A stretch of DNA of 64,000 nucleotides from Myxococcales bacterium 68-20 (lineage in GTDB: Bacteria; Myxococcota_A; Polyangia; Polyangiales; Polyangiaceae). The translations under genes and the position numbers were made by a program. The stretch's first letter is position 1, and each line of letters begins with the position of its first letter. Positions 1 through 64,000 of the stretch are shown piece after piece. The notes below the pieces were generated by a model. The model ran no database searches. It was not told the origin of the DNA and saw only the letters and a program-made list of their open reading frames with translations. The stretch spans positions 62,001 to 126,000 of the forward strand of contig MKVQ01000017.1 of NCBI GenBank assembly GCA_001899635.1, written 5' to 3'.

Positions 1-1084
1 CACCGCAGTTCCGCGGATCGCTCCTCGTGTCGATTTCGCATCCGTCGGATTGCGAACCGTTGCAGTCCGCCGCGCCATTCTGACAGCGGAGGACGCACTT
101 TCCGAAGTCGCACGCCACCCTCTGGCTGTAGCCAACGCCAAGGTATGGGCAGCTCACGCCGCAAGCACCGCAGTTGGAAGCGCTGCTGCTGACGTCGACG
201 CAGTATCCCTCTGGGAGGCCGTGCTTCTCATCACCCGTTTGGCAGAACGTCAGCCCCTCGTCGCACATGCACGACGGTTGGCCCATGGCATCGACGACGC
301 ACTTCTGCCCTGCACCACACTTGTTGCCGCAGTAACCGCAGTTGTCGTCCGTGAAGGTCGACGTCTCGCAGCCATTCTCGAGTTTTCCGTCGCAGTCGGC
401 GAAGCCGCCTTCGCACTTGAACTTGCCGCACTGGCTCGAAAGGCAGCCGTAGTACATGTTCGCGTACTGCGGGGCGTCCGGCCCTCCGGTCGGATCGCAA
501 GCATTGTCGCAAGCGCCGCAATTGGCGTCGTTGGCGCGCACGTCCGTGCACAGCCCACAGTCGAGCTGGCCCGGAGGACATCCGCATCCGACCTCCTTGA
601 AGAGGTCGTCCCGCCACTGGCACCTCTCCCCCACGGCACAGGCCACGCCGCACGCACCGCAGTTGGCCGGATCGCGGACGTCGCTCTCGCATCCATTGTC
701 GATGAGGCCATCACAATCTTTCGCACCAAAGGCGCATTCCAACTTGCAGGCGCCCTCGTTGCAGAAGAAGCTCTCCGCCCCCGTGCCCGGTGGGCAGGCC
801 ATTCCACACCCACCGCAGTTTCTCGAGTCGGCGAGGATGTTGGTGTCGCACGGGAAGCGCGAGTCCGGACACGTCGTCCATCCCGGAGGGCACTGGGACG
901 ACGGGCAGTACGAGATGAGCCCGAGGCCGGCTTCCGGCGTGACGGCGCCGCTGTCCACCTCGCCGAAGGCCGCTGGCGCCGACGCGTCGGGTAGCGTGCC
1001 GATCACGTTCGTGTCGACGCCACACGAAGCGACGAGCGCCGCGCTGAGCAGCGCCGCGACGATGACTCTACCTATGCTTCTCAT
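1..1084 (-). CDS. Cys-rich repeat lipoprotein, cassette 1 (3' end outside window)
   Basis: About 361 codons are visible and the frame is still open at base 1. The paralogs suggest only some 35 C-terminal residues are missing, because the last visible residues match the shared stretch GCEIDTRSDPRNCGG. The ATG at 1084-1082 overlaps the upstream stop as ATGA (1081-1084), which fixes the start. A signal peptide ends at a lipobox-like LVASC (Cys21), and the family signature CPSSQCPPGW starts at Cys60. After that come repeats built on NCGACG/CGNKCG-type cysteine clusters, as expected for a small disulfide-stabilised repeat protein on the cell surface. Database names such as 'tryptophan synthase alpha chain' for relatives are, I believe, misannotations. 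Confidence 0.85.
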   Translation of the reverse strand, partial: MRSIGRVIVAALLSAALVASCGVDTNVIGTLPDASAPAAFGEVDSGAVTPEAGLGLISYCPSSQCPPGWTTCPDSRFPCDTNILADSRNCGGCGMACPPGTGAESFFCNEGACKLECAFGAKDCDGLIDNGCESDVRDPANCGACGVACAVGERCQWRDDLFKEVGCGCPPGQLDCGLCTDVRANDANCGACDNACDPTGGPDAPQYANMYYGCLSSQCGKFKCEGGFADCDGKLENGCETSTFTDDNCGYCGNKCGAGQKCVVDAMGQPSCMCDEGLTFCQTGDEKHGLPEGYCVDVSSSASNCGACGVSCPYLGVGYSQRVACDFGKCVLRCQNGAADCNGSQSDGCEIDTRSDPRNCG

Positions 1085-1887
1085 GGGGACGTCTTCCTCT
1101 GGACGAGGACCTTCATTCGGCCGGCCTGCGGACTATTCGGATAGCGAGCGATGAACGTCTCTGCTTCGGTCCGCGCTTCGTCGAAGTGACCTGCGGCGAG
1201 GAGTACGTCGATGCGCATCGCCTTCGCTTCGGGTAGCAGTGCTCCGTTCGGGAAGCGCTTCTCGTACTGCGTGAGGATCGAGCGTGCATCCTCGGCACGC
1301 CCCGCCGCGAGCGCAGCCCGCGCCTCCCGCAGGAGTGCCAGCTCGAGCGCGAATTCGTCGGTGGGCGACACACCGGCGCCCGTCGCCGTCGTCTTCAGCG
1401 TAGTCCTGGTGCTGGCGACGCCCCGCTGCCCCGGCGCGTCGGCGGAAGCAGGCGCTTCGCTCGGAAGCGCATGGATGTCGATCCCTTCGTCGCCTGTTGG
1501 TCCGCTCGCGGGCGGACGCTCCGCAGCCTCGGCGGAGGTCTCCGTCGGCGGAAACGCGCGCTCTGGAGTCGGTGTAATCATTGCGCTCGGTGGCGTGGGC
1601 TTCGAGTCGGGATCCGAGACCAGCTGCCGTCCCTCTTCGACGGCGAGAGCCCCGACACAGAACACGGCGCAGACGAGCGCAGCTTTGGCAGCGGTCACGA
1701 GCGCCGGAGATCGGCTCTCAGTCCCGGAGGCGAGGGGCGGGGACGCCTCCGGAGTCGCCGCCTTCAGGCGCGAGAGCGCATCGTGCACGAGCGCGGGCGC
1801 CGGCGCCTCGTTCCGCGCGGCGCGTACCAGCTCGTCGATCCTGTCGGCCTGCGTTTCGTCCACGTTCTTGCTGTTCGGTCCGCTCAC
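1081..1887 (-). CDS. Single-span membrane protein with TPR-like C-terminus, cassette 1 (possible sigma regulator)
   Basis: 268 aa from GTG at 1887, chosen because GTGA (1884-1887) joins it to the sigma-factor stop; the longer open frame upstream only shadows the sigma gene. Residues 1-60 are polar and would be cytoplasmic. One hydrophobic span lies near 62-83 (core LVCAVFCVGALAV). A Pro/Ser/Glu-rich linker follows, then a helical repeat region from about 180 with the pattern of BamD/YbgF-type TPRs, including the motif YEKRFPNG. No HxxxCxxC zinc anti-sigma motif is present. Position directly after an ECF sigma gene and the topology suggest an anti-sigma or signal-transmission role; this is inference. 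Confidence 0.75.
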   Translation of the reverse strand: MSGPNSKNVDETQADRIDELVRAARNEAPAPALVHDALSRLKAATPEASPPLASGTESRSPALVTAAKAALVCAVFCVGALAVEEGRQLVSDPDSKPTPPSAMITPTPERAFPPTETSAEAAERPPASGPTGDEGIDIHALPSEAPASADAPGQRGVASTRTTLKTTATGAGVSPTDEFALELALLREARAALAAGRAEDARSILTQYEKRFPNGALLPEAKAMRIDVLLAAGHFDEARTEAETFIARYPNSPQAGRMKVLVQRKTSP

Positions 1888-2495
1888 GGGGAGGTCCCTT
1901 TCGCAGTGCGCTCGATCTCGGCGAGTGCGCGCGCAAACTCTTCGCGCGCGCGGCGAACGCGAGAGGCCGCCGTGCCCTCCGGGATCCCGAGATGCGATGC
2001 GAGCTCGCGTTTCGAGAGCTGTTCGATCACGTGAAGGACGAAGACGTCGCGCAGATCGTCGGGCATACGTTGAAGAGCAGCGTCCAGTAGCGCGACGGCC
2101 TCGCGCTGCTCTGCACGTGCCTCCGGGTCTTGTCCTGGCGCCTCGATATCCGGGCCGTCCTCGACCGAGAGCGGTTCGAGCCGGCGCGTGCTTCGCGCGC
2201 GCGAGCGACAGAAGTCGCGTGCGACGCCCACGCTCGCGCAGCAGGCATAGCTGCGAAGGCCCTCGGGGGACGACCCCTCGAGCCGCTCCCAGTTGCGAAA
2301 GAGACCGAGAAGGACGGTCTGCAGCGCGTCGTCGAGCTCGTCTGGCCGAACGCCAAAGCGGCGAAGACAACGCCACACCGCCGGGATGACGGCCTCGACG
2401 GCGCTATGGAAGTCTTTCGCTGAACGCACGGCTGCCAGCGCAGGTGCTGGTTTCCCTGGCAGCATCGACGGAGAGTGCACCTTCCATTCGAGCAT
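1884..2495 (-). CDS. ECF-type RNA polymerase sigma factor, cassette 1
   Basis: 203 aa from ATG at 2495; a second ATG at 2465 is an alternative start. Region 2 is seen around RPDELDDALQTVLLGLF and region 4 around LSKRELASHLGIPEGTAASRV, giving the two-domain sigma2-sigma4 layout of ECF factors with no region 1 or 3. The residues between the domains are rich in Arg and acidic residues. The gene lies 80 bp after the barrel gene and overlaps the TPR gene, so the three are probably one transcript. The recognition-helix segment (IPEGTAASRVRR) differs from those of the other three cassettes, which suggests a separate promoter specificity. Confidence 0.88.
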   Translation of the reverse strand: MLEWKVHSPSMLPGKPAPALAAVRSAKDFHSAVEAVIPAVWRCLRRFGVRPDELDDALQTVLLGLFRNWERLEGSSPEGLRSYACCASVGVARDFCRSRARSTRRLEPLSVEDGPDIEAPGQDPEARAEQREAVALLDAALQRMPDDLRDVFVLHVIEQLSKRELASHLGIPEGTAASRVRRAREEFARALAEIERTAKGTSP

Positions 2496-2575
2496 CCAGA
2501 ACGTTATCGAACGGAAGCCCGACTTGGATCACGGTCCTCACGACATTTCCCGGATCCACCAGGCGCTCGCTCCGA

Positions 2576-3745
2576 TCAGGGCCGCAGGCTCTCGAAGGCG
2601 AGCGTCAAGCTCAGCGTTACGGGCGCAAGGCGATGAACGACTCCGACGGGAAGGAGCGCCCACTGGGTACGTCTTAGATGGACGGAGCCCTCCGCCGAAA
2701 GGCGAAGGCCAAGCGAATCCGTGAGCCGCAGGCGCGAGACCGCTGCGAGGCCCACGAACGGCACAAGCGACACGGTCGACGTATTCTCGGCAAAGCCTCG
2801 ACCATTCGCCTCGACCCAGAGCGCTCCGAGCGAGACGCAGGGAGAGACATCGATGCCGCCAGCGTTGCCGAAGGACGTCGGACACGCCGCGACCTGCTCT
2901 CGCAGACCACGGAAGCGAACGACACCTTGCTGGATGTCGAGCGCGCTCGGCAAGAGGACGGTACTCCAGAGCTCGAGCCGGCGGCTCCCTTGGAGCTCCG
3001 TTCGGCCCCCGCTCCTTCGCGCCAAGCCCGCCCACACGCCAAAGTGGGCCCCGAACGCGGCGGTGGGGAAGATGCCCGACGCGAGCGTGGCGCCTGCGGT
3101 TGCCCCGAAGATGAAGCGCGTTTCGTCTGCCCGAGGGAGCGGCCGAGGTTGCGGCTCGATCGATGGGCGCGGCGTTCCACCCGACGCCCCCGACGACTGC
3201 GTAGACTCTGCCGGTTTCCCGGACTCGACGGGCGAGCGTTCAGGCTCGACGTCGCTCGCCCCCCTTCCTTCAACGTCTTCGGGGGACGCTGCACCAGCTT
3301 CACCGACGTCCTCGGTCACGGGGTTCAGCGTCTGCACGACGATGAGGACGAGCGCCTCCGCGAGATGTGCACATGAAGGAGCGCGCGTGGTTCGCTCCCC
3401 GCGCGAGGGGTCGGCACCTCTTCCGGTCGTTCGCACCGTTCCTACGGCCGTGCCGGACCGCACGTCGACGACCAGATCGACGGCTGCCGGGCCTTGTGCG
3501 TTCGGAGGACGCTCCAGCGTGCGACGGATCGAGTCGAGCAGGTCCCTCTCGGAGGGACATCCGCTCGTCGCAGGCGCTCGGAGCGTTGCCGAGACGACCA
3601 CGTCACCGATCGTCGTGGTCTCGCGGGCCGAGGCGGGACCGATGCGGAGGATGAACGCAACTGCGACGAGGCACGCAAGGCACCACGCGTGGAGCACACG
3701 AGCATGGACGCGATCGCCTCGCCGCGCTCCGGCCTTGCCTGGCAA
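2576..3745 (-). CDS. Secreted two-Cys N-domain protein with probable outer-membrane C-domain, cassette 1
   Basis: The open frame extends up to a TTG at 3931, but the hydrophobic signal core (CLACLVAVAFILRI, ending PASA) sits deep inside it. I therefore place the start at TTG 3745; GTG 3697 is also possible. From 3745 the protein has 389 aa. After cleavage comes a domain with paired cysteines near residues 63 (SGCPSERDLL) and 125 (SCAHLAEAL), then an acidic Pro/Ser linker, then a C-terminal half with alternating hydrophobic residues and frequent Gly and aromatics, as in barrels. It is the first gene of its operon, 80 bp ahead of the sigma gene. A receptor-like role is inferred. Confidence 0.68.
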   Translation of the reverse strand: MPGKAGARRGDRVHARVLHAWCLACLVAVAFILRIGPASARETTTIGDVVVSATLRAPATSGCPSERDLLDSIRRTLERPPNAQGPAAVDLVVDVRSGTAVGTVRTTGRGADPSRGERTTRAPSCAHLAEALVLIVVQTLNPVTEDVGEAGAASPEDVEGRGASDVEPERSPVESGKPAESTQSSGASGGTPRPSIEPQPRPLPRADETRFIFGATAGATLASGIFPTAAFGAHFGVWAGLARRSGGRTELQGSRRLELWSTVLLPSALDIQQGVVRFRGLREQVAACPTSFGNAGGIDVSPCVSLGALWVEANGRGFAENTSTVSLVPFVGLAAVSRLRLTDSLGLRLSAEGSVHLRRTQWALLPVGVVHRLAPVTLSLTLAFESLRP

Positions 3746-4296
3746 TCCTCGTCGAGCATCGAACCTCGATCGCGATCCATCGCCGGCTCGCGTGACGTGG
3801 GCTTCGAGCGCGAGATCGCCGCTTGGGCTCGAAGAGCCGGCGCGTCCTGACCATCCGTGCGTGTCGCGAGCAACCATGGAACCCGGCACGACGGGCACAT
3901 GGAAGGTGCGCTGACGGAGCGCGCGAAGCAAGTGGGCACCGGGGCGGGCGCGCGAAGAACGCGATCCGCACGCGATTTCTCGGTGAAGGCGTGACGTCGG
4001 AGCGAGAGCTCGATCTCACCGTGGAATCCCGCTCGCCGGCGTCGAAGGTCTCCTTGTCGACGGAGCAGGGGACATGCGGATGCTCGTCGAGCACATCCTC
4101 ACGAATGAGCGCGACGCCGCTGATGGCCGATCGAGCCTTCGGCTAGGCCGAGCTTGACGAGCTGCTTGGCACGTACGGATGAGACAACGTCATCCCGTCT
4201 CGCGAGAACTGAACTGCCTCGATCTCGCGGACAGCGCCGCCGCAGCCGAGCGCTCGAGCAAGGCGCGCCCGCCCGCGCCTTGCATCGGGCTGACGA
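3746..4296. other. Spacer between cassettes 1 and 2
   Basis: About 550 bp between the end of the cassette 2 operon and the chosen start of the cassette 1 barrel gene. Part of it (3746-3931) is an in-frame extension of that gene. It must hold the cassette 1 promoter, but I could not pick a convincing -35/-10 pair. Several short frames on the minus strand look coding-like but are interrupted, so decayed gene pieces are possible. The one clear structure is the hairpin at 4258-4283. Confidence 0.6.
4258..4283 (-). terminator. Perfect 10-bp GC-rich hairpin after the cassette 2 operon
   Basis: Arms GCAAGGCGCG (4258-4267) and CGCGCCTTGC (4274-4283) flank a 6-base loop. On the minus strand it begins about 14 bases after the stop codon of the IgGFc gene. 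There is no run of U, so intrinsic termination is only likely. It may instead protect the 3' end. A hairpin at the same distance ends cassette 4. Confidence 0.55.
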
Positions 4297-6060
4297 TCAC
4301 TGGATCGGGAGCAGCGGCGTATCGACGAGCTTCCGGAGCGCCATGCCGCCGGGATAGGCGTAGCTTGCCGACTGCGCCCAGCCCCAGATCGTGGCGGTGA
4401 AGGGCCCGGCGCTCTTCATGCGGTGAAGGCCGGTCTGGCAAACCTTGTCGCCGAACGCCTGACCGGGCCCACCATTGCGCTGCAGATCGACGCGCACGAA
4501 CTCGTAGTTGCCGCGCGTGCCGATCGGAGTCCAGCCCTCGAGGGTCCCGGCGCACTCGAGCCAGACGTCCTCGAACTTGTCCCGCTGCTTCCCGCGGATG
4601 ACGACGAGCGACGTCTCCTCGTACGTGGTGTCCGCATAGAAGGAATACGCGCTGAGCCACTGCCCCGCGGGAACGACGTTGACGAACTCCGGGTCTCCCA
4701 TGTTCAAAAGGCTCTGCGTGCCATAGTAGCCGCCGGCGCCTCCTTGCATGTACGCAGCCATGTAGATCGGATGCTCGGCATCCTGCGTGCGCACGACGAA
4801 GGGCTCATTGACGCCTACGGGGAACGTCGCGACGTCGCCCGCGTTCATCTCCGTCGGCGCACCAGCGGGGATCATCGGATCGTAGTCGAGGCGCGTGCCG
4901 TCCTTCGCGGCGACGATGCGGTACGGCATGAGCTCATCAGGAGACGCCGTGCGCTGGCGGTAGCCGACGCCGACGTATTCGAAGCCCCACTGATCGTACG
5001 ACGGGATCTGCTGCCAAAGCGTGTCGCACGCCGCTCCGTTGATCGGGATGTCCGCGCACGAGTTCCCTCCGAAAATGCTCGTGGGCTTGTTCGAAACGAC
5101 AACGCTCCCTACGAGGTCCTCTCGCTGGTGGAATTGCAAGTACTGCCCCTTGTCGAGCGAGTACTTGAGCGGTGTGTTGGCGGGTCCGCCTTTGACGTCG
5201 ATGCCGTTCTGGAGCGACTTGTTCGCGATGACCGTGACTTCGGTTCCATCCTGCGACGCGACGATCTGCGATGCCGGGTTCCCCGAGCCAGGTCGGCCAT
5301 TCTCCCACCCGTCGACGAGGACGTGCTCCCTACCCCAGGTGACGACGGGCATGAGGAGCGTCGTCGAAGGGATGAAGCTCGCGGCGCCTCCGAATGGATA
5401 CATCGCAACGAGGGATATGGGCGCGCTCGATTTCAAATGGAACGACGAGCCAAATCGGGTGCCGGACGGCGAGATCCCCGAGATGACCGCAGGCGTGACA
5501 CCGGCCGGACACAGAGCGGACTTGGGGTCGCGGTCCGAGAGGAAGAGGACGACACTCTCATCGGGAGGGATTGGCCCCGTGTGGCGAATCAACGTCGCGT
5601 CCCCGGACGTCGTGCGAAACATCGCACCGGAGAGGTCGAGCTCTTCTCCGCCGCGGCCGAGCGAGATCTCCACCGGCAATGTCGACGTATTGACGACGAA
5701 CGCCGCATAACACTCATCCGGCGCCTCGTGAAAAGCTGGCGGCGACTGGAAATAGAACTCGCAGCCATTCGAGCTGTTCTCCTCGGCCGCTGCCGCGCAG
5801 GGCTCTTGGCATCGGGCGCCACCGCACGCCAGCTCATTCGGGCAGGTCTCGAGCACCTCGCCCGTGCACGAACGAACGACCGATCGGCCGTCGAGCGAAC
5901 ACTGGAACAGACAGCTGCCCGCATCTTCGTCCGGCAACGGCGGAACGAAGTCTGGCGCCTTGGTGAATCCATCGCGATCGCTGGCGCAGGCCGCGAGGGC
6001 GGTAATGAGCGCAAGGGCGGTCACCGAGAGGGCCACCGCCATGGCCGAACGTCTGGTCAT
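4297..6060 (-). CDS. IgGFc-binding-domain lipoprotein, cassette 2
   Basis: 587 aa; the ATG at 6060 overlaps the RCC1 stop as ATGA. The signal peptide ends ALAAC (Cys25). A Cys-rich segment follows (roughly 45-95, with CSLDGRSVVRSC and CGGARCQEPC), then a long beta-rich domain with hallmarks of the IgGFc-binding N-terminal family: SQIVASQDGTEVTVIA, YSLDKGQYLQF, KPTSIFGG and CDTLWQQIPS. In animals this domain occurs in FCGBP and zonadhesin. Bacterial copies have no proven ligand, and an adhesive surface role is inference. It is the last gene of its operon and is followed by a hairpin. The mature part closely matches the cassette 3 protein. Confidence 0.9.
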   Translation of the reverse strand: MTRRSAMAVALSVTALALITALAACASDRDGFTKAPDFVPPLPDEDAGSCLFQCSLDGRSVVRSCTGEVLETCPNELACGGARCQEPCAAAAEENSSNGCEFYFQSPPAFHEAPDECYAAFVVNTSTLPVEISLGRGGEELDLSGAMFRTTSGDATLIRHTGPIPPDESVVLFLSDRDPKSALCPAGVTPAVISGISPSGTRFGSSFHLKSSAPISLVAMYPFGGAASFIPSTTLLMPVVTWGREHVLVDGWENGRPGSGNPASQIVASQDGTEVTVIANKSLQNGIDVKGGPANTPLKYSLDKGQYLQFHQREDLVGSVVVSNKPTSIFGGNSCADIPINGAACDTLWQQIPSYDQWGFEYVGVGYRQRTASPDELMPYRIVAAKDGTRLDYDPMIPAGAPTEMNAGDVATFPVGVNEPFVVRTQDAEHPIYMAAYMQGGAGGYYGTQSLLNMGDPEFVNVVPAGQWLSAYSFYADTTYEETSLVVIRGKQRDKFEDVWLECAGTLEGWTPIGTRGNYEFVRVDLQRNGGPGQAFGDKVCQTGLHRMKSAGPFTATIWGWAQSASYAYPGGMALRKLVDTPLLPIQ

Positions 6061-7436
6061 GGAAGCACCACCTCTGTCGGAGCCAAGCTCTTGCCTCGAT
6101 TCAGCCCATTTCCGAGCTGTCCGTTGTAGTTGCTCCCCCAGCAGTACACTCTGCCAGTCGTGAGCAGCGCACACGTCGTGTTGACCGTGGTCTTCACTTG
6201 CGCGACGAGCGCCTCCTCGGGGAGGCCGTCGATCTTCGCGGCACGCGTGACGTACTCTTCCGTGCCGGTCCCTGCCTGCCCGCTCTCGTTGAAGCCCCAG
6301 CAGTACACGCTTCCCGAGTCGCTCACGGAGCACCATCGGTAAGGCTTGAGGTCGCGAACCTCTCCCTGGAGGACGTAGCTTTCCGAACGTGTCGTGGCGA
6401 TCTGAACGAGCGGCTCCGGCGTGGCGATCGCTTCGGGAAGCGCCCGATCGATCTCGGTACCTTTGTACGGGGTGACCCGCGCGCCCCAGCAATAGCCGAC
6501 TCCGTTCGCAACCGCGCACGTGTTGTCGTACGCGGAGTCGATCTGCGTGACCCGCGCGAGCGAGACCAGCTGAGGGAGCGGATCCGGAAAGCTCGGCGAA
6601 ACGCGCCCGATGCCGGGGTTGCCACCCCAGCTCACGACCGATCCATCCTCGCGGAGGACGAACGTAGCGTTGCCCACTTCCAAAGCGGACGCCGCGACCC
6701 CATTGGGGAGCGCCGCGCGCTTCGGCTCGCCGCTCGACGTCTCGGAGAGCTGTCCTAGCTGGCCGAACGCGTTGCTCCCCCAGCATTGGACGTCGCCGCC
6801 GACGACAGCGCACGCGGTCGCAAAGCTTCGCGCCACCTTCGTCACGGGAGGGAGATCGAGCTTCACGGGCGTGGTGTTGGTCGTCGTTACGCCCCCACCG
6901 TCTTCGCTCCACGAGAAGGGCCCCGTTCCCCAGCACCACACGCTGCCGGTCGTGTCGACGGCACAGGTGTGATCGAGCGAGGTGATGTTCGAGAGCCCCA
7001 CGACCTTGGCCGCCGTCGAGCTGTCGACGAGAGCTTCACCCGCGCCCTCCCCGCGCCCGAGCTGACCGGCGCCGTTCGCCCCCCAGCACGCCACGGTGCC
7101 ATCGTCGAGCAGGACGCAGAAGCCTTCGGCCTTGTCCTCGACGCTTCTGCCGAGGGTCGTCACGAGCGCGATCGCACACGGGCTCGACTCGCAGACGACG
7201 GGCCGCGGCCGGCCATCGAAAGTGCCCGCGTCGCGGCCGCTCGAGTCGGCCGCCGCGTCGCTCGCGTCCGTCGTGTCGGCACCGTCGACCCCGGCATCCG
7301 AGAGCGGCGACTTGCTCGGGTCATCGCTGCTCGAGCAGCTCACCGCCGCCGCGGAAGCGGCGAGGGCGGCGAGGGCGGCGAGCGCAACCATCAGCCCAGA
7401 GCGATGCGGGTCAAGGAGTCTTCTTGTGAAGTGCAT
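6057..7436 (-). CDS. RCC1-type seven-bladed beta-propeller lipoprotein, cassette 2
   Basis: 459 aa from ATG at 7436. That start lies inside the 3' end of the preceding propeller gene (26-bp overlap) and begins MHFTRRLLDP in all full copies. The lipobox-like AVSC places the lipidated residue at Cys34. An Asp-rich spacer precedes seven blade signatures of the CWGxNxxGQLG type, for example ACWGANGAGQLG, QCWGSNAFGQLG and YCWGSNYNGQLG; two blades are degenerate. RCC1 propellers bind protein or nucleic-acid partners in eukaryotes, while bacterial secreted forms include beta-lactamase inhibitor II. Here a role as an extracellular binding module is likely; the partner is unknown. Confidence 0.9.
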   Translation of the reverse strand: MHFTRRLLDPHRSGLMVALAALAALAASAAAVSCSSSDDPSKSPLSDAGVDGADTTDASDAAADSSGRDAGTFDGRPRPVVCESSPCAIALVTTLGRSVEDKAEGFCVLLDDGTVACWGANGAGQLGRGEGAGEALVDSSTAAKVVGLSNITSLDHTCAVDTTGSVWCWGTGPFSWSEDGGGVTTTNTTPVKLDLPPVTKVARSFATACAVVGGDVQCWGSNAFGQLGQLSETSSGEPKRAALPNGVAASALEVGNATFVLREDGSVVSWGGNPGIGRVSPSFPDPLPQLVSLARVTQIDSAYDNTCAVANGVGYCWGARVTPYKGTEIDRALPEAIATPEPLVQIATTRSESYVLQGEVRDLKPYRWCSVSDSGSVYCWGFNESGQAGTGTEEYVTRAAKIDGLPEEALVAQVKTTVNTTCALLTTGRVYCWGSNYNGQLGNGLNRGKSLAPTEVVLP

Positions 7437-8850
7437 AGCGATTTCCGACTGCCCAAAGGTTCTTCGCCGACGTCCCGCGCACCTGGTAGAGCGGCTCAGC
7501 CAAATAGCTCCCGTTCATCGCGACACTCGTCGTCTCGAGCAAGGCGCCGTAGCCCTTCCCCGCCTGCTCGTACGACTCGGGCGTCCCGATGCCGAGGCTC
7601 TCTTCCCAGGCGTCGGGCTTGATCTCCGAACCGAAGACGATTCCATGGCCGCTGAACAACAAGCGATCGTCCACGCGGACGACGGAGTGGATCAGCGGGG
7701 GCGAAAGCGCAGCGGGAGGCTTGACCTCGAGCACCTGGTTGGGACGCGCGACGTTCGACTCGGTGTCGACGTAGAACCAGGTCAGGTCGTTTTGGGCGAT
7801 CACCAGGGCTGCGCCCGGAGCGACGGGGGCGACCGCCGTTGCCCAGCCCTTCGCTGGGTAGGGCACGTCGAACACGCCATAGCCCGGGACCTCGAACTTG
7901 AAAATCGGTGGAATGGCGCCTGGCTTGGTCGAGCAGCTGCCGCTCGAGTAGGTGAAATCCAGGACAGTCGAGTAGCCCGACGGTGTTCGACGGAAGAGCG
8001 TCGGACATCCCGCGAAGCCTTTCGCGGCGTCGCTCGGGCCATGTCCTCCGACGAACCAGATTTCATCGCTGCTCGCCGGCGACGCATTGAAGATGAAGAA
8101 GGACTCGCCGGCCGCTTCGCTCGGGTCTTCCGTGACGAACTCCGAAACCCACGTCGGCGACCCGCCGTCTTCGCTCGTGCGGCGGAAGATTCGGTTGCCG
8201 TACCACGCGTAGACGTCGCTTGCCGACGTTCCGGTAACGCCGAGCGCCGGCGCGTAGCGCGTCACGTACGCGCCCGGATACTCCACGCTCCAGGCACGCC
8301 CCGGATCGCGATCGGTATACGCGGGCCCGTCGTACGGAAGGCGCGTCGACTCCCACGTGAACGGCGCCGACACGCTCCCACGCGTCCCGTGGAAGACGAT
8401 GCCGGGCGCCGTCGTGAAGTACACCTCGTTCTCGCTCGGCGCATACATCTTCCCTGCGTACTGGCCGCTGCCGTAGGCGTTCTGCGAGTTGTCGTCGACG
8501 TACGACCAGGCCTGCGTCGCCTCGGTCCACTCGAGCACCTTCGTCCCGAGCGTGTCGCTCTCGGCGACCGCGAACGCTCGATCGACGAACGGCCAGACGT
8601 CGATGAACGTCAGTTTCGGATCGGGGAGCTCCGTCTCACACCAACCGGCGTCGTTGCAGTCCGACCAGACCGGTGCGGACGCATCAGGTCTCGGCGTCGC
8701 GTCGACCTCTTTTGGGGACGCGGCGTCGGGGATGATGGTTCCGCCATCGGTGACGGGGTCGAGCGCGGCGCCTTCCCCATCCGAGGTCGCGCAGGCGGCT
8801 AGCGCAGCCAGCGCCGCCGCCGTACATGCGAGCAAAACACTGCGTCTCAT
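7411..8850 (-). CDS. BNR-like beta-propeller lipoprotein, cassette 2
   Basis: 479 aa from ATG at 8850, which overlaps the upstream stop as ATGA. The signal peptide ends LAAC (Cys20), then an Ala/Asp/Pro linker. Repeats carry motifs such as GTSASDVYAWYGNRIFRRT, SSDEIWFVGGHG and SAKNLWAVGNRY, typical of the myxobacterial 'site-specific DVWAVG' propellers. The C-terminus ALHKKTP is frozen across cassettes because the same bases encode the start of the RCC1 gene in another frame. No catalytic residues of sialidases are evident, so enzymatic activity is not supported. Exposure on the outer membrane is inferred from the lipobox with no Asp at +2. Confidence 0.85.
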   Translation of the reverse strand: MRRSVLLACTAAALAALAACATSDGEGAALDPVTDGGTIIPDAASPKEVDATPRPDASAPVWSDCNDAGWCETELPDPKLTFIDVWPFVDRAFAVAESDTLGTKVLEWTEATQAWSYVDDNSQNAYGSGQYAGKMYAPSENEVYFTTAPGIVFHGTRGSVSAPFTWESTRLPYDGPAYTDRDPGRAWSVEYPGAYVTRYAPALGVTGTSASDVYAWYGNRIFRRTSEDGGSPTWVSEFVTEDPSEAAGESFFIFNASPASSDEIWFVGGHGPSDAAKGFAGCPTLFRRTPSGYSTVLDFTYSSGSCSTKPGAIPPIFKFEVPGYGVFDVPYPAKGWATAVAPVAPGAALVIAQNDLTWFYVDTESNVARPNQVLEVKPPAALSPPLIHSVVRVDDRLLFSGHGIVFGSEIKPDAWEESLGIGTPESYEQAGKGYGALLETTSVAMNGSYLAEPLYQVRGTSAKNLWAVGNRYALHKKTP

Positions 8851-10055
8851 CGCTTGCCTCCGAGGGAGAGGAGCACCCCTTGGCCTCCTATCCACACTTT
8901 CCCAGGCTCCGGGACCCAAACCGAGAGAAGCTCCGGGCGACGACGCGCCAGCCCGGCCACCTTCACCCGCGACCACATCGTTCCGTCGTAGTGAAGGACC
9001 ACGCCTTTGTCGCCGACGGCCCAAACGTCGGACGACGACGAGCCCGCGACGGCGTAGAGATGCTCGTGCGTCGGCACCTCCACCACTTGCCAACCGAACG
9101 TCGCCCCCACGTTGTGGATGATCAAGCCGCGCGCTCCAACGGCCCACGCCTCCGTGTCCGAGACGGCCCACACGCCGCTCAGCGTCGACCACGTGAGCGC
9201 GTTCATCACCTCCACCGTCGGCGATTCGCCGCTCGCGCCCGTGATTCGAATCGCCGCGCCGGTCTCTCCGACGCCCCACACGACGTTGGGAGACGCCCCG
9301 TCGAGGCCTCTGAGCCACTTGCACGGCTGACTGCTGCAGACCGACGTAGGCACCCCCGTCGTCGGCGTGAGCGTCGTCCCGTCCGCGTTGATGCGCCAGA
9401 CCTCGGTCATCGTTGCCACCCACATCGTGCTCGAGCCGGTCCGGCCCCACGCTGCGGTGACGTACCTGCTCGCGCCCGAAGGTGGAGTCACCTTGCCTCG
9501 CTTGGCCCAGCCGTCCGGTGACGGATCGCCTTCGCCGGCGCCGAGGCCGCGCGTGAACACGCGGTCGAGGCTACCGAACGCGAGCTCCCCGCCGTTCGCG
9601 GGCCAGACGTACTTGAGCGACTCATACGTGCCAACATCGACGGTCTTCCATTCCATCCCGTCGAAGTGCGCGGCCATGCCGACCGTCCCGACGAGCCACG
9701 CGTCCGTCGCCGAGCGAGCGCGAATCGTCTCGAGCCGCGTGCGCCAGTCGGCTCCCGCCGACGGATCCGCGCCGAAGAGGCCGCTCGGGCAGAGCGCCCC
9801 TGGCTCGCACTCGGCCGGGAAGAACTCGCAATCGCCTTCCGTGCACGAATCGAAGCCGTCTGCCCCGTCCGCTCCTCCCGCATCGCCCTCGGGAACGACG
9901 ACCTCCGTCTTCTCGGGATCGAGATTGACGTGGGCGTCGACCGAGGCGCACGCGGCGACGAAAGAGCCGGTCAGAGCGCACGCGACGCCCGCGCCAGAAA
10001 CCAGCGTGTAGCGCCACGCGCTCTCGCTTGTTCGCGCTCGAAGACGAGCGCTCAT
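8847..10055 (-). CDS. YCF48/BNR-like beta-propeller lipoprotein, cassette 2
   Basis: 402 aa from ATG at 10055 (ATGA overlap with the Cys-rich gene); the upstream in-frame extension to 10103 is shadow. A long n-region with several Arg is followed by a hydrophobic core and FVAAC (Cys36). An acidic stretch and a short CTEGDCEFFPAEC segment precede propeller repeats such as TVGMAAHFDG, VWGVGETGAAI and SSSDVWAVGDKGVVLHYDG. The end reads WIGGQGVLLSLGGKR. Tight repeats of this type form YCF48-like folds. Nothing indicates an enzyme. Identity to the cassette 3 copy is very high over the whole mature chain. Confidence 0.87.
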   Translation of the reverse strand: MSARLRARTSESAWRYTLVSGAGVACALTGSFVAACASVDAHVNLDPEKTEVVVPEGDAGGADGADGFDSCTEGDCEFFPAECEPGALCPSGLFGADPSAGADWRTRLETIRARSATDAWLVGTVGMAAHFDGMEWKTVDVGTYESLKYVWPANGGELAFGSLDRVFTRGLGAGEGDPSPDGWAKRGKVTPPSGASRYVTAAWGRTGSSTMWVATMTEVWRINADGTTLTPTTGVPTSVCSSQPCKWLRGLDGASPNVVWGVGETGAAIRITGASGESPTVEVMNALTWSTLSGVWAVSDTEAWAVGARGLIIHNVGATFGWQVVEVPTHEHLYAVAGSSSSDVWAVGDKGVVLHYDGTMWSRVKVAGLARRRPELLSVWVPEPGKVWIGGQGVLLSLGGKR

Positions 10056-11284
10056 CGGGTCACCTCGCCCGCGTCGCCTTGATCGCACGGCTCGACCACG
10101 CATTTGCCCGCCACGCAGGCTTGACCCAAGGTCAGGTCACAGGTGATGCCGCATCCACCGCAGTTGCGTGGATCACTCCTCGTGTCGATTTCGCACCCGT
10201 CGACCTGCGAGCCGTTGCAGTCAGCCCAACCATCCCTACAACCAAGAACGCACTTTCCGAAGTCGCACACCGGCGTCTGACCGTAGCCACCGCCGAAGAC
10301 TTCGCAGCGGTTGCCGCAAGCACCGCAGTTGTCGACGTCGCCGCTGACGTCGACGCAGTATCCCTTTGGGAGGCCCAGCTCTTCACCGGTTTGGCAGAAC
10401 GTCAGGCCCGGACCGCACACGCACGACGGTGCAAGACGGCCATTCACGATGCCGCCGAGCAAATCGATTCCGCACCTCTGGCCTGCACCACACTTGTTGC
10501 CACAGTCCCCGCAGTTGTCGTCCGTGGCCAACGACACCTCGCAACCGTTCTCGACGTCACCGTCGCAGTTGGCAAAGGGAGCTCGGCATTTGAGCTTTCC
10601 GCACTCACCCGAGCCGCAGCCGTAATACGTGTTCGAGTACTGCCGGGCGTCCGGCCCTCCGGTCGGATCGCAAGCATTGTTGCAAGCGCCGCAATCGCTG
10701 TCGGCTTCACTCAGGTCCCTGCACGACGGGCAAGCGACCTTGCCTGGAGGACATCCGCATCCGACCAACTTGAGCTCGTCGTCCTGCCAAATGCAGTGCT
10801 CCCCCACGGCACAGGCCACGCCGCACGCACCGCAGTTGAGCGGGTCGCGCTGGTCACTTTCGCACCCGTTGTCGACGACCCCGTCACAGTCTTTGAAACC
10901 AAACCCGCTGACGCACTCCATCTTGCAGGCGCCCCCGCTGCACGTGAATTGCTCGGGTCCCGTGCTCGTTGCGCAGGTGCGCCCGCACCCGCCGCAGTTT
11001 TTCGAGTCGGCGAGGATGTTGGTGTCGCACGGGAAGCGTGAGTCCGGGCACGTCGTCCACCCCGGAGGGCACTGGGACGACGGGCAGTACGAGATGAGGC
11101 CTTCCTCGGTCGCGGCGCCGTCGCTCCTCCCTGCGTCGGGGTCTGTCAGGACGGGCGGCGCCGGGTCCTCGACGAAGCCGAGCTGCTGGCTCGACGACGT
11201 GCAGTCACAGATCAGAAACACCGACCCGACGAGGCCCACGGCTCCTGCGGTCCTGCGTGCGAAGAGCGTCAAAGGTTCTTTCAC
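10052..11284 (-). CDS. Cys-rich repeat lipoprotein, cassette 2
   Basis: 410 aa. I chose GTG at 11284 because it forms a GTGA overlap with the TPR gene stop; the open frame reaching 11419 would overlap that gene heavily. The signal peptide runs to about Cys28 (FLICDC). The signature CPSSQCPPGWTTC is followed by PCDTNILADSKNCGGCG and further cysteine clusters about every 30-45 residues, each containing NCGACG or similar. The tail CGGCGITCDLTLGQACVAGKC is shared with cassette 3. The density of paired cysteines implies folding in the periplasm by disulfide exchange. Confidence 0.87.
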   Translation of the reverse strand: MKEPLTLFARRTAGAVGLVGSVFLICDCTSSSQQLGFVEDPAPPVLTDPDAGRSDGAATEEGLISYCPSSQCPPGWTTCPDSRFPCDTNILADSKNCGGCGRTCATSTGPEQFTCSGGACKMECVSGFGFKDCDGVVDNGCESDQRDPLNCGACGVACAVGEHCIWQDDELKLVGCGCPPGKVACPSCRDLSEADSDCGACNNACDPTGGPDARQYSNTYYGCGSGECGKLKCRAPFANCDGDVENGCEVSLATDDNCGDCGNKCGAGQRCGIDLLGGIVNGRLAPSCVCGPGLTFCQTGEELGLPKGYCVDVSGDVDNCGACGNRCEVFGGGYGQTPVCDFGKCVLGCRDGWADCNGSQVDGCEIDTRSDPRNCGGCGITCDLTLGQACVAGKCVVEPCDQGDAGEVTR

Positions 11285-12093
11285 GGACCTTTTCCTTCCG
11301 AAAGCGTGCCGCGAGCGGCCCTCTCTACTGCGGGACGAAAGAAGCTGTTGGGAAAGCGCTCCTTGAAACGAGCCGCCATTTCCCGTGCCGCGTCGCCCTG
11401 ACCGGAGGCCGCGAGCCATCGGATCTTGAGGGCCTGCTCCTCTTCCGCGAGCTGCCCGTCGCCGAACGTGTTCTCGTACGTTCGGAGGGTCGCTCCCGCG
11501 GACGCGTAGTCTCGCGTCGCAAGCCCATGACGCACCTGATCGAGAAGACGCCTCTCCAGGTCGAGTTGATCAGACTCGCCTACCGGACCTGGCGCGGCGA
11601 GCTCTCGAGTACGAGCGCTCGCGGCCGTCCCCACAGGGTGGTTCGGCAACGGCGCTCGTGCTCGCTTCGCTTGGGGCGAAGATGGAGCGTCGGTCGGCGG
11701 AGGCGCTGACGGTAGCGCGTTTACCGATACCGCATCGATCCCCGAGGGGACTTCCGCCTGGCTCGGCGGAGCGACCTCCGCCACTACGGCAGCACTCGGC
11801 AGAGCATTCCGCTCACCTGGCGCGCTATCGCCGCTCGTTCTTCCAGCGAACGACACGACCGCTGGCGCAACGGCGAGGACGAACGTCGCGAAGAGGATCG
11901 TCTTCCACCCCCAGGTGACCGCCGGCCTCGCTGCGACAGGCGCATCGAAGTCCGGGTCACCTCTTCCGCTCATGATGCTCGCCTGCGTACGCGCCCAAAC
12001 TCGGTCGCGCATCGCCTTGCCGCTGGGCGTCGCTTCGAGGTCGCAGAGCCCCGCAGCGCGTTCGGGTTCGAGGAGCTTTTCGAGAGGTCGCAT
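11281..12093 (-). CDS. Single-span membrane protein with TPR-like C-terminus, cassette 2
   Basis: 270 aa from ATG at 12093, five bases after the sigma stop, with AAGGG at a reasonable distance upstream. A TTG at 12102 would give a TTGA overlap and three more residues. The cytoplasmic head (1-60) has little similarity to the other cassettes. The membrane span is near 63-82 (TILFATFVLAVAPAVVSF). An Ala/Pro/Ser-rich linker leads to a C-terminal repeat region with YENTFGDG and FKERFPNSFF. The head lacks zinc-finger anti-sigma motifs. Its conserved place after sigma suggests it conveys an envelope signal to the sigma factor. Confidence 0.75.
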   Translation of the reverse strand: MRPLEKLLEPERAAGLCDLEATPSGKAMRDRVWARTQASIMSGRGDPDFDAPVAARPAVTWGWKTILFATFVLAVAPAVVSFAGRTSGDSAPGERNALPSAAVVAEVAPPSQAEVPSGIDAVSVNALPSAPPPTDAPSSPQAKRARAPLPNHPVGTAASARTRELAAPGPVGESDQLDLERRLLDQVRHGLATRDYASAGATLRTYENTFGDGQLAEEEQALKIRWLAASGQGDAAREMAARFKERFPNSFFRPAVERAARGTLSEGKGP

Positions 12094-12098
12094 GGAGA

Positions 12099-12668
12099 TC
12101 AACCCTTCAAGAGACCGAGTCGAGTGAGAGGCATGTCTCTTCGCGTGGCGCGCTCGATCGCGTCGCGGAACTCCGCGCGTGCGAGGCGAAGGCGCGAATA
12201 GGCGGTATTGAGCGGGATGGAGAGCAACGTGGCGATCTCGGGTATGTCGTGCCCGTCGATGTCGTGCATGACGAAGACGACGCGACGGTCCGCCGGGATG
12301 GACTGGAGTGTATGGAGAACGAGCGAGCGCTCTTCTTCGAGCTCGAGGAGCTTGTCAGGACGCTGGCGATGGTCCTCGGGCTCCGGCATCGCGCCCGGGT
12401 CGGTGACCTCGACGCGGCGTTCCGTCCTCTGACGCGATGACAGCGCCGTGAGGTACGCGATCCTGGCGAGCCAGGGGCGAGGACTGCTGACGGTGACGAG
12501 CGACTCCAGCCGCCGGTAAGCGGTGAGGAAGACCTCGTGCGCTGCGTCCTCGACGTCGCTTGCATGCACCCCGAAACGTCGGAGGCATGCACACACGTAG
12601 AGGAAGTTCTCGTGGAAGAGCTTGTGGAAGAGCTCGGTGCGTTCCGTTTCGCTCCTCACGAATGCCAA
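12099..12668 (-). CDS. ECF-type RNA polymerase sigma factor, cassette 2
   Basis: 189 aa counted from TTG at 12668; GTG at 12659 (three residues shorter) is an equally plausible start. Region 2 includes HASDVEDAAHEVFLTAYRRL. Region 4 includes HDIPEIATLLSIPLNTAYSRL, where the usual Gly of the turn (xGT) is replaced by Asn, unlike the three sister factors. It lies 22 bp downstream of the barrel gene, so co-transcription is likely. Sequence identity to the sigma factors of the neighbouring cassettes is low compared with the near-identity of the lipoproteins. Confidence 0.88.
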   Translation of the reverse strand: MAFVRSETERTELFHKLFHENFLYVCACLRRFGVHASDVEDAAHEVFLTAYRRLESLVTVSSPRPWLARIAYLTALSSRQRTERRVEVTDPGAMPEPEDHRQRPDKLLELEEERSLVLHTLQSIPADRRVVFVMHDIDGHDIPEIATLLSIPLNTAYSRLRLARAEFRDAIERATRRDMPLTRLGLLKG

Positions 12669-12690
12669 TACGGTGAGGAGGGCCGATCCG

Positions 12691-13731
12691 TCACGGAATC
12701 GTCAGTGCCGTGTGACGACGCCCCCGTCCCCCGTCGAAGTGCATGATCCAGTCGAGGCCGAACGCCCCTTGAATCGTGGGCGAGGTCCACACGGCCTCGC
12801 GCCCCAGATAGAGGGTCGTCGGCGCTGGAGAGACCGCGCCCTCGAGGTAGGGCCCGATCCCGAACGCCGAGCCGAAACGCCATTCGATCCCTGCGCGGAC
12901 TCCCACCGCGAGACGAATCGAGGCGCCCTGGCGGGTACCTCGGTCGCTCGTACCCACTCCACGTAGCTCCCCTGCGGCGGCGAACGGGCACACGACCGCG
13001 ACGGAGCTGTGCGCACAGAACATGGCAGACAGACTGGCCAGCTCCGTCCGTACGGTCCCCGCAGCCGTCGTGAGCGTCGTCGGCGCGAAGAGTCTGCCCC
13101 CGAGGGCCAGCGACCACCACGCTCTTCGCGCTGCCAGGCGGAGCTCGAGCGCGGGATCCACCGCCGGCGCGGCGCCAAACACGACCGCGCCTCCCGCACT
13201 GGTCGACCATGCGATGGAGTCGCGCCGGTGGTCCTCGTGTCGGTTTCGATCCGGTCCTCGCACGTCCGGCGCTCGACGCTTCGCGGGTGCCGTGACTTCG
13301 GGCGGAACCTGCTCGAGTCGGGGATGGGCCGGCACATCATGCTCGGCGTGGGTGCTGTCGAACTGCTCGATGACGAGGCTGATCGCCAACGCGACGGCGG
13401 TCGTGAGCTCGTCGCAGTTCGCGGAGCGCGAGACGATGCGCCGGCGGCCGAGAAGCTCGCTCGCGGTGTGCGCCTCGATTTCGGCCACGAGGAAGGCTCG
13501 TTCACTCTCGAAGGCCACTCGCGTCCGAAGCTCGGCCCCCCCCTCGCTCGTGGCGAACGGATCGTACCCGAGCCGTACGCGAATGCGATGACGTAGCTCC
13601 ACCTCCGGTGGACAGGTGGCCGCGGCATCCGAGCCATCGCTGTCGACATGCAGCGCGACCGTAGCGGCGGAAACCGTCGGCGCGAAGCTCAGGAGTAGAA
13701 GGGCACAGGCGCAAGCGGCCCAGATGCGCAC
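12691..13731 (-). CDS. Secreted two-Cys N-domain protein with probable outer-membrane C-domain, cassette 2
   Basis: 346 aa from GTG at 13731. The signal peptide reads RIWAACACALLLLSFAPTVSA. The N-domain has the two diagnostic cysteines in ATCPPEVELRHRI and ANCDELTTAVALAISLV; the latter precedes a hydrophobic helix that is also present in the other copies. The segment VRLGYDPF is a motif common in myxobacterial proteins of this type. The middle is Pro/Arg/His-rich. The C-terminal half has alternating polar and apolar residues and Gly/aromatic girdles, and ends GGRGRRHTALTIP. First gene of cassette 2; a sensor or assembly partner for the downstream system is conceivable. Confidence 0.75.
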   Translation of the reverse strand: MRIWAACACALLLLSFAPTVSAATVALHVDSDGSDAAATCPPEVELRHRIRVRLGYDPFATSEGGAELRTRVAFESERAFLVAEIEAHTASELLGRRRIVSRSANCDELTTAVALAISLVIEQFDSTHAEHDVPAHPRLEQVPPEVTAPAKRRAPDVRGPDRNRHEDHRRDSIAWSTSAGGAVVFGAAPAVDPALELRLAARRAWWSLALGGRLFAPTTLTTAAGTVRTELASLSAMFCAHSSVAVVCPFAAAGELRGVGTSDRGTRQGASIRLAVGVRAGIEWRFGSAFGIGPYLEGAVSPAPTTLYLGREAVWTSPTIQGAFGLDWIMHFDGGRGRRHTALTIP

Positions 13732-13808
13732 ATGGCTGAAGCTAGGTCAGCCCAGAAGCGAGGGCGAGCGCTTTGACACGCAGCCTCCTCACGGCCCGTG
13801 ACGCTCGC

Positions 13809-13959
13809 CTACTTCACCGAGGTGATCAGCGCCAGAGTGCCGGGGCCGGGGACCGCCAGGAGCGCGGGCGACGGGCTGACGCCACGTAGACGAAGTCCTG
13901 GCGCGTGAGCGCGTCGAGCCGCTCTCGAATCGCGAGATGCACTTCGGGAAGGCGCGTCA
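13809..13959 (-). pseudogene. Possible frameshifted gene remnant between cassettes 2 and 3
   Basis: In the 225-bp spacer the minus strand reads LPEVHLAIRERLDAL then TRQDFVYVAS in one frame and then LLAVPGPGTLALITSVK with a stop in a second frame. The two halves look like one coding C-terminus broken by a frameshift near 13870. I do not recognise the family. The rest of the spacer (13732-13808) should hold the cassette 2 promoter, but none stands out. A chance coding-like pattern in GC-rich DNA is the alternative. Confidence 0.25.
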
Positions 13960-15741
13960 CTGGATTGGGAGTAGCGGCGTGTCGACGAGCTTTCGGAGCG
14001 CCATGCCGCCGGGATAGGCATAGCTCGCCGTGCGCGCCCAGCCCCAGATCGTGGCGGTGAAGGGCCCCTCGCTCTTCATGCGCTGAAGCCCCGTCTGGCA
14101 GACCTTGTCACCGAACGACTGACCGGGCCCACCGTCGCGCTGCAGATCGACGCGCACGAACTCGTACTTGCCGCGCGTGCCGATCGGGGTCCAGCCCTCG
14201 AGGGTGCCGGCGCACTCGAGCCAGACGTCCTCGAACTGGTCCCGCTGCTTGTCGCGGATGACGACGAGCGAGGTCTCCTTGTACGTGGGGTCCGCATAGA
14301 AGGCGTACGAGCTCCGCCACTGCCCCGCGGGGACGACGTTGACGAACTCCGGATCCCCGCGCCATCCCAGATGCGGAGTACCGTAGTAGCTGCCCGCTCC
14401 CCCTTGCATGTAGGCGGCCATGTAGATCGGGTGCGCGGCGTCTTGCGTACGCACGACGAACGGCTCGTTGACGCCTACGGGGAACGTCACGACGTCGCCC
14501 GCGTTCATCTCCGTCGGCGCGCCGGGGGGGATCACCGGATCGTAGTCGAGGCGCGTGCCGTCCTGCGCGGCGACGATGCGGTACGGCATGAGCTCGTCAG
14601 GGGACGCCGTGCGCTGGCGGTAGCCAACAGCGACGTACTCGGAGCCCCACTGATCGTACGACGGGATCTGCTGCCAGAGCGTGTCGCACGCCCCTCCGGT
14701 GATCGGGACGTCCGCGCACGAGTGCCCACCAAACATGCTCGTGGGCTTGTTCGAAAGAACGATGCTCCCCACGAGCTCGTCTCTCTGGTCGACTTGAAAG
14801 TACTGCCCTTTGTCGAGGGAGTACTTCAGCGGTGTGTTGGCAGGACCACCTTTGACGTCGATGCCGTTCTGAAGCGTCTTGTTGGCGATGATCGTGATTT
14901 CCGTTCCATCCTGCGACGCGACGATCTGCGAGGCCGGGTTCCCGTCGCTGGCCTCCCACCCGTCGATGAGGACGTGCTCCTTGCCCCAGGTGACGACGGG
15001 CATGTGGAGCGTGGCCGATGGCATCATGCTCGCCGCGCCTCCGAATGGATACATCGAAACGAGGGATACGGGCCCACTCGATTTCAAATGGAACGAGGAG
15101 CCAAATCTGGTGCCGGACGGCGAGATCCCCGAAAGAACCGCAGGCGTGACACCGGCCGGACACCGCACCGCGAGCCTGTCCGTGCCACCCAGAGGCACCG
15201 CCGGATCGTGGTCGGAGAGGAAGAGGACGACACTCTCGTCGGGCGGGATTGGTCCCGTGTGGTGGATCAGCGTCGCATCCCCAGGCGTCGTGCGAAACAT
15301 CGCACCAGAGAGATCGAGCTCTTCTCCTCCTCGGTCGAGCGAGAGCTCCAGCGGCAATGTCGACGTATTGACGACGAACGCCGCATAACAATTATCCGGA
15401 GTTTCGGCAAAACTTGGCGGCGATTGAAAGTAAAACTCGCAGCCATTCGAGCTGTTGTCCTCGGCCGCTGCCGCGCAGGGCTCTTGGCATCGGGCGCCCC
15501 CGCACGCCAGCTCCTTCGGGCAAGTCTCGACGACTTCGCCCGTGCACAAACGAATGACCGATCGGCCGTCGAGCGAGCACTGGAGCGGACATTCGCCGGC
15601 GTCCTCGTCTGGCACCTCGAAGCCGCCTGGACCGTTGTCGAACGCGTCGCGACCGTCCCCGCAGGCGAAGGCCGCGGCGAGGAACGCAAGCCCGATGACG
15701 GAGAAGGTCGCCGGCGTGGGGGCGAAATTGCTGCCGCTCAT
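13957..15741 (-). CDS. IgGFc-binding-domain lipoprotein, cassette 3
   Basis: 594 aa from ATG at 15741 (ATGA with the RCC1 stop). The signal region differs from that of cassette 2 (MSGSNFAPTP start, lipobox-like AAFAC, Cys27), but from CSLDGRSVIRLC onward the two are nearly collinear. It has a seven-residue insertion around GGTDRLAVRC compared with cassette 2. Core motifs include SQIVASQDGTEITIIA, KPTSMFGGHSC and CDTLWQQIPSYDQWG. The C-terminus KLVDTPLLPIQ is identical to cassette 2. Only a weak 5-bp hairpin follows the stop, so termination may differ from the neighbouring cassettes or be absent. Confidence 0.9.
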   Translation of the reverse strand: MSGSNFAPTPATFSVIGLAFLAAAFACGDGRDAFDNGPGGFEVPDEDAGECPLQCSLDGRSVIRLCTGEVVETCPKELACGGARCQEPCAAAAEDNSSNGCEFYFQSPPSFAETPDNCYAAFVVNTSTLPLELSLDRGGEELDLSGAMFRTTPGDATLIHHTGPIPPDESVVLFLSDHDPAVPLGGTDRLAVRCPAGVTPAVLSGISPSGTRFGSSFHLKSSGPVSLVSMYPFGGAASMMPSATLHMPVVTWGKEHVLIDGWEASDGNPASQIVASQDGTEITIIANKTLQNGIDVKGGPANTPLKYSLDKGQYFQVDQRDELVGSIVLSNKPTSMFGGHSCADVPITGGACDTLWQQIPSYDQWGSEYVAVGYRQRTASPDELMPYRIVAAQDGTRLDYDPVIPPGAPTEMNAGDVVTFPVGVNEPFVVRTQDAAHPIYMAAYMQGGAGSYYGTPHLGWRGDPEFVNVVPAGQWRSSYAFYADPTYKETSLVVIRDKQRDQFEDVWLECAGTLEGWTPIGTRGKYEFVRVDLQRDGGPGQSFGDKVCQTGLQRMKSEGPFTATIWGWARTASYAYPGGMALRKLVDTPLLPIQ

Positions 15742-17108
15742 GGAAGCACCACCGCTGTCGGAGCCAAGCTCTTACCTCGATTCAGCCCGTTGCCGAGCTG
15801 ACCGTTGAAGTTGCTCCCCCAGCAGTACACTCTGCCGTTCGTGAGGAGCGCGCACGTCGTGTTGACCGTGGTCTTCACCTGTGCGACCGCGATTCCTTCG
15901 GGGAGGCCGCTGACTCGCACGGCACGCGGGGCGTACTCTTCGGTGCCGCTCCCTGCCTGCCCGCTCTCGTTGAAGCCCCAGCAGTACGCACTTCCCGATT
16001 CCCCCACGGCGCACCATCGGAAGGGCGTGAATTCGCGTACCGTATCCGGCAGGAGGAAGACGCTCTTCGAACGCGTCGTGGCGATCTGAACGAGGCGCTC
16101 CGGCGCCGCGACGGGTTCGGGAAGCGCCCGCTCGAGCACGGTACCTTCGATGGGCAGAACGCGTGCGCCCCAGCAGTACCCGATCCCGTTCGCAACCGCG
16201 CACGTGTTGTCGTACGCGGAGTCGATCTGCGTGACACTCGCGAGCGAGACGAGCTGAGGGAGCGGATCCGGAAAGCTCGGCGAGACGCGCCCGATGCCGG
16301 GGTTGCCACCCCAGCTCACGACGGAGCCGTCCTCGCGGAGGACGAAAGTCGCGTTGCCCACTTCCAAAGCGGCCGGAGCGGCTCCGTCGGGGAGCGGCGC
16401 GCGCTCCGGCTCGCCATTGAACGTCTCGGTCATCGGACCGAGCTGGCCGAGTGCGTTGCTCCCCCAGCATCGAACGTCGCCGCCGACGACGGCGCACGCG
16501 GTCGCGAAGCTCCGCGCCACCTTCGTCACGGGAGGGAGATCGAGCCTGACGGGCGTGGTGTAGGTCGCCGCGACGACCCCGCCGTCTTCGGTCCACGAGA
16601 AGGGGCCGGTTCCCCAGCACCACACGCTTCCGCTCTTGTCGACCGCACAGGTGTGGTCGAGCGACGTGATGCTCGAGAGCCCCACGACCTTGGCCGCCGT
16701 CGAGCTGTCGACCAGAGCCTCTTGCTCTCCCTCTCCGCGCCCGAGCTGACCGGCACCGTTCGCTCCCCAACACGCCACGGTGCCATCGTCGAGCAAGACG
16801 CAGAAGCCCTCGGCCCTCTCCTCGACGCTTCTGCCGAGCGTCGTCACGAGTGCGGTCGCGCACGGGCTCGACTCGCAAACGACGGGCCGCGGCTTGCCAT
16901 CGAAGGTGCTTGCGTCGCGGTCGCTCGAATCGACCGCCGCGTCGCTTGCGTCCGTATCGGCACCGTCCACCCCGGCATCCGCAGGAGGCGACTCGCTCGG
17001 GTCATCGCTGCTCGAGCAGCTCACCGCCGCCGCGGAAGCGGCAAGAACGGAGAGCGCGACGATTAGCCCACAGCGATGCGGATCAAGGAGTCTTCTTGTG
17101 AAGTGCAT
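15738..17108 (-). CDS. RCC1-type beta-propeller lipoprotein, cassette 3
   Basis: 456 aa from ATG at 17108, again starting inside the preceding gene by 26 bp. Lipidation is predicted at Cys31 (AAVSC). Blade signatures include ACWGANGAGQLG, RCWGSNALGQLG, YCWGFNESGQAG and YCWGSNFNGQLG. It differs from the cassette 2 copy mainly in two loops: a segment around LPIEGTVLERALPEP and one around FLLPDTVREFTPF. Such variation at propeller loop tips, against a constant core, is what one expects of a binding surface under diversifying pressure, although I cannot measure substitution rates here. Confidence 0.9.
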   Translation of the reverse strand: MHFTRRLLDPHRCGLIVALSVLAASAAAVSCSSSDDPSESPPADAGVDGADTDASDAAVDSSDRDASTFDGKPRPVVCESSPCATALVTTLGRSVEERAEGFCVLLDDGTVACWGANGAGQLGRGEGEQEALVDSSTAAKVVGLSSITSLDHTCAVDKSGSVWCWGTGPFSWTEDGGVVAATYTTPVRLDLPPVTKVARSFATACAVVGGDVRCWGSNALGQLGPMTETFNGEPERAPLPDGAAPAALEVGNATFVLREDGSVVSWGGNPGIGRVSPSFPDPLPQLVSLASVTQIDSAYDNTCAVANGIGYCWGARVLPIEGTVLERALPEPVAAPERLVQIATTRSKSVFLLPDTVREFTPFRWCAVGESGSAYCWGFNESGQAGSGTEEYAPRAVRVSGLPEGIAVAQVKTTVNTTCALLTNGRVYCWGSNFNGQLGNGLNRGKSLAPTAVVLP

Positions 17109-18528
17109 AGCGATTTCCGACTACCCAAAGGTTCTTCGCCGACGTCCCACGCACTTGGTAGAGCGGCTCATTCAAATAGCGCCCCTTCATCGCGACATTC
17201 GTCGTATCGAGCAAGGCGCCCTGGCCGACGCCCGCCTGCTCGTACGACGCGAGCGTCCCGATGCCGAGGCCGCTCTTCCACGCATCCGGTTTGATCTCCG
17301 AACTGAATACGATTCCGTGGCCGCTGAACCACAAGCGGCCGTCGACGCGGACGACGGAGTGGATCAGCGGCGTTTGCGTCGGCACGGGGGGCGAGATCCC
17401 GCCCAGATGGTTGATAAGCGCGACGTTCGACCCAATGTCGACGTAGTCCCACAGCAACTCGTTTTGGACGGTCACCATGACTGCGCCCGGAGCAACGGGG
17501 GTGACGCCCGTTGCCCAGCCGACGGGCTGAAATGGAAACTCGACCATGCCGAAGCCAGGGAGCTCGCGCTTGATACGCGGTTGGAGGCTGCCTGGCTTGG
17601 GCGAGCACGTGCCCCTGGAGTACGTAAAGTCCAGGACAGTCGACGTGCCCGACGGTGTTCGACGGAAGAGCGTCGGACATCCCGTGTAGCCTTTCACTGC
17701 GTCGGTCGTGCCATGTCCTCCGGCAAACCAGATTTCATCGCTGCTCGCGGGCGACGCATTGAAGATGTAGAAGGACTCGTTGGCCGCTCCGTTCGGGTTT
17801 TCCGTGACGAACTCCGAAACCCATGTCGGTGGTCCGCCGTCTTCGCTCGTGCGGTGGAAGACTCGGTTGCCGTACCACGCATAGACGTCGTCGGCCGACG
17901 TTCCGATGACGCCGAGCGCCACCGCATAGCGCAGAAAGGTCGTCGGAGCCGGCAGGCTCCAGGCACGCCCCGGATCGCGATCGGCATACTCGGGCCCCTC
18001 GTACGGAAGACGCGTCGACTGCCACGTGAACGGCGCCGACGGCTCGTCGCGCGTCCCGTGGTAGACGATGCCGGGCGCCGTCGTGAAGTACAGCTCGTTC
18101 TCGCTCGGCGCATACATCTTGCCGGCGTATTGACCCTGCCCGTAGGCGTTCTGCGAGTTGTCGTCGATGTACGACCACGCCTGCGCTGTCTCCGTCCACT
18201 CGAGCACCTTCGTCCCGAGCGTGTCGCTCTGAGCGACCGCGAACGCCCGATCGACGAACGGCCAGACGTCGATGAACGTCAGGTTCGGGTCGGGGAGCTC
18301 CGTCTCACACCAACCGGCGTCGTTACAAGCCGACCAGACCGGGACCGACGCGTCCGGTCCCGGCGCTCCGTCGAGCTCTCCCGGTGACGGAGCGTCGATG
18401 AGCGTGGCTCCGCCGTCGCTCCCGGGGTTGAGCGAGGCGCCTTCTTCGTCCGACGTCGCGCAGGCGGCTAGCGTAGCCAGCGCAGCCAGCGTCGCCGCAA
18501 CACATGCGAGCAAAACCATGCGTCTCAT
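17083..18528 (-). CDS. BNR-like beta-propeller lipoprotein, cassette 3
   Basis: 481 aa from ATG at 18528 (ATGA). The signal peptide ends TLAAC (Cys23). Repeats GTSADDVYAWYGNRVFHRT, SSDEIWFAGGHG and SAKNLWVVGNRY align with cassette 2. A central stretch from LQPRIKRELPGFG to INHLGGISPPV is clearly different from its cassette 2 counterpart, while the flanks are almost the same. That mosaic pattern suggests local diversification or gene conversion on either side. The end ALHKKTP overlaps the RCC1 start. Confidence 0.85.
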   Translation of the reverse strand: MRRMVLLACVAATLAALATLAACATSDEEGASLNPGSDGGATLIDAPSPGELDGAPGPDASVPVWSACNDAGWCETELPDPNLTFIDVWPFVDRAFAVAQSDTLGTKVLEWTETAQAWSYIDDNSQNAYGQGQYAGKMYAPSENELYFTTAPGIVYHGTRDEPSAPFTWQSTRLPYEGPEYADRDPGRAWSLPAPTTFLRYAVALGVIGTSADDVYAWYGNRVFHRTSEDGGPPTWVSEFVTENPNGAANESFYIFNASPASSDEIWFAGGHGTTDAVKGYTGCPTLFRRTPSGTSTVLDFTYSRGTCSPKPGSLQPRIKRELPGFGMVEFPFQPVGWATGVTPVAPGAVMVTVQNELLWDYVDIGSNVALINHLGGISPPVPTQTPLIHSVVRVDGRLWFSGHGIVFSSEIKPDAWKSGLGIGTLASYEQAGVGQGALLDTTNVAMKGRYLNEPLYQVRGTSAKNLWVVGNRYALHKKTP

Positions 18529-19739
18529 CGCTTGCCTCCGAGGGAGAGGAGGACGCCTTGGCCTCCGACCCACACTTTTCCAGGCTCTGGCACCCACACC
18601 GAGAGGAGCTCCGGTCGACGACGCCCCATCCCGGCCACCTTCACCCGGGACCACGTCGTTCCGTCGTAGTGAAGGACCACGCCTTTGTCGCCAACGGCCC
18701 AGACGTCGGACGACGACGAGCCAGCGACGGCGTAGAGGTGCTCGTCCGTCGGCACCTCCATCACTTGCCAACCGAACGTCGCCCCCACGTTGTGGATGAC
18801 CAACCCGCGCGCGCCGACGGCCCACGCCTCCGTGTCGGAGACGGCCCATACGCCGTTGAGCACCGACCACGTGAGCGGGTTCATCACTTCCACCGTGGGC
18901 GACGCGCCGTCGGCGCCCGTGATTCGAATCGCGGAGCCGGTCTCTCCAACGCCCCACACGACGTTCGGAGACACGCCATCGAGGGCTCTGAGCCACTTGC
19001 ATGGCAGATTGCTGCAGACCGACTTAGGGACACCCGCCGTCGGCGTGAGCGTCGCCCCGTCCGCGCCGATGCGCCAGACCTCGGTGCTCGTTGCCACCCA
19101 CATCATGTTTGACCCAGTCCGGCCCCATGCTGCGGTGACGATGCTGCTCGCGCCCGACGGTGGGGTCAGCTTGCCTCGATTGGCCCAGCCGTCCGGCGAC
19201 GGGGCGTCTTCCCCGGCACCGAGGCCACGCGTGAACACCCGGTCGAGGGTACCGAACGCGAGCTCGCCTGCGTTGGCAAGCCAGATGTACTCGAGCGACT
19301 CATACGTTCCAACATCGACGGTCTTCCACTCCGTACCGTCGAAGCGCGCGGCCATGCCGACCGTCCCGACGACCCACGCGTCCGTCGCCGAGCGAGCTCG
19401 AATCGTCTCGAGGCGCGTGCGCCAGTCGACGCCGGCGGACGGCTCGGCACCGAAGAGGCCACTCGGGCAGAGTGCCCCGGGCTCACACTCGGCCGGGAAG
19501 AACGCGCAATCACCTTCGGCGCACGCATCTCCCGCGTCTGCACCGTCCGCTCCACCGGCATCGGGCGCGGGAACGACGGTCTCCGTGTTCTCGGGGTTGA
19601 GATTGACCTCGGCGTCGATCGCCGCGCACGCGGCGACGAACATGGCGGCCAGGCCGCACGCGAAGCCCGCGCCAGAGACCAACGGGCAACGCCATGCGCT
19701 CGCCCCTTGTCCCAATCGCGCTCGAGTACGAACGCTCAT
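18525..19739 (-). CDS. YCF48/BNR-like beta-propeller lipoprotein, cassette 3
   Basis: 404 aa from ATG at 19739, overlapping the Cys-rich gene stop (ATGA at 19736-19739). The lipobox-like MFVAAC gives Cys38. A short CAEGDCAFFPAEC segment is conserved with cassettes 2 and 4 and could form a small disulfide knot ahead of the propeller. Repeats TVGMAARFDG, VWGVGETGSAI and SSSDVWAVGDKGVVLHYDG are close to cassette 2 residue by residue. The end is WVGGQGVLLSLGGKR. Confidence 0.87.
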   Translation of the reverse strand: MSVRTRARLGQGASAWRCPLVSGAGFACGLAAMFVAACAAIDAEVNLNPENTETVVPAPDAGGADGADAGDACAEGDCAFFPAECEPGALCPSGLFGAEPSAGVDWRTRLETIRARSATDAWVVGTVGMAARFDGTEWKTVDVGTYESLEYIWLANAGELAFGTLDRVFTRGLGAGEDAPSPDGWANRGKLTPPSGASSIVTAAWGRTGSNMMWVATSTEVWRIGADGATLTPTAGVPKSVCSNLPCKWLRALDGVSPNVVWGVGETGSAIRITGADGASPTVEVMNPLTWSVLNGVWAVSDTEAWAVGARGLVIHNVGATFGWQVMEVPTDEHLYAVAGSSSSDVWAVGDKGVVLHYDGTTWSRVKVAGMGRRRPELLSVWVPEPGKVWVGGQGVLLSLGGKR

Positions 19740-20962
19740 CGGGTCACCTCGCCGGCGTCGGCCTGATCACATGGCTCGACCACGCATTTGCCCGCGACGC
19801 AGGCTTGACCCATCGTCAGATCGCAGGTGATGCCGCATCCACCGCAGTTGCGCGGGTCGCTCCTCGTGTCGATTTCGCATCCGTCGGTTCGCGAGCCGTT
19901 GCAGTCCGCCGCGCCATTCCTACAACGAAAGACGCACCTCCCGTAATCGCATATCGGCATCTCGTTGAGGTTGGCGCCTCCGCAGCTCACGCCGCAGGCG
20001 CCGCAGTTGAGAGTGTCGCTGATGACGTCTGCGCAGCGTCCGACTGGGAGGCCGTCCTTCTCACCTGTTTGGCAAAACGTCCGGCCCTCGGCGCACAGGC
20101 ACGACAGCTCGCCAGATGCCTCATTTACTCCGCACTTCTGCCCTGCACCACACTTGTTGCCACAGTACCCGCAGTTGTCGTCCGTTGACGTCGACGCCTC
20201 GCAACCATTCTCGATGTCACCATCGCAGTTGGCGAAGCCCGGCTTACACTTGAGATTACCGCACTGACCCGATCCGCAGCCGTAGTAGGTGTTCAAGTAC
20301 TGCGGAGCGCCCGGCCCTCCGGTCCGATCGCAAGTATGGTTGCAAGCGCCGCAATTGTCGTCGTCGGCGCTCACGTCCGTGCACACCTGGCAATCGACCG
20401 TGCCCGGAGGACACCCACAGCCGACCTTGGTGCGCTTGGCGTCCTGGTAGTGGCACGACTCCCCCACGGCACAGACCACGCCGCATGCACCGCAGTTGAG
20501 CGGGTCGAACAGGCCGCTCTCGCAACCGTTGTCGACGAGGCCGTCACAATCTTTGCGATCACCTGCGGTGGCGCTGCACTCCATCGTGCAGGTGCCCTCG
20601 TTGCACACGAAGCGCTCGCCCCCCGCGCCCTTCGTTGGGCAGGCCATCCCGCACCCTCCGCAGTTTCTCGCCTCGGCGAGGATGTTGGTGTCGCACGGGA
20701 AGCGCGAGTCCGGACACGTCATCCACCCCGGAGGGCACTGGGACGACGGACAGTAGGCGATGAGCCCCGCTTCTGCGTCCGAATCGCTCGCGTCGATTGG
20801 AGCAAGAGGCGAGAACGTTCCTCCCTCGGGCACGCCGGCGGTTCCGATGAGGCGTCCGTCGGAGCATGATGACTGCGCTACGAAGAGCGCGCAGGGAACG
20901 ATTGCGAGCAGCAAGGTTCGCGAGCGCCACGTACGACGCTCGGCTTTTTCCATCCACACCAT
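19736..20962 (-). CDS. Cys-rich repeat lipoprotein, cassette 3
   Basis: 408 aa from ATG at 20962; a second in-frame ATG lies three codons later at 20953. Unlike cassettes 1 and 2 it does not overlap the TPR gene, but starts 36 bp after it. The signal core LLLAIVPCALFVA ends near Cys33. The signature CPSSQCPPGWMTC is followed by CDTNILAEARNCGGCG, NCGACGVVCAVGESC and further clusters. The tail CDLTMGQACVAGKCVVEPC is shared. One segment, ANLNEMPICDYGRC, differs from the cassette 2 counterpart. Confidence 0.87.
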   Translation of the reverse strand: MVWMEKAERRTWRSRTLLLAIVPCALFVAQSSCSDGRLIGTAGVPEGGTFSPLAPIDASDSDAEAGLIAYCPSSQCPPGWMTCPDSRFPCDTNILAEARNCGGCGMACPTKGAGGERFVCNEGTCTMECSATAGDRKDCDGLVDNGCESGLFDPLNCGACGVVCAVGESCHYQDAKRTKVGCGCPPGTVDCQVCTDVSADDDNCGACNHTCDRTGGPGAPQYLNTYYGCGSGQCGNLKCKPGFANCDGDIENGCEASTSTDDNCGYCGNKCGAGQKCGVNEASGELSCLCAEGRTFCQTGEKDGLPVGRCADVISDTLNCGACGVSCGGANLNEMPICDYGRCVFRCRNGAADCNGSRTDGCEIDTRSDPRNCGGCGITCDLTMGQACVAGKCVVEPCDQADAGEVTR

Positions 20963-20998
20963 GACGATTCGCTTTCTCGCGCCGGCTGGACCGGGGAC

Positions 20999-21751
20999 TC
21001 AGAGCTTGGCCGCTCGCCGAACACTCGGAGCAAAAGGACTCTCGGGGTAATTCTCCAGGAACCGAACAGCTCGCCGATTCGCTTCCTCCGTCCGGCCGAG
21101 ACGCGCGAGGCACGCGATGGCGATCGCCTCACGCTCCTCGCCGAGGATGCCTCGCCGAAAGCGGCGATCGCCCTCGGCGGCGAAGGTGATCGCGGCTTCG
21201 GGATCGTGCTCCGCGAGGCGGCGAAGCGCGGCGAGGTGGCGGGTCTCCTCGAGCGGATCCGCAGCCGGCGGAGGTTGGGCGGCGCTCTCGACGTCCTTCG
21301 CACCCAACTGCTTTGCACCGACGGACGGCGTTGCGACGGCCTTGGTGCGTGGAGGCACGGTGGGCGCGATGGGCGCGGGAGGTAGAGACTCCACTGCGAT
21401 ACCCGGCTCCGACGGCGCGGGAGGCGTCTCTGGCGAGACCGGCCTCTCGTGGGCAATGACGGGTGCGGGCGGCGGTGTAGGCGAGCTCTCTTCCGACGAC
21501 GACGAGATCGTGACGACGGCGCCGACGGTCACGATGACGGCGACTCCGCCGAGGGATCGCGCGAGCCAGCGCGGGACTCCATCTCGTGCAGCAGGCGCGG
21601 GGCCCGCTGCAGCGATCGCGTCACGGAGGCTCGCAAGGCCCGCGGCCTCGTCGAATCCAGGCGGGGCCGCGCTCACCTCGTCGTGCAGCGCCTCTCGGCA
21701 CCATTCCGGGATGGCCTGATCGTCACGAAGGCGCGTAGGGTCCGAGCTCAT
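20999..21751 (-). CDS. Single-span membrane protein with TPR-like C-terminus, cassette 3
   Basis: 250 aa from ATG at 21751, joined to the sigma stop by ATGA. The N-terminus (MSSDPTRLRDD) resembles that of cassette 4 (MTIEPTRLVHED), suggesting a common cytoplasmic head in these two copies. The span lies near 66-83 (LGGVAVIVTVGAVVTI). A Pro-rich periplasmic linker of about 90 residues is followed by a helical repeat region with LAEHDPEAAITFAAEGDRRF and FLENYPESPFAPSVRR. The linker length fits crossing of the periplasm or peptidoglycan. Confidence 0.75.
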   Translation of the reverse strand: MSSDPTRLRDDQAIPEWCREALHDEVSAAPPGFDEAAGLASLRDAIAAAGPAPAARDGVPRWLARSLGGVAVIVTVGAVVTISSSSEESSPTPPPAPVIAHERPVSPETPPAPSEPGIAVESLPPAPIAPTVPPRTKAVATPSVGAKQLGAKDVESAAQPPPAADPLEETRHLAALRRLAEHDPEAAITFAAEGDRRFRRGILGEEREAIAIACLARLGRTEEANRRAVRFLENYPESPFAPSVRRAAKL

Positions 21752-22314
21752 TTGCCTTGCTCCGGGCTGTGCAATTCGATGGCGCGTCGAAACTCTTCAC
21801 GCGCCACGCGCAGTCGCGAGAAGACCGTGCCTTTGGGGATCCCAAGGCCGGCCGCGATCGACGCGCACGACTCGCCCTCGATCTCGAAGAGGACGAAGAC
21901 GATCCGCCTCTCCGGATCGAGCGTCGAAAGCGCGCGGAAGACGATCGAACGAGACTCGTCTTCCGCCAGCTTGGTCTCTTGCGGCGCGGGGTATCCTGCT
22001 TCGAGTCCCTCGTCCTCCGCGGCCATCCGCTGAAGCCGGCGACGGGTGACGCGCCGGTAGTCCGACGCGATCCCGAACGCGATGCGCGCGAGCCACGTCA
22101 GCGGTTGCGCCGGTCCCGGCAGGTAGCCGCCCTTGCGATGGGCGACGAGGAAGACCTCCTGCGTGAGATCGTGGAGATCCTGCGCAGGTACGCCGAGGCG
22201 GTAGAGGAGCGCCGAGACGTTTCGCGCGTAACGCCGAAAGAGGAGCTCGGCGTTCATTCCGTCCTGGGGAACGTCCACGTGACACCGTTCAGCTGCGCTG
22301 GCGGAGGCGACCAC
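21748..22314 (-). CDS. ECF-type RNA polymerase sigma factor, cassette 3
   Basis: 188 aa from the GTG at 22314. The ATG at 22257 (MNAELLFRRYARNV), preceded by AGGACGGA, is an attractive shorter start of 169 aa. Region 2 contains PAQDLHDLTQEVFLVAHRK and region 4 contains GIPKGTVFSRLRVAREEF, so both core-binding and -35-binding helices are present. It lies 33 bp after the barrel gene. The segment between regions 2 and 4 includes DYRRVTRRRLQRM, a basic patch not seen in the sister factors. Confidence 0.88.
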   Translation of the reverse strand: MVASASAAERCHVDVPQDGMNAELLFRRYARNVSALLYRLGVPAQDLHDLTQEVFLVAHRKGGYLPGPAQPLTWLARIAFGIASDYRRVTRRRLQRMAAEDEGLEAGYPAPQETKLAEDESRSIVFRALSTLDPERRIVFVLFEIEGESCASIAAGLGIPKGTVFSRLRVAREEFRRAIELHSPEQGK

Positions 22315-22347
22315 TGCCAGGTCTCTGGACGCACCCTCTCGATCGCA

Positions 22348-23403
22348 TCACGGGAGCTCGAAAAAAATGCCAGCCGAGGGCGCGACGCCGAGGACCGGAA
22401 AATCCACGCGGTCGATGGCGCCTCCGATCTCGTAGTCGACGAGAAATACCGGCCGGCGCACGGCGACGAGCGCATCGACGGCCGCGAAGGCGCCGGCCGT
22501 CCACTCCGCAGGACGAGCGCCCCACCGCTTCAGCGGCACACGCCCGTCGATTCGCCCCGCGACCGCCGACCACGGGAACAAGCGCGAGCGGTCGTCGAGG
22601 AGGCCGGTCGTATTCGACGTCACGAGCCCCGTCGCGTAGCCCCCGCATGCGCGGGCCCTCGCGGCAGAGATGTCGATCGCGATGCAAACATCGGCGCGAA
22701 ACGCGAAGAGCTGCGCCTGTGCACGCCCCACCGGCAGCGCGATGTCGACTGGCGCCGCGACGAGGAACGACATTCGCGTCTCGAGATGGCGCGACCATGC
22801 GATGTCGGCGCTCGCGACGCCTCCCAACGTGGGCTTGGGCAGGACGTTCCACGAGAACAGTGGACCCGCCGCCAGGCTCCAGCGGGGGGCCTCCTCGCGG
22901 GCCGGCCTCGGCGGAGCTTGTTCTCGCCTCTTCTCTGCGCGAGGAGGCGGGCTCTCGCGTTCGGGACTCGCCGGGGCCTCCGGGCTCGCGTCGAGCGGAG
23001 CCGAGAGGAAGTTCGCTTCGATCGCCACGGCGATGGCGAGGCTCAGCGTCTGGACGACATCCGGGCACGCGTGCGCGAGATCGCGAAACCACCTCTTGCC
23101 GACGAAGGCATCGCCCAGAAAGAACGAGTACGAGATCGCGTCGCCCTCGTAGCGCACGACGACGCGGATCCGCGCGTCGAGGCGATCGCGCTTCAGCCAT
23201 GCGCTGACGGAGGGCGCGAGGACAGCGTGATCGAGGCACCGATCGCTTTCGACATCGAGTGCCTCGCCGATGTCCCGTTCGGCGACCGGGCTCTCTGCCT
23301 CGGCGAGAGAAGCAACCGTCGCAAAGACCGCAGCGATCGCTGCTCCACACATGCGCGCGCGCGGCTTCGTTCGCGATCTCTGCGCGCGCGGACCGACCTT
23401 CAC
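22348..23403 (-). CDS. Secreted two-Cys N-domain protein with probable outer-membrane C-domain, cassette 3
   Basis: 351 aa from GTG at 23403; ATG at 23352 gives a more compact signal peptide (CGAAIAAVFATVASLAEA). The paired cysteines are in DRCLDHAVLAPSV and HACPDVVQTLSLAIAVAIEA. The linker is short and charged (PPPRAEKRREQAPPRPAREE). The C-terminal half has barrel-like alternation, for example WSLAAGPLFSWNVL, and ends GIFFELP, with a terminal aromatic-rich strand as barrels prefer. Similarity to the other three copies is confined to the N-domain pattern. Confidence 0.73.
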   Translation of the reverse strand: MKVGPRAQRSRTKPRARMCGAAIAAVFATVASLAEAESPVAERDIGEALDVESDRCLDHAVLAPSVSAWLKRDRLDARIRVVVRYEGDAISYSFFLGDAFVGKRWFRDLAHACPDVVQTLSLAIAVAIEANFLSAPLDASPEAPASPERESPPPRAEKRREQAPPRPAREEAPRWSLAAGPLFSWNVLPKPTLGGVASADIAWSRHLETRMSFLVAAPVDIALPVGRAQAQLFAFRADVCIAIDISAARARACGGYATGLVTSNTTGLLDDRSRLFPWSAVAGRIDGRVPLKRWGARPAEWTAGAFAAVDALVAVRRPVFLVDYEIGGAIDRVDFPVLGVAPSAGIFFELP

Positions 23404-23586
23404 ACGACTCAGGTTCGCACAGGATCGCGACCGCGCGTCAGAGCCGCCTTCCGTCGGGGGGTCGACCTCTGCCGTTGGCCCCCGCGTGACCGGGGCGGCC
23501 CCCTCGCGAGGTCGACGCGCGCGCGCTCGTGCGCTTCACCGCGAAGCTCATGCAGACCACGACGTTCACGCCGCGCGGAGCGCGAA

Positions 23587-23608
23587 CGAGGCGCCCTCCC
23601 GCGCCTCG
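23587..23608 (-). terminator. 8-bp hairpin after the cassette 4 operon
   Basis: Arms CGAGGCGC (23587-23594) and GCGCCTCG (23601-23608) flank a 6-base loop. On the minus strand it starts about 14 bases beyond the IgGFc stop at 23622, the same distance as in cassette 2, although the sequence differs. No U-run follows. The remaining spacer to 23403 must contain the cassette 3 promoter, which I cannot locate. Confidence 0.5.
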
Positions 23609-23621
23609 CACCGAGCCGACC

Positions 23622-25382
23622 TCACTGCACCGGAACGAGCGGCGTGGTGACGAGCTTCCGCGTTGCCGTGCCGCCGGGATAGGCGTAGCTCGCAGCGAAG
23701 GCCCAGCCCCAGAGCGTGGCTGTGAACGGCCCCGTGCTCTTCATGCGCTGCAGCCCGGTGCGGCAGGTCTTGTCACCGAACGATTGCCCCGGACCACCCT
23801 CGCGCGAGAGATCTACGCGGACGTACTCGTAGTCGACGCGCGTACCGACGGGCTTCCAGTCGGTGAGGGTACCGGCGCACTCGAGCCACACGTCCTCGAA
23901 CTTGCCGAAGTGCTTGCCGCGGATGACGACGAGCGACGTCTCCTCGTAGGTCGGATCGGCGTAGAAGCTGTACGCGTTCAGCCACTGGCCGGCGGGGACG
24001 ACGTTGACGAAATCCGGGTCGCCCCAACCCGCCATCTTGCCCGAACCGTAATAGCCACCCTCATACCCAGTCATGTACGCAGCGAGGTAGATCGGGTGCT
24101 CGGCGTCCTGCGTCCGAACCACGAACGTGTCGTTGACGCCCGCGGGGAAGGTCACGACCTCGCCGGCGTTCATCTCGGTCGGCGCCCCCACCGGAATCTT
24201 TGGATCGTAGTCGAGACGCGTCCCGTCATGAGCCGCGACGATGCGATAGGGCATCGTCTCGCCCGGCGAAGCGGTGCGCTGACGGTAGCCGACGGCGACG
24301 TACTCCGAACCCCACTGTTCGTGCGACGGGATCTGCTGCCAGAGCAGATCGCATGCGCCGGACGCCGACGGGATGTACGCGCACGTTTGGCCGCCGAAGG
24401 TCGCCGTCGGCTTGCTCGAGGTGAGGATGCTCCCGGTGAGCTCGTCATTCTGAACGAACTGGAGGAACTGCCCCTTGTCGAGGCGGTACGTCGCTGGGAG
24501 GTTCGCGAGCGCTCCCTCGACGCCCTGTCCGCTCTGGATCGGCACCTTCGGAACGATCGTGATCTCCGTGCCGTCCTCGGACGCGACGATCTGCGTGCTC
24601 GGCCTCCCGATGTTGGCCTCCCACGGATTGACGATCACGTGTTCCTTTCCCCACGTGACGACCGGCATGAGGAGGGCCGTCGTCGGGAGATGCCCCGCCG
24701 CTCCGCCGAACGGGTACATCGCGACGAGCGACACCGGCGCGTTCGTGGCCAGGTGGAACGACTTGCCGAACGCGGTTCCGGTGAGCGCCTTCCCTTGGAC
24801 CGCGGGGACGACGCCTTCGGGGCAGCGGACGCTGTTGATCGCGTTCGGGGTGGACGGATCTCGCTCCTCGACGAAGAGCACGACGCTCTCGCCAGGGGGA
24901 ATCGGCCCTGTGTGCGCGAGCAGCGTCGCGTCGCCCGGGGTCGTTCGGAACACTGCCTTCGAGATGTCGAGCGCCTCGCCATCCCGATCGAACGAGAGCT
25001 CCACGGGCTGCGTCGATGTGTTGACGACGAAGGTCGCGTAGCACGAGCTCGCGTACGGCGGGGGGGCCTGGAAGTAGAACTCGCAGCCGTTCGAGCTCCG
25101 GTCTTCCGCGGCAGCGGCGCACGGGTCCTGGCACTTCGCACCGCCGCACGCCGTGGTCGCCGAACAGGTCTCGACGGTCTCGCCAGTGCAGCTGCGGATG
25201 ACGGAGCGCCCATCGAGCGAGCACTGGAGCGCGCATTCTCCGGCGTCCTCCGTCGGCGTTTGCACGAAATTCCTCGGCCTCTCCTCGAAGCCGTCACGAC
25301 CGTCGCTGCAGGCACCGGCCACAGCGAAGAGCGCGAGACCGATGACGGAGCAGATCGCCGGCGTGGCCAAACTCCTACTCAT
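23622..25382 (-). CDS. IgGFc-binding-domain lipoprotein, cassette 4
   Basis: 586 aa from ATG at 25382 (ATGA). The lipobox-like VAGAC gives Cys25, and the early GRDGF segment is shared with cassette 2. It is the most diverged of the three complete copies: the cysteine segment reads CSLDGRSVIRSCTG and CGGAKCQDPC, and the core has SQ replaced by TQIVASEDGTEITIV, then YRLDKGQFLQF, KPTATFGGQTC and CDLLWQQIPSHEQWG. The C-terminus is KLVTTPLVPVQ. All family motifs are intact, so it should fold as the others do. Confidence 0.9.
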   Translation of the reverse strand: MSRSLATPAICSVIGLALFAVAGACSDGRDGFEERPRNFVQTPTEDAGECALQCSLDGRSVIRSCTGETVETCSATTACGGAKCQDPCAAAAEDRSSNGCEFYFQAPPPYASSCYATFVVNTSTQPVELSFDRDGEALDISKAVFRTTPGDATLLAHTGPIPPGESVVLFVEERDPSTPNAINSVRCPEGVVPAVQGKALTGTAFGKSFHLATNAPVSLVAMYPFGGAAGHLPTTALLMPVVTWGKEHVIVNPWEANIGRPSTQIVASEDGTEITIVPKVPIQSGQGVEGALANLPATYRLDKGQFLQFVQNDELTGSILTSSKPTATFGGQTCAYIPSASGACDLLWQQIPSHEQWGSEYVAVGYRQRTASPGETMPYRIVAAHDGTRLDYDPKIPVGAPTEMNAGEVVTFPAGVNDTFVVRTQDAEHPIYLAAYMTGYEGGYYGSGKMAGWGDPDFVNVVPAGQWLNAYSFYADPTYEETSLVVIRGKHFGKFEDVWLECAGTLTDWKPVGTRVDYEYVRVDLSREGGPGQSFGDKTCRTGLQRMKSTGPFTATLWGWAFAASYAYPGGTATRKLVTTPLVPVQ

Positions 25383-26719
25383 GGAAGCACCACCTCTGTC
25401 GGAGCCGACGGCCTGCCCCGGTTCTGTCCGTTGCCGAGCTGACCGTAGTAGTTGCCGCCCCAGCAGTAGACCTTGCCAGTCGTGAGGAGCGCGCATGTCG
25501 TGCTCGTCGTCGTCTTCACCTGCGCGGCGGTCGCCGGCAGCCCGTCGACCTTCACCGCGTCGTACACGAAGTCCTGCGTGCCAGGACGCGCCTGACCGCT
25601 GTCGTTCAGCCCCCAGCAGTAGACGCTTCCGGAGGTCGACACGCCGCACCATCGGTACGGCTGGAGCTCGCCCGAAGACAGCGTGGTCGTGCGCGTCGTG
25701 GCGATCTGGGCGAGCGGCTCCGGCGCGATCACCGGCGCGGGGAGCGCACGGTCGAGCACGGTCCCCTTCTTCGTGTTCACGCGTGCCCCCCAGCAGTAGC
25801 CGACACCGTTCGCCGTCGCGCACCCGTTGTCGTAGGCGAGATCCGTCGTCGTGACCCCTTCGAGCGCGACGAGCCGCGGCTGTGGATCGGGGAAGCTCGG
25901 CGAGACACGTCCGATCCCCGGGTTGGCTCCCCAGGTCACGAGCGAGCCGTCCTCGCGAAGCACGAAGGTCGCGCTCCCGACGTCCATCGCACGAACCGCC
26001 GCCCCGGAGGGCAGCGACAATCGCTGCGGTCCCCTGAACGTCTCGGTGAGCGGTCCGATCTGTCCGTTCGTGTTGTCTCCCCAGCACGAGACGTCGTCAC
26101 CGACGACCGCGCACGCCGTGCGGTAGCCGAGCGCGATCTTGGTGGCGGAAGGGAGATCGAGCGTCACCGGCGTCGTCTCGGTCGTCGTCGTCACGCCAGC
26201 GTCGGACCAACGCAACGGGCCGGTTCCCCAGCACCGCACGCCGCCGCTGCCGTCGATCGCGCACGTGTGGTCGAGCGAGACGACGCCCGAGAGCCCGACG
26301 ACCTTCCCCGCGTTCGCGCTGTCGACGAGGCCTCCGTCCTCGCCACGCCCGAGCTGTCCGGCGCCGTTCGCGCCCCAGCACGAGACGGTGCCGTCGTCGA
26401 GCAGGACGCAGAAGCCTTCGCCGCGGTCGTCCGCGCTCTTGCCGAGCGTCGTCACGAGCGACGTCGCGCAAGGGCGCGACGCACATACGACGGGCAGCGG
26501 CCCCGCGTCGACGACGGGCCCTGCATCGCTCGGGCTCGTCGGCGCGTCGACCGTCGCGTCCGTCGCGCTCGACGCATCGACGCCGGCATCCTCGAAGGGA
26601 CGCTCGTCGGGATCATCACTGCTCGAGCAGCCCGCGGCCGTGGCACACGCCGCGAGCAGGAAAGTCGCGACCATTCGCCCAGGGCGACCTCGATCAAGGA
26701 GTCTTCTTGTGAAGTGCAT
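25379..26719 (-). CDS. RCC1-type beta-propeller lipoprotein, cassette 4
   Basis: 446 aa from ATG at 26719; the much longer open frame to 27208 runs over the previous gene and is not used. The start MHFTRRLLDR is retained. The lipobox-like TAAGC places lipidation at Cys31. Blades include SCWGANGAGQLG, SCWGDNTNGQIG, YCWGLNDSGQAR and YCWGGNYYGQLG, so one blade has lost the terminal Gly. Compared with cassettes 2 and 3 there are short deletions near blade 6 (TTTLSSGELQPY). Confidence 0.9.
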   Translation of the reverse strand: MHFTRRLLDRGRPGRMVATFLLAACATAAGCSSSDDPDERPFEDAGVDASSATDATVDAPTSPSDAGPVVDAGPLPVVCASRPCATSLVTTLGKSADDRGEGFCVLLDDGTVSCWGANGAGQLGRGEDGGLVDSANAGKVVGLSGVVSLDHTCAIDGSGGVRCWGTGPLRWSDAGVTTTTETTPVTLDLPSATKIALGYRTACAVVGDDVSCWGDNTNGQIGPLTETFRGPQRLSLPSGAAVRAMDVGSATFVLREDGSLVTWGANPGIGRVSPSFPDPQPRLVALEGVTTTDLAYDNGCATANGVGYCWGARVNTKKGTVLDRALPAPVIAPEPLAQIATTRTTTLSSGELQPYRWCGVSTSGSVYCWGLNDSGQARPGTQDFVYDAVKVDGLPATAAQVKTTTSTTCALLTTGKVYCWGGNYYGQLGNGQNRGRPSAPTEVVLP

Positions 26720-28040
26720 AGCCGGTTCCGACTGCCCAGAGGTTATCGTTCGAGGTGCCGCGCACCTGGTAGACCTGTTTGTCGAGGCGCACTCCGTCGA
26801 GCGCGACACTGGAGATCGAGAACGTCGCGCCTCCATCAGGCACCGTACTCGGCGGACTGACGCCGAGGCCCTGGGCCCACGCATCGAGCTTGTTCTCGAC
26901 ATCGAGGACGACGCCCCAGCCGCCGAGCCAGACATGCTCCCCGTCGATCCAGACCGACTTGAGCTTTCGGTCGCCACGCCCAACCCCCAGTCCGGGAGTG
27001 ACGATTTGATTGAGGCGGGCCACGCCCGCGCCGGCCATGTCGACGTGGATGAAGGTATTATCAGCCAGGAGGATGACGGCCATCCCCGGACGAGGCGAAT
27101 CGACGCTCGTCGCCCAGGCCGCGCCTTGCCAAATGCTGCTGAAGTGCTGGTAGAGCACCGGAAGGCTCCCCGCCGATAGGCAGCTGTCCATGACTCGCTT
27201 GTAGCCATCCGGCGTTCGACGGATCAGCGCAGTGCATCGGCTTCCGGAGGAGACGAACCAGATCTCGTCAGGACTCGAGCCGGCGGCGCCGAGGAAATAG
27301 AAGGACCGTTGTGGGGTGGTGGTCACCGCTTCGCGGTATTCGGGGACCCACTCCGTCGCGCCGCCGTCCACGCGCGTTCGGCGAAAAATCCTGTTTGCGT
27401 ACCACGCGTAGACGTCTTCGGCGGAGGTCCCCCAGACGCCGATCGAGGGGACGTCCTTCTTCGACAATTGCGAAGCATATTGGGTATCCTTTTCAGGATC
27501 GACGCCGGGGCCATCGTACTCGAGGCGAGTCGACTCCCACGAGAAGGGAGCTGACGAGCTCCCACGCGTGCCGTGATAGATGAGCGAGGGTCCAGTGGAA
27601 TAATAAAGCTCGTTCTCGCTCGGCGCCCAGATCTTCCCCACGTAGTGGCCAGAGCCGTAGGCGTTTTGACTGTCGTCGTCGATGTACGCCCACGACTTCG
27701 TCGACTCCGTCCACTCGAGCACCTTCGTACCGAGGGTGCTGCTCTCGGCGAGCGCGAAGGCTCCCTCCTCGAGCGGCCAGATGTCCCTCAACACCAGGTT
27801 GGTGTCGGGCAGCGCCGTCGCGCACCACCCGACCGCGTTGCACGACGACGGCGGCTGGACGTTCGCGTCCTCGACCGGTGCGCCTGCGTCCGCGGGACGC
27901 TCGGGTTCTGAAACGGTGGACTCGCCCGCGTCGTCACTCGGCGGCGCGGGGCGCGCGTCCTCTTCGGACGACGACGTCGCGCAAGCCACTACCGTCGCGA
28001 GCGCGATCGATCCAGATGCAAACAACAACGCGTGTCTCAT
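26694..28040 (-). CDS. BNR-like beta-propeller lipoprotein, cassette 4
   Basis: 448 aa from ATG at 28040 (ATGA). The lipobox-like TVVAC gives Cys20. It is about 30 residues shorter than its paralogs, mainly through loss in the middle. Conserved pieces are GTSAEDVYAWYANRIFRRT, GTRGSSSAPFSWESTRL and NDNLWAVGTGYALHKKTP. A Cys pair not found in the other copies appears around SRCTALIRR and MDSCLSAGS, perhaps an extra disulfide. Confidence 0.84.
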   Translation of the reverse strand: MRHALLFASGSIALATVVACATSSSEEDARPAPPSDDAGESTVSEPERPADAGAPVEDANVQPPSSCNAVGWCATALPDTNLVLRDIWPLEEGAFALAESSTLGTKVLEWTESTKSWAYIDDDSQNAYGSGHYVGKIWAPSENELYYSTGPSLIYHGTRGSSSAPFSWESTRLEYDGPGVDPEKDTQYASQLSKKDVPSIGVWGTSAEDVYAWYANRIFRRTRVDGGATEWVPEYREAVTTTPQRSFYFLGAAGSSPDEIWFVSSGSRCTALIRRTPDGYKRVMDSCLSAGSLPVLYQHFSSIWQGAAWATSVDSPRPGMAVILLADNTFIHVDMAGAGVARLNQIVTPGLGVGRGDRKLKSVWIDGEHVWLGGWGVVLDVENKLDAWAQGLGVSPPSTVPDGGATFSISSVALDGVRLDKQVYQVRGTSNDNLWAVGTGYALHKKTP

Positions 28041-29224
28041 CGTTTGTCTCCGAGGGCGAGCAGCACCCCTTGGCCACCAATCCAGACTTGACCGGGCCCA
28101 GCCGACCACACCGTGTAGAGGTCCGGTCGTCGCGTTCCGAGCCCGGCTATTTTCACGCGCGACCACGCCGTGCCGTCGTAGTGAAGGACGACGCCCGCGT
28201 CGCCGACGGCCCAGATGTCCGACGACGAGGAGCCCGTCACCGCGTTGAGGTGCTCCGTCGTCGGGACGTTCGTGACGACCTCCCAGGAGGATTGTGCGCC
28301 AGTGTTGTGAAGGATCGTCCCGTCGACGCCGACAGCCCATGCCTCCGTGTCCGAGACCGCCCAGACGCCGTTCAATCGCTTCCACGTCAACGGGTTGGTG
28401 ACTTGGAGCTCCGGCGCATCGCCGTCGGCGCCGAGGATACGGACGGCCGCGCCGTTGTCGCCCACCGCCCAGATCGTTCCGGCGGAGGTGCCATGGAGGC
28501 TCCTCAGCCACCGGCACGGCCTGCTTTGGCAGACGGACGCGGGGAGCCCCGGCCGAGACGTGAACGTCGACCCATTCAACTCGAGGCGCCGAACATCGGT
28601 GTTCGTCGCGAGCCAGAGCAGATTCGACCCCGGCATGGTCCACGTGGCGGTGACAACCGAGCTCGCAGAGTACTCGGCGATCGAGCGGACCGCCCAGCCG
28701 TCCGGCGATATCCCTGCGTCTTCGGAGCCGAGCCCACGTGAGTAGAGCCGGTCAGGCGTTCCGAACGCGACCTCACCCGCGCTGGTGAGCCACAAGAAGC
28801 GCAAGCTCTCGCCCGTGCCGAGATCGGCCTGGTTCCATGACGTGCCATCGAAGTGGGCGGCCATGCCGACCGTACCGACGAGCCACACATCCGCCGGCGA
28901 GCGCCCGCCAATCGCGGTGACGCGCGTCCGCCAGCTTGGCTCCGCGGACGAGTCCACCGAATCGAAGAGGCCATTCAGACAAAGGACCTCGGGGCCGCAC
29001 GCGTCCGGGAAGAACACGCAGTCGTCCGTGGTGCACAGGGCACCACCATCACCTCCGTCGACGACGTCCAGCGCGCCCGCGTCACTCTGCGGGGTGACGG
29101 TCTCCGTGCCATCGGGCTCGAGGACGGCGGCCTCTTCGTCCGACGCGCAGGCCGCGAGGGAGAGGCTCGCCGCCACGAACGACAACCCCACTCCGGCACC
29201 GAGAACAGTAAAGCGCGTGCTCAT
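28037..29224 (-). CDS. YCF48/BNR-like beta-propeller lipoprotein, cassette 4
   Basis: 395 aa from ATG at 29224, which overlaps the stop of the Cys-rich gene (ATGA, 29221-29224). The signal peptide is compact, with LSLAAC giving Cys26. The disulfide-type segment reads CTTDDCVFFPDAC, keeping the four-Cys spacing of the other copies. Repeats TVGMAAHFDG, IWAVGDNGAAV and SSSDIWAVGDAGVVLHYDG are present. The end is WIGGQGVLLALGDKR. Confidence 0.87.
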   Translation of the reverse strand: MSTRFTVLGAGVGLSFVAASLSLAACASDEEAAVLEPDGTETVTPQSDAGALDVVDGGDGGALCTTDDCVFFPDACGPEVLCLNGLFDSVDSSAEPSWRTRVTAIGGRSPADVWLVGTVGMAAHFDGTSWNQADLGTGESLRFLWLTSAGEVAFGTPDRLYSRGLGSEDAGISPDGWAVRSIAEYSASSVVTATWTMPGSNLLWLATNTDVRRLELNGSTFTSRPGLPASVCQSRPCRWLRSLHGTSAGTIWAVGDNGAAVRILGADGDAPELQVTNPLTWKRLNGVWAVSDTEAWAVGVDGTILHNTGAQSSWEVVTNVPTTEHLNAVTGSSSSDIWAVGDAGVVLHYDGTAWSRVKIAGLGTRRPDLYTVWSAGPGQVWIGGQGVLLALGDKR

Positions 29225-30465
29225 CGTGTCAGCTCCCCAGCGTCGGCCTCGTCGCAAGGCGCGACCACACACTTGCCTGCGACGCACGCCTGCCCAGCGA
29301 CGCCATCGCAGACGATCCCGCACCCGCCGCAGTTTCGCGGATCGCTCGTCGTGTCGACCTCGCATCCGTCGGCTTCGTTGCCATTGCAGTCCGCGTAGCC
29401 GTCGAGGCATCGCCTCACGCACGCGCCGAAGTCGCAGACGAAGCGTGATCCAGGCGGGTAGCCGGCTGCCCAGCAGTACGCACCGCACGCACCGCAGTTC
29501 GCCTCGTCGCTGTTGAGGTCGGTGCAGTATTTCGCCTTCGGGTCGCCGGGGACGTCGCAGAGCGTCAAGTCGCCGGCGCACAGGCATTCGGGCGCTCGGG
29601 ACTTATCGTAGTTTTGATAGCAGTGCTGCCCCGACGGACACGCGTTGCCGCAGCCACCGCAATTGTCATCCGACAGGACCGGCGTCTCGCAGCCGTTCTC
29701 GATATCGCCGTCGCAGTTCAGGAAGTCCTTCTTGCATTTGAGATTTCCACAAGTGCTGTTGACGCACCCGTAGGCCATGTTCGTATATTGCGGCGCGCCG
29801 GCCCCCCCGGTCTCATCGCACCGATTCCCGCATGCGCCGCAGTGCTGATCGTTCTCAGAGGTTTCGAGGCAGAGACCGCCGCAATTGAACAACCCCGTCG
29901 GACAGCCACACCCAACGTCACTGGGCAGACCGCTCAGCAGCTTCGCGCCGTCCTGATACGCGCAAGGGCTGTCCGCCGGGCACGCGTTTCCACACGCGCC
30001 GCAATTCAGCCTGTCAGGGACGTTCGCGGTCACCTCGCATCCGTTGTCGGGCAGACCGTCGCAGTCCAGCCTCCCCGCGGCGCACTCCGCGACGCAAGCC
30101 CCCGCGACGCACGAGAAGTTCTCGTACTTGGCTACATTCGGACAGGCCGCGCCGCACGCCCCGCAGTTGAGGGGATCGGCGAGGATGTTGGTATCGCACG
30201 GGAAGCGCGAGTCGGGACACGTCGTCCACCCCGGCGGGCACTGGGACGACGGACAGTAGGCGATGAGCCCCGCTTCGGCATCGACGCCTGCCTCCGGCAC
30301 CGAGGTGAACGACGGCGGATTGGGCAGGTCATCGCCGATGAGAAGGGGCTTGCCCTCCGTCGTGCACGAGACCGCGCACAGCGCTGCCACGGCGCTGACT
30401 ACCGAGATGGCGTAGGCGACGCTCGCGCGGGCGCCACGCCGACGATCGAACTGAGTTTCGTTCAT
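29221..30465 (-). CDS. Cys-rich repeat lipoprotein, cassette 4
   Basis: 414 aa from ATG at 30465; the open frame reaching 31086 overlaps the TPR gene and is rejected. Lipidation is predicted at Cys34 (LCAVSC). The signature CPSSQCPPGWTTC is followed by clusters NCGACGAACP, NCGACGNACP, HCGACGNRC and NCGGCGNACP. A 58-bp gap separates it from the TPR gene and holds a small GC hairpin (30479-30492) plus the palindrome GAGAGCTCTC (30466-30475) touching the start codon. This could tune expression of the lipoprotein half of the operon; cassettes 1 and 2 have no such gap. Confidence 0.87.
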   Translation of the reverse strand: MNETQFDRRRGARASVAYAISVVSAVAALCAVSCTTEGKPLLIGDDLPNPPSFTSVPEAGVDAEAGLIAYCPSSQCPPGWTTCPDSRFPCDTNILADPLNCGACGAACPNVAKYENFSCVAGACVAECAAGRLDCDGLPDNGCEVTANVPDRLNCGACGNACPADSPCAYQDGAKLLSGLPSDVGCGCPTGLFNCGGLCLETSENDQHCGACGNRCDETGGAGAPQYTNMAYGCVNSTCGNLKCKKDFLNCDGDIENGCETPVLSDDNCGGCGNACPSGQHCYQNYDKSRAPECLCAGDLTLCDVPGDPKAKYCTDLNSDEANCGACGAYCWAAGYPPGSRFVCDFGACVRRCLDGYADCNGNEADGCEVDTTSDPRNCGGCGIVCDGVAGQACVAGKCVVAPCDEADAGELTR

Positions 30466-30523
30466 GAGAGCTCTCGGAGCCCGAGTTCGGGCCCAATCGT
30501 GAATTGGTGAGGGTGCCCGAGGG

Positions 30524-31291
30524 TCAGTCCCTGGTACGTTGCGCGAGCGAGCGAACGCGGGCCGCGTAGGCGCTGCTCGGATTGTCCGCGAGGAATCGCT
30601 CGGCAAGAGCAAACGCGCGGGCGCGCTCTCCCGAGTTGGAGAGCGCCTCGATGCGGATGACTTCGATCTCTTCCGCGAAGAGCCCGGAAGGAAAGCGCGT
30701 CTGGTAACGCTCGACGGCGCGCAGCGACGCCGGGATGTCATTCGCCGCCAGGCCGGCGCGCGCCGCCGACAGGAGCCCGAGCTCTTCGTCGAAGGTCGAT
30801 CGCTCCGCGCCGGCGGATGCCCCCCGCGCATTCTCGTGTCGGTCCGCGCTCGCCTTCGAGGTCGGCGGTCGTCCGCGAGGCGCGACGGCTCGGATGGCGC
30901 TCGCCGAAGCGACGGCAAGCACCGGCGGCTCTTCGGCCGACGGGACGACGCAATCCGCCATTGCCGACGGCTCCGCAACCGGCGCGACGACGGGGGCAAC
31001 AGTCGACGCGGGGGACGCGGCCAGCGGCGCCGTCCCTTCGGCGTTGTTCGCGGTGCCGCTGCCGGAGGAGATGCTCGACGCGGCAATGAGGCCGAACATC
31101 GACGCCCCGACGATCGCGGTGCCCGCCCCGAACCACTGCCACCACCGCGGTCGCGACGCCGACGCCATGCGCTTCGCGAGCGACACGGCTTCGTCGACCT
31201 GGGCGGGCGTGGGACCGTCCTCCTCGCTCGCGGCGACGAGGTGCGCGAATCCCGGATCTTCGTGAACGAGGCGCGTGGGTTCGATCGTCAT
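30524..31291 (-). CDS. Single-span membrane protein with TPR-like C-terminus, cassette 4
   Basis: 255 aa from ATG at 31291, ATGA-coupled to the sigma gene. The cytoplasmic head is only about 48 residues (MTIEPTRLVHED start). The span near 50-73 begins with an aromatic belt (RWWQWFGAGTAIVGASMFGLIA). The Ala/Val/Pro-rich periplasmic linker contains one Cys. The C-terminal helices include LSAARAGLAANDIPASLRAV and YQTRFPSGLF, matching the repeat seen in the other copies. Confidence 0.76.
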   Translation of the reverse strand: MTIEPTRLVHEDPGFAHLVAASEEDGPTPAQVDEAVSLAKRMASASRPRWWQWFGAGTAIVGASMFGLIAASSISSGSGTANNAEGTAPLAASPASTVAPVVAPVAEPSAMADCVVPSAEEPPVLAVASASAIRAVAPRGRPPTSKASADRHENARGASAGAERSTFDEELGLLSAARAGLAANDIPASLRAVERYQTRFPSGLFAEEIEVIRIEALSNSGERARAFALAERFLADNPSSAYAARVRSLAQRTRD

Positions 31292-31923
31292 TTGTCTCGG
31301 CCCCCACCCGTACGTGCGCGATGACGCTCGAGCCGTGCACGGAAGTCGTCGCGCGCGCGTCGTAGGCGAGATGCGACCGTCCCGAGGGGAACATCGAGCA
31401 CGTCGGCGATCTCCTGCATCGTCATCTGTTCGAGCTCGTACATGACGAACACCGTGCGCAGGCTCTCTTCGAGCTCCGACAGCAAGCGGTAAAGGAGCTC
31501 ACGCGCCCTCGCTCCGTCGAGGCGCTCCTCGGGCGATGCCGCCATCTCGTCGGACGCGTCGCTCGTCACGGGGTCGAGATGCTCGGTCGGCACCTCGCGC
31601 GCATTCTTCTTCTTGAGGTTGGACGCGATCCGGAGCGCTGCCCCGAAGAGGAACGCACGTTCGTTGCCCGGCTTCACCTCGTCGATCCGCCGGAGCACGA
31701 CGAGGAAGAGGTCCTGCGCGGCGTCGTCGATGACATCCGGCTCGAAGCCGAGTCGCCGAAGAAAGCGCCAGACGTTGGCAAAGTGAGCGCGTACCAGCTC
31801 GGGGAGGAGCTCCGCCCGTTCGTTCACGTGTTCGTCCGAGCGCGCCGTCGACAAGGCATGCCCGTGGACCGTGGATCCGGCCACGCTGGCAGCAGCCGCA
31901 GAAGCGGTCGACGGGGTGAGCAC
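31288..31923 (-). CDS. ECF-type RNA polymerase sigma factor, cassette 4
   Basis: 211 aa from GTG at 31923, the longest of the four because of an Ala/Ser-rich N-terminal extension of about 35 residues that may be untranslated. Region 2 contains EPDVIDDAAQDLFLVVLRRI and region 4 contains MTMQEIADVLDVPLGTVASRL. A basic stretch NLKKKNAREV lies between them. Overlap with the TPR gene couples the two. The 85-bp gap before it carries an 8-bp tandem repeat. Confidence 0.88.
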   Translation of the reverse strand: MLTPSTASAAAASVAGSTVHGHALSTARSDEHVNERAELLPELVRAHFANVWRFLRRLGFEPDVIDDAAQDLFLVVLRRIDEVKPGNERAFLFGAALRIASNLKKKNAREVPTEHLDPVTSDASDEMAASPEERLDGARARELLYRLLSELEESLRTVFVMYELEQMTMQEIADVLDVPLGTVASRLRRARDDFRARLERHRARTGGGRDK

Positions 31924-31964
31924 GCGGCGTAGTAGTGCCGGCTCGACGTTCTGATCACGAAATC

Positions 31965-31996
31965 GTCCTCGGGTCCTCGGGTCCTCGGGTCCTCGA
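31965..31996. repeat. 8-bp direct tandem repeat, about 3.9 copies
   Basis: The unit GTCCTCGG (CCGAGGAC on the coding strand) occurs three times exactly and a fourth time with its last base changed. It sits between the cassette 4 barrel stop (32009) and the sigma start (31923). Copy-number slippage here would change the barrel-sigma spacing without touching a reading frame. Confidence 0.85.
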
Positions 31997-32008
31997 ATCC
32001 CCCTGGCA

Positions 32009-33127
32009 TCACAGTCTAAGGCCTATGCCGATACCTCCAAGCAGACCGACCGCGGGCACGCTCGCGGCAACCGTCCCGCTGGAGAGGACGAACGGACGCC
32101 GGACGAGCGGCGCCGTCACGAGAACGGTAGAGCTCAAGAAGACGCTCTTCGAAAGGTGCACCGCGGCCCACACCGACCCGCCGAGATCGAGCCAGGTGAT
32201 CGACGCTTGGCGGGCACGGGCAAACCCCTCGGCCGAGCTGCGAAGGATCCCGAGGTTCATCTCCGCGCACGGCGCGACCTCGACGACCCGCGCAATCGTG
32301 AGCTCGTGCGGGCATGCGCGGAAATTTCCCGCCATCCATAGAAAGTCGACGCTCCCCCCGCTCAGCGCGCGCTCCTTCGGGAGGCTCTGGCGCAGCCCGA
32401 GCCCAAAGCTCGGCTTCCATCCGCGCAGCCAGCGAGGCTCTTCCGCGGGTGGAAGGATGAGCTTCATCGATGCTCCGATTCCGGGAAGCGCGCCCCGGAC
32501 GACCGCGGACGTCGACTCGAGGCGGACGTCGAACGCGACCGTCGGCCCCGAGGAGCGCGGGTGACCCGCGGTGAGGCGCTCTCCACCGTCCCGCCGGCGC
32601 TCGGCGCGCGGCTCCTCGCGTGGTCGGTCGGCGGGAGCTTCGTTCGGAGGCCCGTCGGCGCTCGGCTCCTCGGGCTCTTTGTCGACACCCGCCTTCGTGT
32701 CGTTCGGGCCGTCGGCGCGGAGATCGATCGCCACCCCGACCATGATCGCCATGGCGCGGGCCACTCCCGCGCAGGTCGGGCCGACGAGCCGGCGCTCGGC
32801 GAGGGGCCCCGCCTCGTTCGCGATGACCAGAGTGCCGAGCCATTCGTCTCCGTGCACGGACAGGCGAACGCGGAACGTTCGCTCCGCCTGGGTCCCCTCG
32901 GGAACGGCCGACCAGCGACTCGTGTACGCGCGCACCGTCGCGAAGAAGTCGCCTTGCGAAGGGCATGTGCTCGTCGCGCTCGTCTCCGCTTCGTACAGAA
33001 GGGTGATCGGCTCCACCTCCGGCGCCTCCGCTCGCGCGGGCAGCGGGACGATCAGAGCGGCCGCCGCCACGACGCGCCCGAACATCACCGAGAGCCTCGG
33101 CTCGCTTCGCCTGCTCACGTCCGCCAT
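32009..33127 (-). CDS. Secreted two-Cys N-domain protein with probable outer-membrane C-domain, cassette 4
   Basis: 372 aa from ATG at 33127; ATG at 33085 (MFGRVVAAAALIVPLPARA) is an alternative with a tidier signal peptide. N-domain cysteines are in STCPSQGDFFATV and GPTCAGVARAMAIM. A long acidic and Arg-rich linker (PEEPSADGPPNEAPADRP) is followed by a strand-rich half with barrel-like alternation, ending LLGGIGIGLRL. It is the first gene of the right-most operon and marks the array border; 120 bp separate it from the response-regulator stop. Confidence 0.74.
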   Translation of the reverse strand: MADVSRRSEPRLSVMFGRVVAAAALIVPLPARAEAPEVEPITLLYEAETSATSTCPSQGDFFATVRAYTSRWSAVPEGTQAERTFRVRLSVHGDEWLGTLVIANEAGPLAERRLVGPTCAGVARAMAIMVGVAIDLRADGPNDTKAGVDKEPEEPSADGPPNEAPADRPREEPRAERRRDGGERLTAGHPRSSGPTVAFDVRLESTSAVVRGALPGIGASMKLILPPAEEPRWLRGWKPSFGLGLRQSLPKERALSGGSVDFLWMAGNFRACPHELTIARVVEVAPCAEMNLGILRSSAEGFARARQASITWLDLGGSVWAAVHLSKSVFLSSTVLVTAPLVRRPFVLSSGTVAASVPAVGLLGGIGIGLRL

Positions 33128-33247
33128 CGGGCCACTCTCGAACGTACCCCACGAGCCACATGGGGAGGGACTTCGTTGTCCGTCGATCGAAGCGAGAAAG
33201 ACGCCGAGAGAGCTCAGGCGGCGCGATTCTGTCCGGCAGTTGGCGGC

Positions 33248-33616
33248 TCACGAGTCTGCCGCGGTGACGCGAGCGACGATCGCGAGGAGCTCCTCGGTCG
33301 CGAAGGGCTTCGCCAGGTAGCCGGCGGCCGCGAGGCTCTTCGCACGCTGCGCGGCCATCGTGTCTCCCGTCACGACGACCACGGGAATGGAGGCGATGGT
33401 CGCGTCGCGGAGCATGCGCTCGCGGAGCTCCCAGCCGTTCATGACCGGCATCATCAGGTCGAGGAGGATGACCGCGGGCCGCAGGCCGTTCTCCAGCGCC
33501 GCGAGCGCTTCTTCGCCGTTCGCAGCGCTGACGACGCGGTAGCCCGCGTCCTCCAGCACGAGCTCCTCGGCTTCACGGATGTCGATGTCGTCATCGACGA
33601 GAAGGACGACGCTCAT
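33248..33616 (-). CDS. Single-domain response regulator (CheY-like)
   Basis: 122 aa, just one receiver domain. The acidic pocket is in LVDDDIDIRE, the phosphorylated Asp in VILLDLMMPVMNGWE, the switch Thr in VVVVTGD and the Lys in YLAKPF, so all receiver residues are intact. There is no output domain, so it must act through protein contact or as a phosphorelay intermediate. It starts six bases after the histidine kinase stop, which makes the kinase its obvious partner. It ends 120 bp before cassette 4; whether it feeds into the array is unknown. Confidence 0.93.
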   Translation of the reverse strand: MSVVLLVDDDIDIREAEELVLEDAGYRVVSAANGEEALAALENGLRPAVILLDLMMPVMNGWELRERMLRDATIASIPVVVVTGDTMAAQRAKSLAAAGYLAKPFATEELLAIVARVTAADS

Positions 33617-33622
33617 GCTGCC

Positions 33623-35002
33623 CTACCGGCCCATGAGCGGAGACTCGACGAGGAACGCGTCGTCGATCTTGGGAGCGAGCGGGAGCTCGACATCGAACAC
33701 GGCGCCTTTTCCGGGCTCGCTCTCGACCGAGATCGTGCCGCCGTGCATGCGCACGATCCGGCGCGCGATGTAGAGCCCGAGTCCGAGCCCACCGTAGTGC
33801 TGTACGGAGACGCCGCGTTCGAACGGGTTGAAGAGTCGCTTCATCGCTTCGGGCGAGATGCCGATGCCTCGATCGCGCACCACGAGGTGGGCTCGACCGT
33901 CCTTGGCGGTGACGTCGACGGTGATTGGGCGCCCTTCCCCGTACTTGATCGCGTTGTCGAGGAGGTTCGAGACGACCTGCTCGAGCCTCGCGGAGTCCCA
34001 CGTCCCGACGACCGAGCCGGCACCACGCAGCTCGATCGCGCATCCTTTCAGCTGACGCCCGGCCTCCAGCGAATCGATGACGCCGCGGGTCAGCTGGACG
34101 AGATCGACCGACTCGCGTTCGAGCTTGATGCGCCCGATCTGGAGTCGGGTCGTGTCGAGCATCTCGGTCACGAGGAGCTTCAGGCGATGGACTTGTCGCC
34201 TCAGGACCTTCGTCGCGCGCGCCGCGCCGTTGGGCAAGTCGGCCTTCTCGAGCCTGCTCAACGTGAGCTCCATCGCCGTGAGCGGGGTCGCGAGCTCGTG
34301 GGATGCGATGCGGATGAAGTCGTCGCGGACGCGGAGCTGGCGGCTCTGCTCGCGCTCGAGCTCCAGCACGCGCTCCGCGTCGAGTGACAGATGGCGCCCC
34401 GTGTCGGGCTCCGGCCCATCGGGCTCGAGATCGGCGATGCGCTCCCAGCTCTCGACGCAGTCCTTCTCGAGATCGAACTCGTTCTTCTCGAGAGCGAGCT
34501 CCTTGCCCAAGGGCTCGAGCCCGTCGTGGAGCATCGCATTGAGCGGGCACGAGATGAACGTCTGGCCGCCCGCTGCGACGATGCGCTGGTAGGCGCGGAG
34601 CCCGAGGAGGTGACGCCATCGGCCACGGATCAATCCGTCGGTCCAGCTGACCACCTCGAAGTCGACGAAGCCGTTCGCGACGAAGAACGCGGTCGTGTTC
34701 TCGAAGACCTCCTTCGGAGTGCTGCCACTGCTGACGTGGTAGCCGACCTCCTCGAAGTACTCTCGAATGCGGCGCCCCATCTCGCGCACGAGGACACGAA
34801 CCGAGGCGGGGTCGTAGAGCGAGAGGGTTCGTCCGAGCCCGTAGAGGACAGCCTCGTAGAGCGTCGCGCGGAACCGGGTCCGCTCGTCTTCTCCGCGCTT
34901 CTCCGCCGAGGCGAGCCGGCGTTCCAGCTCCTCGATTCGAGCACGGAGCTCGGCGACTTCATCCCCCCGCTCGCCACGGACCTCGGCCAACTGTTCCGAC
35001 AC
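33623..35002 (-). CDS. Cytoplasmic sensor histidine kinase
   Basis: 459 aa from GTG at 35002. Residues 1-45 form a charged coiled coil. About 50-210 is an unassigned sensory domain with no membrane span. Next comes HisKA with the phospho-acceptor in FIRIASHELATPL and the HATPase_c boxes: N in SNLLDNAIKYGEG, G1 in VRDRGIGISPE, F in LFNPFERG and G2 in YGGLGLGLYIARRIV. Both catalytic halves look complete. With no transmembrane segment it should read an intracellular signal. It forms an operon with the receiver gene. Confidence 0.92.
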   Translation of the reverse strand: MSEQLAEVRGERGDEVAELRARIEELERRLASAEKRGEDERTRFRATLYEAVLYGLGRTLSLYDPASVRVLVREMGRRIREYFEEVGYHVSSGSTPKEVFENTTAFFVANGFVDFEVVSWTDGLIRGRWRHLLGLRAYQRIVAAGGQTFISCPLNAMLHDGLEPLGKELALEKNEFDLEKDCVESWERIADLEPDGPEPDTGRHLSLDAERVLELEREQSRQLRVRDDFIRIASHELATPLTAMELTLSRLEKADLPNGAARATKVLRRQVHRLKLLVTEMLDTTRLQIGRIKLERESVDLVQLTRGVIDSLEAGRQLKGCAIELRGAGSVVGTWDSARLEQVVSNLLDNAIKYGEGRPITVDVTAKDGRAHLVVRDRGIGISPEAMKRLFNPFERGVSVQHYGGLGLGLYIARRIVRMHGGTISVESEPGKGAVFDVELPLAPKIDDAFLVESPLMGR

Positions 35003-35237
35003 CCGAGTGCTCCTTTTGCGGGGTGAAATCTAGTGCGAGCGTCCTCGTGCGCAAGTGAAGCGGGAGCGTGCGATCGAGATGCTCATCGGATGCTCCACGG
35101 GCCTCGCCGCCGGCGCGCTCGTGTTCCGACCGAGGCGCCACGAGCAGCCCCCGGCGTGCTTCTCACGCTACCGTTGCGCGGCGCCGCGCGAGCTCGAGCT
35201 CCTCCTGACGAAGCGCGGCCGCGCGATCCGTCTACCT

Positions 35238-36317
35238 CTACCCCTGCCGTGCCGCTCGCCGATGCAGGAGGACCCGAAGCGCGCCCGCCATCTCGAGCAC
35301 CGCGTCGCGTGCCGTCCGGCTGATCCCGACCATGTTCACGAAGCCATGCAACTGCTCGGGGAAGCGTCGCAGGCTGACGGGCGTCCCCGCGCGGGTGAGG
35401 GCGTCGGCATACGCCTCCCCCTCGTCGCGCAGCGGATCGAACCCTGCGGTGACGACGTACGCGGGCGGCAGACCAGCGTGGCTCGAGGCGACGAGAGGAT
35501 TGCGGCGCCAGTCCGGATGGCCGTCGGTGTCCCGCATGCCGTACTGCGCGTCGAACCAATCGATGCTCGCCTTGGTGAGCATGAAGCCCTCGCCGAACAA
35601 GTCGAGGGAGCGCCACGGCGGACGCCTGTCCACCGGCGGGTAGATGAGAAACTGACACGCGGGAAGGACCTCGCCGGCTTCGCGCGCCATGAGTGAGACG
35701 ACGGCGGCGAGGTTGCCGCCCGCGCTGTCGCCACCAACGCCGACGCGATCCGGATCGGCGCCGAGAGACGCGGCATGCTTCTTCGCCCACGAGAAGGCTG
35801 CGAACGCGTCGAGCGGCGCCGCCGGGAAGCGGTGCTCGGGGGCGAGCCGGTAATCGATGGCGAGGACATGCACGCCCGAGTACCGACAGAGGTAGCGGCA
35901 TGGCGCATCGTGCGTGTCGAGGTCGCCGAAGACGAAGCCGCCGCCGTGGAAATAGACGAGCAACGGGCGCGGGTGCGACGAGTCGAGCTCGACGACCGGC
36001 GCGTAGTGGCGCGCGCGAAGCGGGCCTTTGGCACCGTTCACGGTGAGATCACGGACGGTCCCCACGGCAAGGCGCTCGCCGCCGGCGATGCGGGCGCTCT
36101 TCGCCTGCTCGGCGCGGTACCGCTCGAGGGTCATGCTCCCCGGCGAGAGCGATCGGCCGCCGACCTTGATCATCAGGGCAAGCTCGGGCTCGAGCTCGCT
36201 GCCCTCACGAACGACGGGACCGCCAGAGAGGGCACGCTGGATCGAGACAGGGAGGGCGCTCGCCACGCGACCTGCACGGTAGAGCAAACGCTCGTCGAAG
36301 CTCTTCACACCGCCCAT
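35238..36317 (-). CDS. Alpha/beta hydrolase, hormone-sensitive-lipase-type esterase
   Basis: 359 aa from ATG at 36317; an in-frame ATG 16 codons upstream is less likely. The oxyanion-hole motif HGGG occurs in YFHGGGFVFGD, the nucleophile Ser in GGDSAGGN, the acid Asp in GFDPLRDEG and the His in EQLHGF, which is the complete catalytic set of the HSL family (esterase group IV). There is no signal peptide, so it is cytoplasmic. It should hydrolyse short- to medium-chain esters; the substrate is unknown. The 235 bp to the kinase gene show no other gene. Confidence 0.92.
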   Translation of the reverse strand: MGGVKSFDERLLYRAGRVASALPVSIQRALSGGPVVREGSELEPELALMIKVGGRSLSPGSMTLERYRAEQAKSARIAGGERLAVGTVRDLTVNGAKGPLRARHYAPVVELDSSHPRPLLVYFHGGGFVFGDLDTHDAPCRYLCRYSGVHVLAIDYRLAPEHRFPAAPLDAFAAFSWAKKHAASLGADPDRVGVGGDSAGGNLAAVVSLMAREAGEVLPACQFLIYPPVDRRPPWRSLDLFGEGFMLTKASIDWFDAQYGMRDTDGHPDWRRNPLVASSHAGLPPAYVVTAGFDPLRDEGEAYADALTRAGTPVSLRRFPEQLHGFVNMVGISRTARDAVLEMAGALRVLLHRRAARQG

Positions 36318-36411
36318 TGTCGTGGAGTCCGACGGGCTCGAAAAGAGCGCAATCGAAGCGGGCACCGCGCGGCCGAAATCGACTTTCGGCTACATGGAGA
36401 GCGTCGCGCAG

Positions 36412-37209
36412 TTACTTCTTCCGCTTGCCGCCCTTGGGCTTCTTCTTCGGGCCCTTCGCCTCCGGCTTCTCGGCGCTTGGTTTCTCGGCGCGCTCGGCCT
36501 CGTCTTCCATCCCGCCCGTCTTGCCTTCCAATGCCCGCCACGGCTTCGGGGCGATGACCCAGTGGCCGTTGATGAAGGCGAGGCCATCGTAGGCCGTGCC
36601 TACGTCCTTCCCGGGCTCGACGAACTTGAAGCGGAAGAAGAGGACCGTGGGCGAGAGGTGCTTTGCCACCTTCTTGTAGCCAGCAGGGAACTCCCTCGCG
36701 TTGCCGGTCCCCTTCGCGATGTCCGAGCCGGTCGCGGCCCAGACCTTGATCTCGGTCTGACCGGGCTTCGGCTTGATGACCGCTTTGTTCGAGTCCCAGT
36801 CTTTCGCCTGAGCAGCCTCGACCTTAGCCGCGGTCTTCGCGTCGAAGAGAGTCTTGTAGTCGCTCGACGTCGGGCGGAGCGATCGCGTGAGCGCGAGATG
36901 ATCGGCGTTCGGAGCGACGAACTGCTGGAGCAGCGCGCGCGCTCCGTCCTCGTTGCCCTGGAGGATCGCCACGCTCTCCGGCTTGTCGCTCGCGTCCGTG
37001 ACGCGAGCTTCGCCTCGCTCACCTCTCTCGGTGTCGCCCTTGCTCTCGGAGGTCGAGACGTCGGCGACCGGCTCTTCGACCTCGGCAGACGCCGTCGAAT
37101 CGGCCACCATCGGCTCGCGCTTTCCACCGGCGCCGCCGCCGCATGCGACGAGCGCCATGAGGAACAGGGAGCCTGCCACCCTTCTCGCGAAGGACGGCCA
37201 GATGCTCAT
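36412..37209 (-). CDS. Lipoprotein with Lys/Gly-rich tail
   Basis: 265 aa from ATG at 37209, overlapping the TPR gene stop as ATGA; the open frame to 38757 is a shadow. The signal peptide ends LMALVACGGG. An acidic, Ser/Thr-rich spacer is followed by a globular domain from about residue 85 (ALLQQFVAPNADHLALTRSL) that looks like a nutrient-binding or 'hypothetical lipoprotein' fold. The last 30 residues are strongly basic (KGPKKKPKGGKRKK), which could contact polysaccharide or nucleic acid. Last gene of a four-gene operon. Confidence 0.75.
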   Translation of the reverse strand: MSIWPSFARRVAGSLFLMALVACGGGAGGKREPMVADSTASAEVEEPVADVSTSESKGDTERGERGEARVTDASDKPESVAILQGNEDGARALLQQFVAPNADHLALTRSLRPTSSDYKTLFDAKTAAKVEAAQAKDWDSNKAVIKPKPGQTEIKVWAATGSDIAKGTGNAREFPAGYKKVAKHLSPTVLFFRFKFVEPGKDVGTAYDGLAFINGHWVIAPKPWRALEGKTGGMEDEAERAEKPSAEKPEAKGPKKKPKGGKRKK

Positions 37210-39251
37210 TTCAGGCCCTCGCTGCCGACGAACTCGTCGGGCCAATCGTCTCCCTCGAACGGCCAGTACTCCTCGTTGTCGCGCAGGTAACGCGCGGCAT
37301 CGAGCGAGTCGATCGCGTCCTTCGGTAGATAGCCGGCGTTGATCGCCTCGATCTCCACCTCGAGCGCGCGCTTCTTCCCGAGCACCGACTCGATGCGCCC
37401 GAGGCGCGCGCGCCGTAGGAGTCGCGAGAGCCGGAGGTCGAGGCGATGGAGAGCATCCTTCGCGAGCGCGCTCTCGGCGACGGCGAGCTCGTTCCGTATC
37501 CCTTCGATCTCGCGCGTGAGCGCCGCGGCATAGGCGGCGTCTGCGCGGAGGAGGTCGGGAAGATCCTTGCCCTCGGCCTGCGCGGCGGCGGCCTCGGCGG
37601 CAACGGCCGCGCCCTGACCGAAGCGCTCCTCGAGCTCGGCGAGCTCCTTCCTGAGAGGCGCGAGCTTGTCTGCCGGCGCGCGAGCCTGCTCGAGCTCGTC
37701 GATCTGACGGCGCACGCCGTCGAGCGCGGCGCGCGCGTCGTTGGCCTTCTCCTGCGGATCGCCGCCCTCTTCGACGGCCGGACGCACACCGCCGGTCGTG
37801 GCCAGACTCCGCTGCATGTCGCCGAGCGTCCCGAGCGTGAGGCGAAGCCCGCTCGTCTCGCGATCGAGCACGGCACGTCGCTTCGCGATCTCGCCGTAGA
37901 CCGGATCGACTCGGACGAGCGCGGCGACCGCGCGGAGCTGCTCGGCGGTGACGGCCGCGCCCGCGGCGTCGGTCCCGGCGGCATCGGCACCGCTCCGCGC
38001 CGCGGCGAGCAGCGCCCGCGTCCCGCGCTCGCTCTGTCCGAGCCGGCGAGCGGCATCGCGCGCGGGCTCGTAGTCCCGGAGGAAGGCCTGGAGCTTCGCG
38101 TCCGCGGAAGGAAAGCGGCAGAGCGCGAGGTCGATGTACGCGTCGAGGACGCGAGCCTCGTCCTCGTAGTGGTGATGCACCTTGAGGCTCGCGAGCTCGT
38201 CGAGCAGATCGCGCGCGCCCTGGTAGTCCTTCTTCTCGTAGCGCGTGGTCGCGGCCTCGTAGAGCGCCTCCGCGAGGCGATCGGAGTCGCGCGGCACGAG
38301 ATAGTAGTAGTAGCGCGCGTCGTCGTGACGGAGCTGCTCGTGCGCGACGCGACCGAGCGCGAGGCGCGCGAGATCGCGCACCGCGAAGAAGCGCTCGTCG
38401 GCGAACACGGGCACCGATTTGTCCTGGCGCTTCGGGTCGGCGACCTTGCAGAACAGGTTCTCGCCTTCCTTCATCCGGCCTCGCTCGACCTGGATGAGCC
38501 CGGAGAGGTACGTCGCCTGCGACCAGAAACGCGACGTCTGCGGGACCTCCGCATACGCAGCGAGGGCACCGTCGGGATCGCCGGCCGCTTGCTTCGCGCG
38601 ACCGCGAAGGTAAGCGATCTCGGCGCGCACCTCGGGCGGAGCAGAGGGCGGCACCGCCTCGAGATCGGAGAGGCCCTTGTCGTAGGCGCGCGTGTCGAGC
38701 GCGATCTCGACGATCCGCCGGACGGCGCGGCGCGCGTAGGGACCGTATTGGTCCCACGATCCCTTCGCCGCGAGCGAGCGCCGGAGATAGGCACGCGCGG
38801 ACTCGTTGATCCCGGCCGACGCGAGCGCATGACCGAGGAGGTAGAGCGCCGCGCGCCCCTCCGGAGTCTCGGCCGAGACCTCGAAGCGGGGGTGCTCCAC
38901 GATCTCGGTGAGCTTCGCGATCGCCTCGTCGTGACGTCCCATCGAGACGAGCGCCTCGATCTCGGCGACGCGCTCGGAGAGGCGCTCGGTCACGCCCTCT
39001 TGCGACCCGAGCCGGCGCTTCTGCATCGCATCGTGGTACGCGCGCATCCGATCGCCGCGCGTCGGATCGACGGATACAGGAGCCGCGGCCTTCGGCGGAG
39101 GCGGAGCCGGTTCGGGCGCCGGCTCGGCCGCCTGCTCGTCCGTGGGAGAAGGCGGAGTGGTGGACGGCGCCGGCGCTTGTGCGTGCGCGATGACGATCGA
39201 CGACACGACGGAGAAGCAGACGCCGAGCGCAATGGGGCGTCGCATCGTCAC
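37206..39251 (-). CDS. Large periplasmic TPR protein (GltC-like?)
   Basis: 681 aa from ATG at 39251 (ATGA with the preceding gene). The signal peptide ends VIAHAQA. A Pro/Glu/Ala spacer leads to tetratricopeptide-like helices covering about 80-430, with phrases such as LYLLGHALASAGINESARAY and AYLRGRAKQAAGDPDGALAAY. A coiled-coil region follows near 500-620 (QIDELEQARAPADKLAPLRK). Size and position beside an outer-membrane barrel and a lipoprotein recall GltC of the Myxococcus gliding machinery, but I base this on architecture, not alignment. Confidence 0.72.
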   Translation of the reverse strand: MTMRRPIALGVCFSVVSSIVIAHAQAPAPSTTPPSPTDEQAAEPAPEPAPPPPKAAAPVSVDPTRGDRMRAYHDAMQKRRLGSQEGVTERLSERVAEIEALVSMGRHDEAIAKLTEIVEHPRFEVSAETPEGRAALYLLGHALASAGINESARAYLRRSLAAKGSWDQYGPYARRAVRRIVEIALDTRAYDKGLSDLEAVPPSAPPEVRAEIAYLRGRAKQAAGDPDGALAAYAEVPQTSRFWSQATYLSGLIQVERGRMKEGENLFCKVADPKRQDKSVPVFADERFFAVRDLARLALGRVAHEQLRHDDARYYYYLVPRDSDRLAEALYEAATTRYEKKDYQGARDLLDELASLKVHHHYEDEARVLDAYIDLALCRFPSADAKLQAFLRDYEPARDAARRLGQSERGTRALLAAARSGADAAGTDAAGAAVTAEQLRAVAALVRVDPVYGEIAKRRAVLDRETSGLRLTLGTLGDMQRSLATTGGVRPAVEEGGDPQEKANDARAALDGVRRQIDELEQARAPADKLAPLRKELAELEERFGQGAAVAAEAAAAQAEGKDLPDLLRADAAYAAALTREIEGIRNELAVAESALAKDALHRLDLRLSRLLRRARLGRIESVLGKKRALEVEIEAINAGYLPKDAIDSLDAARYLRDNEEYWPFEGDDWPDEFVGSEGLK

Positions 39252-40057
39252 TTCCCCACGGGCTTCGCCACCGCCTTCACGCGGAAGCGGAGATCGTACT
39301 TGCCGCTTCGATCGGACGGGAAATCGGCGCCCATCGAGGAATCGTCGATGATCTTCACCTGCACTTCGACCTTGTGGTCGCGCGGGACGTCGACGGTGAA
39401 CCGCGAGCGCTGCGAGGTGCGGAACGTCTCGTCGCGCGTGTCCTTGCGATCGACGTCGACGGTCACTGCATGACGGCCGGGCGCGACGGCGTGGTCGTAG
39501 ACCGCCGTCATGTCAGCGGCCGCGAACGTCTGCGGCGCGGTGAAGACGACGCCGTCGTCGAGCGAGACGGTGAGCCGACCGATCTTCGCGCGATCGCCGT
39601 CGGTCTGGAGCGCGACCGAGATGCGCGACTGATAGAGGTTGTCGGAGACCGCCGCGACGCGTGCCCGAAGCGCTGCGATGTCGGCGAGCAGGCGGTCGTA
39701 GTCGACGGGGACACCGGCATCGACCGCGTTGCTCGGCAGCTCCTCGGGCCGCGGCGTCAGCGGCGAGAGACGCCCTCCGTCGGTCGCTTCGCTCGGCGGC
39801 GGAGGCGGGGCTTCGTTCGTCGCCGTCGCCGCCGCTTTGGCGGCCTCCGCATTCGCGCCGTTCGTCTCCTCGGGGGGCGGCGCCTGCGCATCGACCTTCG
39901 CCGCCGGCGCAGGCTTGGGCTTCGCCGCCTTCGGCTTCGTCTGCGCGAGCGCCATCGTCGCGAGCACGGGCGTGCACGCGACCAGCGCGGCGAGGAGGAG
40001 ACGGCGTAGACGACGACGAGAGCGCATCGAGAGACCGCCTCCCATGTTACGGGTCAT
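39248..40057 (-). CDS. Secreted Pro/Ala-rich protein with C-terminal beta domain
   Basis: 269 aa from ATG at 40057, selected because ATGA joins it to the barrel gene stop; ATGs at 40045 and 40027 are alternatives. After a twin-Arg-like basic n-region (MRSRRRLRRLL) and signal core comes a low-complexity stretch of Ala, Pro, Lys and Glu up to about residue 115. A coiled segment LLADIAALRARVAAVSDNLY follows, then a beta-rich domain (LTVSLDDGVVFTAPQTF, HAVTVDVDRKD). Annotators often label such proteins dihydrolipoamide acetyltransferase from the Ala/Pro linker; no lipoyl motif is present. Confidence 0.7.
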   Translation of the reverse strand: MTRNMGGGLSMRSRRRLRRLLLAALVACTPVLATMALAQTKPKAAKPKPAPAAKVDAQAPPPEETNGANAEAAKAAATATNEAPPPPPSEATDGGRLSPLTPRPEELPSNAVDAGVPVDYDRLLADIAALRARVAAVSDNLYQSRISVALQTDGDRAKIGRLTVSLDDGVVFTAPQTFAAADMTAVYDHAVAPGRHAVTVDVDRKDTRDETFRTSQRSRFTVDVPRDHKVEVQVKIIDDSSMGADFPSDRSGKYDLRFRVKAVAKPVGK

Positions 40058-40752
40058 CCGCCGAACGGGAAGAAGATGCTGACGCCGCCGGTGACGAGGA
40101 TGTCGTTGACCAGGTGCTCCTCCCCGATGAGCGTCTCCTTCAGGATGTGGTCGCGCACGTCGATCCGGACGGCGAACCATTTCCCGAAGTACCACTTGGT
40201 GCCGAAGCCGAAGCTCCCGGTGAGGCCCTGCGAGGTGGAGTCATCCGTCACGCCGCCGCCGAGCGCGGCATTGAAGTCGAAGCGGGTGATGCCTCCGCCA
40301 AACCAGCGGAGCTTGCCGTAGGCGAACGTCCACACGAGATGGCCGAAGTAGAGCCGGCCGGGACGGTTCGTGCGCTCCTCCACCTGGACCTGCGGATAGC
40401 GCCGCTCGTACGAGTCCGTCGCCGCCGTGCGAAAGCGCGTGAACTGGACGCTCGCCTCGAGCCCGAGGTCCTCACTGAAGTGGAACGTGTACGCGCCACC
40501 CGCGAGCCAGCTCGACGAGTACAGGTCGCCCGCGTAGTACCCGCCCATCCCCGAGAGCTCGTGGCGGAACGCTTTCGTGAAGAGGCGCTCCTGCACCCCA
40601 CGGTAGTGGCGGCCGCCGACGAGCTCCTGCTTGAGCTCCTCGTCGACACACTGGGCTTCCGCCCGTCCCGGCGCCAAACACACCAACGCGCCGAGGGCAG
40701 CTCCGAGGACGACGGACGTGGTCCTACTTCGTGAGGGCCAGGCGCGCCGCAT
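40054..40752 (-). CDS. Outer-membrane beta-barrel protein (myxobacterial OMP_myx_plus type)
   Basis: 232 aa with a cleavable signal ending PGRAEA. The mature protein begins with CVDEELKQELVGGRHYRGVQ and then shows eight or so amphipathic strands, each with aromatic ends, such as GLEASVQFTRFRT and KWFAVRIDVRDH. The C-terminus VTGGVSIFFPFGG is strand-like. The pattern matches the small barrel family common in Myxococcota, to which the gliding proteins GltA/GltB also belong. It heads an overlapping operon; the 164 bp before it (40753-40916) should contain the promoter. Confidence 0.83.
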   Translation of the reverse strand: MRRAWPSRSRTTSVVLGAALGALVCLAPGRAEAQCVDEELKQELVGGRHYRGVQERLFTKAFRHELSGMGGYYAGDLYSSSWLAGGAYTFHFSEDLGLEASVQFTRFRTAATDSYERRYPQVQVEERTNRPGRLYFGHLVWTFAYGKLRWFGGGITRFDFNAALGGGVTDDSTSQGLTGSFGFGTKWYFGKWFAVRIDVRDHILKETLIGEEHLVNDILVTGGVSIFFPFGG

Positions 40753-40916
40753 TGGGGCCCATAGTCGCTTGCGGCGGCGTCGAGCACAAGACCACGTCGA
40801 GCCGGGGGTTCCGGATCGGGTCGGTGACCTCGATCGGGGCCCGGACTATCGAGCGGGATACGCGAGGCCGGAACCGACGACCACCGGCGGGGAGCCGTCC
40901 CCGCGACTCCGGCGCG

Positions 40917-41588
40917 CTACGACCACTCTTCTTTGAGACGACGCATGTCGGTCTGCATCCCGCGGAGCGATCGAGGTGCCTCGTCGACGAACTCCTCGAC
41001 CGAGCCCGCGCCTTCGCGGACGACCATCGGCGGCTGCACCGTGAGATCCACGACCGTCGCCGGGACGAGGCCGCCCGCGCCGCCGTCGAGCACGAGGCCG
41101 AGGCCCGAGAAGTCGTCGTCGAGCTCGCGCGCGTCCACGTGAGGGTCCGCGCCGGCGCGCTGCGCGGTCGTCGAGATCACCGGGCGCCCGAGCGAGCGCA
41201 CCACGTTGCGGATGACCTCGTGGTTGGGGACACGGATCCCGATCGTCTTGCGCTTCGTCTGGAGGAGGCGCGGTACCTCGCGCGTCGCCTCGAGGATGAA
41301 GCAGTAGGGACCAGGAAGAAACCGCTTGAGGATGCGGTAGGTCTGGTTGTCGACGATGGCGTACTTTGCGATCTCGGAGAGGTCCGGACAGATGAACGCG
41401 AGCGGCTGCGCGCGGTCCATTCCCTTGATCTGGTACAGGCGATCGGCGGCCTTCTTGTTGCTGATGTCACAACCCAACCCGTAGACGGTGTCCGTCGGGT
41501 AGCCGATGACCTCGCCGGCAGCGAGGGCGTCGACCGCGCGCTGGATCTTGCGCGGCTCCGGGTGAAGTGGGTTGACCTGAACGAGCAT
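40917..41588 (-). CDS. YrdC-domain protein, YciO-like (threonylcarbamoyl-AMP family)
   Basis: 223 aa from ATG at 41588; the upstream frame to 41744 lies in low-quality sequence. YrdC-domain motifs are present: GEVIGYPTDTVYGLGCDI, KRKTIGIRVPNHEVI and GRPVISTTAQ. The KRKTIGxRVP stretch and the N-terminal HPEPRKIQRAVDAL are characteristic of the YciO branch rather than TsaC. TsaC makes threonylcarbamoyl-adenylate for tRNA t6A. YciO proteins bind the same nucleotide, and their physiological role is less settled. It is divergent from pilD. Confidence 0.88.
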   Translation of the reverse strand: MLVQVNPLHPEPRKIQRAVDALAAGEVIGYPTDTVYGLGCDISNKKAADRLYQIKGMDRAQPLAFICPDLSEIAKYAIVDNQTYRILKRFLPGPYCFILEATREVPRLLQTKRKTIGIRVPNHEVIRNVVRSLGRPVISTTAQRAGADPHVDARELDDDFSGLGLVLDGGAGGLVPATVVDLTVQPPMVVREGAGSVEEFVDEAPRSLRGMQTDMRRLKEEWS

Positions 41589-41844
41589 CGTTTCGCGTGT
41601 CCGGAGGGGCGGGAGGGCGCGCACCGTACCAAACCGCGCGCTCGCGCGCGACCACGAGCGCGAGCGCACGACGTGGATGGCACCCCCGGTTGCCCCGGAC
41701 GTCACCCGGCCGTTTCCGCGCACGACCGCGCTCCTCGACCACACGAAGACGTGACACGCCTGCTACGATGAGCCGCTTGCCACGGCGACCGCCGTCCGCG
41801 GCCTCGAGCTCAGGGCGATCGCTCGTGATCCCAACGAATCATCG

Positions 41845-42972
41845 ATGCGCCTCGACGAGCTCCTCTCGATAGTCCCGCTCTGGCTCGTTCGGAGCTCGGT
41901 CTTCGTCTTCGGGCTCCTCTGGGGGAGCTTCCTCAACGTCGTCATCTACCGCGTGCCGCGCGAGATGAGCGTCGTTCGGCCCGCGTCGCACTGCCCTGGC
42001 TGCGGGAAGCCGGTCCAGGCTTACGACAATCTTCCTGTCCTCTCGTACGTCATCCTCCGCGGACGCGCGCGCTGCTGCGGTGCACGGATGAGCCCGCGGT
42101 ATCCGCTCGTCGAGCTGATCGGTGGCGCACTGTCGCTCGCGATCCTCGAGGTCATCATCCTGAACCTGCCTGGCTCGGTCTCCGTCGGCCGAGCCGCCGC
42201 GATCTACGGCGCCGACTTCGCGCTGTGCCTCGCGCTCGTCGCGGCTGCGTTCATCGACGCCGAGCACATGTTCCTCCCGGACAGCATCACGATCGGCGGC
42301 ACGGCCCTTGGGATCGTCACGGCGACGCTGCGCGACCTCCCGACGCTCGACTCCGTCATCGGCGCCGCGGTCGGCTTCTTCGGCATCTACGTCCCGTTCA
42401 TCTTCCTCTACAAGGGCCTGCTCGGCCGGACGGGAATGGGCCTCGGTGACGCCAAGCTCCTCGCGCTCGCAGGTGCCTGGTTCGGATGGCCCGGCGCGCT
42501 CTTCGCGCTCCTCGCAGGCGCGGTGCAGGGCTCGATCTACGCCGGCGTCCTCCGCGTGCTCGGGATCGAGCCGAAGCTGCCTCAGGCCGTCCTCGAGGAC
42601 ATCGCCGAGCTCGAGAAGGCGGCCGCCGAGGGCGACGAGGAAGCGAAGAAGGCGCTCGCCGAGGATCCCCTCACCGAAGACGAGAACGACGCCTTCATCG
42701 TGCGCTTCTTCCAGCGCCTCTTCAACGCCGCGCCCCCCGAGGTGGCCGAGGCCGGCGAGACGGCGCCGGGAGCAGAGAACGCAGCCGCCACCACGGACGC
42801 GCCCCCCACGACGGCGGACGCTCCTCCGGAGGAAGAAGAAGAGGTGGCCGACACGGCCCCGCGCGCGCGGATCCCGTTCGGACCGTTCCTGATCCTCGCG
42901 ATCCTCGAGCTCCTCTTCGCGGGAGACTGGCTGCGCGAGCGGCTCTTGCCGCTCCTCTGGCCCGTCCTCTGA
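41845..42972 (+). CDS. pilD: Type IV prepilin peptidase (A24 family)
   Basis: 375 aa. An N-terminal cytoplasmic loop with CPGC is followed by the methylase region and multiple membrane spans. The two catalytic Asp residues of the aspartic peptidase are seen in FIDAEHMFLPD and GMGLGDAKL. It cleaves prepilin leader peptides and N-methylates the new N-terminus, serving type IV pili and type II secretion. Two oddities: the second zinc-type pair reads ARCCGAR instead of CxxC, and about 95 acidic, Pro/Glu-rich residues are inserted before the last membrane span. No pilus genes lie nearby. Confidence 0.93.
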   Translation: MRLDELLSIVPLWLVRSSVFVFGLLWGSFLNVVIYRVPREMSVVRPASHCPGCGKPVQAYDNLPVLSYVILRGRARCCGARMSPRYPLVELIGGALSLAILEVIILNLPGSVSVGRAAAIYGADFALCLALVAAAFIDAEHMFLPDSITIGGTALGIVTATLRDLPTLDSVIGAAVGFFGIYVPFIFLYKGLLGRTGMGLGDAKLLALAGAWFGWPGALFALLAGAVQGSIYAGVLRVLGIEPKLPQAVLEDIAELEKAAAEGDEEAKKALAEDPLTEDENDAFIVRFFQRLFNAAPPEVAEAGETAPGAENAAATTDAPPTTADAPPEEEEEVADTAPRARIPFGPFLILAILELLFAGDWLRERLLPLLWPVL

Positions 42973-43027
42973 CCGAGACGGGCCGGCGTCGGCGTCGGCA
43001 CGCCTGCGAGCTTCACCGCCCAAACGA

Positions 43028-43066
43028 AACGGGAGACGAAGCGCGGCTTGCGCTTGGTCTCCCGTT
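43028..43066. terminator. Strong bidirectional terminator between pilD and citrate synthase
   Basis: Two stacked stems: AACGGGAGAC (43028-43037) pairs with GTCTCCCGTT (43057-43066), and inside it AAGCGC (43039-43044) pairs with GCGCTT (43050-43055) around a 5-base loop, with one G-G mismatch between the stems. It lies 56 bp after the pilD stop and 30 bp after the citrate synthase stop of the facing gene, ideal for stopping both. Confidence 0.85.
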
Positions 43067-43095
43067 CTGCGGCGCCTCTCGGTGAGGCGTGTGTC

Positions 43096-44385
43096 TTACT
43101 TACGCTGGTCGATCGGCACGTACGAGCGCTCGGTCGGGCCGGTGTAGATCTGACGGGGACGACCGATCTTGGTCGAGGTGTCCTCCATCATCTCCTTCCA
43201 GTGCGCGATCCAGCCGGGGAGACGCCCGATCGCGAAGAGGACGGTGAACATGTTCGTCGGGAAGCCGAGCGCGCGATAGATGATGCCCGAGTAGAAGTCG
43301 ACGTTCGGGTACAGCTTGCGCTCGACGAAGTAGCTGTCCTTGAGCGCGGCCTCCTCGAGCTCCTTCGCGATGTCGAGGAGGGGATCCTTGACGCCGAGCT
43401 TGTCGAGGACGCGGTCGGCCGCGGCCTTGATGAGCTTCGCGCGGGGGTCGAAGTTCTTGTAGACGCGGTGGCCGAAGCCCATGAGGCGGAAGTTCGAGTT
43501 CTTGTCCTTCGCGAGGTCGACGAACTTCTTCACGTTGCCGCCGTCGGCCTTGATGAGATCGAGCATCTCGATCACTTCCTGGTTCGCGCCGCCGTGCAGC
43601 GGGCCCCAGAGCGCGAGGATGCCCGCGGCGACCGACGCGAAGAGGTTCGCGCGCGAGCTGCCGACGAGGCGCACCGTCGACGTCGAGCAGTTCTGCTCGT
43701 GGTCGGCGTGGAGGATGAAGAGGAGGTTCATCGCCGCCTCGACCTCGGGATCGACCTCGTACGGCTCCGACGGGACCGCGAACATCATCTGCATGAAGTT
43801 CGCGACGTACTTGAGGTTGTTCTGCGGATAGATGAACGGGTGGCCGATCGACTTCTTGAAAGCGTAGGCCGCGATCGTCCGCACCTTCGAGATGAGGCGC
43901 GCGATCGTGACGTCCATCTTCTCCTTGTCGTTGATGTCGTGCTCCTCCGGGTAATACGTGGAGAGGGAGCAGACCATCGAGGAGAGCACGGCCATCGGGT
44001 GGGCCGTCGACGGGAAGCCGTCGAAGAAGTGCTTCATGTCCTCGTGGATCAACGAGTGGCGCGTGAGCAGTCGGCGGAAACGGTCGAGCTCCGCCTGCGA
44101 GGGCAGCTCGCCGTAGATGAGCAGGTACGCCGTCTCGACGAAGTTCGACCGCTCGGCGAGCTGCTCGATCGGGATGCCGCGGTACCGGAGGATCCCCTTC
44201 TCTCCGTCGAGGAAGGTGATCGCGCTCTTCGTCGACGCGGTGTTCATGAACGCCGGATCGAGCGTGACGAGCCCGGTCTTGTTCCGCAGGCTTGCGATGT
44301 CGATCGCCCGTTCGTTCTCCGTGCCCACGATGACGGGTGCCTCGAACGTCGAGTCCTTGAGTTTGATTTCGACCTTGTCGCTCAT
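43096..44385 (-). CDS. gltA: Citrate synthase
   Basis: 429 aa from ATG at 44385, preceded by GAGG; the frame extends to 44520 but that part is leader. It condenses acetyl-CoA and oxaloacetate to citrate at entry to the TCA cycle. The family His and Asp residues are in NCSTSTVRLVGSS, GPLHGGANQEV and MGFGHRVYKNFDPRA, and the C-terminal SGIIYRALGFP is typical of the type II hexameric enzyme. The length fits. The gene is monocistronic, with its own promoter and terminator. Confidence 0.97.
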   Translation of the reverse strand: MSDKVEIKLKDSTFEAPVIVGTENERAIDIASLRNKTGLVTLDPAFMNTASTKSAITFLDGEKGILRYRGIPIEQLAERSNFVETAYLLIYGELPSQAELDRFRRLLTRHSLIHEDMKHFFDGFPSTAHPMAVLSSMVCSLSTYYPEEHDINDKEKMDVTIARLISKVRTIAAYAFKKSIGHPFIYPQNNLKYVANFMQMMFAVPSEPYEVDPEVEAAMNLLFILHADHEQNCSTSTVRLVGSSRANLFASVAAGILALWGPLHGGANQEVIEMLDLIKADGGNVKKFVDLAKDKNSNFRLMGFGHRVYKNFDPRAKLIKAAADRVLDKLGVKDPLLDIAKELEEAALKDSYFVERKLYPNVDFYSGIIYRALGFPTNMFTVLFAIGRLPGWIAHWKEMMEDTSTKIGRPRQIYTGPTERSYVPIDQRK

Positions 44386-44497
44386 GGGTGCCTCACGTCT
44401 GACCGCCGCGCACGGCCCGCCCCCGGGGGATGGGGACGGCTCGCTTGGTCTCTCGAGCCCACGACGGGGATCACAGAGATTCCTGCGGCGGAGGAGA

Positions 44498-44518
44498 GAA
44501 GCCCAAGTCTTGGGCTTC
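44498..44518 (-). promoter_or_regulatory. 10-bp dyad in the gltA leader
   Basis: Arms GAAGCCCAAG (44498-44507) and CTTGGGCTTC (44509-44518) flank a single central base. As DNA it looks like an operator for a dimeric regulator. As RNA it would form a 9-bp stem with a 3-base loop about 20-40 nt after the predicted start of transcription. Confidence 0.6.
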
Positions 44519-44546
44519 ACGGGGAAATGGAAAGCGGAGAGCCGCG

Positions 44547-44575
44547 ACTATAGGGAAGCTTGCGCGACGCGTCAC
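44547..44575 (-). promoter_or_regulatory. Sigma-70-like promoter for citrate synthase
   Basis: On the minus strand GTGACG (44575-44570) is the -35 and TATAGT (44552-44547) the -10, with a 17-bp spacer. Transcription would begin near 44540, giving a leader of about 155 nt before gltA. The -10 matches consensus at five of six positions, which is rare in DNA this GC-rich. Confidence 0.6.
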
Positions 44576-44932
44576 CTCTACAAAACATGTCTGTCGAAGC
44601 CGACGTATGTCGACCGGCCCTCGTACTAAACGCATGTCGAGCCCCCATGGGGTCGAGAGCGTCTCGGAACCGACGCTCCCATCGTCGGATGGCTCGACGA
44701 ACCGGCTGCGATCCCCGGCAGCGCCGAGGCGACCGCACGTCCGCCGGTCTCGTCGGCGGCAAGGCGTCTCCGGTCTCGCGGCCGCCACCATCGCTCGAAC
44801 TGAACGGGCACGATCCTCGGGCGGCGCCACGTGCACCTCCTCCGACTCGCTGGAAGCGAGAGACGCGCCAGCGCACGGTCTCGAAACGTTCGAGACTCGA
44901 CTTGCCTCAGCGCACGAGCCCGAGCCGTCGAT

Positions 44933-45673
44933 CTAGCTCCGCCACATCCGGCGCTGATCGGCCTGCGCCTGCGAGAGGCGACGCTGCTCCTGGATCATCG
45001 CGCCGTATGCGCGCGGGACCCGCGGATCGCGGCCGAGCGCGTACATCACGCGGAGGGCGGCCTCGGCGTCGTCGCTCGCGCGGTGGGCGTTTTCGAGCTT
45101 CACGCCGAGCCGGGCCGCTACGTCGCCGAGCGAGCGGGACTTCTCGTCGTGCTGGATGTCGCGGGCCCAGACCAGCGGGTCGACCCACTCGACGTCACGC
45201 GTGAGCGCAGGAATGCCCGTCGTGTCGGCCTTCGCGCGCGCGAACTCGCTCATCATGAAGGCGCGGTCGAACAGCGCGTTGTACGCCGCCGGGATGCAGC
45301 CGCGGAGCGCCTGCGCGATCTCGGAAACGACCTGCTCGAAGCGCGGCTTGTCCTTCACCATCTCGTCGCTGATGTGGTGAATGGCGGTGACCTCCGCCGG
45401 GATCGGGATGCCGGGATTGATGAGCCAGTTGTATCGGGACACGACGTCGCCGTTCCGGCCGACGACGATGCCGACCTCGACGACGCGATCGACCGAGGCG
45501 TCGCGGCCCGTGGTCTCGACGTCGAGGAGCGCGACGTCGAGCTCCTGCCACGGCGCGTCCTGGGCGAACCCCTCTGCGAGGCCGCGAATGGCGACCTTCA
45601 GGAGGTGGGCGATCCCGGGATAGTGACGGCCGGTCGGAAAGCAACCGCACCCGTCCCCGAGCGAGCGCGTCAC
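44933..45673 (-). CDS. DEDD-family 3'-5' exonuclease (DnaQ-like)
   Basis: 246 aa from GTG at 45673, 11 bases after the DsbA-like gene. Exo motifs are visible: motif I DVETTG (in ALLDVETTGRD), motif II around YNALFDRAFM and motif III HRASDDAEAA. The His of motif III makes it the DEDDh subtype, as in DNA polymerase III epsilon and oligoribonuclease relatives. It is a stand-alone domain with a 45-residue N-terminal extension, so it may proofread or degrade single-stranded nucleic acid. Confidence 0.9.
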   Translation of the reverse strand: MTRSLGDGCGCFPTGRHYPGIAHLLKVAIRGLAEGFAQDAPWQELDVALLDVETTGRDASVDRVVEVGIVVGRNGDVVSRYNWLINPGIPIPAEVTAIHHISDEMVKDKPRFEQVVSEIAQALRGCIPAAYNALFDRAFMMSEFARAKADTTGIPALTRDVEWVDPLVWARDIQHDEKSRSLGDVAARLGVKLENAHRASDDAEAALRVMYALGRDPRVPRAYGAMIQEQRRLSQAQADQRRMWRS

Positions 45674-45683
45674 TTGGCCGGCC

Positions 45684-46688
45684 TCATCGCTTCGGCGCCG
45701 CGCTCGCCCCGCTCGCCCCGCCGTCGGGGGTCGCCGCCGGAGCCTTGCCGGCGTCGGCCTTCGCGCCCGCGTCGGCTGCCGGAGCCGCGGTCTCGCCGTG
45801 CGACGCGGGCTGCTTGCCCATCATCGCGAGCTCCAGGTCGAGCCACTCGTTGAGGTCCTGATGACCGTCGAACTGGCGACCGTTGATGAAGAGCGCCGGC
45901 GTGCCCTCGATCTTCAGATCCTCGCCGAGCTTCCTGTCCTTCGCGATGCGCTCGGCCGTGTCGGGCGCCTGCATGTCGGCATGGAGCCGGCTCACGTCGA
46001 GACCGATCTCCTTGGCCATGCTGTCGAGGGCCTGCTGGCTGAGGTTCTCGTGGTTCGCGAAGATGAGGTGGTGCATCTCCCAGAACTTGCCCTGCTTGCC
46101 CGCGGCGTACGCGGCGCGCGCGGCGTTCTCGGAGTTCGGGAACTTCCCGAGCACGTAGAGCTTGTAGGCGAAGCGGACCTCGCTCTTGCGGCTCTCGACG
46201 ACCTTGTCGATGACGGGCGCGAACTGCGCGCAGTGCGGGCACTGGAAGTCGGCGAACTCGACGATCGTGATCGGCGCGCTCTCCGGTCCCTTCGTCGGGG
46301 ATCCGTCGATCGGGACGTTCTTGACCTTGTCGGGATCGAAGCGGTTCTTGTAGCTCTTCTCGAGCGGCTCGCGCGGCATGCCGTCCTTGACGAGCTTCAC
46401 GAGGTACTTCGCCGCGGGCGCGCACTTGTCACACTCGCGCTTTTCCTTCACGCACTGGGCGATCGAGACGGGGACGTTCGGGCAAGGCGAGAGGAACTCG
46501 GAGACGTACGAGCTCCATTCCTTCTTCTCCCGCTGCGTCAGCGTGTTGGTGTCGATGCCGTCGAGGACCACGACGGGCGCTTCGGCCGCTCCCTTGTCCT
46601 TGGTGGGGTCCTCGGTCGACTTCCCGCAGGTGGACCCGGACAGCGCAAAAGCCCCGAGAATTACGGCAGATAGTGCTCTCATCGCCAT
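45684..46688 (-). CDS. DsbA/thioredoxin-fold lipoprotein
   Basis: 334 aa from ATG at 46688; ATG at 46682 is two residues shorter. The signal peptide ends LSGSTCGK. A Cys-containing helical segment (CPNVPVSIAQCVKEKRECDKC, split here only by eye) precedes the thioredoxin fold, whose active site is CPHC in FADFQCPHCAQF. The cis-Pro region is in IEGTPALFINGRQFDG. The tail is a low-complexity Ala/Asp/Gly stretch. It should oxidise or reshuffle disulfides in the periplasm, which the Cys-rich lipoproteins of the array would need; the link is only functional inference. Confidence 0.9.
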   Translation of the reverse strand: MAMRALSAVILGAFALSGSTCGKSTEDPTKDKGAAEAPVVVLDGIDTNTLTQREKKEWSSYVSEFLSPCPNVPVSIAQCVKEKRECDKCAPAAKYLVKLVKDGMPREPLEKSYKNRFDPDKVKNVPIDGSPTKGPESAPITIVEFADFQCPHCAQFAPVIDKVVESRKSEVRFAYKLYVLGKFPNSENAARAAYAAGKQGKFWEMHHLIFANHENLSQQALDSMAKEIGLDVSRLHADMQAPDTAERIAKDRKLGEDLKIEGTPALFINGRQFDGHQDLNEWLDLELAMMGKQPASHGETAAPAADAGAKADAGKAPAATPDGGASGASAAPKR

Positions 46689-46910
46689 GGGATCGCGGCG
46701 GGAGCTTACCAAAAGGGCGGGGACATGGGGACCCTGCGTCTTCGAGGGGCGCTCACGAGACGCCACGGCGGGCCTCCCGGCCTGCGAGGGCCGCCGCAAA
46801 GAGCTCGGCCTTCGCGGCCCTCCTTCGACCTCCGTGGGCTCCGAGCAGCGAGGCCGGACTCCGTCCCCCGATTCATGGGCTTTGCGTGAGCCGCCGTCCG
46901 CGGCTAGACA

Positions 46911-47738
46911 TTGCCCACCTTGCGTAGCGTGATCTTTCGCTATGGGGACGTCGCCTCCCTTTCCGGGGCGTTGTCCGAGACCCGGGGCTCGCTCCCTCTC
47001 CCCGAGGGCGAGACCGTGGCCGACGGCGAATGGGTCCTCGCGATCTTCGAGATCGGGTCGCGCCGGCGCGCTACCGCGGCCGCGGCGCGGGGCGTCCGAG
47101 CCGCCGGGGATACACATCTCGCGTTCGAGCGCCGGGACTGGGACCGCCTCGTCGGCTTCGTCGCCGCGCGAAGCGAGCACATGAAGACCGCGCGCCCCTC
47201 CGCCGGGCCCATGTCCTCATCGCGAGGCGCGATCACCTCGGAGGCACCGCCGATGAGCGAGGCCCCGGCGCGGTCGCGGCGGTTCGACGACATCCCGGCC
47301 TCGACCCCGATCGAGTCGAGCCGCCTCCCCTTCGGCGCGCGCGTGCTCGTCGTCGACGAGGACGGCGGCGCGGGCGACGAGCTCCGCGCGATGCTCGCGG
47401 AGATGGGCCTCGTGGTCGAGCTCGAGAGCACCACCAAGCGGGCCGAGGAGCGGATGAAGGCTCAACAGTTCGACGCGATCGTCCTCGATCTGCGCGCCCC
47501 CGGATGCGACTCGCGCGGGTTCGTGAGCAAGCTCCGGGCGGACGCGCGCATCGCGGACATCCCCGTCCTCTTCCTCTCGAGCAAGCCCACCTCGCGCGAC
47601 GTCGTCGATGCGTTCGCGAGCGGCGGCGATGATTTTCTCCCGAAGCCGTTTCGTACGCCCGAGCTCGCGGCGCGGATCTTCGGTCTCCTTCGTCGAGCTC
47701 GAATGGCACGTGGGGCGGTAGGGAGCTCGGGACGTTGA
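46911..47738 (+). CDS. Receiver-domain protein with PilZ-like N-terminal region
   Basis: 275 aa if it starts at TTG 46911; GTG at 46929 is an alternative. Residues 1-85 (VIFRYGDVASLSGALSET, EWVLAIFEIGSRRR) resemble PilZ-like beta domains, though no RxxxR c-di-GMP motif is clear. A disordered Ser/Pro/Glu linker leads to a complete receiver domain from about 150: VLVVDEDGGAG, IVLDLRAPGCDSRG, LFLSS and LPKPF. The stop overlaps the next start (TTGA at 47735-47738), so it is made with the ParA-like fusion protein. Confidence 0.78.
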   Translation: MPTLRSVIFRYGDVASLSGALSETRGSLPLPEGETVADGEWVLAIFEIGSRRRATAAAARGVRAAGDTHLAFERRDWDRLVGFVAARSEHMKTARPSAGPMSSSRGAITSEAPPMSEAPARSRRFDDIPASTPIESSRLPFGARVLVVDEDGGAGDELRAMLAEMGLVVELESTTKRAEERMKAQQFDAIVLDLRAPGCDSRGFVSKLRADARIADIPVLFLSSKPTSRDVVDAFASGGDDFLPKPFRTPELAARIFGLLRRARMARGAVGSSGR

Positions 47739-49315
47739 TCGAGAGCTTTCCGCCTCCTTCGCTCGGCCCCGACGCCATCGAGGTCGAAGGTCTGCGCGGC
47801 ACGCGACGCATGCTCGCCGTCGGCGGTGGCCGCGGCGGCGCGGGCAAGAGCCTCGTCGCGCAGAACCTCGCCGTCTACTTCGCGCAGCTCGGCAAGAACG
47901 TCATCCTCGTCGATCTCGATCCGACGGGAGCGAACCTCCACGCGCAGTTCGGGGTCACGGCACACGCGAACCCGCCCAGCGACGAGACGACGGAGGAGCT
48001 CGCGAAAGGGCTCATCCCGACGTTCGTGCCCGGCCTCTCGATTCTCCCCGGCCCCCACGACGCAATCGAGCCGCCGCTGCAGCTCCGCGCGGGCCGCAAG
48101 AGCCGCTGGCTGAGCCGCCTCAAGTCGCTGCCCGCCGACTACCTCGTCGTCGACGTCGGCCCCGGGCATGCCCACCTCGCCGTCGACGTGATGCTCGCCG
48201 CGGACATCGCGATCTGCGTCACCGTCCCCGAGCCGCCCGCGATCGAGGCGACGTACCGCTTCCTCCGCGCCGCCTACCGGCGCAAGCTCCGGCGTTCGCT
48301 GGTCAGGGATCGCTTCCGGCTCTCCCTCGTCGACCGCGTGATGAAGGAGATCGGGCGTCTCCCCTCCCCGCTCGACGTCGTTCGCCTCCTCGCGAAGACG
48401 GACCGTACGCTCGCCGAGCTCGCATGGGTGGAGGCGACGCGGATGCATCTTCATCTGGTCGTGAACCAGACGCGCGTCCGGACCGACCTCGAGCTCGCCG
48501 GCGCGATGAGCGGCCTCGCGAAGCGACACTACGGCATGACGCTGGACGAGCTCGGCTGGGTCGAGCACGACGACACCGTCTGGCTCACGGTCCGGCGCCG
48601 CAGGCCGCTCCTCGTGGAGAGCCCCACGTCGAAGTCAGCGCGCAACATCGAGCGCATCGCTCGACGCGTGGTCGCGCTGACGGCCGTGAAGACGGAGCCG
48701 AAGGAGCCCGCGCCGCCGCTCCCGCCCGTGCTCACCGCGCCGGATCACTACACCGTGCTGGGGATCGGCCGCTCCTCGAACGACGAGGAGGTACGCCGCG
48801 CCTTCAAGCGTCAGCGCGAGATCTACGCCACCGGCGGCCTCCCGACGTCCTCGCTCCTCGACGACGAAGAGCTCGCGATCGCGCAGGCTCGCATCGACGA
48901 GGCGCACGACAGCCTGCTCGATCCGGTGCGCCGCCGTGCGTACGACCTCTCCATGTTCCCGGAGCCGGACGCCGATCGCCCGGACGCCCAGTCGGTGCCG
49001 CGCCCCGCCCTCGCGGCCGAGCAGCTCATGCTCCAGAGCGAGCTCGCTCGGGAGATCGGCCCGGACACCGAGTTCACCGGACCGCTCCTCCGGAAGGTGC
49101 GCGAGTCGCAGGGCATCGAGATCGCCGAGATCAGCTCGCGCACGAAGATCTCGAAGGCTCACCTCCTCGCGCTCGAGGACGAGACGTACGACCACTTGCC
49201 CGCGATCGTGTACGTGCGCGGCTTCGTCACGGAGCTCGCGAAGTACCTGCGCCTCGATCCGGCCCAGGTCCAGCGGACCTACCTCCGGCGCATGCGCGAG
49301 AAGCACGTTTCGTGA
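47735..49315 (+). CDS. ParA/MinD-like ATPase fused to a J-like domain and a RodZ-type HTH
   Basis: 526 aa from TTG at 47735. Residues about 25-310 form a SIMIBI ATPase with the deviant Walker A GGGRGGAGKS, a switch region VDLDPTGANLH and VVDVGPGHAHLA. About 335-415 is a DnaJ-like helical hairpin (HYTVLGIGRSSNDEEVRRAF, DSLLDPVRRRAYDL), but the HPD tripeptide that stimulates Hsp70 is absent. About 440-520 is a Cro/RodZ-type HTH (LLRKVRESQGIEIAEISS, YVRGFVTELAKYL). It could position or partition a cargo while contacting DNA or the cytoskeleton. It overlaps the genes on both sides. Confidence 0.85.
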   Translation: MIESFPPPSLGPDAIEVEGLRGTRRMLAVGGGRGGAGKSLVAQNLAVYFAQLGKNVILVDLDPTGANLHAQFGVTAHANPPSDETTEELAKGLIPTFVPGLSILPGPHDAIEPPLQLRAGRKSRWLSRLKSLPADYLVVDVGPGHAHLAVDVMLAADIAICVTVPEPPAIEATYRFLRAAYRRKLRRSLVRDRFRLSLVDRVMKEIGRLPSPLDVVRLLAKTDRTLAELAWVEATRMHLHLVVNQTRVRTDLELAGAMSGLAKRHYGMTLDELGWVEHDDTVWLTVRRRRPLLVESPTSKSARNIERIARRVVALTAVKTEPKEPAPPLPPVLTAPDHYTVLGIGRSSNDEEVRRAFKRQREIYATGGLPTSSLLDDEELAIAQARIDEAHDSLLDPVRRRAYDLSMFPEPDADRPDAQSVPRPALAAEQLMLQSELAREIGPDTEFTGPLLRKVRESQGIEIAEISSRTKISKAHLLALEDETYDHLPAIVYVRGFVTELAKYLRLDPAQVQRTYLRRMREKHVS

Positions 49316-50913
49316 CCGAGCCGAGCTCGGTTGGTTCGCCGTCTCGCCACCGCGCGCTCTCGGACGACTCGGCGCCAACAACGACGAGCGAGCGCGACGT
49401 CGGAAGCGGCGCGCGACCGGTCGCGCGCGACCTCCAGCCCGTCTTCTTCGCGCTCGGCCTCTTCGCGGTCGCCTTCGCGCTCCGGTTCCTCGCGGCGCGC
49501 CTCTTCGCCGGCGAGCCCGTGTGGGACGGACACTATTACGACTTCGGCGCGCGCCGAATCGCCGAAGGCCATGGCTACTCGGACGATCGGATCGTCGCCG
49601 GCGTGGTCGAGTGGCATCCGTGGTGCCACTACCCCGTCGGCTACAGCGGCTATCTCGCCTTCTTCTACTGGCTCCTCGGCTCTCACGGGAGCTGGGTGCC
49701 CCATCTCGCCAACGGGCTCGCCGGCGCCCTCGCATGCGCGGTCGTCTACCTGCTCGCGCGCGAGGGACTGAGCGAGCGACGCGCGCGCCTCGCCGGCATC
49801 CTCACCACGCTTCATCCCGGCCTCATCCTGTACGGCGCGCTCGTGATGGGCGAGGTCGTCTCCGCGCTCAGCGTGATGACCGCGTTCTGGATCGCGATCC
49901 GTCTCACGCGAACGCTGCCACCTCACGCGAGCGTGCTCGTCCGCATGCGCGGCGTCGCAGCAGGTGCGCTGATCCTCGGAGCCGGCGCCCTCGTCCGCCC
50001 GCAAGCGCTGCTCTGTGCGCCGTTCCTCGCGCTCGCGCTCCCGCTCGCCTCGCGATCGTCGACGCTCCTCCGTTGGGCACCGCGCGCGATCGCCACGATC
50101 GTCGCCTGCGTGTTCGCGCTCGTGCCGGTGCTCCCGTGGACCGCACGCAACTGCCGGGTGATGGACGGCTGCGCCCTCGTCAGCACCAACGCGGGATGGA
50201 ACCTCGCCATCGGCTCCTTCCCTCGCGCGACCGGCCGCTTCGAGACGTTGCGCTCGTCGGACGGCTGCCGCGAGGTCACCGGGCAGGTGCAGCAGGACCG
50301 CTGCTGGCTCCACTACGGCATCGAGAACATCGAGCGCGAGCCCGGACGCTGGCTCGGCCTCATCCCGGCGAAGCTGTCGAACACGTTCGATCACGAGTCG
50401 TTCGCGGTCGAGTACCTTCGCGAGGCGCGCCCCTCCGAGTGGCCCGAGTCGCGTCGCGTCGCGTGGCGATCGGCGCTCACCGCCGTGCATCGCATCCTGA
50501 TGGTCGCGTCACCCCTCGCGTTCGTGGCGCTGCTCTTTCCTCTCCGCCGTCGCGCGGAGCCTCGCGCGCTGGCAGCCCAGGGCGCGCTCCTCGTCGCAGT
50601 CGGCCTCGCGGGCTACCTCGGGATCTCGGCCGGCACGCCGACGTTCTGGCCGATCGTGCTCGGCGCCTGCGTCCTCGCGTGGCTTCCGCTCCCCGGACGC
50701 CCGGCGACCCCGCCTGCGCTGCTCCTTCCCGTCGTCCTGATCGCGACGACGGCGCTCACGCACGCCGTGTTCTTCGGCGATGACCGCTATCACCTCGTCG
50801 CCACGCCGGCGTTCTGCCTGCTCGCAGCAGCCGCGCTCCGACCACCAAACACGCGCGGCGCGGACGCTACGGAGACTCGAGGTGTGCGCGCCGCGGGAGC
50901 AAGCTCAAGCTAA
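49312..50913 (+). CDS. Membrane glycosyltransferase, GT39/ArnT-PMT-like
   Basis: 533 aa from GTG at 49312 (GTGA overlap with the ATPase gene); the track-like extension upstream is in another gene. A cytoplasmic head of about 40 residues is followed by some ten membrane spans. The first periplasmic loop has the acidic motif GEPVWDGHYYDFGARRI typical of polyprenyl-phosphate-sugar-dependent transferases (Asp-containing loop of GT-C enzymes). The loop near LPWTARNCRVMDG supports this class. It would attach sugars on the periplasmic side to protein or lipid; the acceptor is unknown. It is followed directly by a hairpin. Confidence 0.85.
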   Translation: MTEPSSVGSPSRHRALSDDSAPTTTSERDVGSGARPVARDLQPVFFALGLFAVAFALRFLAARLFAGEPVWDGHYYDFGARRIAEGHGYSDDRIVAGVVEWHPWCHYPVGYSGYLAFFYWLLGSHGSWVPHLANGLAGALACAVVYLLAREGLSERRARLAGILTTLHPGLILYGALVMGEVVSALSVMTAFWIAIRLTRTLPPHASVLVRMRGVAAGALILGAGALVRPQALLCAPFLALALPLASRSSTLLRWAPRAIATIVACVFALVPVLPWTARNCRVMDGCALVSTNAGWNLAIGSFPRATGRFETLRSSDGCREVTGQVQQDRCWLHYGIENIEREPGRWLGLIPAKLSNTFDHESFAVEYLREARPSEWPESRRVAWRSALTAVHRILMVASPLAFVALLFPLRRRAEPRALAAQGALLVAVGLAGYLGISAGTPTFWPIVLGACVLAWLPLPGRPATPPALLLPVVLIATTALTHAVFFGDDRYHLVATPAFCLLAAAALRPPNTRGADATETRGVRAAGASSS

Positions 50914-50937
50914 CGAGCCGGGTTCTACCCGGGCTCG
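50914..50937 (+). terminator. Hairpin directly after the glycosyltransferase stop
   Basis: CGAGCC (50914-50919) pairs with GGCTCG (50932-50937) and GGG (50920-50922) pairs with CCC (50928-50930), around a 5-base loop, with one bulged G at 50931. It starts at the first base after TAA. There is no U-tract, so termination is probable rather than certain. Confidence 0.55.
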
Positions 50938-51238
50938 CGGGCTGGACGAGAAATGCGCTTGCCACGGATGTGCCAGGCTGCGCCGAGGGCGATCGCCGGG
51001 TCTTGCCACGACGCGATCGCCCCTTCACTCCGCGGCTGATTCTCGGCTTCTGGCCCCGCCTGGCCCACTGGCACGAGCTGTGCTGTTCAGCGCCGGTCCA
51101 CAGTGCGCCGCCGCGCCCTGGGGGTGGAAAGGGGAGCCGATCGATGCGCTTTGGATCGTCGCAGGGTCCGCTAAGCTCGGCCATGAAGCGCAGGGAAGAC
51201 GGCGTCCGCGGAAGCGAAGGGCGCGCAGGAGGCTCGAG
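50914..51238. other. Spacer between glycosyltransferase and DUF2330 gene
   Basis: 325 bp. It opens with the hairpin described separately. Near the end, 51183-51242, is a 19-codon frame (MKRREDGVRGSEGRAGGSR) whose TGA overlaps the ATG of the next gene and which has no good ribosome site of its own. The middle shows no gene or clear promoter. Confidence 0.55.
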
Positions 51239-52639
51239 ATGAAACGCTTCATCATGACGAGCGCGATCGCGCTCGCTGCTGCCGTGACCACGACGGCGAT
51301 CCTCGAGCGTGATGCGAGCGCTTGCGGCGGATGCTTCAACCCGCCGGAGAACCCGACGGTCGTCACCGACCACCGGATGATCCTCAGCGTCTCGCAGTCT
51401 CAGTCGACGCTCTACGATCAGATCCGCTACTCGGGCTCGCCCGCCTCCTTCGCCTGGGTGCTTCCGATCTCGGGCGAGATCACGGTGGGGCTCTCCGCCG
51501 ACATCGTCTTCGGCGCGCTCGACTCGATGACCCAGACGCAGCTCGTGGCACCGCCGCTCAACTGCCCCGCGCGGCCCGCGAACTGCCCTTCCCCGCCCCA
51601 GGCGTCGTTTGACTCTGCCTCGGGCGGGAACGGGGGCGTCAACGTGATCAAGAAGGAGGTCGTCGGGCCGTACGAGACGGTGCAGCTCCAGGCGTCCGAT
51701 CCCGGCTCGCTCCGGAACTGGCTCTCCGCGAACGGCTTCAACGTTCCGCCCGACGTCGCTCCCGTCGTCGACACGTACGTCGCCGAGAAGTTCAACTTCC
51801 TCGCGCTCAAGCTCGTGCCCGGCAAGGGCACGCAGGACATGCGACCGGTGCGCGTGACGACGAAGGGCGCGAACGTCGCGCTCCCGCTCCGCATGATCGC
51901 GGCGGGGACCGGGCCGGTCGTCGGCATCTCGCTGTGGGTCGTCGGCGAAGGCCGCTACGAGCCGCAGAACTTCGCCTCGTTCTACATCCAGACCGACGAG
52001 ATCGTCTGGGACTGGACCGCGAACAAGAGCAACTACACCGAGCTCCGCGCGCAGAAGACCGCCGCCGGCAACGGTCGCACCTGGGAGATCGAGAGCTCGA
52101 TCGACGTCCAGCGTCTGCAGCTCGAGTCGATCGTGAAGCAGGGCACGTGGAACGGCGGCGGCCCCTACCCCCAGACCGACGAGGCGCGCGCCGCGCAGGA
52201 CTACCTCGAGGTGAAGGACGAGCAGGGCAACGTCACGAAGACCGCGGTGGCGGCGCGCGAGGAGGACCTCGCCACGCTCTTCAGCAGCATCGGCACTCCG
52301 CGCGTGACGCGTCTGCGCGCCGACCTCCAGCACGCCGCGCTCGACGTCGATCTGCTCATGTCGGCTGCAAAGGATCAAAGCCCCGCCTCGAACGTCCGTC
52401 AGATCACGAGGGAGGCAAGCCAGCCGCTCTGCCCCGTGTGGGACGGCTGCTCGAGCACGGGTCAGGCGCCGCGCGACGAAGCGGTCGCGCGCTCGCGGCC
52501 GGCATCCGGCGACGGAGAGTCGTTCTCCTGCGAAGCGGCACGCCAGCCCGCCGGCTCGAGAACGTGGGCCGCGCTCGGATTCGCCGCGCTCGGTATCGTC
52601 GAGCTCGTTCGACGCGCCCGCTCACGCCGCGTGCATTGA
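51239..52639 (+). CDS. DUF2330 family secreted protein with membrane-anchor tail
   Basis: 466 aa from ATG at 51239, with a perfect AGGAGG six bases upstream. The signal peptide ends DASA, and the mature protein begins CGGCFNPP, the hallmark of DUF2330. The beta-rich body includes SFAWVLPISGEITVGLSADI and NFLALKLVPGKGTQDMRPV. The C-terminus has a Cys, a hydrophobic span (TWAALGFAALGIVEL) and an Arg-rich end (RRARSRR), resembling MYXO-CTERM sorting tails but without a canonical Gly-Cys start. The function of DUF2330 is not known. It probably sits on the cell envelope. Confidence 0.85.
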   Translation: MKRFIMTSAIALAAAVTTTAILERDASACGGCFNPPENPTVVTDHRMILSVSQSQSTLYDQIRYSGSPASFAWVLPISGEITVGLSADIVFGALDSMTQTQLVAPPLNCPARPANCPSPPQASFDSASGGNGGVNVIKKEVVGPYETVQLQASDPGSLRNWLSANGFNVPPDVAPVVDTYVAEKFNFLALKLVPGKGTQDMRPVRVTTKGANVALPLRMIAAGTGPVVGISLWVVGEGRYEPQNFASFYIQTDEIVWDWTANKSNYTELRAQKTAAGNGRTWEIESSIDVQRLQLESIVKQGTWNGGGPYPQTDEARAAQDYLEVKDEQGNVTKTAVAAREEDLATLFSSIGTPRVTRLRADLQHAALDVDLLMSAAKDQSPASNVRQITREASQPLCPVWDGCSSTGQAPRDEAVARSRPASGDGESFSCEAARQPAGSRTWAALGFAALGIVELVRRARSRRVH

Positions 52640-52723
52640 GAAGTCACATCAGACAGCACGCGAAGCGGCTCCGAACGCGCCGCCTCGCTCGCGCTCCCGG
52701 CCCCACATGCTAACAAAGGCGCC

Positions 52724-53233
52724 ATGCGCCTAGCTTCCTCCCTGCGGATCGCCGTGGGCTCGCTCGTCTCCATGCTCGCGTTCACGGTTTCGATCGCTGG
52801 ATGCTCCGACGAGACGGAAGGCTCGTGTAAGGACTACTCGCCGCCGTCTTCGTTCGACGCGCTGAGCCCCACAGTCTCGTTCGCGAAGGACGTGATGCCG
52901 ATCTTCGCGCAGAGCTGCGCGTTCACCTCGTGCCACGGCTCGCCGACGGGGAGCACGAACGGCGTCTTCCTCGGGGGCGGCGATCCGAAACGCGTTCACG
53001 AGGCGCTCGTCGAGGTGCGCTCGACCAAGCTCCCGACGATGTCCTTCGTGAAGGCCGGAGAGCCGCGCGAGAGCTTCCTTCTCCGGAAGATCGACGGGAG
53101 CCAGTGCGCGCTGAATGCACAGTGCACCGGATCGAGCTGCGGCGATTCGATGCCTCACAACGACGACGCCTTGCCGCTCGAGCTGCGCGACACGATTCGC
53201 CGCTGGATCGCGCAGGGCGCGAAGAACGACTGA
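52724..53233 (+). CDS. Small lipoprotein with CxxxxCH motif
   Basis: 169 aa. The signal peptide ends SIAGC (lipobox) and the mature domain has IFAQSCAFTSCHGSPTG, a C-x4-CH arrangement that resembles a haem c site. A later TMSFVKAGEP could supply a distal Met, and CALNAQCTGSSCGDSMP adds three or four more cysteines, the last with SMPHNDD. Many such predicted cytochromes occur in myxobacteria next to unrelated genes. Haem attachment is unproven because the spacing is longer than the standard CxxCH. A 6-bp hairpin (53251-53265) follows the stop. Confidence 0.78.
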   Translation: MRLASSLRIAVGSLVSMLAFTVSIAGCSDETEGSCKDYSPPSSFDALSPTVSFAKDVMPIFAQSCAFTSCHGSPTGSTNGVFLGGGDPKRVHEALVEVRSTKLPTMSFVKAGEPRESFLLRKIDGSQCALNAQCTGSSCGDSMPHNDDALPLELRDTIRRWIAQGAKND

Positions 53234-53250
53234 GACGCGGCTAGCGAGCA

Positions 53251-53265
53251 CGCGCAGCATGCGCG
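53251..53265 (+). terminator. Short hairpin after the CxxxxCH lipoprotein gene
   Basis: CGCGCA (53251-53256) and TGCGCG (53260-53265) pair around a 3-base loop, 18 bp after the stop codon. It is short and lacks a U-tract, so I regard it as a weak terminator candidate. Confidence 0.35.
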
Positions 53266-53376
53266 ACGGGCCCGCGGCGCGGCAGCGCGTGAATGGTGTC
53301 GGCCTCGGCTTCGCAACCCTGGCCGCCGCCCACGCGATCCGCCGCCGTCGCGACCCACGCTGACGAGCACCTGCCC

Positions 53377-53814
53377 TCAGGAGCGCTTCCCGAGCAGGCC
53401 CGCCCACGTGAGCGCGCCGCCGAGGAGCGAGACGTCCTTCAGCAGCCCCATCATCGCCATCTGCTGCATCTGCGGGTTGCTCAGGCCCGGGAGGTGGACG
53501 CCGACGATGAAGGTGACGAGCAGCGCCGCGAGGCCGAGCGCCGCGAGACGGCCGAGCTTCCCGGTCAGGATCCCGAGGCTGCCGGCGATCAATGCCGCAC
53601 CCGTGAAGTAGATCCAGAACACTCCGCCCGGGATCGGGACCATGCCCGCCATCGCGCCGGCGTTGAGGAAGTGGAACAGCCCGAAGACCGCAAACGGGAG
53701 CGCGAACGCGCCGCGCGCCACGGTGGTGGTGAGGACATCGAGCACCCGGCTCTGCGACGAACGCGACGAGGTGGACGAGACGGCTGCGTCGAAGTTGCGA
53801 ACCTGCGAGGCCAT
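53377..53814 (-). CDS. DoxX-like integral membrane protein
   Basis: 145 aa from ATG at 53814, with AAGGAG eight bases upstream. A 30-residue polar N-terminus is followed by four hydrophobic segments (FALPFAVFGLFHFL, FWIYFTGAALIAGSLGIL, LAALGLAALLVTFIVGVHLPGL and LKDVSLLGGALTWAGLL), the typical layout of the DoxX/SURF4-like family, members of which act in quinone or thiosulfate redox chemistry or detoxification. No specific residues define a reaction. The leader has a 7-bp inverted repeat (53836-53854). It is divergent from ruvA. Confidence 0.85.
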   Translation of the reverse strand: MASQVRNFDAAVSSTSSRSSQSRVLDVLTTTVARGAFALPFAVFGLFHFLNAGAMAGMVPIPGGVFWIYFTGAALIAGSLGILTGKLGRLAALGLAALLVTFIVGVHLPGLSNPQMQQMAMMGLLKDVSLLGGALTWAGLLGKRS

Positions 53815-53835
53815 GACGAGAGCTCCTTGAACGAG

Positions 53836-53854
53836 GTGAGCGTCGTTCGCTCAC
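53836..53854. promoter_or_regulatory. 7-bp inverted repeat ahead of the DoxX-like gene
   Basis: GTGAGCG and CGCTCAC flank TCGTT, 22-40 bp upstream of the ATG at 53814. It could be an operator in the divergent doxX/ruvA promoter region or a leader hairpin. No regulator gene lies adjacent. Confidence 0.4.
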
Positions 53855-53979
53855 TCACGAAGCCATCATGAATCGTTGCCGGAATAGGATTAGTCTCCCC
53901 CGACCGCGCAAACCGTTCCCCTCATGGAACAATCGACTGGATAGCCGAGGCCGCACCAGACGGGCTATCGTCCGCGCCG

Positions 53980-54600
53980 ATGATCGGCCGCCTCACCGGC
54001 ATGGTGATCGAAGAGGATGACGGCACGACGGTGCTCGACGTGAACGGCGTCGGGTACGAGCTCGTGATGCCGCTCGGGACCATCGGCCGCTCGAAGGCCG
54101 ACCCCGAGGGCAGGGTCACCATCTTCGTCCATACACACGTTCGCGAGGATCAGTTCTCGCTCTTCGGCTTCGCCTCCGAGGGCGACCGCCTCGCCTTCCG
54201 CACCCTCATCGGCGTGAGCAGCGTCGGTCCGAAGACGGCGATCGCTGTCCTCTCCGCGCTTCCTGCGCACGAGCTCGGGCAAGCGATCGCCAGGAAGGAG
54301 CTCGGCAAGCTCACGTCGATCAGCGGCATCGGCAAGAAGACGGCTGAGCGCCTCCTCCTCGAGCTGAAGGACAAGCTGTCGATCCTCCAGGCCGCGCCGC
54401 CTCGCGGCAGCGATGGCGCCGGTCTCGTCGCCGCGGCGCCTCCGTCGAGCTCGAACGGGGAGCTGCTCGCACGCGCGCTCGTCAACATGGGCTACAAGGC
54501 CGGCGAGGCCGACCGCGCCATCGAGCAGCTCGGCGGGAAGGTCGTGGAGCTGCCGCTGGCCGATCTGCTCAAGGAAGCGCTCGCGGTTCTCTCGAAGTAG
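53980..54600 (+). CDS. ruvA: Holliday junction branch-migration protein RuvA
   Basis: 206 aa, the usual RuvA length. The N-terminal OB-fold begins MIGRLTGMVIEEDDGTTVLD and includes YELVMPL. Two helix-hairpin-helix motifs follow (RTLIGVSSVGPKTAIAVLS and LTSISGIGKKTAERLLLELK), then a flexible linker and the C-terminal RuvB-contact domain (ELLARALVNMGYKAGEADRA). RuvA tetramers bind four-way junctions and load RuvB. ruvB and ruvC are not in the window, so the operon is split here. Confidence 0.97.
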   Translation: MIGRLTGMVIEEDDGTTVLDVNGVGYELVMPLGTIGRSKADPEGRVTIFVHTHVREDQFSLFGFASEGDRLAFRTLIGVSSVGPKTAIAVLSALPAHELGQAIARKELGKLTSISGIGKKTAERLLLELKDKLSILQAAPPRGSDGAGLVAAAPPSSSNGELLARALVNMGYKAGEADRAIEQLGGKVVELPLADLLKEALAVLSK

Positions 54601-54701
54601 ATCGGCCGCAGATCCCTCGACGCGGAGGCGTGCTCTCGCGGAGGAGCGGGTCCACGGCATAGCCCCGAGGCCTGTTTCCCGCTAGAAGGGTTCGTCGGCT
54701 C

Positions 54702-56093
54702 ATGGATAGGGTGCTTCGCTTCATCGACGACCACCGTGCGCGATTCGTCGCCGAGCTGTCGACGTGGGTGAAGATCCCCGCCATCTCCGCCGCGCCCGAG
54801 CACAAGGCCGATCTCGTCCGGAATGCCGAGCACCTCGCCGCCGAGCTCCGCCGGCTCCGGGCCGACCGCGTCGAGATCTGGCCGACCGGCGGCGGCACGG
54901 GCCACCCGGCCGTGTTCGCCTCGTTCATGCACGCGCCGGGCAAGCCGACGCTCCTCGTCTACGGGCACCACGACGTGCAGCCGGCCGATCCGCTCGACGA
55001 GTGGGTAAGCCCTCCGTTCGAGCCGGCAATCCGCGACGGTCGGATGTGGGGCCGCGGCGTCGTCGACGACAAGGGGCAGGTCTGGATCCACGTGAAGGCG
55101 ATCGAGGCCTTCCTCGCGAGCTCGCCGGACGGAAAGCTCCCGATCAACCTGAAGCTCATCATCGAGGGCGAAGAGGAGATCGGCTCCGACAACCTCGAGA
55201 CGCTGATGCGCGAGAAGGCGAGCGACCTCGCCGCCGACTACGTCTGCGTGAGCGACACGGCGATGTTCGGTCGCGGCATCCCCTCGCTCTGTGTCGGTCT
55301 CCGAGGCCTCGCGATCCTCGAGGTCCACGTCGAGGGGCCGAAGCAAGACCTCCACTCGGGCTCGTTCGGCGGCGGCGTCGCCAACCCGATCAACGTGCTC
55401 GCCCGCATGCTCGCGAGCCTCCACGACGACGACGGCAAGGTCACCGTCCCCGGCTTCTACGACGACGTCCGCGAGCTGACGCAGGCAGAGCGCGCCGAGA
55501 TCGCCGGGCTCCCGTTCGACGAGGCCGAGTGGCTCGCCTCGACCGGCTCGCCCGCGGTGACGGGCGAGAACGGCTTCTCGACGCTCGAGCGCGTCTGGGC
55601 GCGCCCGACCCTCGACTGCAACGGCATCGCCGGCGGCTTCCAGGGCGAAGGCTCGAAGACGATCATCCCGGCGCGGGCGATGGCGAAGATCACCTGCCGC
55701 CTCGTGCCCGATCAGGATCCGGAGGAGATCACCCGCCTCCTCGCGGCTCACCTCGAGAAGGTCGCGCCGCCCGGCGTTCGCGTGCGGTGCGAGCCGAGCC
55801 CCGGCGGACGGCCCTACCTCGCGCCGACGAATCATCCCGTCTTCGACGTCGCCAAGCGCGCCTTCGCGAAGGCATTCGATCGCCCGACGGTCTTCATCCG
55901 CGAGGGCGGCTCGATCCCGTTCGTCCGCACGATCGCCGACGCGACCGGCAAGCCCTGCCTCCTCATGGGGTTCGGTCAGCCGGACGAGAACGCCCACGCG
56001 CCGAACGAGTGGATCGACCTCGACAACTTCCACCTCGGCATCAAGAGCGCCGCACACCTGTACGACGAGCTCTCGCGGCTCGGCGCCGGCTGA
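54702..56093 (+). CDS. M20 family metallopeptidase (dipeptidase)
   Basis: 463 aa. Metal ligands of the M20 family are seen: His in LVYGHHDVQPADP, Asp in GRGVVDDKGQ, the catalytic Glu pair in IIEGEEEIGSDN and a final His in DENAHAPNEW. A dimerisation (lid) domain lies between about 190 and 330. The sequence type (HHDVQP, GRGxxDDKG) is that of cytosolic dipeptidases such as CNDP-like and DapE-like peptidases. No signal peptide is present. It is preceded by ruvA with 101 bp between. Confidence 0.93.
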   Translation: MDRVLRFIDDHRARFVAELSTWVKIPAISAAPEHKADLVRNAEHLAAELRRLRADRVEIWPTGGGTGHPAVFASFMHAPGKPTLLVYGHHDVQPADPLDEWVSPPFEPAIRDGRMWGRGVVDDKGQVWIHVKAIEAFLASSPDGKLPINLKLIIEGEEEIGSDNLETLMREKASDLAADYVCVSDTAMFGRGIPSLCVGLRGLAILEVHVEGPKQDLHSGSFGGGVANPINVLARMLASLHDDDGKVTVPGFYDDVRELTQAERAEIAGLPFDEAEWLASTGSPAVTGENGFSTLERVWARPTLDCNGIAGGFQGEGSKTIIPARAMAKITCRLVPDQDPEEITRLLAAHLEKVAPPGVRVRCEPSPGGRPYLAPTNHPVFDVAKRAFAKAFDRPTVFIREGGSIPFVRTIADATGKPCLLMGFGQPDENAHAPNEWIDLDNFHLGIKSAAHLYDELSRLGAG

Positions 56094-56112
56094 ACGACAC
56101 GACGGAAGACTC

Positions 56113-56976
56113 ATGTCCAAGAAGACCAAGGCAAAGCAGACGTCGAAGAAGGACAAGCGCGACGTGCGCCGGCAGGAGCGTCGCTTCGTCTCCCAGGCAG
56201 CCACGAACCCGACGATCGTGAGCGGCGCCGGCGCGCTGTCGGCGCTGCTCCTCGGCGCCGGCCTCTGGGCTTACTTCTACGCGAAGAGCTTCGCCGAGGA
56301 CGATCAGCTCAAGGCCGTCCCGTCCTACCTGATCGCCGCAGGCGCGGTGATCATGGGCATCACGATCTGGATCGGCACGAGCAGCGAGTCGCCGATCCGC
56401 GTGGGCGCCCCGGGCATCGCCGTCGAGAAGGGCGAGCTCCGCCGCATGGCGTGGTGGGCCGTCGAGAAAATCAGGTTCGAGGCAGGCGCGCTCGCGCTGG
56501 TGATCACCGGGAAGGACGAGGCGAGCTCGGACTGGACGTTCAAGGTGCCGGTCAAGGCGCACCCCGAGGCAGTCGCCTGGATCGTCAAGGAAGCCCAGGA
56601 CCGCATCCCGCGCCGCGTCGACATCGACGACGACCTGCTCGAGAAGCTCCCCGCAGCCCACGAGCACGTCGGACAGCGTGTCGATCTCGAGCCGCTCCAG
56701 GTGGTCGGGAAGAAGTGCGCCGTCACCGGCAAGACGATCTCCTACGAGCCCGACGCCCGGGTCTGCCCGCAGTGCGAGCGCGTCTACGTCAAGACGTCGG
56801 TCCCGAAGAAGTGCCGATGCGGAAACTCCCTCGTCCACCTGCGCCCGAAGTCCCTCCAGGGCTTCGACGACGCAGAAGAGGTCGCGGACGACGAGGAGGA
56901 CGACGAGCGCGTGTCCGCATCGGACGAGCGAACGTCGACGGAGACCAAGGCCGCCGAGGAGACGGCGGAGAGCTGA
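56113..56976 (+). CDS. Membrane protein with C-terminal zinc ribbon
   Basis: 287 aa. A very basic N-terminus (KKTKAKQTSKKDKR) is followed by two spans (TIVSGAGALSALLLGAGLWAY and YLIAAGAVIMGITIW), then a domain with PIRVGAPGIAVEKGELRRMA and VEKIRFEAGALALVI that looks like a membrane-anchored PH-like fold. Cysteines in KKCAVTGKTISY, VCPQCERV and CRCGNS would form a zinc ribbon. The tail is acidic and low-complexity. The role is unknown. Confidence 0.8.
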   Translation: MSKKTKAKQTSKKDKRDVRRQERRFVSQAATNPTIVSGAGALSALLLGAGLWAYFYAKSFAEDDQLKAVPSYLIAAGAVIMGITIWIGTSSESPIRVGAPGIAVEKGELRRMAWWAVEKIRFEAGALALVITGKDEASSDWTFKVPVKAHPEAVAWIVKEAQDRIPRRVDIDDDLLEKLPAAHEHVGQRVDLEPLQVVGKKCAVTGKTISYEPDARVCPQCERVYVKTSVPKKCRCGNSLVHLRPKSLQGFDDAEEVADDEEDDERVSASDERTSTETKAAEETAES

Positions 56977-57023
56977 CGTCGAGCGGCGCTGCCGCCGGCG
57001 ATCCCGATCGGAGGAAACATTCG

Positions 57024-57416
57024 ATGGCCAAGCTGGTTGCGAAAGGAATGGGGGCGAGCCCAGGCACTGCGACGGGTGCGATCGTCTTTCGATCGGAGGA
57101 CGCCGTCGATCTCGCCTCCCAGGGCAAGGCCGTCATCCTCGTGCGCATCGAGACCACGCCCGACGACGTCCCCGGCATGAAGATCGCGGCGGGCATCGTC
57201 ACCACGCGCGGCGGCATCACCGGCGACGCGGCGATCGTCGCGAGGAGCCTCGGCAAGCCGTGCATCGCATCGTGCGCTCCACTGCACGTCGACTACGCAG
57301 CCAACAGCCTGACGGTCTGGGGCAGCGCGGCGTCAGGGGATCCCGACGACGTCGTCCTCAAGAAGGGCGACCTCGTGACGATCGACGGCGGCAAGGGCGA
57401 GATCTGGATCGCCTGA
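57024..57416 (+). CDS. Stand-alone PEP-utiliser swivel domain lacking the phosphohistidine
   Basis: 130 aa from ATG at 57024, with GGAGG nine bases upstream; the frame upstream belongs to the previous gene. It is a lone mobile (phosphohistidine) domain of the PPDK/PEP synthase type: GMGASPGTATGAIVF, VRIETTPDDVPGM and TTRGGITGDAAIVARSLGKPC. The active-site segment normally reads GG-x-TSHAAI with a phosphorylated His; here it is GGITGDAAI, so Asp replaces His. Without the nucleotide and PEP domains it cannot catalyse the full reaction, and perhaps binds a partner. Confidence 0.88.
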   Translation: MAKLVAKGMGASPGTATGAIVFRSEDAVDLASQGKAVILVRIETTPDDVPGMKIAAGIVTTRGGITGDAAIVARSLGKPCIASCAPLHVDYAANSLTVWGSAASGDPDDVVLKKGDLVTIDGGKGEIWIA

Positions 57417-57443
57417 CCTGAGGCGACGGAGCGGGTCGAGAGC

Positions 57444-58874
57444 TTAGGCCGTCTCGACTCGGTTCCGGCCGCGGTGCTTGGCGGAGTACATCGCCTTGTC
57501 AGCGCGGCCGAGCAGATCGTCGATCTGCCAGTCGGGGCCGTCCGCGCTCGCGAGGCCGACCGAAGCGGTCGCGCGATGCTCGGTCCCGTTCGGCAGGACG
57601 TACCGCGCTTCGGCGAGCGCACGACGGACACGTTCGGCGGCGACGCGCGCGCCCGCCTCCGCCGTCTGAGCGAGCGCGACGACGAACTCCTCACCGCCCC
57701 AGCGCGCGACGAAATCGCTCTTGCGCGCGATGCTCGAGAGCACCCGCGCGACGCCTTGGAGCACGGCGTCGCCGGCATCGTGACCGAGCGTGTCGTTGAC
57801 CTTCTTGAAATGATCGACGTCGAGCAGGAGCATGCTCATCGGGAAGAGGCGGCTGTCCGATGCGGCACGCGCCTTCTCGATCCGCTCGACGAAAGCACGG
57901 CGATTGAGGAGCCCCGTGAGCGTGTCGGTGGACGCGAGGCGGCGCGCCTCCGCGACGAGCGACGCCATCCGGAGCGGCCCGCCCAGCTCGTTCGACAGCA
58001 GCGCGATGAAGCGACGGTCATCGTGCGAAGCGCCACGGCGGCTCGGTGAGATCGCGATCCGTCCGATCGACGTCGTGCCGAAGCGAACCGGGAGCAGGAT
58101 CGGCGGCGTCGACCACTCGGCCTCGACCGATCGCTTGTCCGCGATGATCACCGCGTCTGCTTCGGCCGGCTTGCGGCGCTCCAGCGGGTGCTGGACGTCG
58201 AGCGCATCGCGCGCCTCGCGCTCGGCGGCCTCACGCTGCTCCGGATGCGTGTGGATGAAGAGCCGCGTACCGTGCTGCCCCTCCGCCGGTTCGGTCACGA
58301 GCGCGAGCCAGCGATAACCCGCGACCTCGGAGGCAAGCGCGACCAGGCCCTCGAAGAGCTGCTCGAGCTCCTCGGCCTTCTGCGCGAGCGCACGAACCTC
58401 ACCGGCGATCGTCGACTCGAACAGCGACGCATCGAGCAACTGCGAGAGCCGCTCCTGCACGTTGCCGCGCGTGACCACCGGCGGCGTCATCGCCGGGGGC
58501 GGCCGGGTCTTGGGCGACGACGTCAGATCGCCGAGGACGTCGATCAGCCGGTCGATCTCCGTCTTCGTGACGTACGCGGTCGCGCCGGCATGCCGCGCCC
58601 AGAAGCGCGAGCGGCGGTCGTCCGACGCCGTGAGCAGGACGACGGGCACGCGCGCGGTCGCGGGCTCCGCCCGGAGGAGCCGACAGAGCTGGAGCCCGGA
58701 GATCCCTGGCATCCAGAGATCGGTGACGACGGCGTCCGGCTGCTTGTCGATCGCGAGCTCCGCGGCCTCGGCCGCCGTCGGGACCTCGACGACCTCATAG
58801 GCCTTCTCGCGGAGGCGGACCCCGAGGAGCGCACGTGCACTCGCGCTATCGTCGACCAGGAGGACTCGGGCCAC
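57444..58874 (-). CDS. Response regulator diguanylate cyclase (REC-GAF-like-GGDEF)
   Basis: 476 aa. The receiver domain occupies residues 1-120 (LLVDDSASARALL, VVTDLWMPGISGLQ, VVLLTASDD, and TKTE at the Lys position). A middle domain of about 150 residues has a GAF-like pattern. The C-terminal cyclase carries DTLTGLLNRRAF, LLLDVDHFKKVNDTLGHDAGD and the active loop RWGGEEFVVAL, so synthesis of c-di-GMP from GTP is expected. The upstream inhibitory RxxD site is not obvious. It probably links a two-component signal to c-di-GMP, which in myxobacteria affects motility and exopolysaccharide. Confidence 0.95.
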   Translation of the reverse strand: MARVLLVDDSASARALLGVRLREKAYEVVEVPTAAEAAELAIDKQPDAVVTDLWMPGISGLQLCRLLRAEPATARVPVVLLTASDDRRSRFWARHAGATAYVTKTEIDRLIDVLGDLTSSPKTRPPPAMTPPVVTRGNVQERLSQLLDASLFESTIAGEVRALAQKAEELEQLFEGLVALASEVAGYRWLALVTEPAEGQHGTRLFIHTHPEQREAAEREARDALDVQHPLERRKPAEADAVIIADKRSVEAEWSTPPILLPVRFGTTSIGRIAISPSRRGASHDDRRFIALLSNELGGPLRMASLVAEARRLASTDTLTGLLNRRAFVERIEKARAASDSRLFPMSMLLLDVDHFKKVNDTLGHDAGDAVLQGVARVLSSIARKSDFVARWGGEEFVVALAQTAEAGARVAAERVRRALAEARYVLPNGTEHRATASVGLASADGPDWQIDDLLGRADKAMYSAKHRGRNRVETA

Positions 58875-58973
58875 AGCTTTATCGACTATGGTCGCGCCGA
58901 AGCCCCAAGAAAGCTAGTTCGAGCATTCGAGAATGCGCCTGCGAGACGCACGAAGCAAAGGAGCTGCCAGGAT

Positions 58974-59852
58974 ATGAGTGCAATCAGCCTCACGGTCACG
59001 GTCCTCGGGACGGGAACGATGGGTCAAGGCATCGCCCAGGTGGCCGCCCAGAGCGGGCACACGGCCCGCCTCTACGACGTGGCCGACGGCCGGGCCACGG
59101 CGGCCGTGCAGGCGATTGCGGCTCAGCTCGAGAAGCTCGTCGGCAAGGGGAAGATCACGGCTGACCTTCGCGCGGGGACACTGAATCGTCTCTCGGCCGC
59201 CACGTCGGCGAAAGACGCCTGTGCCGGCGCGGATGTCGTGATCGAGGCCGTGCCCGAGGACATGGCGCTGAAGGTCGCCGTCCTCGAGGCCGTGCTCCCG
59301 AGCGCGGCGAGGGGCGCGATCATCGCGTCGAACACCTCATCGCTCTCGATCACCGAGCTCGGCGCGCGCCTGAAGGCTCCGGAGCGGACCGTCGGCCTGC
59401 ACTTCTTCAACCCGCCGCCGGTGATGGAGCTCGTGGAGGTCGTCCGCGGGCTCGGCACGTCCGAGGACACGCTCGCGCGCGCGCTCGCGTTCGTGAAGGG
59501 TCTCGGCAAGACGCCGATCGTCGTCCGCGACGTGCCCGGCTTCGCGACGAGCCGCCTCGGCGTCATCCTCGGAGCCGAGGCGATGCGCATGCTCGAGACG
59601 GGCGTCGCCAGCGCTCAGGACATCGATCGCGGGATGGAGCTCGGCTATCGCCACCCGATGGGCCCGCTCAAGCTCACCGATCTCGTCGGGCTCGACGTCC
59701 GACTCGCGATCCTCGAGCATCTCCAGCGCGAGATCGGCGACCAGTTCCGTCCGCCCGCGATCCTCCGGACCATGGTGCGCGCCGGCAAGCTCGGAAAGAA
59801 GACCGGCGAGGGCTTCTACACCTGGGTCGACGGACAGCCCGTCGCGAAGTGA
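58974..59852 (+). CDS. 3-hydroxyacyl-CoA dehydrogenase (3-hydroxybutyryl-CoA type)
   Basis: 292 aa from ATG at 58974, the usual length for stand-alone HBD enzymes; the earlier frame to 58188 is antisense to the cyclase gene. The NAD-binding Rossmann motif is VLGTGTMGQGIAQVAAQSGH. The substrate domain has IIASNTSSLSITEL, the signature LHFFNPPPVMELVEVV with its catalytic His, and HPMGPLKLTDLVGLD. It oxidises 3-hydroxyacyl-CoA to 3-oxoacyl-CoA. A thiolase 2 kb downstream on the same strand would catalyse the next step of beta-oxidation. Confidence 0.96.
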   Translation: MSAISLTVTVLGTGTMGQGIAQVAAQSGHTARLYDVADGRATAAVQAIAAQLEKLVGKGKITADLRAGTLNRLSAATSAKDACAGADVVIEAVPEDMALKVAVLEAVLPSAARGAIIASNTSSLSITELGARLKAPERTVGLHFFNPPPVMELVEVVRGLGTSEDTLARALAFVKGLGKTPIVVRDVPGFATSRLGVILGAEAMRMLETGVASAQDIDRGMELGYRHPMGPLKLTDLVGLDVRLAILEHLQREIGDQFRPPAILRTMVRAGKLGKKTGEGFYTWVDGQPVAK

Positions 59853-59864
59853 CGGAGCAGCAGC

Positions 59865-61454
59865 TCAGCGCCAGACGCGCATGAGCTGCATGCCGTCCCT
59901 CATCGTCAGGATGGTGGCGCGGCCCGGGGACAGGCCGATGGAGACAGCGTCTCCTGCCGTCGGGTAGAGCGCGAAGCCGTTCTTCGTGAAGGTCGGATCG
60001 AGCTGCCCGTCCTTGCCGACGCGGAGCGCGAGCGACTGCTTCTCGGCGGCGTTCGCGGCTTGACCGATTCCCGTCAGGAGGAGCTTTCCGTCGTCCCAGA
60101 CCGCGCCGAAGAGCGACTCGGACTTCGAGAGCGCGAACGTGATCCAGCCGCTGGAGCCGAAGGACGAGAGCATCGAGCCCTTCGCATCGAACGCGACGAC
60201 GGCCATCTGCGAGCCGGTCGTCTTCCCCACGAGGTAGACCTCGTCGCTCGGCCCGAGCGCCATGCCGTACGCCTCCATGCCGAGCATCCCGGTGGTGCCC
60301 TTCGCGAGGCCGCCGCCGTAGGTCGTATCGATGTTCCCGCTCGCGTCGAGGCGCCAGGCGCACGCCTTCTGGTCGACGAGGTCCCTGCCTCCGACCACGA
60401 TGCGACCAGCGCTGTCGATCGCGATGCCGACCGGCTCCTGATCGCCCGCCGAGGCGAACGTCACGCGGCCGGCGATGCCGAACGTCGCGTCGATGGCACC
60501 GTCCTTGGTCACCTTCATGACCGACATGTCCTTGTCGACCGTCATCGCGTAGCCGACCGCGTAGATGCTTCCATCCGGGCCGACCACGGCCGCGTGGAGC
60601 GGCATGCTCACGCTCGTGGGAGCGCAGACCTGCCCGGCGGTGCCGAACGCTGGGATGTGCTTGCCCGCAGCGTCGAGCTTCACGAAGCACGTCTTCGGTT
60701 CGTTGTTCGCCATGAGGATGGCGCCGGCAACGACGATCGAGCCATCATCGAGGAGCACGGAGGTGTGAGCCATGGACATCGAGCCTCCGGTGAACACCTC
60801 CTTCAGCGTGCCGCCCGCCCCGAACGAGGTATCGACCGAGCCGTTCGGGAGAAAGCGCGTCATCGTCGACTCGTACTTCTGCGCCGCGAGTCGGCCGCCG
60901 GTCACGAGCGCGCGGCCCTGACGGTCGAGGACGAGCGAGTGGCCGAAATCGTCGGTGAGCTTGGCGCCGATGCCCGCGACGCCGAAGGTCGTGTCGAGCG
61001 TGCCCGGCGCGCCCGCGACGACGAGCGGCGCCCGGACCTCTCCGCCGATGCCACCGGCCGAAGCGCGCAGCCGGAGCGGGTGATCCCCGAGCGCGGCCTC
61101 CGCGGTCGCGTCGAGCGTCACGGTGACGACGTCTTTCGCATCCGTCGTCGACTGCGCCGCCACGCCCTGCGGAACGTCGAGGATCTCGAAGGACGTCGGC
61201 CCGACCGCATCGGCGGGACGCGTGAGCTTCACCTCGAATGTCATCGATCCTCCCGCGCGCACGACGAACGCGGTAGGCGCCGCGATCCCGATCTGGCTCG
61301 GAGGCTTCGCGGAGGCGGGCGCCTCCGAGCTCTCGGAGCCGGAAGGAGCGGTCGCCGCAGGCGGCACGTTCTCGGGCGCGGGATCCGACGAATCACCGCC
61401 GCAGGCGAGGAGGACGAGAGAGACGAACACACCGAGGGTCGAGGAGGAGCGCAT
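59865..61454 (-). CDS. Delta-60 repeat beta-propeller lipoprotein
   Basis: 529 aa. The signal peptide ends VLLACGG (lipobox). A Pro/Ser/Glu linker leads to an Ig-like domain of about 90 residues (IGIAAPTAFVVRAGGSMTFEV), followed by six or more repeats of the delta-60 type with LDTTFGVAGIGAKLTDDFG, VDTSFGAGGT, IDATFGIAGRVTF and LDPTFTKNG. These blades form propellers on surface proteins of Myxococcota. It is unrelated in sequence to the array propellers. It is convergent with the dehydrogenase gene, separated by only 12 bp. Confidence 0.9.
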   Translation of the reverse strand: MRSSSTLGVFVSLVLLACGGDSSDPAPENVPPAATAPSGSESSEAPASAKPPSQIGIAAPTAFVVRAGGSMTFEVKLTRPADAVGPTSFEILDVPQGVAAQSTTDAKDVVTVTLDATAEAALGDHPLRLRASAGGIGGEVRAPLVVAGAPGTLDTTFGVAGIGAKLTDDFGHSLVLDRQGRALVTGGRLAAQKYESTMTRFLPNGSVDTSFGAGGTLKEVFTGGSMSMAHTSVLLDDGSIVVAGAILMANNEPKTCFVKLDAAGKHIPAFGTAGQVCAPTSVSMPLHAAVVGPDGSIYAVGYAMTVDKDMSVMKVTKDGAIDATFGIAGRVTFASAGDQEPVGIAIDSAGRIVVGGRDLVDQKACAWRLDASGNIDTTYGGGLAKGTTGMLGMEAYGMALGPSDEVYLVGKTTGSQMAVVAFDAKGSMLSSFGSSGWITFALSKSESLFGAVWDDGKLLLTGIGQAANAAEKQSLALRVGKDGQLDPTFTKNGFALYPTAGDAVSIGLSPGRATILTMRDGMQLMRVWR

Positions 61455-61941
61455 GCCGAGGCCCTACGCAGAGGACGTGCCAGCCGAGCGGCCGCGAGGC
61501 CCTTCGACGGAAGCCCTGAAAACAGGCCCGAAGCGTCGGCGCGCGGAGCGTCGACGGGCGTGCACGCACGCGGAGAGGCCGTGCGCGCACGCTCCGAGCT
61601 CGGCTCCGGCGTCGGCCCACGCGCGGAGACCCGCACGGCGCTCGTCTGGGGCCACGTAGGCGGTGAGGCGGACTCGGTGAGCCCTAGCTCGGTTCGGGAG
61701 CCGGACACGCTACGACCGCAAGCGTTCGCGGACCTGGCGATCCGCGTGGCGCAGCTCTTCGAGTAGCTCAGCGCGTCCCGAGGGTGCCCTCCGCGCTCGA
61801 GCTCGGCCGCCCCTCGAGAGCCTCGGCTCTCGCGTGGGCACGACAGGCACCGCACATCCCGCTGCAAAGAGAAGTCGGTCGCGAAAAAAGCCGACGAGCT
61901 CGGTGGGCACGCGGAGAGGACGGTATTAAGCTCGCGCCGTC
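61455..61941. other. Spacer upstream of thiolase
   Basis: 487 bp between two divergent genes, so both promoters should be here. A 7-bp hairpin (CGAGAGC 61815-61821, CTCG loop, GCTCTCG 61826-61832) is visible. A plus-strand frame ending at 61766 (ALVWGHVGGEADSV then LRPQAFADLAIRVAQLFE) looks coding-like at its end but has no credible start or family. TATTAA at 61924 could be a -10, without a partner -35. Confidence 0.5.
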
Positions 61942-63138
61942 ATGCGTCCTGCCTACCTGGTCGCCGGAGTCCGCTCCCCCATCGGCAAGCATCGTGGCGC
62001 GCTCGCGAGCGTCCGCGCTGACGATCTCGCCGCCCACATGATCACGACGCTCGGCAAGCGCGTCCCGGCGCTCCTCCCGCGCGTGGATCACGTCGTCTTC
62101 GGCGCGACCAACCAAGCTGGGGAGGACAACCGCAACGTCGCCCGCATGGCCTTGCTCCTCGCGGGGCTCCCGTACGAGGTCCCCGCCTTGACGGTGAACC
62201 GCCTCTGCGGCTCGGGGCTCGAGGCAGTCTCGGACGCCGTCCGGCGCATCGCCACCGGCGACGCCGAGTGCGTGATCGCCGGCGGCGTCGAGAGCATGAC
62301 GCGCGCGCCGTTCGTCTTCGGCAAGAGCGACGAGCCGTTCCCCCGGAGCGCGCCGAAGGTCTTCGACACGAGCCTCGGCTGGCGCTTCGAGAACCCACGC
62401 ATGGCGGAGCGCTTCCCCCTCCACTCGATGGGCGAGACAGCGGAGAACGTGGCCGAGAAGTGGAAGATCGGCCGCGAAGAACAGGACGCCTTCGCGCTCG
62501 CGTCGCATCAGAAGGCCACCGCCGCGCAGAAGGCCGGGGACTTCACCGACGAGATCGCCCCCGTCTCGATCCCGCAGAAGAAGGGCGATCCGATCGTCGT
62601 CTCGACCGACGAGAGCCCGCGCGCCGATTCGTCGCTCGCCGGCCTCGCCAAGCTCCAGCCCGTGTTCAGGAAGGGCGGCAGCGTCACCGCGGGCAACAGC
62701 TCTCCGCTCAACGACGGCGCGAGCGCGATCATGGTCGTGAGCGAAGACGTGCTCCGCGCCGAGAAGCTCGAGCCGCTCGCACGCGTCGTCGCCCACGCGA
62801 CCGCCGGCGTGGAGCCCGCCTTCATGGGTGAGGGGCCGATCCCCGCAGGAAAAAAGGCCCTGGCGCGCGCCGGATGGAGCGTGAGCGACCTCGATCTCGT
62901 CGAGCTCAACGAGGCCTTCGCCGCCCAGTCGATCGCCTGCATCCGCGGCCTCGAGCTCGATCCGGAGCGCGTCAACGTGCGCGGCGGAGCGATCGCGCTT
63001 GGTCATCCGATCGGGTCGAGCGGTTGCCGCATCCTCGTGACGCTCCTCCACGCGATGCGCGCGAAGAACGCGAAACGCGGCATGGCTGCGCTCTGCATCG
63101 GTGTCGGCCAGGGCATCGCCATGTGCGTCGAACGGTGA
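61942..63138 (+). CDS. Acetyl-CoA C-acyltransferase (thiolase)
   Basis: 398 aa. The nucleophilic Cys is in VNRLCGSGLEAV, the catalytic His in IALGHPIGSSGCRI and the second Cys in AALCIGVGQGIA, all at the expected positions. SMTRAPFVFG and GNSSPLNDGASA are family signatures. It cleaves 3-oxoacyl-CoA with CoA or runs the reverse condensation. The first residues MRPAYLVAGVRSPIGKHRG are typical. The final TGA overlaps the GTG of the next gene, which suggests co-translation although the neighbour has an unrelated task. Confidence 0.97.
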   Translation: MRPAYLVAGVRSPIGKHRGALASVRADDLAAHMITTLGKRVPALLPRVDHVVFGATNQAGEDNRNVARMALLLAGLPYEVPALTVNRLCGSGLEAVSDAVRRIATGDAECVIAGGVESMTRAPFVFGKSDEPFPRSAPKVFDTSLGWRFENPRMAERFPLHSMGETAENVAEKWKIGREEQDAFALASHQKATAAQKAGDFTDEIAPVSIPQKKGDPIVVSTDESPRADSSLAGLAKLQPVFRKGGSVTAGNSSPLNDGASAIMVVSEDVLRAEKLEPLARVVAHATAGVEPAFMGEGPIPAGKKALARAGWSVSDLDLVELNEAFAAQSIACIRGLELDPERVNVRGGAIALGHPIGSSGCRILVTLLHAMRAKNAKRGMAALCIGVGQGIAMCVER

Positions 63139-64000
63139 ACGCTCCCGTCCCCCCGCCCTCCTCCAAGCCGCGGCCCCCGCCCGGGCCGCCTTGGGATACG
63201 CCGCTCTCGGAGGCGCCGCTCGCGTTCATCGATCTCGAGATGACGGGTCTCGACGCCAAGCGCGATCGCGTCGTCGAGGTCTGCATCGAGCGCGTGCGCG
63301 GTGGCACGGTCGAAGAGCGCCTCCACACGCTGGTGCGTCCCGAGGGCGGCGAGATCGGCAACGTCCACGTGCACGGCATCGACGCGGCCGCGCTCGCCGG
63401 AGCGCCCACGTTCGCCGAGATCGCCGACCGCGTGGAGGAGCTGCTCTCGGGCGCGGTGCTGGTCGCGCACGGCGCGGCCTGGGACGTCGCGTTCGTGCAC
63501 GCGGAGATGCGCCGCGCGGGCCGCGACTTCACCGTCGGTTTTTGGCTCGACACGTTGAACCTCTCACGGCGCGCCTTCGGGCTCGCCAAGCACTCCCTCG
63601 ATGCGCTGCGCGCACACTTCGGGATCGACTCGGCACGGGCACATCGAGCCGATGCCGACGTGCTCGCCCTGCGGGAGGTGTTCGCCCGCTGCGTGGCCGC
63701 CCTCGACAGTACCGCCCCCGGCCCCGTGACGACGCCGCGCGACCTCTGGGAGGTCCGCATCGCGGAAGGCAGGGTCCGGGAGCAGATCCTTGCACAGTGC
63801 AAAGAGGCGGTCGCGGCAGGGCGGGAAGTCACCCTGGTTTACCGGGCCCGGTCTCGCCCGGCCGAGCCCATGCGCATGGTCCTGACCACCCTGGAGCTTG
63901 GGCTCGACCCCCCACGGGTGATCGGCTATCAGCTCCCCGGACGCGGGCGCCGCGATCTTCGCGCCGACCGCATCCTCCGCATCGAAACCGACGACGACAT
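63135..64000 (+). CDS. DEDD exonuclease with probable WYL-like C-terminal domain (3' end outside window)
   Basis: Open at the right edge; about 288 codons visible from GTG at 63135 (GTGA overlap with thiolase). A Pro-rich head is followed by a DnaQ-type exonuclease: motif I FIDLEMTGLDAKRD, motif II region VLVAHGAAWDVAFVH and motif III HRADADVLAL, again the DEDDh subtype. After about residue 225 comes LVYRARSRPAEPMRM followed by YQLPGRGRRDLRADRI, which resembles a WYL/YafY-like effector domain. Such domains bind nucleic acid or ligand, so this fusion may couple a nuclease to a sensor. Confidence 0.85.
   Translation, partial: MNAPVPPPSSKPRPPPGPPWDTPLSEAPLAFIDLEMTGLDAKRDRVVEVCIERVRGGTVEERLHTLVRPEGGEIGNVHVHGIDAAALAGAPTFAEIADRVEELLSGAVLVAHGAAWDVAFVHAEMRRAGRDFTVGFWLDTLNLSRRAFGLAKHSLDALRAHFGIDSARAHRADADVLALREVFARCVAALDSTAPGPVTTPRDLWEVRIAEGRVREQILAQCKEAVAAGREVTLVYRARSRPAEPMRMVLTTLELGLDPPRVIGYQLPGRGRRDLRADRILRIETDDD

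Follow-up and report, generated by a model that had tools for sequence, protein, structure and literature searches.

Gene organisation of the locus

The window, i.e. the whole stretch of DNA that was analysed (64,000 nt), contains four triplets of genes encoding a barrel protein, an ECF sigma factor and a membrane protein with a transmembrane (TM) helix and a TPR domain (TM-TPR protein), each followed by a payload (Table 1). The triplet of cassette A occupies positions 30524-33127, as given in the first-pass annotation, with all three genes on the minus strand; the sigma factor named there is matched by Pfam, and its membrane protein with a TPR domain is borne out by a TM-like segment and TPR-type models. 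The coupling by ATGA or GTGA reported there for three cassettes has to be amended: the sigma/TM-TPR overlap is present, but in four triplets, one of which has TTGA (ATGA 31288-31291, ATGA 21748-21751, TTGA 12099-12102, GTGA 1884-1887). A later start of the cassette A sigma gene is possible at 31884. The STIG1-like protein of the same cassette is also MXAN_6577-like, below the cut-off, and the payload of cassette D continues past the left edge of the window.

Table 1 Features of the four cassettes (window positions)
Feature	Position	Strand	Basis or remark
Barrel protein, cassette A	32009..33127	-	AF2, Foldseek; no Pfam match
ECF sigma factor, cassette A	31288..31923	-	GTG start; Pfam; PDB matches
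TM-TPR protein (proposed anti-sigma), cassette A	30524..31291	-	ATGA overlap with sigma
TM-TPR cytoplasmic head, residues 1-50, helices 13-24 and 29-45	31142..31291	-	AF2; coevolution with sigma
TM-TPR transmembrane helix, residues 58-72	31076..31120	-	AF2; TM-segment survey
TM-TPR periplasmic TPR domain, residues 159-254, BamD/YbgF-like	30530..30817	-	Fold model; structure matches
STIG1-like Cys-rich protein, cassette A	29221..30465	-	Stig1 PF04885; N-terminus lipoprotein-like by eye
PROP1, weakly propeller-like, cassette A	28037..29224	-	PSII_BNR below cut-off; N-terminus lipoprotein-like by eye
PROP2, cassette A	26694..28040	-	No family match; N-terminus lipoprotein-like by eye
RCC1-repeat protein, cassette A	25379..26719	-	Family match; N-terminus lipoprotein-like by eye
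IgGFc_binding (PF17517) protein, cassette A	23622..25382	-	Family match; N-terminus lipoprotein-like by eye
Barrel protein, cassette B	22348..23352	-	
ECF sigma, cassette B	21748..22278	-	
TM-TPR protein, cassette B	20999..21751	-	ATGA overlap
Payload, cassette B	13957..20962	-	STIG, PROP1, PROP2, RCC1, IGG
STIG, cassette B	19736..20962	-	
PROP1, cassette B	18525..19739	-	
PROP2, cassette B	17083..18528	-	
RCC1, cassette B	15738..17108	-	
IGG, cassette B	13957..15741	-	
Barrel protein, cassette C	12691..13731	-	
ECF sigma, cassette C	12099..12668	-	
TM-TPR protein, cassette C	11281..12102	-	TTGA overlap; ATG alternative at 12093
Payload, cassette C	4297..11284	-	STIG, PROP1, PROP2, RCC1, IGG
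STIG, cassette C	10052..11284	-	
PROP1, cassette C	8847..10055	-	
PROP2, cassette C	7411..8850	-	
RCC1, cassette C	6057..7436	-	
IGG, cassette C	4297..6060	-	
Barrel protein, cassette D	2576..3697	-	
ECF sigma, cassette D	1884..2465	-	
TM-TPR protein, cassette D	1081..1887	-	GTGA overlap

The three proteins of the triplet

The sigma factor of cassette A matches Sigma70_r4_2 (E=3e-15) and Sigma70_r2 (E=2e-5) in Pfam, both above the cut-off. It comprises sigma2 and sigma4 domains only, as an ECF sigma factor does, and aligns with RpoE, SigW and CnrH. An assignment as an ECF42-like TPR fusion was rejected, the TPR being located on a separate membrane protein. A group for these sigma factors may exist in the 2021 ECF re-classification.

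The barrel protein of cassette A consists of a signal-like N-terminus, a periplasmic N-domain (residues 41-139), a Pro-rich linker and a C-terminal barrel (residues 200-371) for which eight strands are predicted (AF2 model, pTM 0.50). Foldseek places this model next to OmpA (9fzc_A, E=5e-6, TMt 0.71) and OmpX (1qj9, TMt 0.69), so that by predicted fold it belongs to the OmpA/OmpX type. While the predicted eight-strand fold resembles that of the small barrels OmpA, OmpX and Ail, the triplet barrel differs from them in a further periplasmic domain at the N-terminus, in which two Cys are conserved, and in the lack of a sequence family match; Pfam gave nothing credible for 13 barrel proteins.

In the AF2 model of the TM-TPR protein the head has two helices; a TM helix follows, then a disordered linker and the TPR domain. 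A TM-like segment is found in 294 of 302 TM-TPR proteins, starting at a median residue of 65 (over these 294). The 15 residues before it carry more positive charge than the 15 after it (means +1.48 vs -0.16; higher before in 214 proteins, lower in 33), which places the N-terminus inside. The TPR domain is real: a structure comparison shows a fold like BamD and YbgF, and the Pfam matches of 52 members are TPR/YfiO-type models with a few stray weak ones, although it falls below the BamD/YfiO family cut-offs (PF13525, 19.7 vs 25 bits; TIGR03302, 13.4 vs 81.4).

Neither the Pfam nor the NCBIfam anti-sigma models match the TM-TPR protein, and a profile of its head found no anti-sigma factor in the PDB, nor any CnrY chain at E<=10. 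In agreement with the first-pass annotation, FecR, TonB-receptor and zinc anti-sigma families are absent by Pfam among 52 TM-TPR members and 13 barrel proteins, and the HxxxCxxC motif occurs in 0 of 302 TM-TPR proteins. Among the literature matches listed (titles and abstract starts; in one case the best 12 of 603), none deals with this module or with IgGFc proteins in myxobacteria.

Copy number and distribution

The 11.9-Mb genome of this soil myxobacterium harbours 119 sigma-anchored units, 116 with a credible membrane-TPR gene and 107 with a barrel-sized frame upstream, the latter counted by position and length (>=240 aa) and not by homology. Each unit stands at the head of a lipoprotein run of about 9.5 kb, and units and runs together make up about 9.5% of the genome. 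The 119 loci derive from 120 pairs, one of two overlapping C9 regions having been dropped. Nine weak or fragment rows were removed from the 141 IgGFc matches, 12 unpaired IgGFc regions (L150 among them) were left out of the analysis and L106, L122 and L133 out of the protein sets; the genome has at least 150 sigma matches.

Within the family the TM-TPR protein was found in 99 of 108 genomes. An ECF gene lies directly upstream of the fetched TM-TPR frames in 143 of 148 cases in one set and in 65 of 74 in another; both sets include duplicates and one locus of the own genome, and 186 non-redundant relative pairs were retained. By inspection, eight of the 14 frames counted without an upstream ECF gene have one once the right domain match is used. 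A barrel-family frame precedes 71 of 77 relative sigma/TM-TPR pairs, and 40 of 46 outside the genus. The start giving the -4 overlap was picked in 95/116 own, 128/139 relative and 43/47 further pairs, counts that are upper estimates because the start picker favoured -4. The median sigma identity is about 33% among the copies of the own genome, and the median identity over about 300 cognate sigma/TM-TPR pairs is about 34%.

Distances of barrel, sigma, head and TPR domain correlate with each other at 0.39-0.70 across 89 cassettes, the highest value being that of sigma and TPR domain, in contrast to 0.03-0.11 with the adjacent lipoprotein payload; even STIG, the neighbour of the TPR gene, reaches just 0.11. 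(Cassettes lacking any part were left out, as were L148 and L149.) The triplet is therefore inherited as a unit that recombines against its cargo. Co-inheritance within the genome and conservation across the family support the view of the triplet as a module, already put forward in the first-pass annotation. The ECF promoter consensus G[AG]AAC-N15-20-CGT/GTC showed no excess over shuffles between TPR and STIG (4 vs 4.3), upstream of sigma (9 vs 7.7) or on the side of the barrel (15 vs 16.8).

Coevolution of head and sigma factor

In 302 sigma/TM-TPR pairs (Meff 271, low for 227 columns) the cytoplasmic head of about 45 residues coevolves with the sigma factor, helix 1 with sigma4 and helix 2 with sigma2. 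Ten head-sigma couplings reach 1.2, a threshold picked after the couplings had been seen, against at most one in each of 77 shuffles (40 random, 37 within-cluster); only the top coupling (1.81) lies beyond the within-cluster shuffles, since their maximum in this run was 1.72. The top 20 comprise 11 sigma2-helix 2, 4 sigma4-helix 1, 2 sigma2-helix 1 and 0 sigma4-helix 2 couplings, others falling outside the bins, and give a polarity score of 13 against at most 5 in random and 8 in within-cluster shuffles. For the top 50 the polarity has p=0.065, one within-cluster shuffle attaining the observed 13. The helix bins were set after a first run of 255 pairs, all included in the 302. The top sigma-head pairs are D66-31, W52-P27, A49-32, D66-34, F159-19 and F194-19 (window numbering). 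Sigma D66, L144 and L148 align to RpoE 47, 131 and 135 (numbering by this analysis), positions that Table 2 of PMC7406223 lists among the contacts shared by four class I complexes.

In the 255-pair run six head couplings exceeded the shuffle maximum, and so did three with the TPR C-terminal domain, where no contact with sigma is expected; two head couplings stood beyond the within-cluster shuffles. In a 224-pair subset one sigma-head coupling exceeded 10 shuffles. When the own genome and the relatives were analysed as halves, the top coupling was common to both (rank 6 own, rank 1 relatives). Many others were not repeated (e.g. W52-P27, ranks 186 and 2), the top-50 overlap was 3, and the own-genome half showed less polarity (p=0.085 for its top 50). 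Trained on relatives, cognate matching of 116 own pairs reached an AUC of 0.90 for the head (31 at rank 1), 0.93 for the TPR (29) and 0.67 for the linker (14), which shows pair specificity but does not prove that it sits in the head. The mirror-tree signal of the TM region is weak (0.13).

Between TPR and barrel (224 pairs), 2 of 9900 couplings with the N-domain exceeded 13 shuffles and 3 of 14310 with the C-domain exceeded 7. This is the level of the controls and not clear of them (sigma and barrel N-domain, 3/19690, 5 shuffles; head and barrel N-domain, 1/5280, 27 shuffles).

Relation to known systems

The closest likeness is to CnrH-CnrY(-CnrX) of Cupriavidus metallidurans (class II). The CnrY head has about 45 residues. 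Similarly, the TM-TPR protein has a predicted cytoplasmic domain of two helices and fewer than 50 aa before the TM helix (Table 1), and coevolution and model point to the same polarity on sigma as in CnrY, for which PMC7406223 describes binding of sigma4 by helix 1 and of sigma2 by helix 2. For the class II assignment this polarity comes from coevolution only, and since the head profile finds no CnrY sequence, likeness in mode but no membership is claimed. Furthermore, a TPR domain in the same polypeptide takes the place of the separate sensor CnrX, and the neighbour is an OmpA/OmpX-type barrel.

Like FecI-FecR-FecA, the triplet encodes together an outer-membrane barrel, a single-span inner-membrane regulator and an ECF sigma factor. 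It differs in having neither a FecR domain nor a TonB-dependent receptor, but a small eight-strand barrel and a TPR sensor, and so does not belong to this system. With the class I factors RseA and ChrR it shares overlapping sigma2/sigma4 surfaces coupled to the anti-sigma; the head is shorter, however (about 45-50 aa, vs a mean of 101 +/- 33 aa for class I domains), has two helices and not four and lacks Hx3Cx2C, and without a Pfam anti-sigma match in 52 members it falls outside class I (ASDI/ZAS). The periplasmic TPR fold is like that of BamD and YbgF (CpoB), here tethered to an inner-membrane anti-sigma-like head. In Sus-type PUL regulation of Bacteroidetes, many sigma/anti-sigma units each precede an outer-surface lipoprotein operon; the many-copy layout is the same, whereas the protein families are all different.

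An anti-sigma factor with a TPR sensor, as proposed in the first-pass annotation, thus gains from the head-sigma coevolution with the polarity of ECF anti-sigma factors, from the TPR domain and from the absence of Pfam/NCBIfam anti-sigma matches. The "new class" is supported only in part: by head anatomy and coupling polarity it is better read as an unrecognised family with a known, CnrY-like binding mode.

Proposed mechanism and alternatives

Synteny, co-inheritance, head-sigma coevolution and fold models support reading each triplet as a private signalling line from envelope to transcription, of CnrY-like anti-sigma type with a new TPR sensor (probability about 0.74). The TM-TPR protein would be an inner-membrane anti-sigma factor whose two-helix head of about 45 residues holds the ECF sigma translated along with it, sigma4 being gripped by helix 1 and sigma2 (regions 2.1/2.2) by helix 2. 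It would not only bind the sigma but inhibit it by withholding it from RNA polymerase, the way CnrY acts on CnrH. The long, presumably disordered periplasmic linker would bear the BamD/YbgF-like TPR domain, which may monitor the OmpA/OmpX-like barrel encoded with it, or the periplasmic domain of that barrel protein. A signal from the barrel (ligand or assembly state) might loosen or destroy the anti-sigma, and the freed sigma would transcribe its own operon including the downstream lipoproteins.

Coevolution gives the contact between head and sigma but not its sign, and the head could bind as an activator or pro-sigma factor which delivers or stabilises the sigma after a signal, in the manner of FecR, whose N-terminus is needed for FecI activity. 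According to PMC7406223 the 59 N-terminal residues of FecR are essential for ECF activity. An activating role of the head is unlikely, as the sigma2/sigma4 surfaces coupled to it coincide in part with the binding sites of inhibitory domains and a FecR-type domain is absent among the 52 members. It is very unlikely that the TM-TPR protein is a co-transcribed BamD/YbgF-like assembly factor for the barrel, its correlation with sigma reflecting co-inheritance in one operon. Its domain is BamD-like and the distance correlation peaks for sigma and TPR domain, where contact is unexpected; position alone, however, leaves unexplained both the low value for the adjoining STIG and ten strong head-sigma couplings with ordered polarity.

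The number of units in a single genome, seven adjacent unit pairs with somewhat higher identity and a few copies that appear broken or short (L106, L122, L133) would suit a selfish or neutral family mainly amplified by duplication and recombination, with few functional members. Against this, head-sigma pairing is kept across copies, and most of them retain their reading frames, the -4 overlap, the place of the TM segment and the order of the genes at a median sigma identity as low as that given above, which requires selection; such an origin is distinctly improbable.

For the anti-sigma signalling line, more than 100 copies, each with its own lipoprotein set, suggest a very large mix-and-match system of surface sensing and remodelling. 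Tentatively, one bacterium might run more than 100 private, insulated circuits of barrel receptor, TPR anti-sigma and sigma, shuffled against diversified lipoprotein operons for combinatorial sensing and display, possibly in neighbour or prey recognition, over about a tenth of its genome. The many paralogous circuits in one cell pose the question of crosstalk directly, about 300 natural cognate sigma/anti-sigma pairs provide a data set for specificity, and the coevolution predicts which residues to swap in a test of binding.

Organization of the cassettes and their copy number

The genome of Myxococcales bacterium 68-20 (11.9 Mb, 52 contigs, 98.4% complete, 4.2% contamination), in whose contig set the window is C17:62001-126000, contains the adjoining barrel, sigma and membrane-TPR (TM-TPR) genes as described in the first-pass annotation. 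Within the window this triplet recurs in four similar units of about 10 kb that follow one another in tandem across the leftmost 33 kb. Each unit runs from the barrel gene over the ECF sigma and TM-TPR genes to a payload encoding a Cys-rich STIG1-like protein (STIG), PROP1 (weakly propeller-like) with or without PROP2 (no family assigned), then one RCC1-repeat and one IgGFc_binding protein (IGG; Pfam). Judged by eye from their N-termini (a hydrophobic stretch, then Cys), the five payload proteins are putative lipoproteins. Because three of the four payload junctions in cassette A overlap by 4 bases, with the starts chosen here, the unit looks like one operon.

Features of cassette A and its upstream neighbors in the window
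Feature	Position	Strand	Remark
TM-TPR protein	30524-31291	−	proposed anti-sigma
ECF sigma	31288-31923	−	
Barrel protein	32009-33127	−	predicted outer-membrane type
Receiver-domain protein and histidine-kinase-like protein	33248-35002	−	directly upstream of cassette A; by eye

The sigma gives at least 150 scored matches in this genome and the IgGFc protein 141. A same-strand ECF gene lies 4-10 kb upstream of 117 of the 132 retained IgGFc matches, against a mean of 7.8 and a maximum of 17 in 200 trials of random placement. With the presence of an IgGFc gene as selection criterion, 119 ECF-anchored units were retrieved (median 9.5 kb), together 1.13 Mb or 9.5% of the genome. STIG and PROP1 are each present in 118 of them, RCC1 in 115 and PROP2 in 67; the order STIG-PROP1-(PROP2)-RCC1-IGG is kept in 105, and nine more deviate only by an IgGFc match at the start, presumably from the neighboring unit. 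The gene after sigma begins at −4 in 96/119 units, a position to which the start picker gave a small bonus, and in 107/119 the barrel position is taken by a reading frame 240 residues or longer. That the unit is amplified more than 100-fold, in mosaic copies, is rated the most surprising part of the finding. Over window positions 1-33000 and loci L031-L149, about 119 units, the payload behind the triplet comprises four to five genes, often including PROP2. Among the best 150 scored ECF genes, 31 have no paired downstream IgGFc gene.

Triplet and payload as separate blocks

Protein distance matrices were compared for the 89 cassettes having all parts. Barrel domains, sigma, TM-TPR head (the cytoplasmic N-terminal part) and TPR domain show mutual correlations of 0.39-0.70 and four payload proteins of 0.87-0.94, whereas correlations between the two blocks reach only 0.03-0.11, although STIG directly follows the TPR gene. 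In 499 permutations the observed value was never reached for four triplet pairs. The triplet therefore moves as one unit that recombines against the payload (or the payload is swapped between units), and the payload evolves as a block of its own. A faint link persists, since the cross-block values for TPR-STIG (0.11) and sigma-IGG (0.09) were each reached by only 1/499 permutations.

Outside this genome, whole cassettes were found among named genomes only in the Labilithrix MAGs ACE_MYX5 and ACE_MYX7 (L151-L160), in a scan from which records of the own genome were possibly left out. STIG has matches in 12/58 genomes at 1e-15, own included, with more than ten copies only in this genome and in G003 and G006, both of the same genus; the lipoprotein cassette is thus nearly restricted to the genus. 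The TM-TPR family occurs, own genome included, in 99/108 genomes of the taxonomic family, 152/183 of the order and 91/282 of the phylum sample; a deeper search at 1e-12 of thirty other genomes gave 3-17, 9-28 and 7-33 members per genome in three sets. An ECF gene lies directly upstream in 143/148 and 65/74 fetched loci of two sets. Some of these loci are duplicates and one is from the own genome; the non-redundant pairs retained from relatives number 186. By coordinates, eight of the 14 loci lacking it become adjacent once the second domain match of a long frame is taken. A barrel-family frame stands upstream in 71/77 loci (40/46 outside the genus), whereas a payload homologue lies within 1.5 kb of the triplet in only 2/125 loci outside the genus. 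Because this synteny is wide and payload homologues are rare, the triplet is the widespread unit and the lipoproteins are a genus-level client. The two exceptions, L238 and L265, carry RCC1-like neighbors, possibly an intermediate stage of payload association or chance.

Structure predictions and head-sigma coevolution

Modeled by AlphaFold without sigma, the TM-TPR protein has two head helices (residues 13-24 and 29-45, block mean pLDDT 65-87), a transmembrane segment (58-72), disorder up to 158 and a TPR domain (159-254, pLDDT mostly 97-98). The periplasmic domain resembles YbgF and also the initial TPRs of BamD, the latter both by profile search (E = 1.7e-6) and by Foldseek (E = 7e-3, rmsd 1.6 over 84).

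For mean-field direct coupling analysis 302 non-redundant sigma/TM-TPR pairs (116 own, 186 relatives; Meff 271) were aligned; window numbering of sigma is alignment number minus 12. The strongest inter-protein couplings (sigma-head) are D66-31, W52-P27, A49-32, D66-34, F159-19, F194-19 and R79-36. Residue preferences are mostly sensible (Asp-Arg, Glu-Arg, Asp-Lys, Trp-Pro, hydrophobic pairs), but the top pair also favors Asp-Asp. With helix bins set after a first run of 255 pairs, the top 20 comprise 11 sigma2-helix 2, four sigma4-helix 1, two sigma2-helix 1 and no sigma4-helix 2 couplings (Fisher p = 0.006; top 10, 0.08; top 50, 0.065). The polarity score of the top 20 is 13, against shuffle maxima of 5 (random) and 8 (within cluster); in the top 50 the best within-cluster shuffle ties with the observed score of 13. 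At a threshold of 1.2, set after the 302-pair run, ten couplings were observed, and no shuffle, random (n = 40) or within cluster (n = 37), gave more than one. The largest observed coupling was 1.81, against shuffle maxima of 1.23 (random) and 1.72 (within cluster). In the 255-pair run the top coupling ranked 6th of 8592 in the own-genome half and 1st in the relatives half; many others did not recur between halves. The contact between cytoplasmic head and sigma, proposed earlier, is thus predicted by coevolution, but in the TPR-domain control some couplings to sigma also exceed the shuffles; co-inheritance inflates all of these couplings.

Relation to known systems and proposed mechanism

Because the barrel protein does not belong to the TonB receptors, a FecIRA system was ruled out; the predicted fold is an eight-stranded OmpA/OmpX-type barrel preceded by a separate periplasmic domain. 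C55/C119 in this domain and C272/C287 in the barrel are invariant among 13 aligned sequences, which suggests two disulfides.

Sigma D66, L144 and L148 align with RpoE 47, 131 and 135 in the PDB alignment, the native number being the PDB chain number minus 3. Table 2 of PMC7406223 lists these RpoE positions among the contacts that four class I complexes share. Class I anti-sigmas are described there as placing helix 1 on sigma4 and helix 4 on sigma2, and CnrY, of class II, as doing likewise with its two helices, the first on sigma4 and the second on sigma2 (PMC7406223); the same CnrY-type embrace is described in PMC4598750. The head shares class II size and, from the couplings, polarity (helix 1-sigma4, helix 2-sigma2). 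Because of this likeness and the aligned class I contacts, the head would clamp sigma and shield its polymerase-binding surfaces. TM-TPR probably works like CnrY; the likeness is one of mode, and a search of the head profile against the PDB gave no CnrY match. The suggestion of an unrecognised anti-sigma class holds insofar as no Pfam or NCBIfam model names the family (52 members matched TPR/YfiO/YbgF-like models and stray weak ones), but the mode resembles a known class. The titles and abstract openings retrieved in literature searches do not mention the module; the sigma group may already be catalogued in the 2021 ECF re-classification.

BamD handles barrel precursors, and because the TPR domain resembles it, the co-encoded barrel would be a natural input to the periplasmic domain. 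The coevolution test gave no demonstration of TPR-barrel contact, and partial correlations over the 89 cassettes (sigma-TPR 0.42, sigma-barrel N-domain 0.26, TPR-barrel N-domain 0.20) did not single it out. The otherwise disordered Pro/Ala-rich periplasmic linker of TM-TPR proteins can carry a short motif like VSVDALPS or VSVDDLPS (e.g. L033). By eye the window copy has no clear example; a strict pattern matches 85/302 linkers against 8 shuffled ones, and the motif is possibly a docking or cleavage site.
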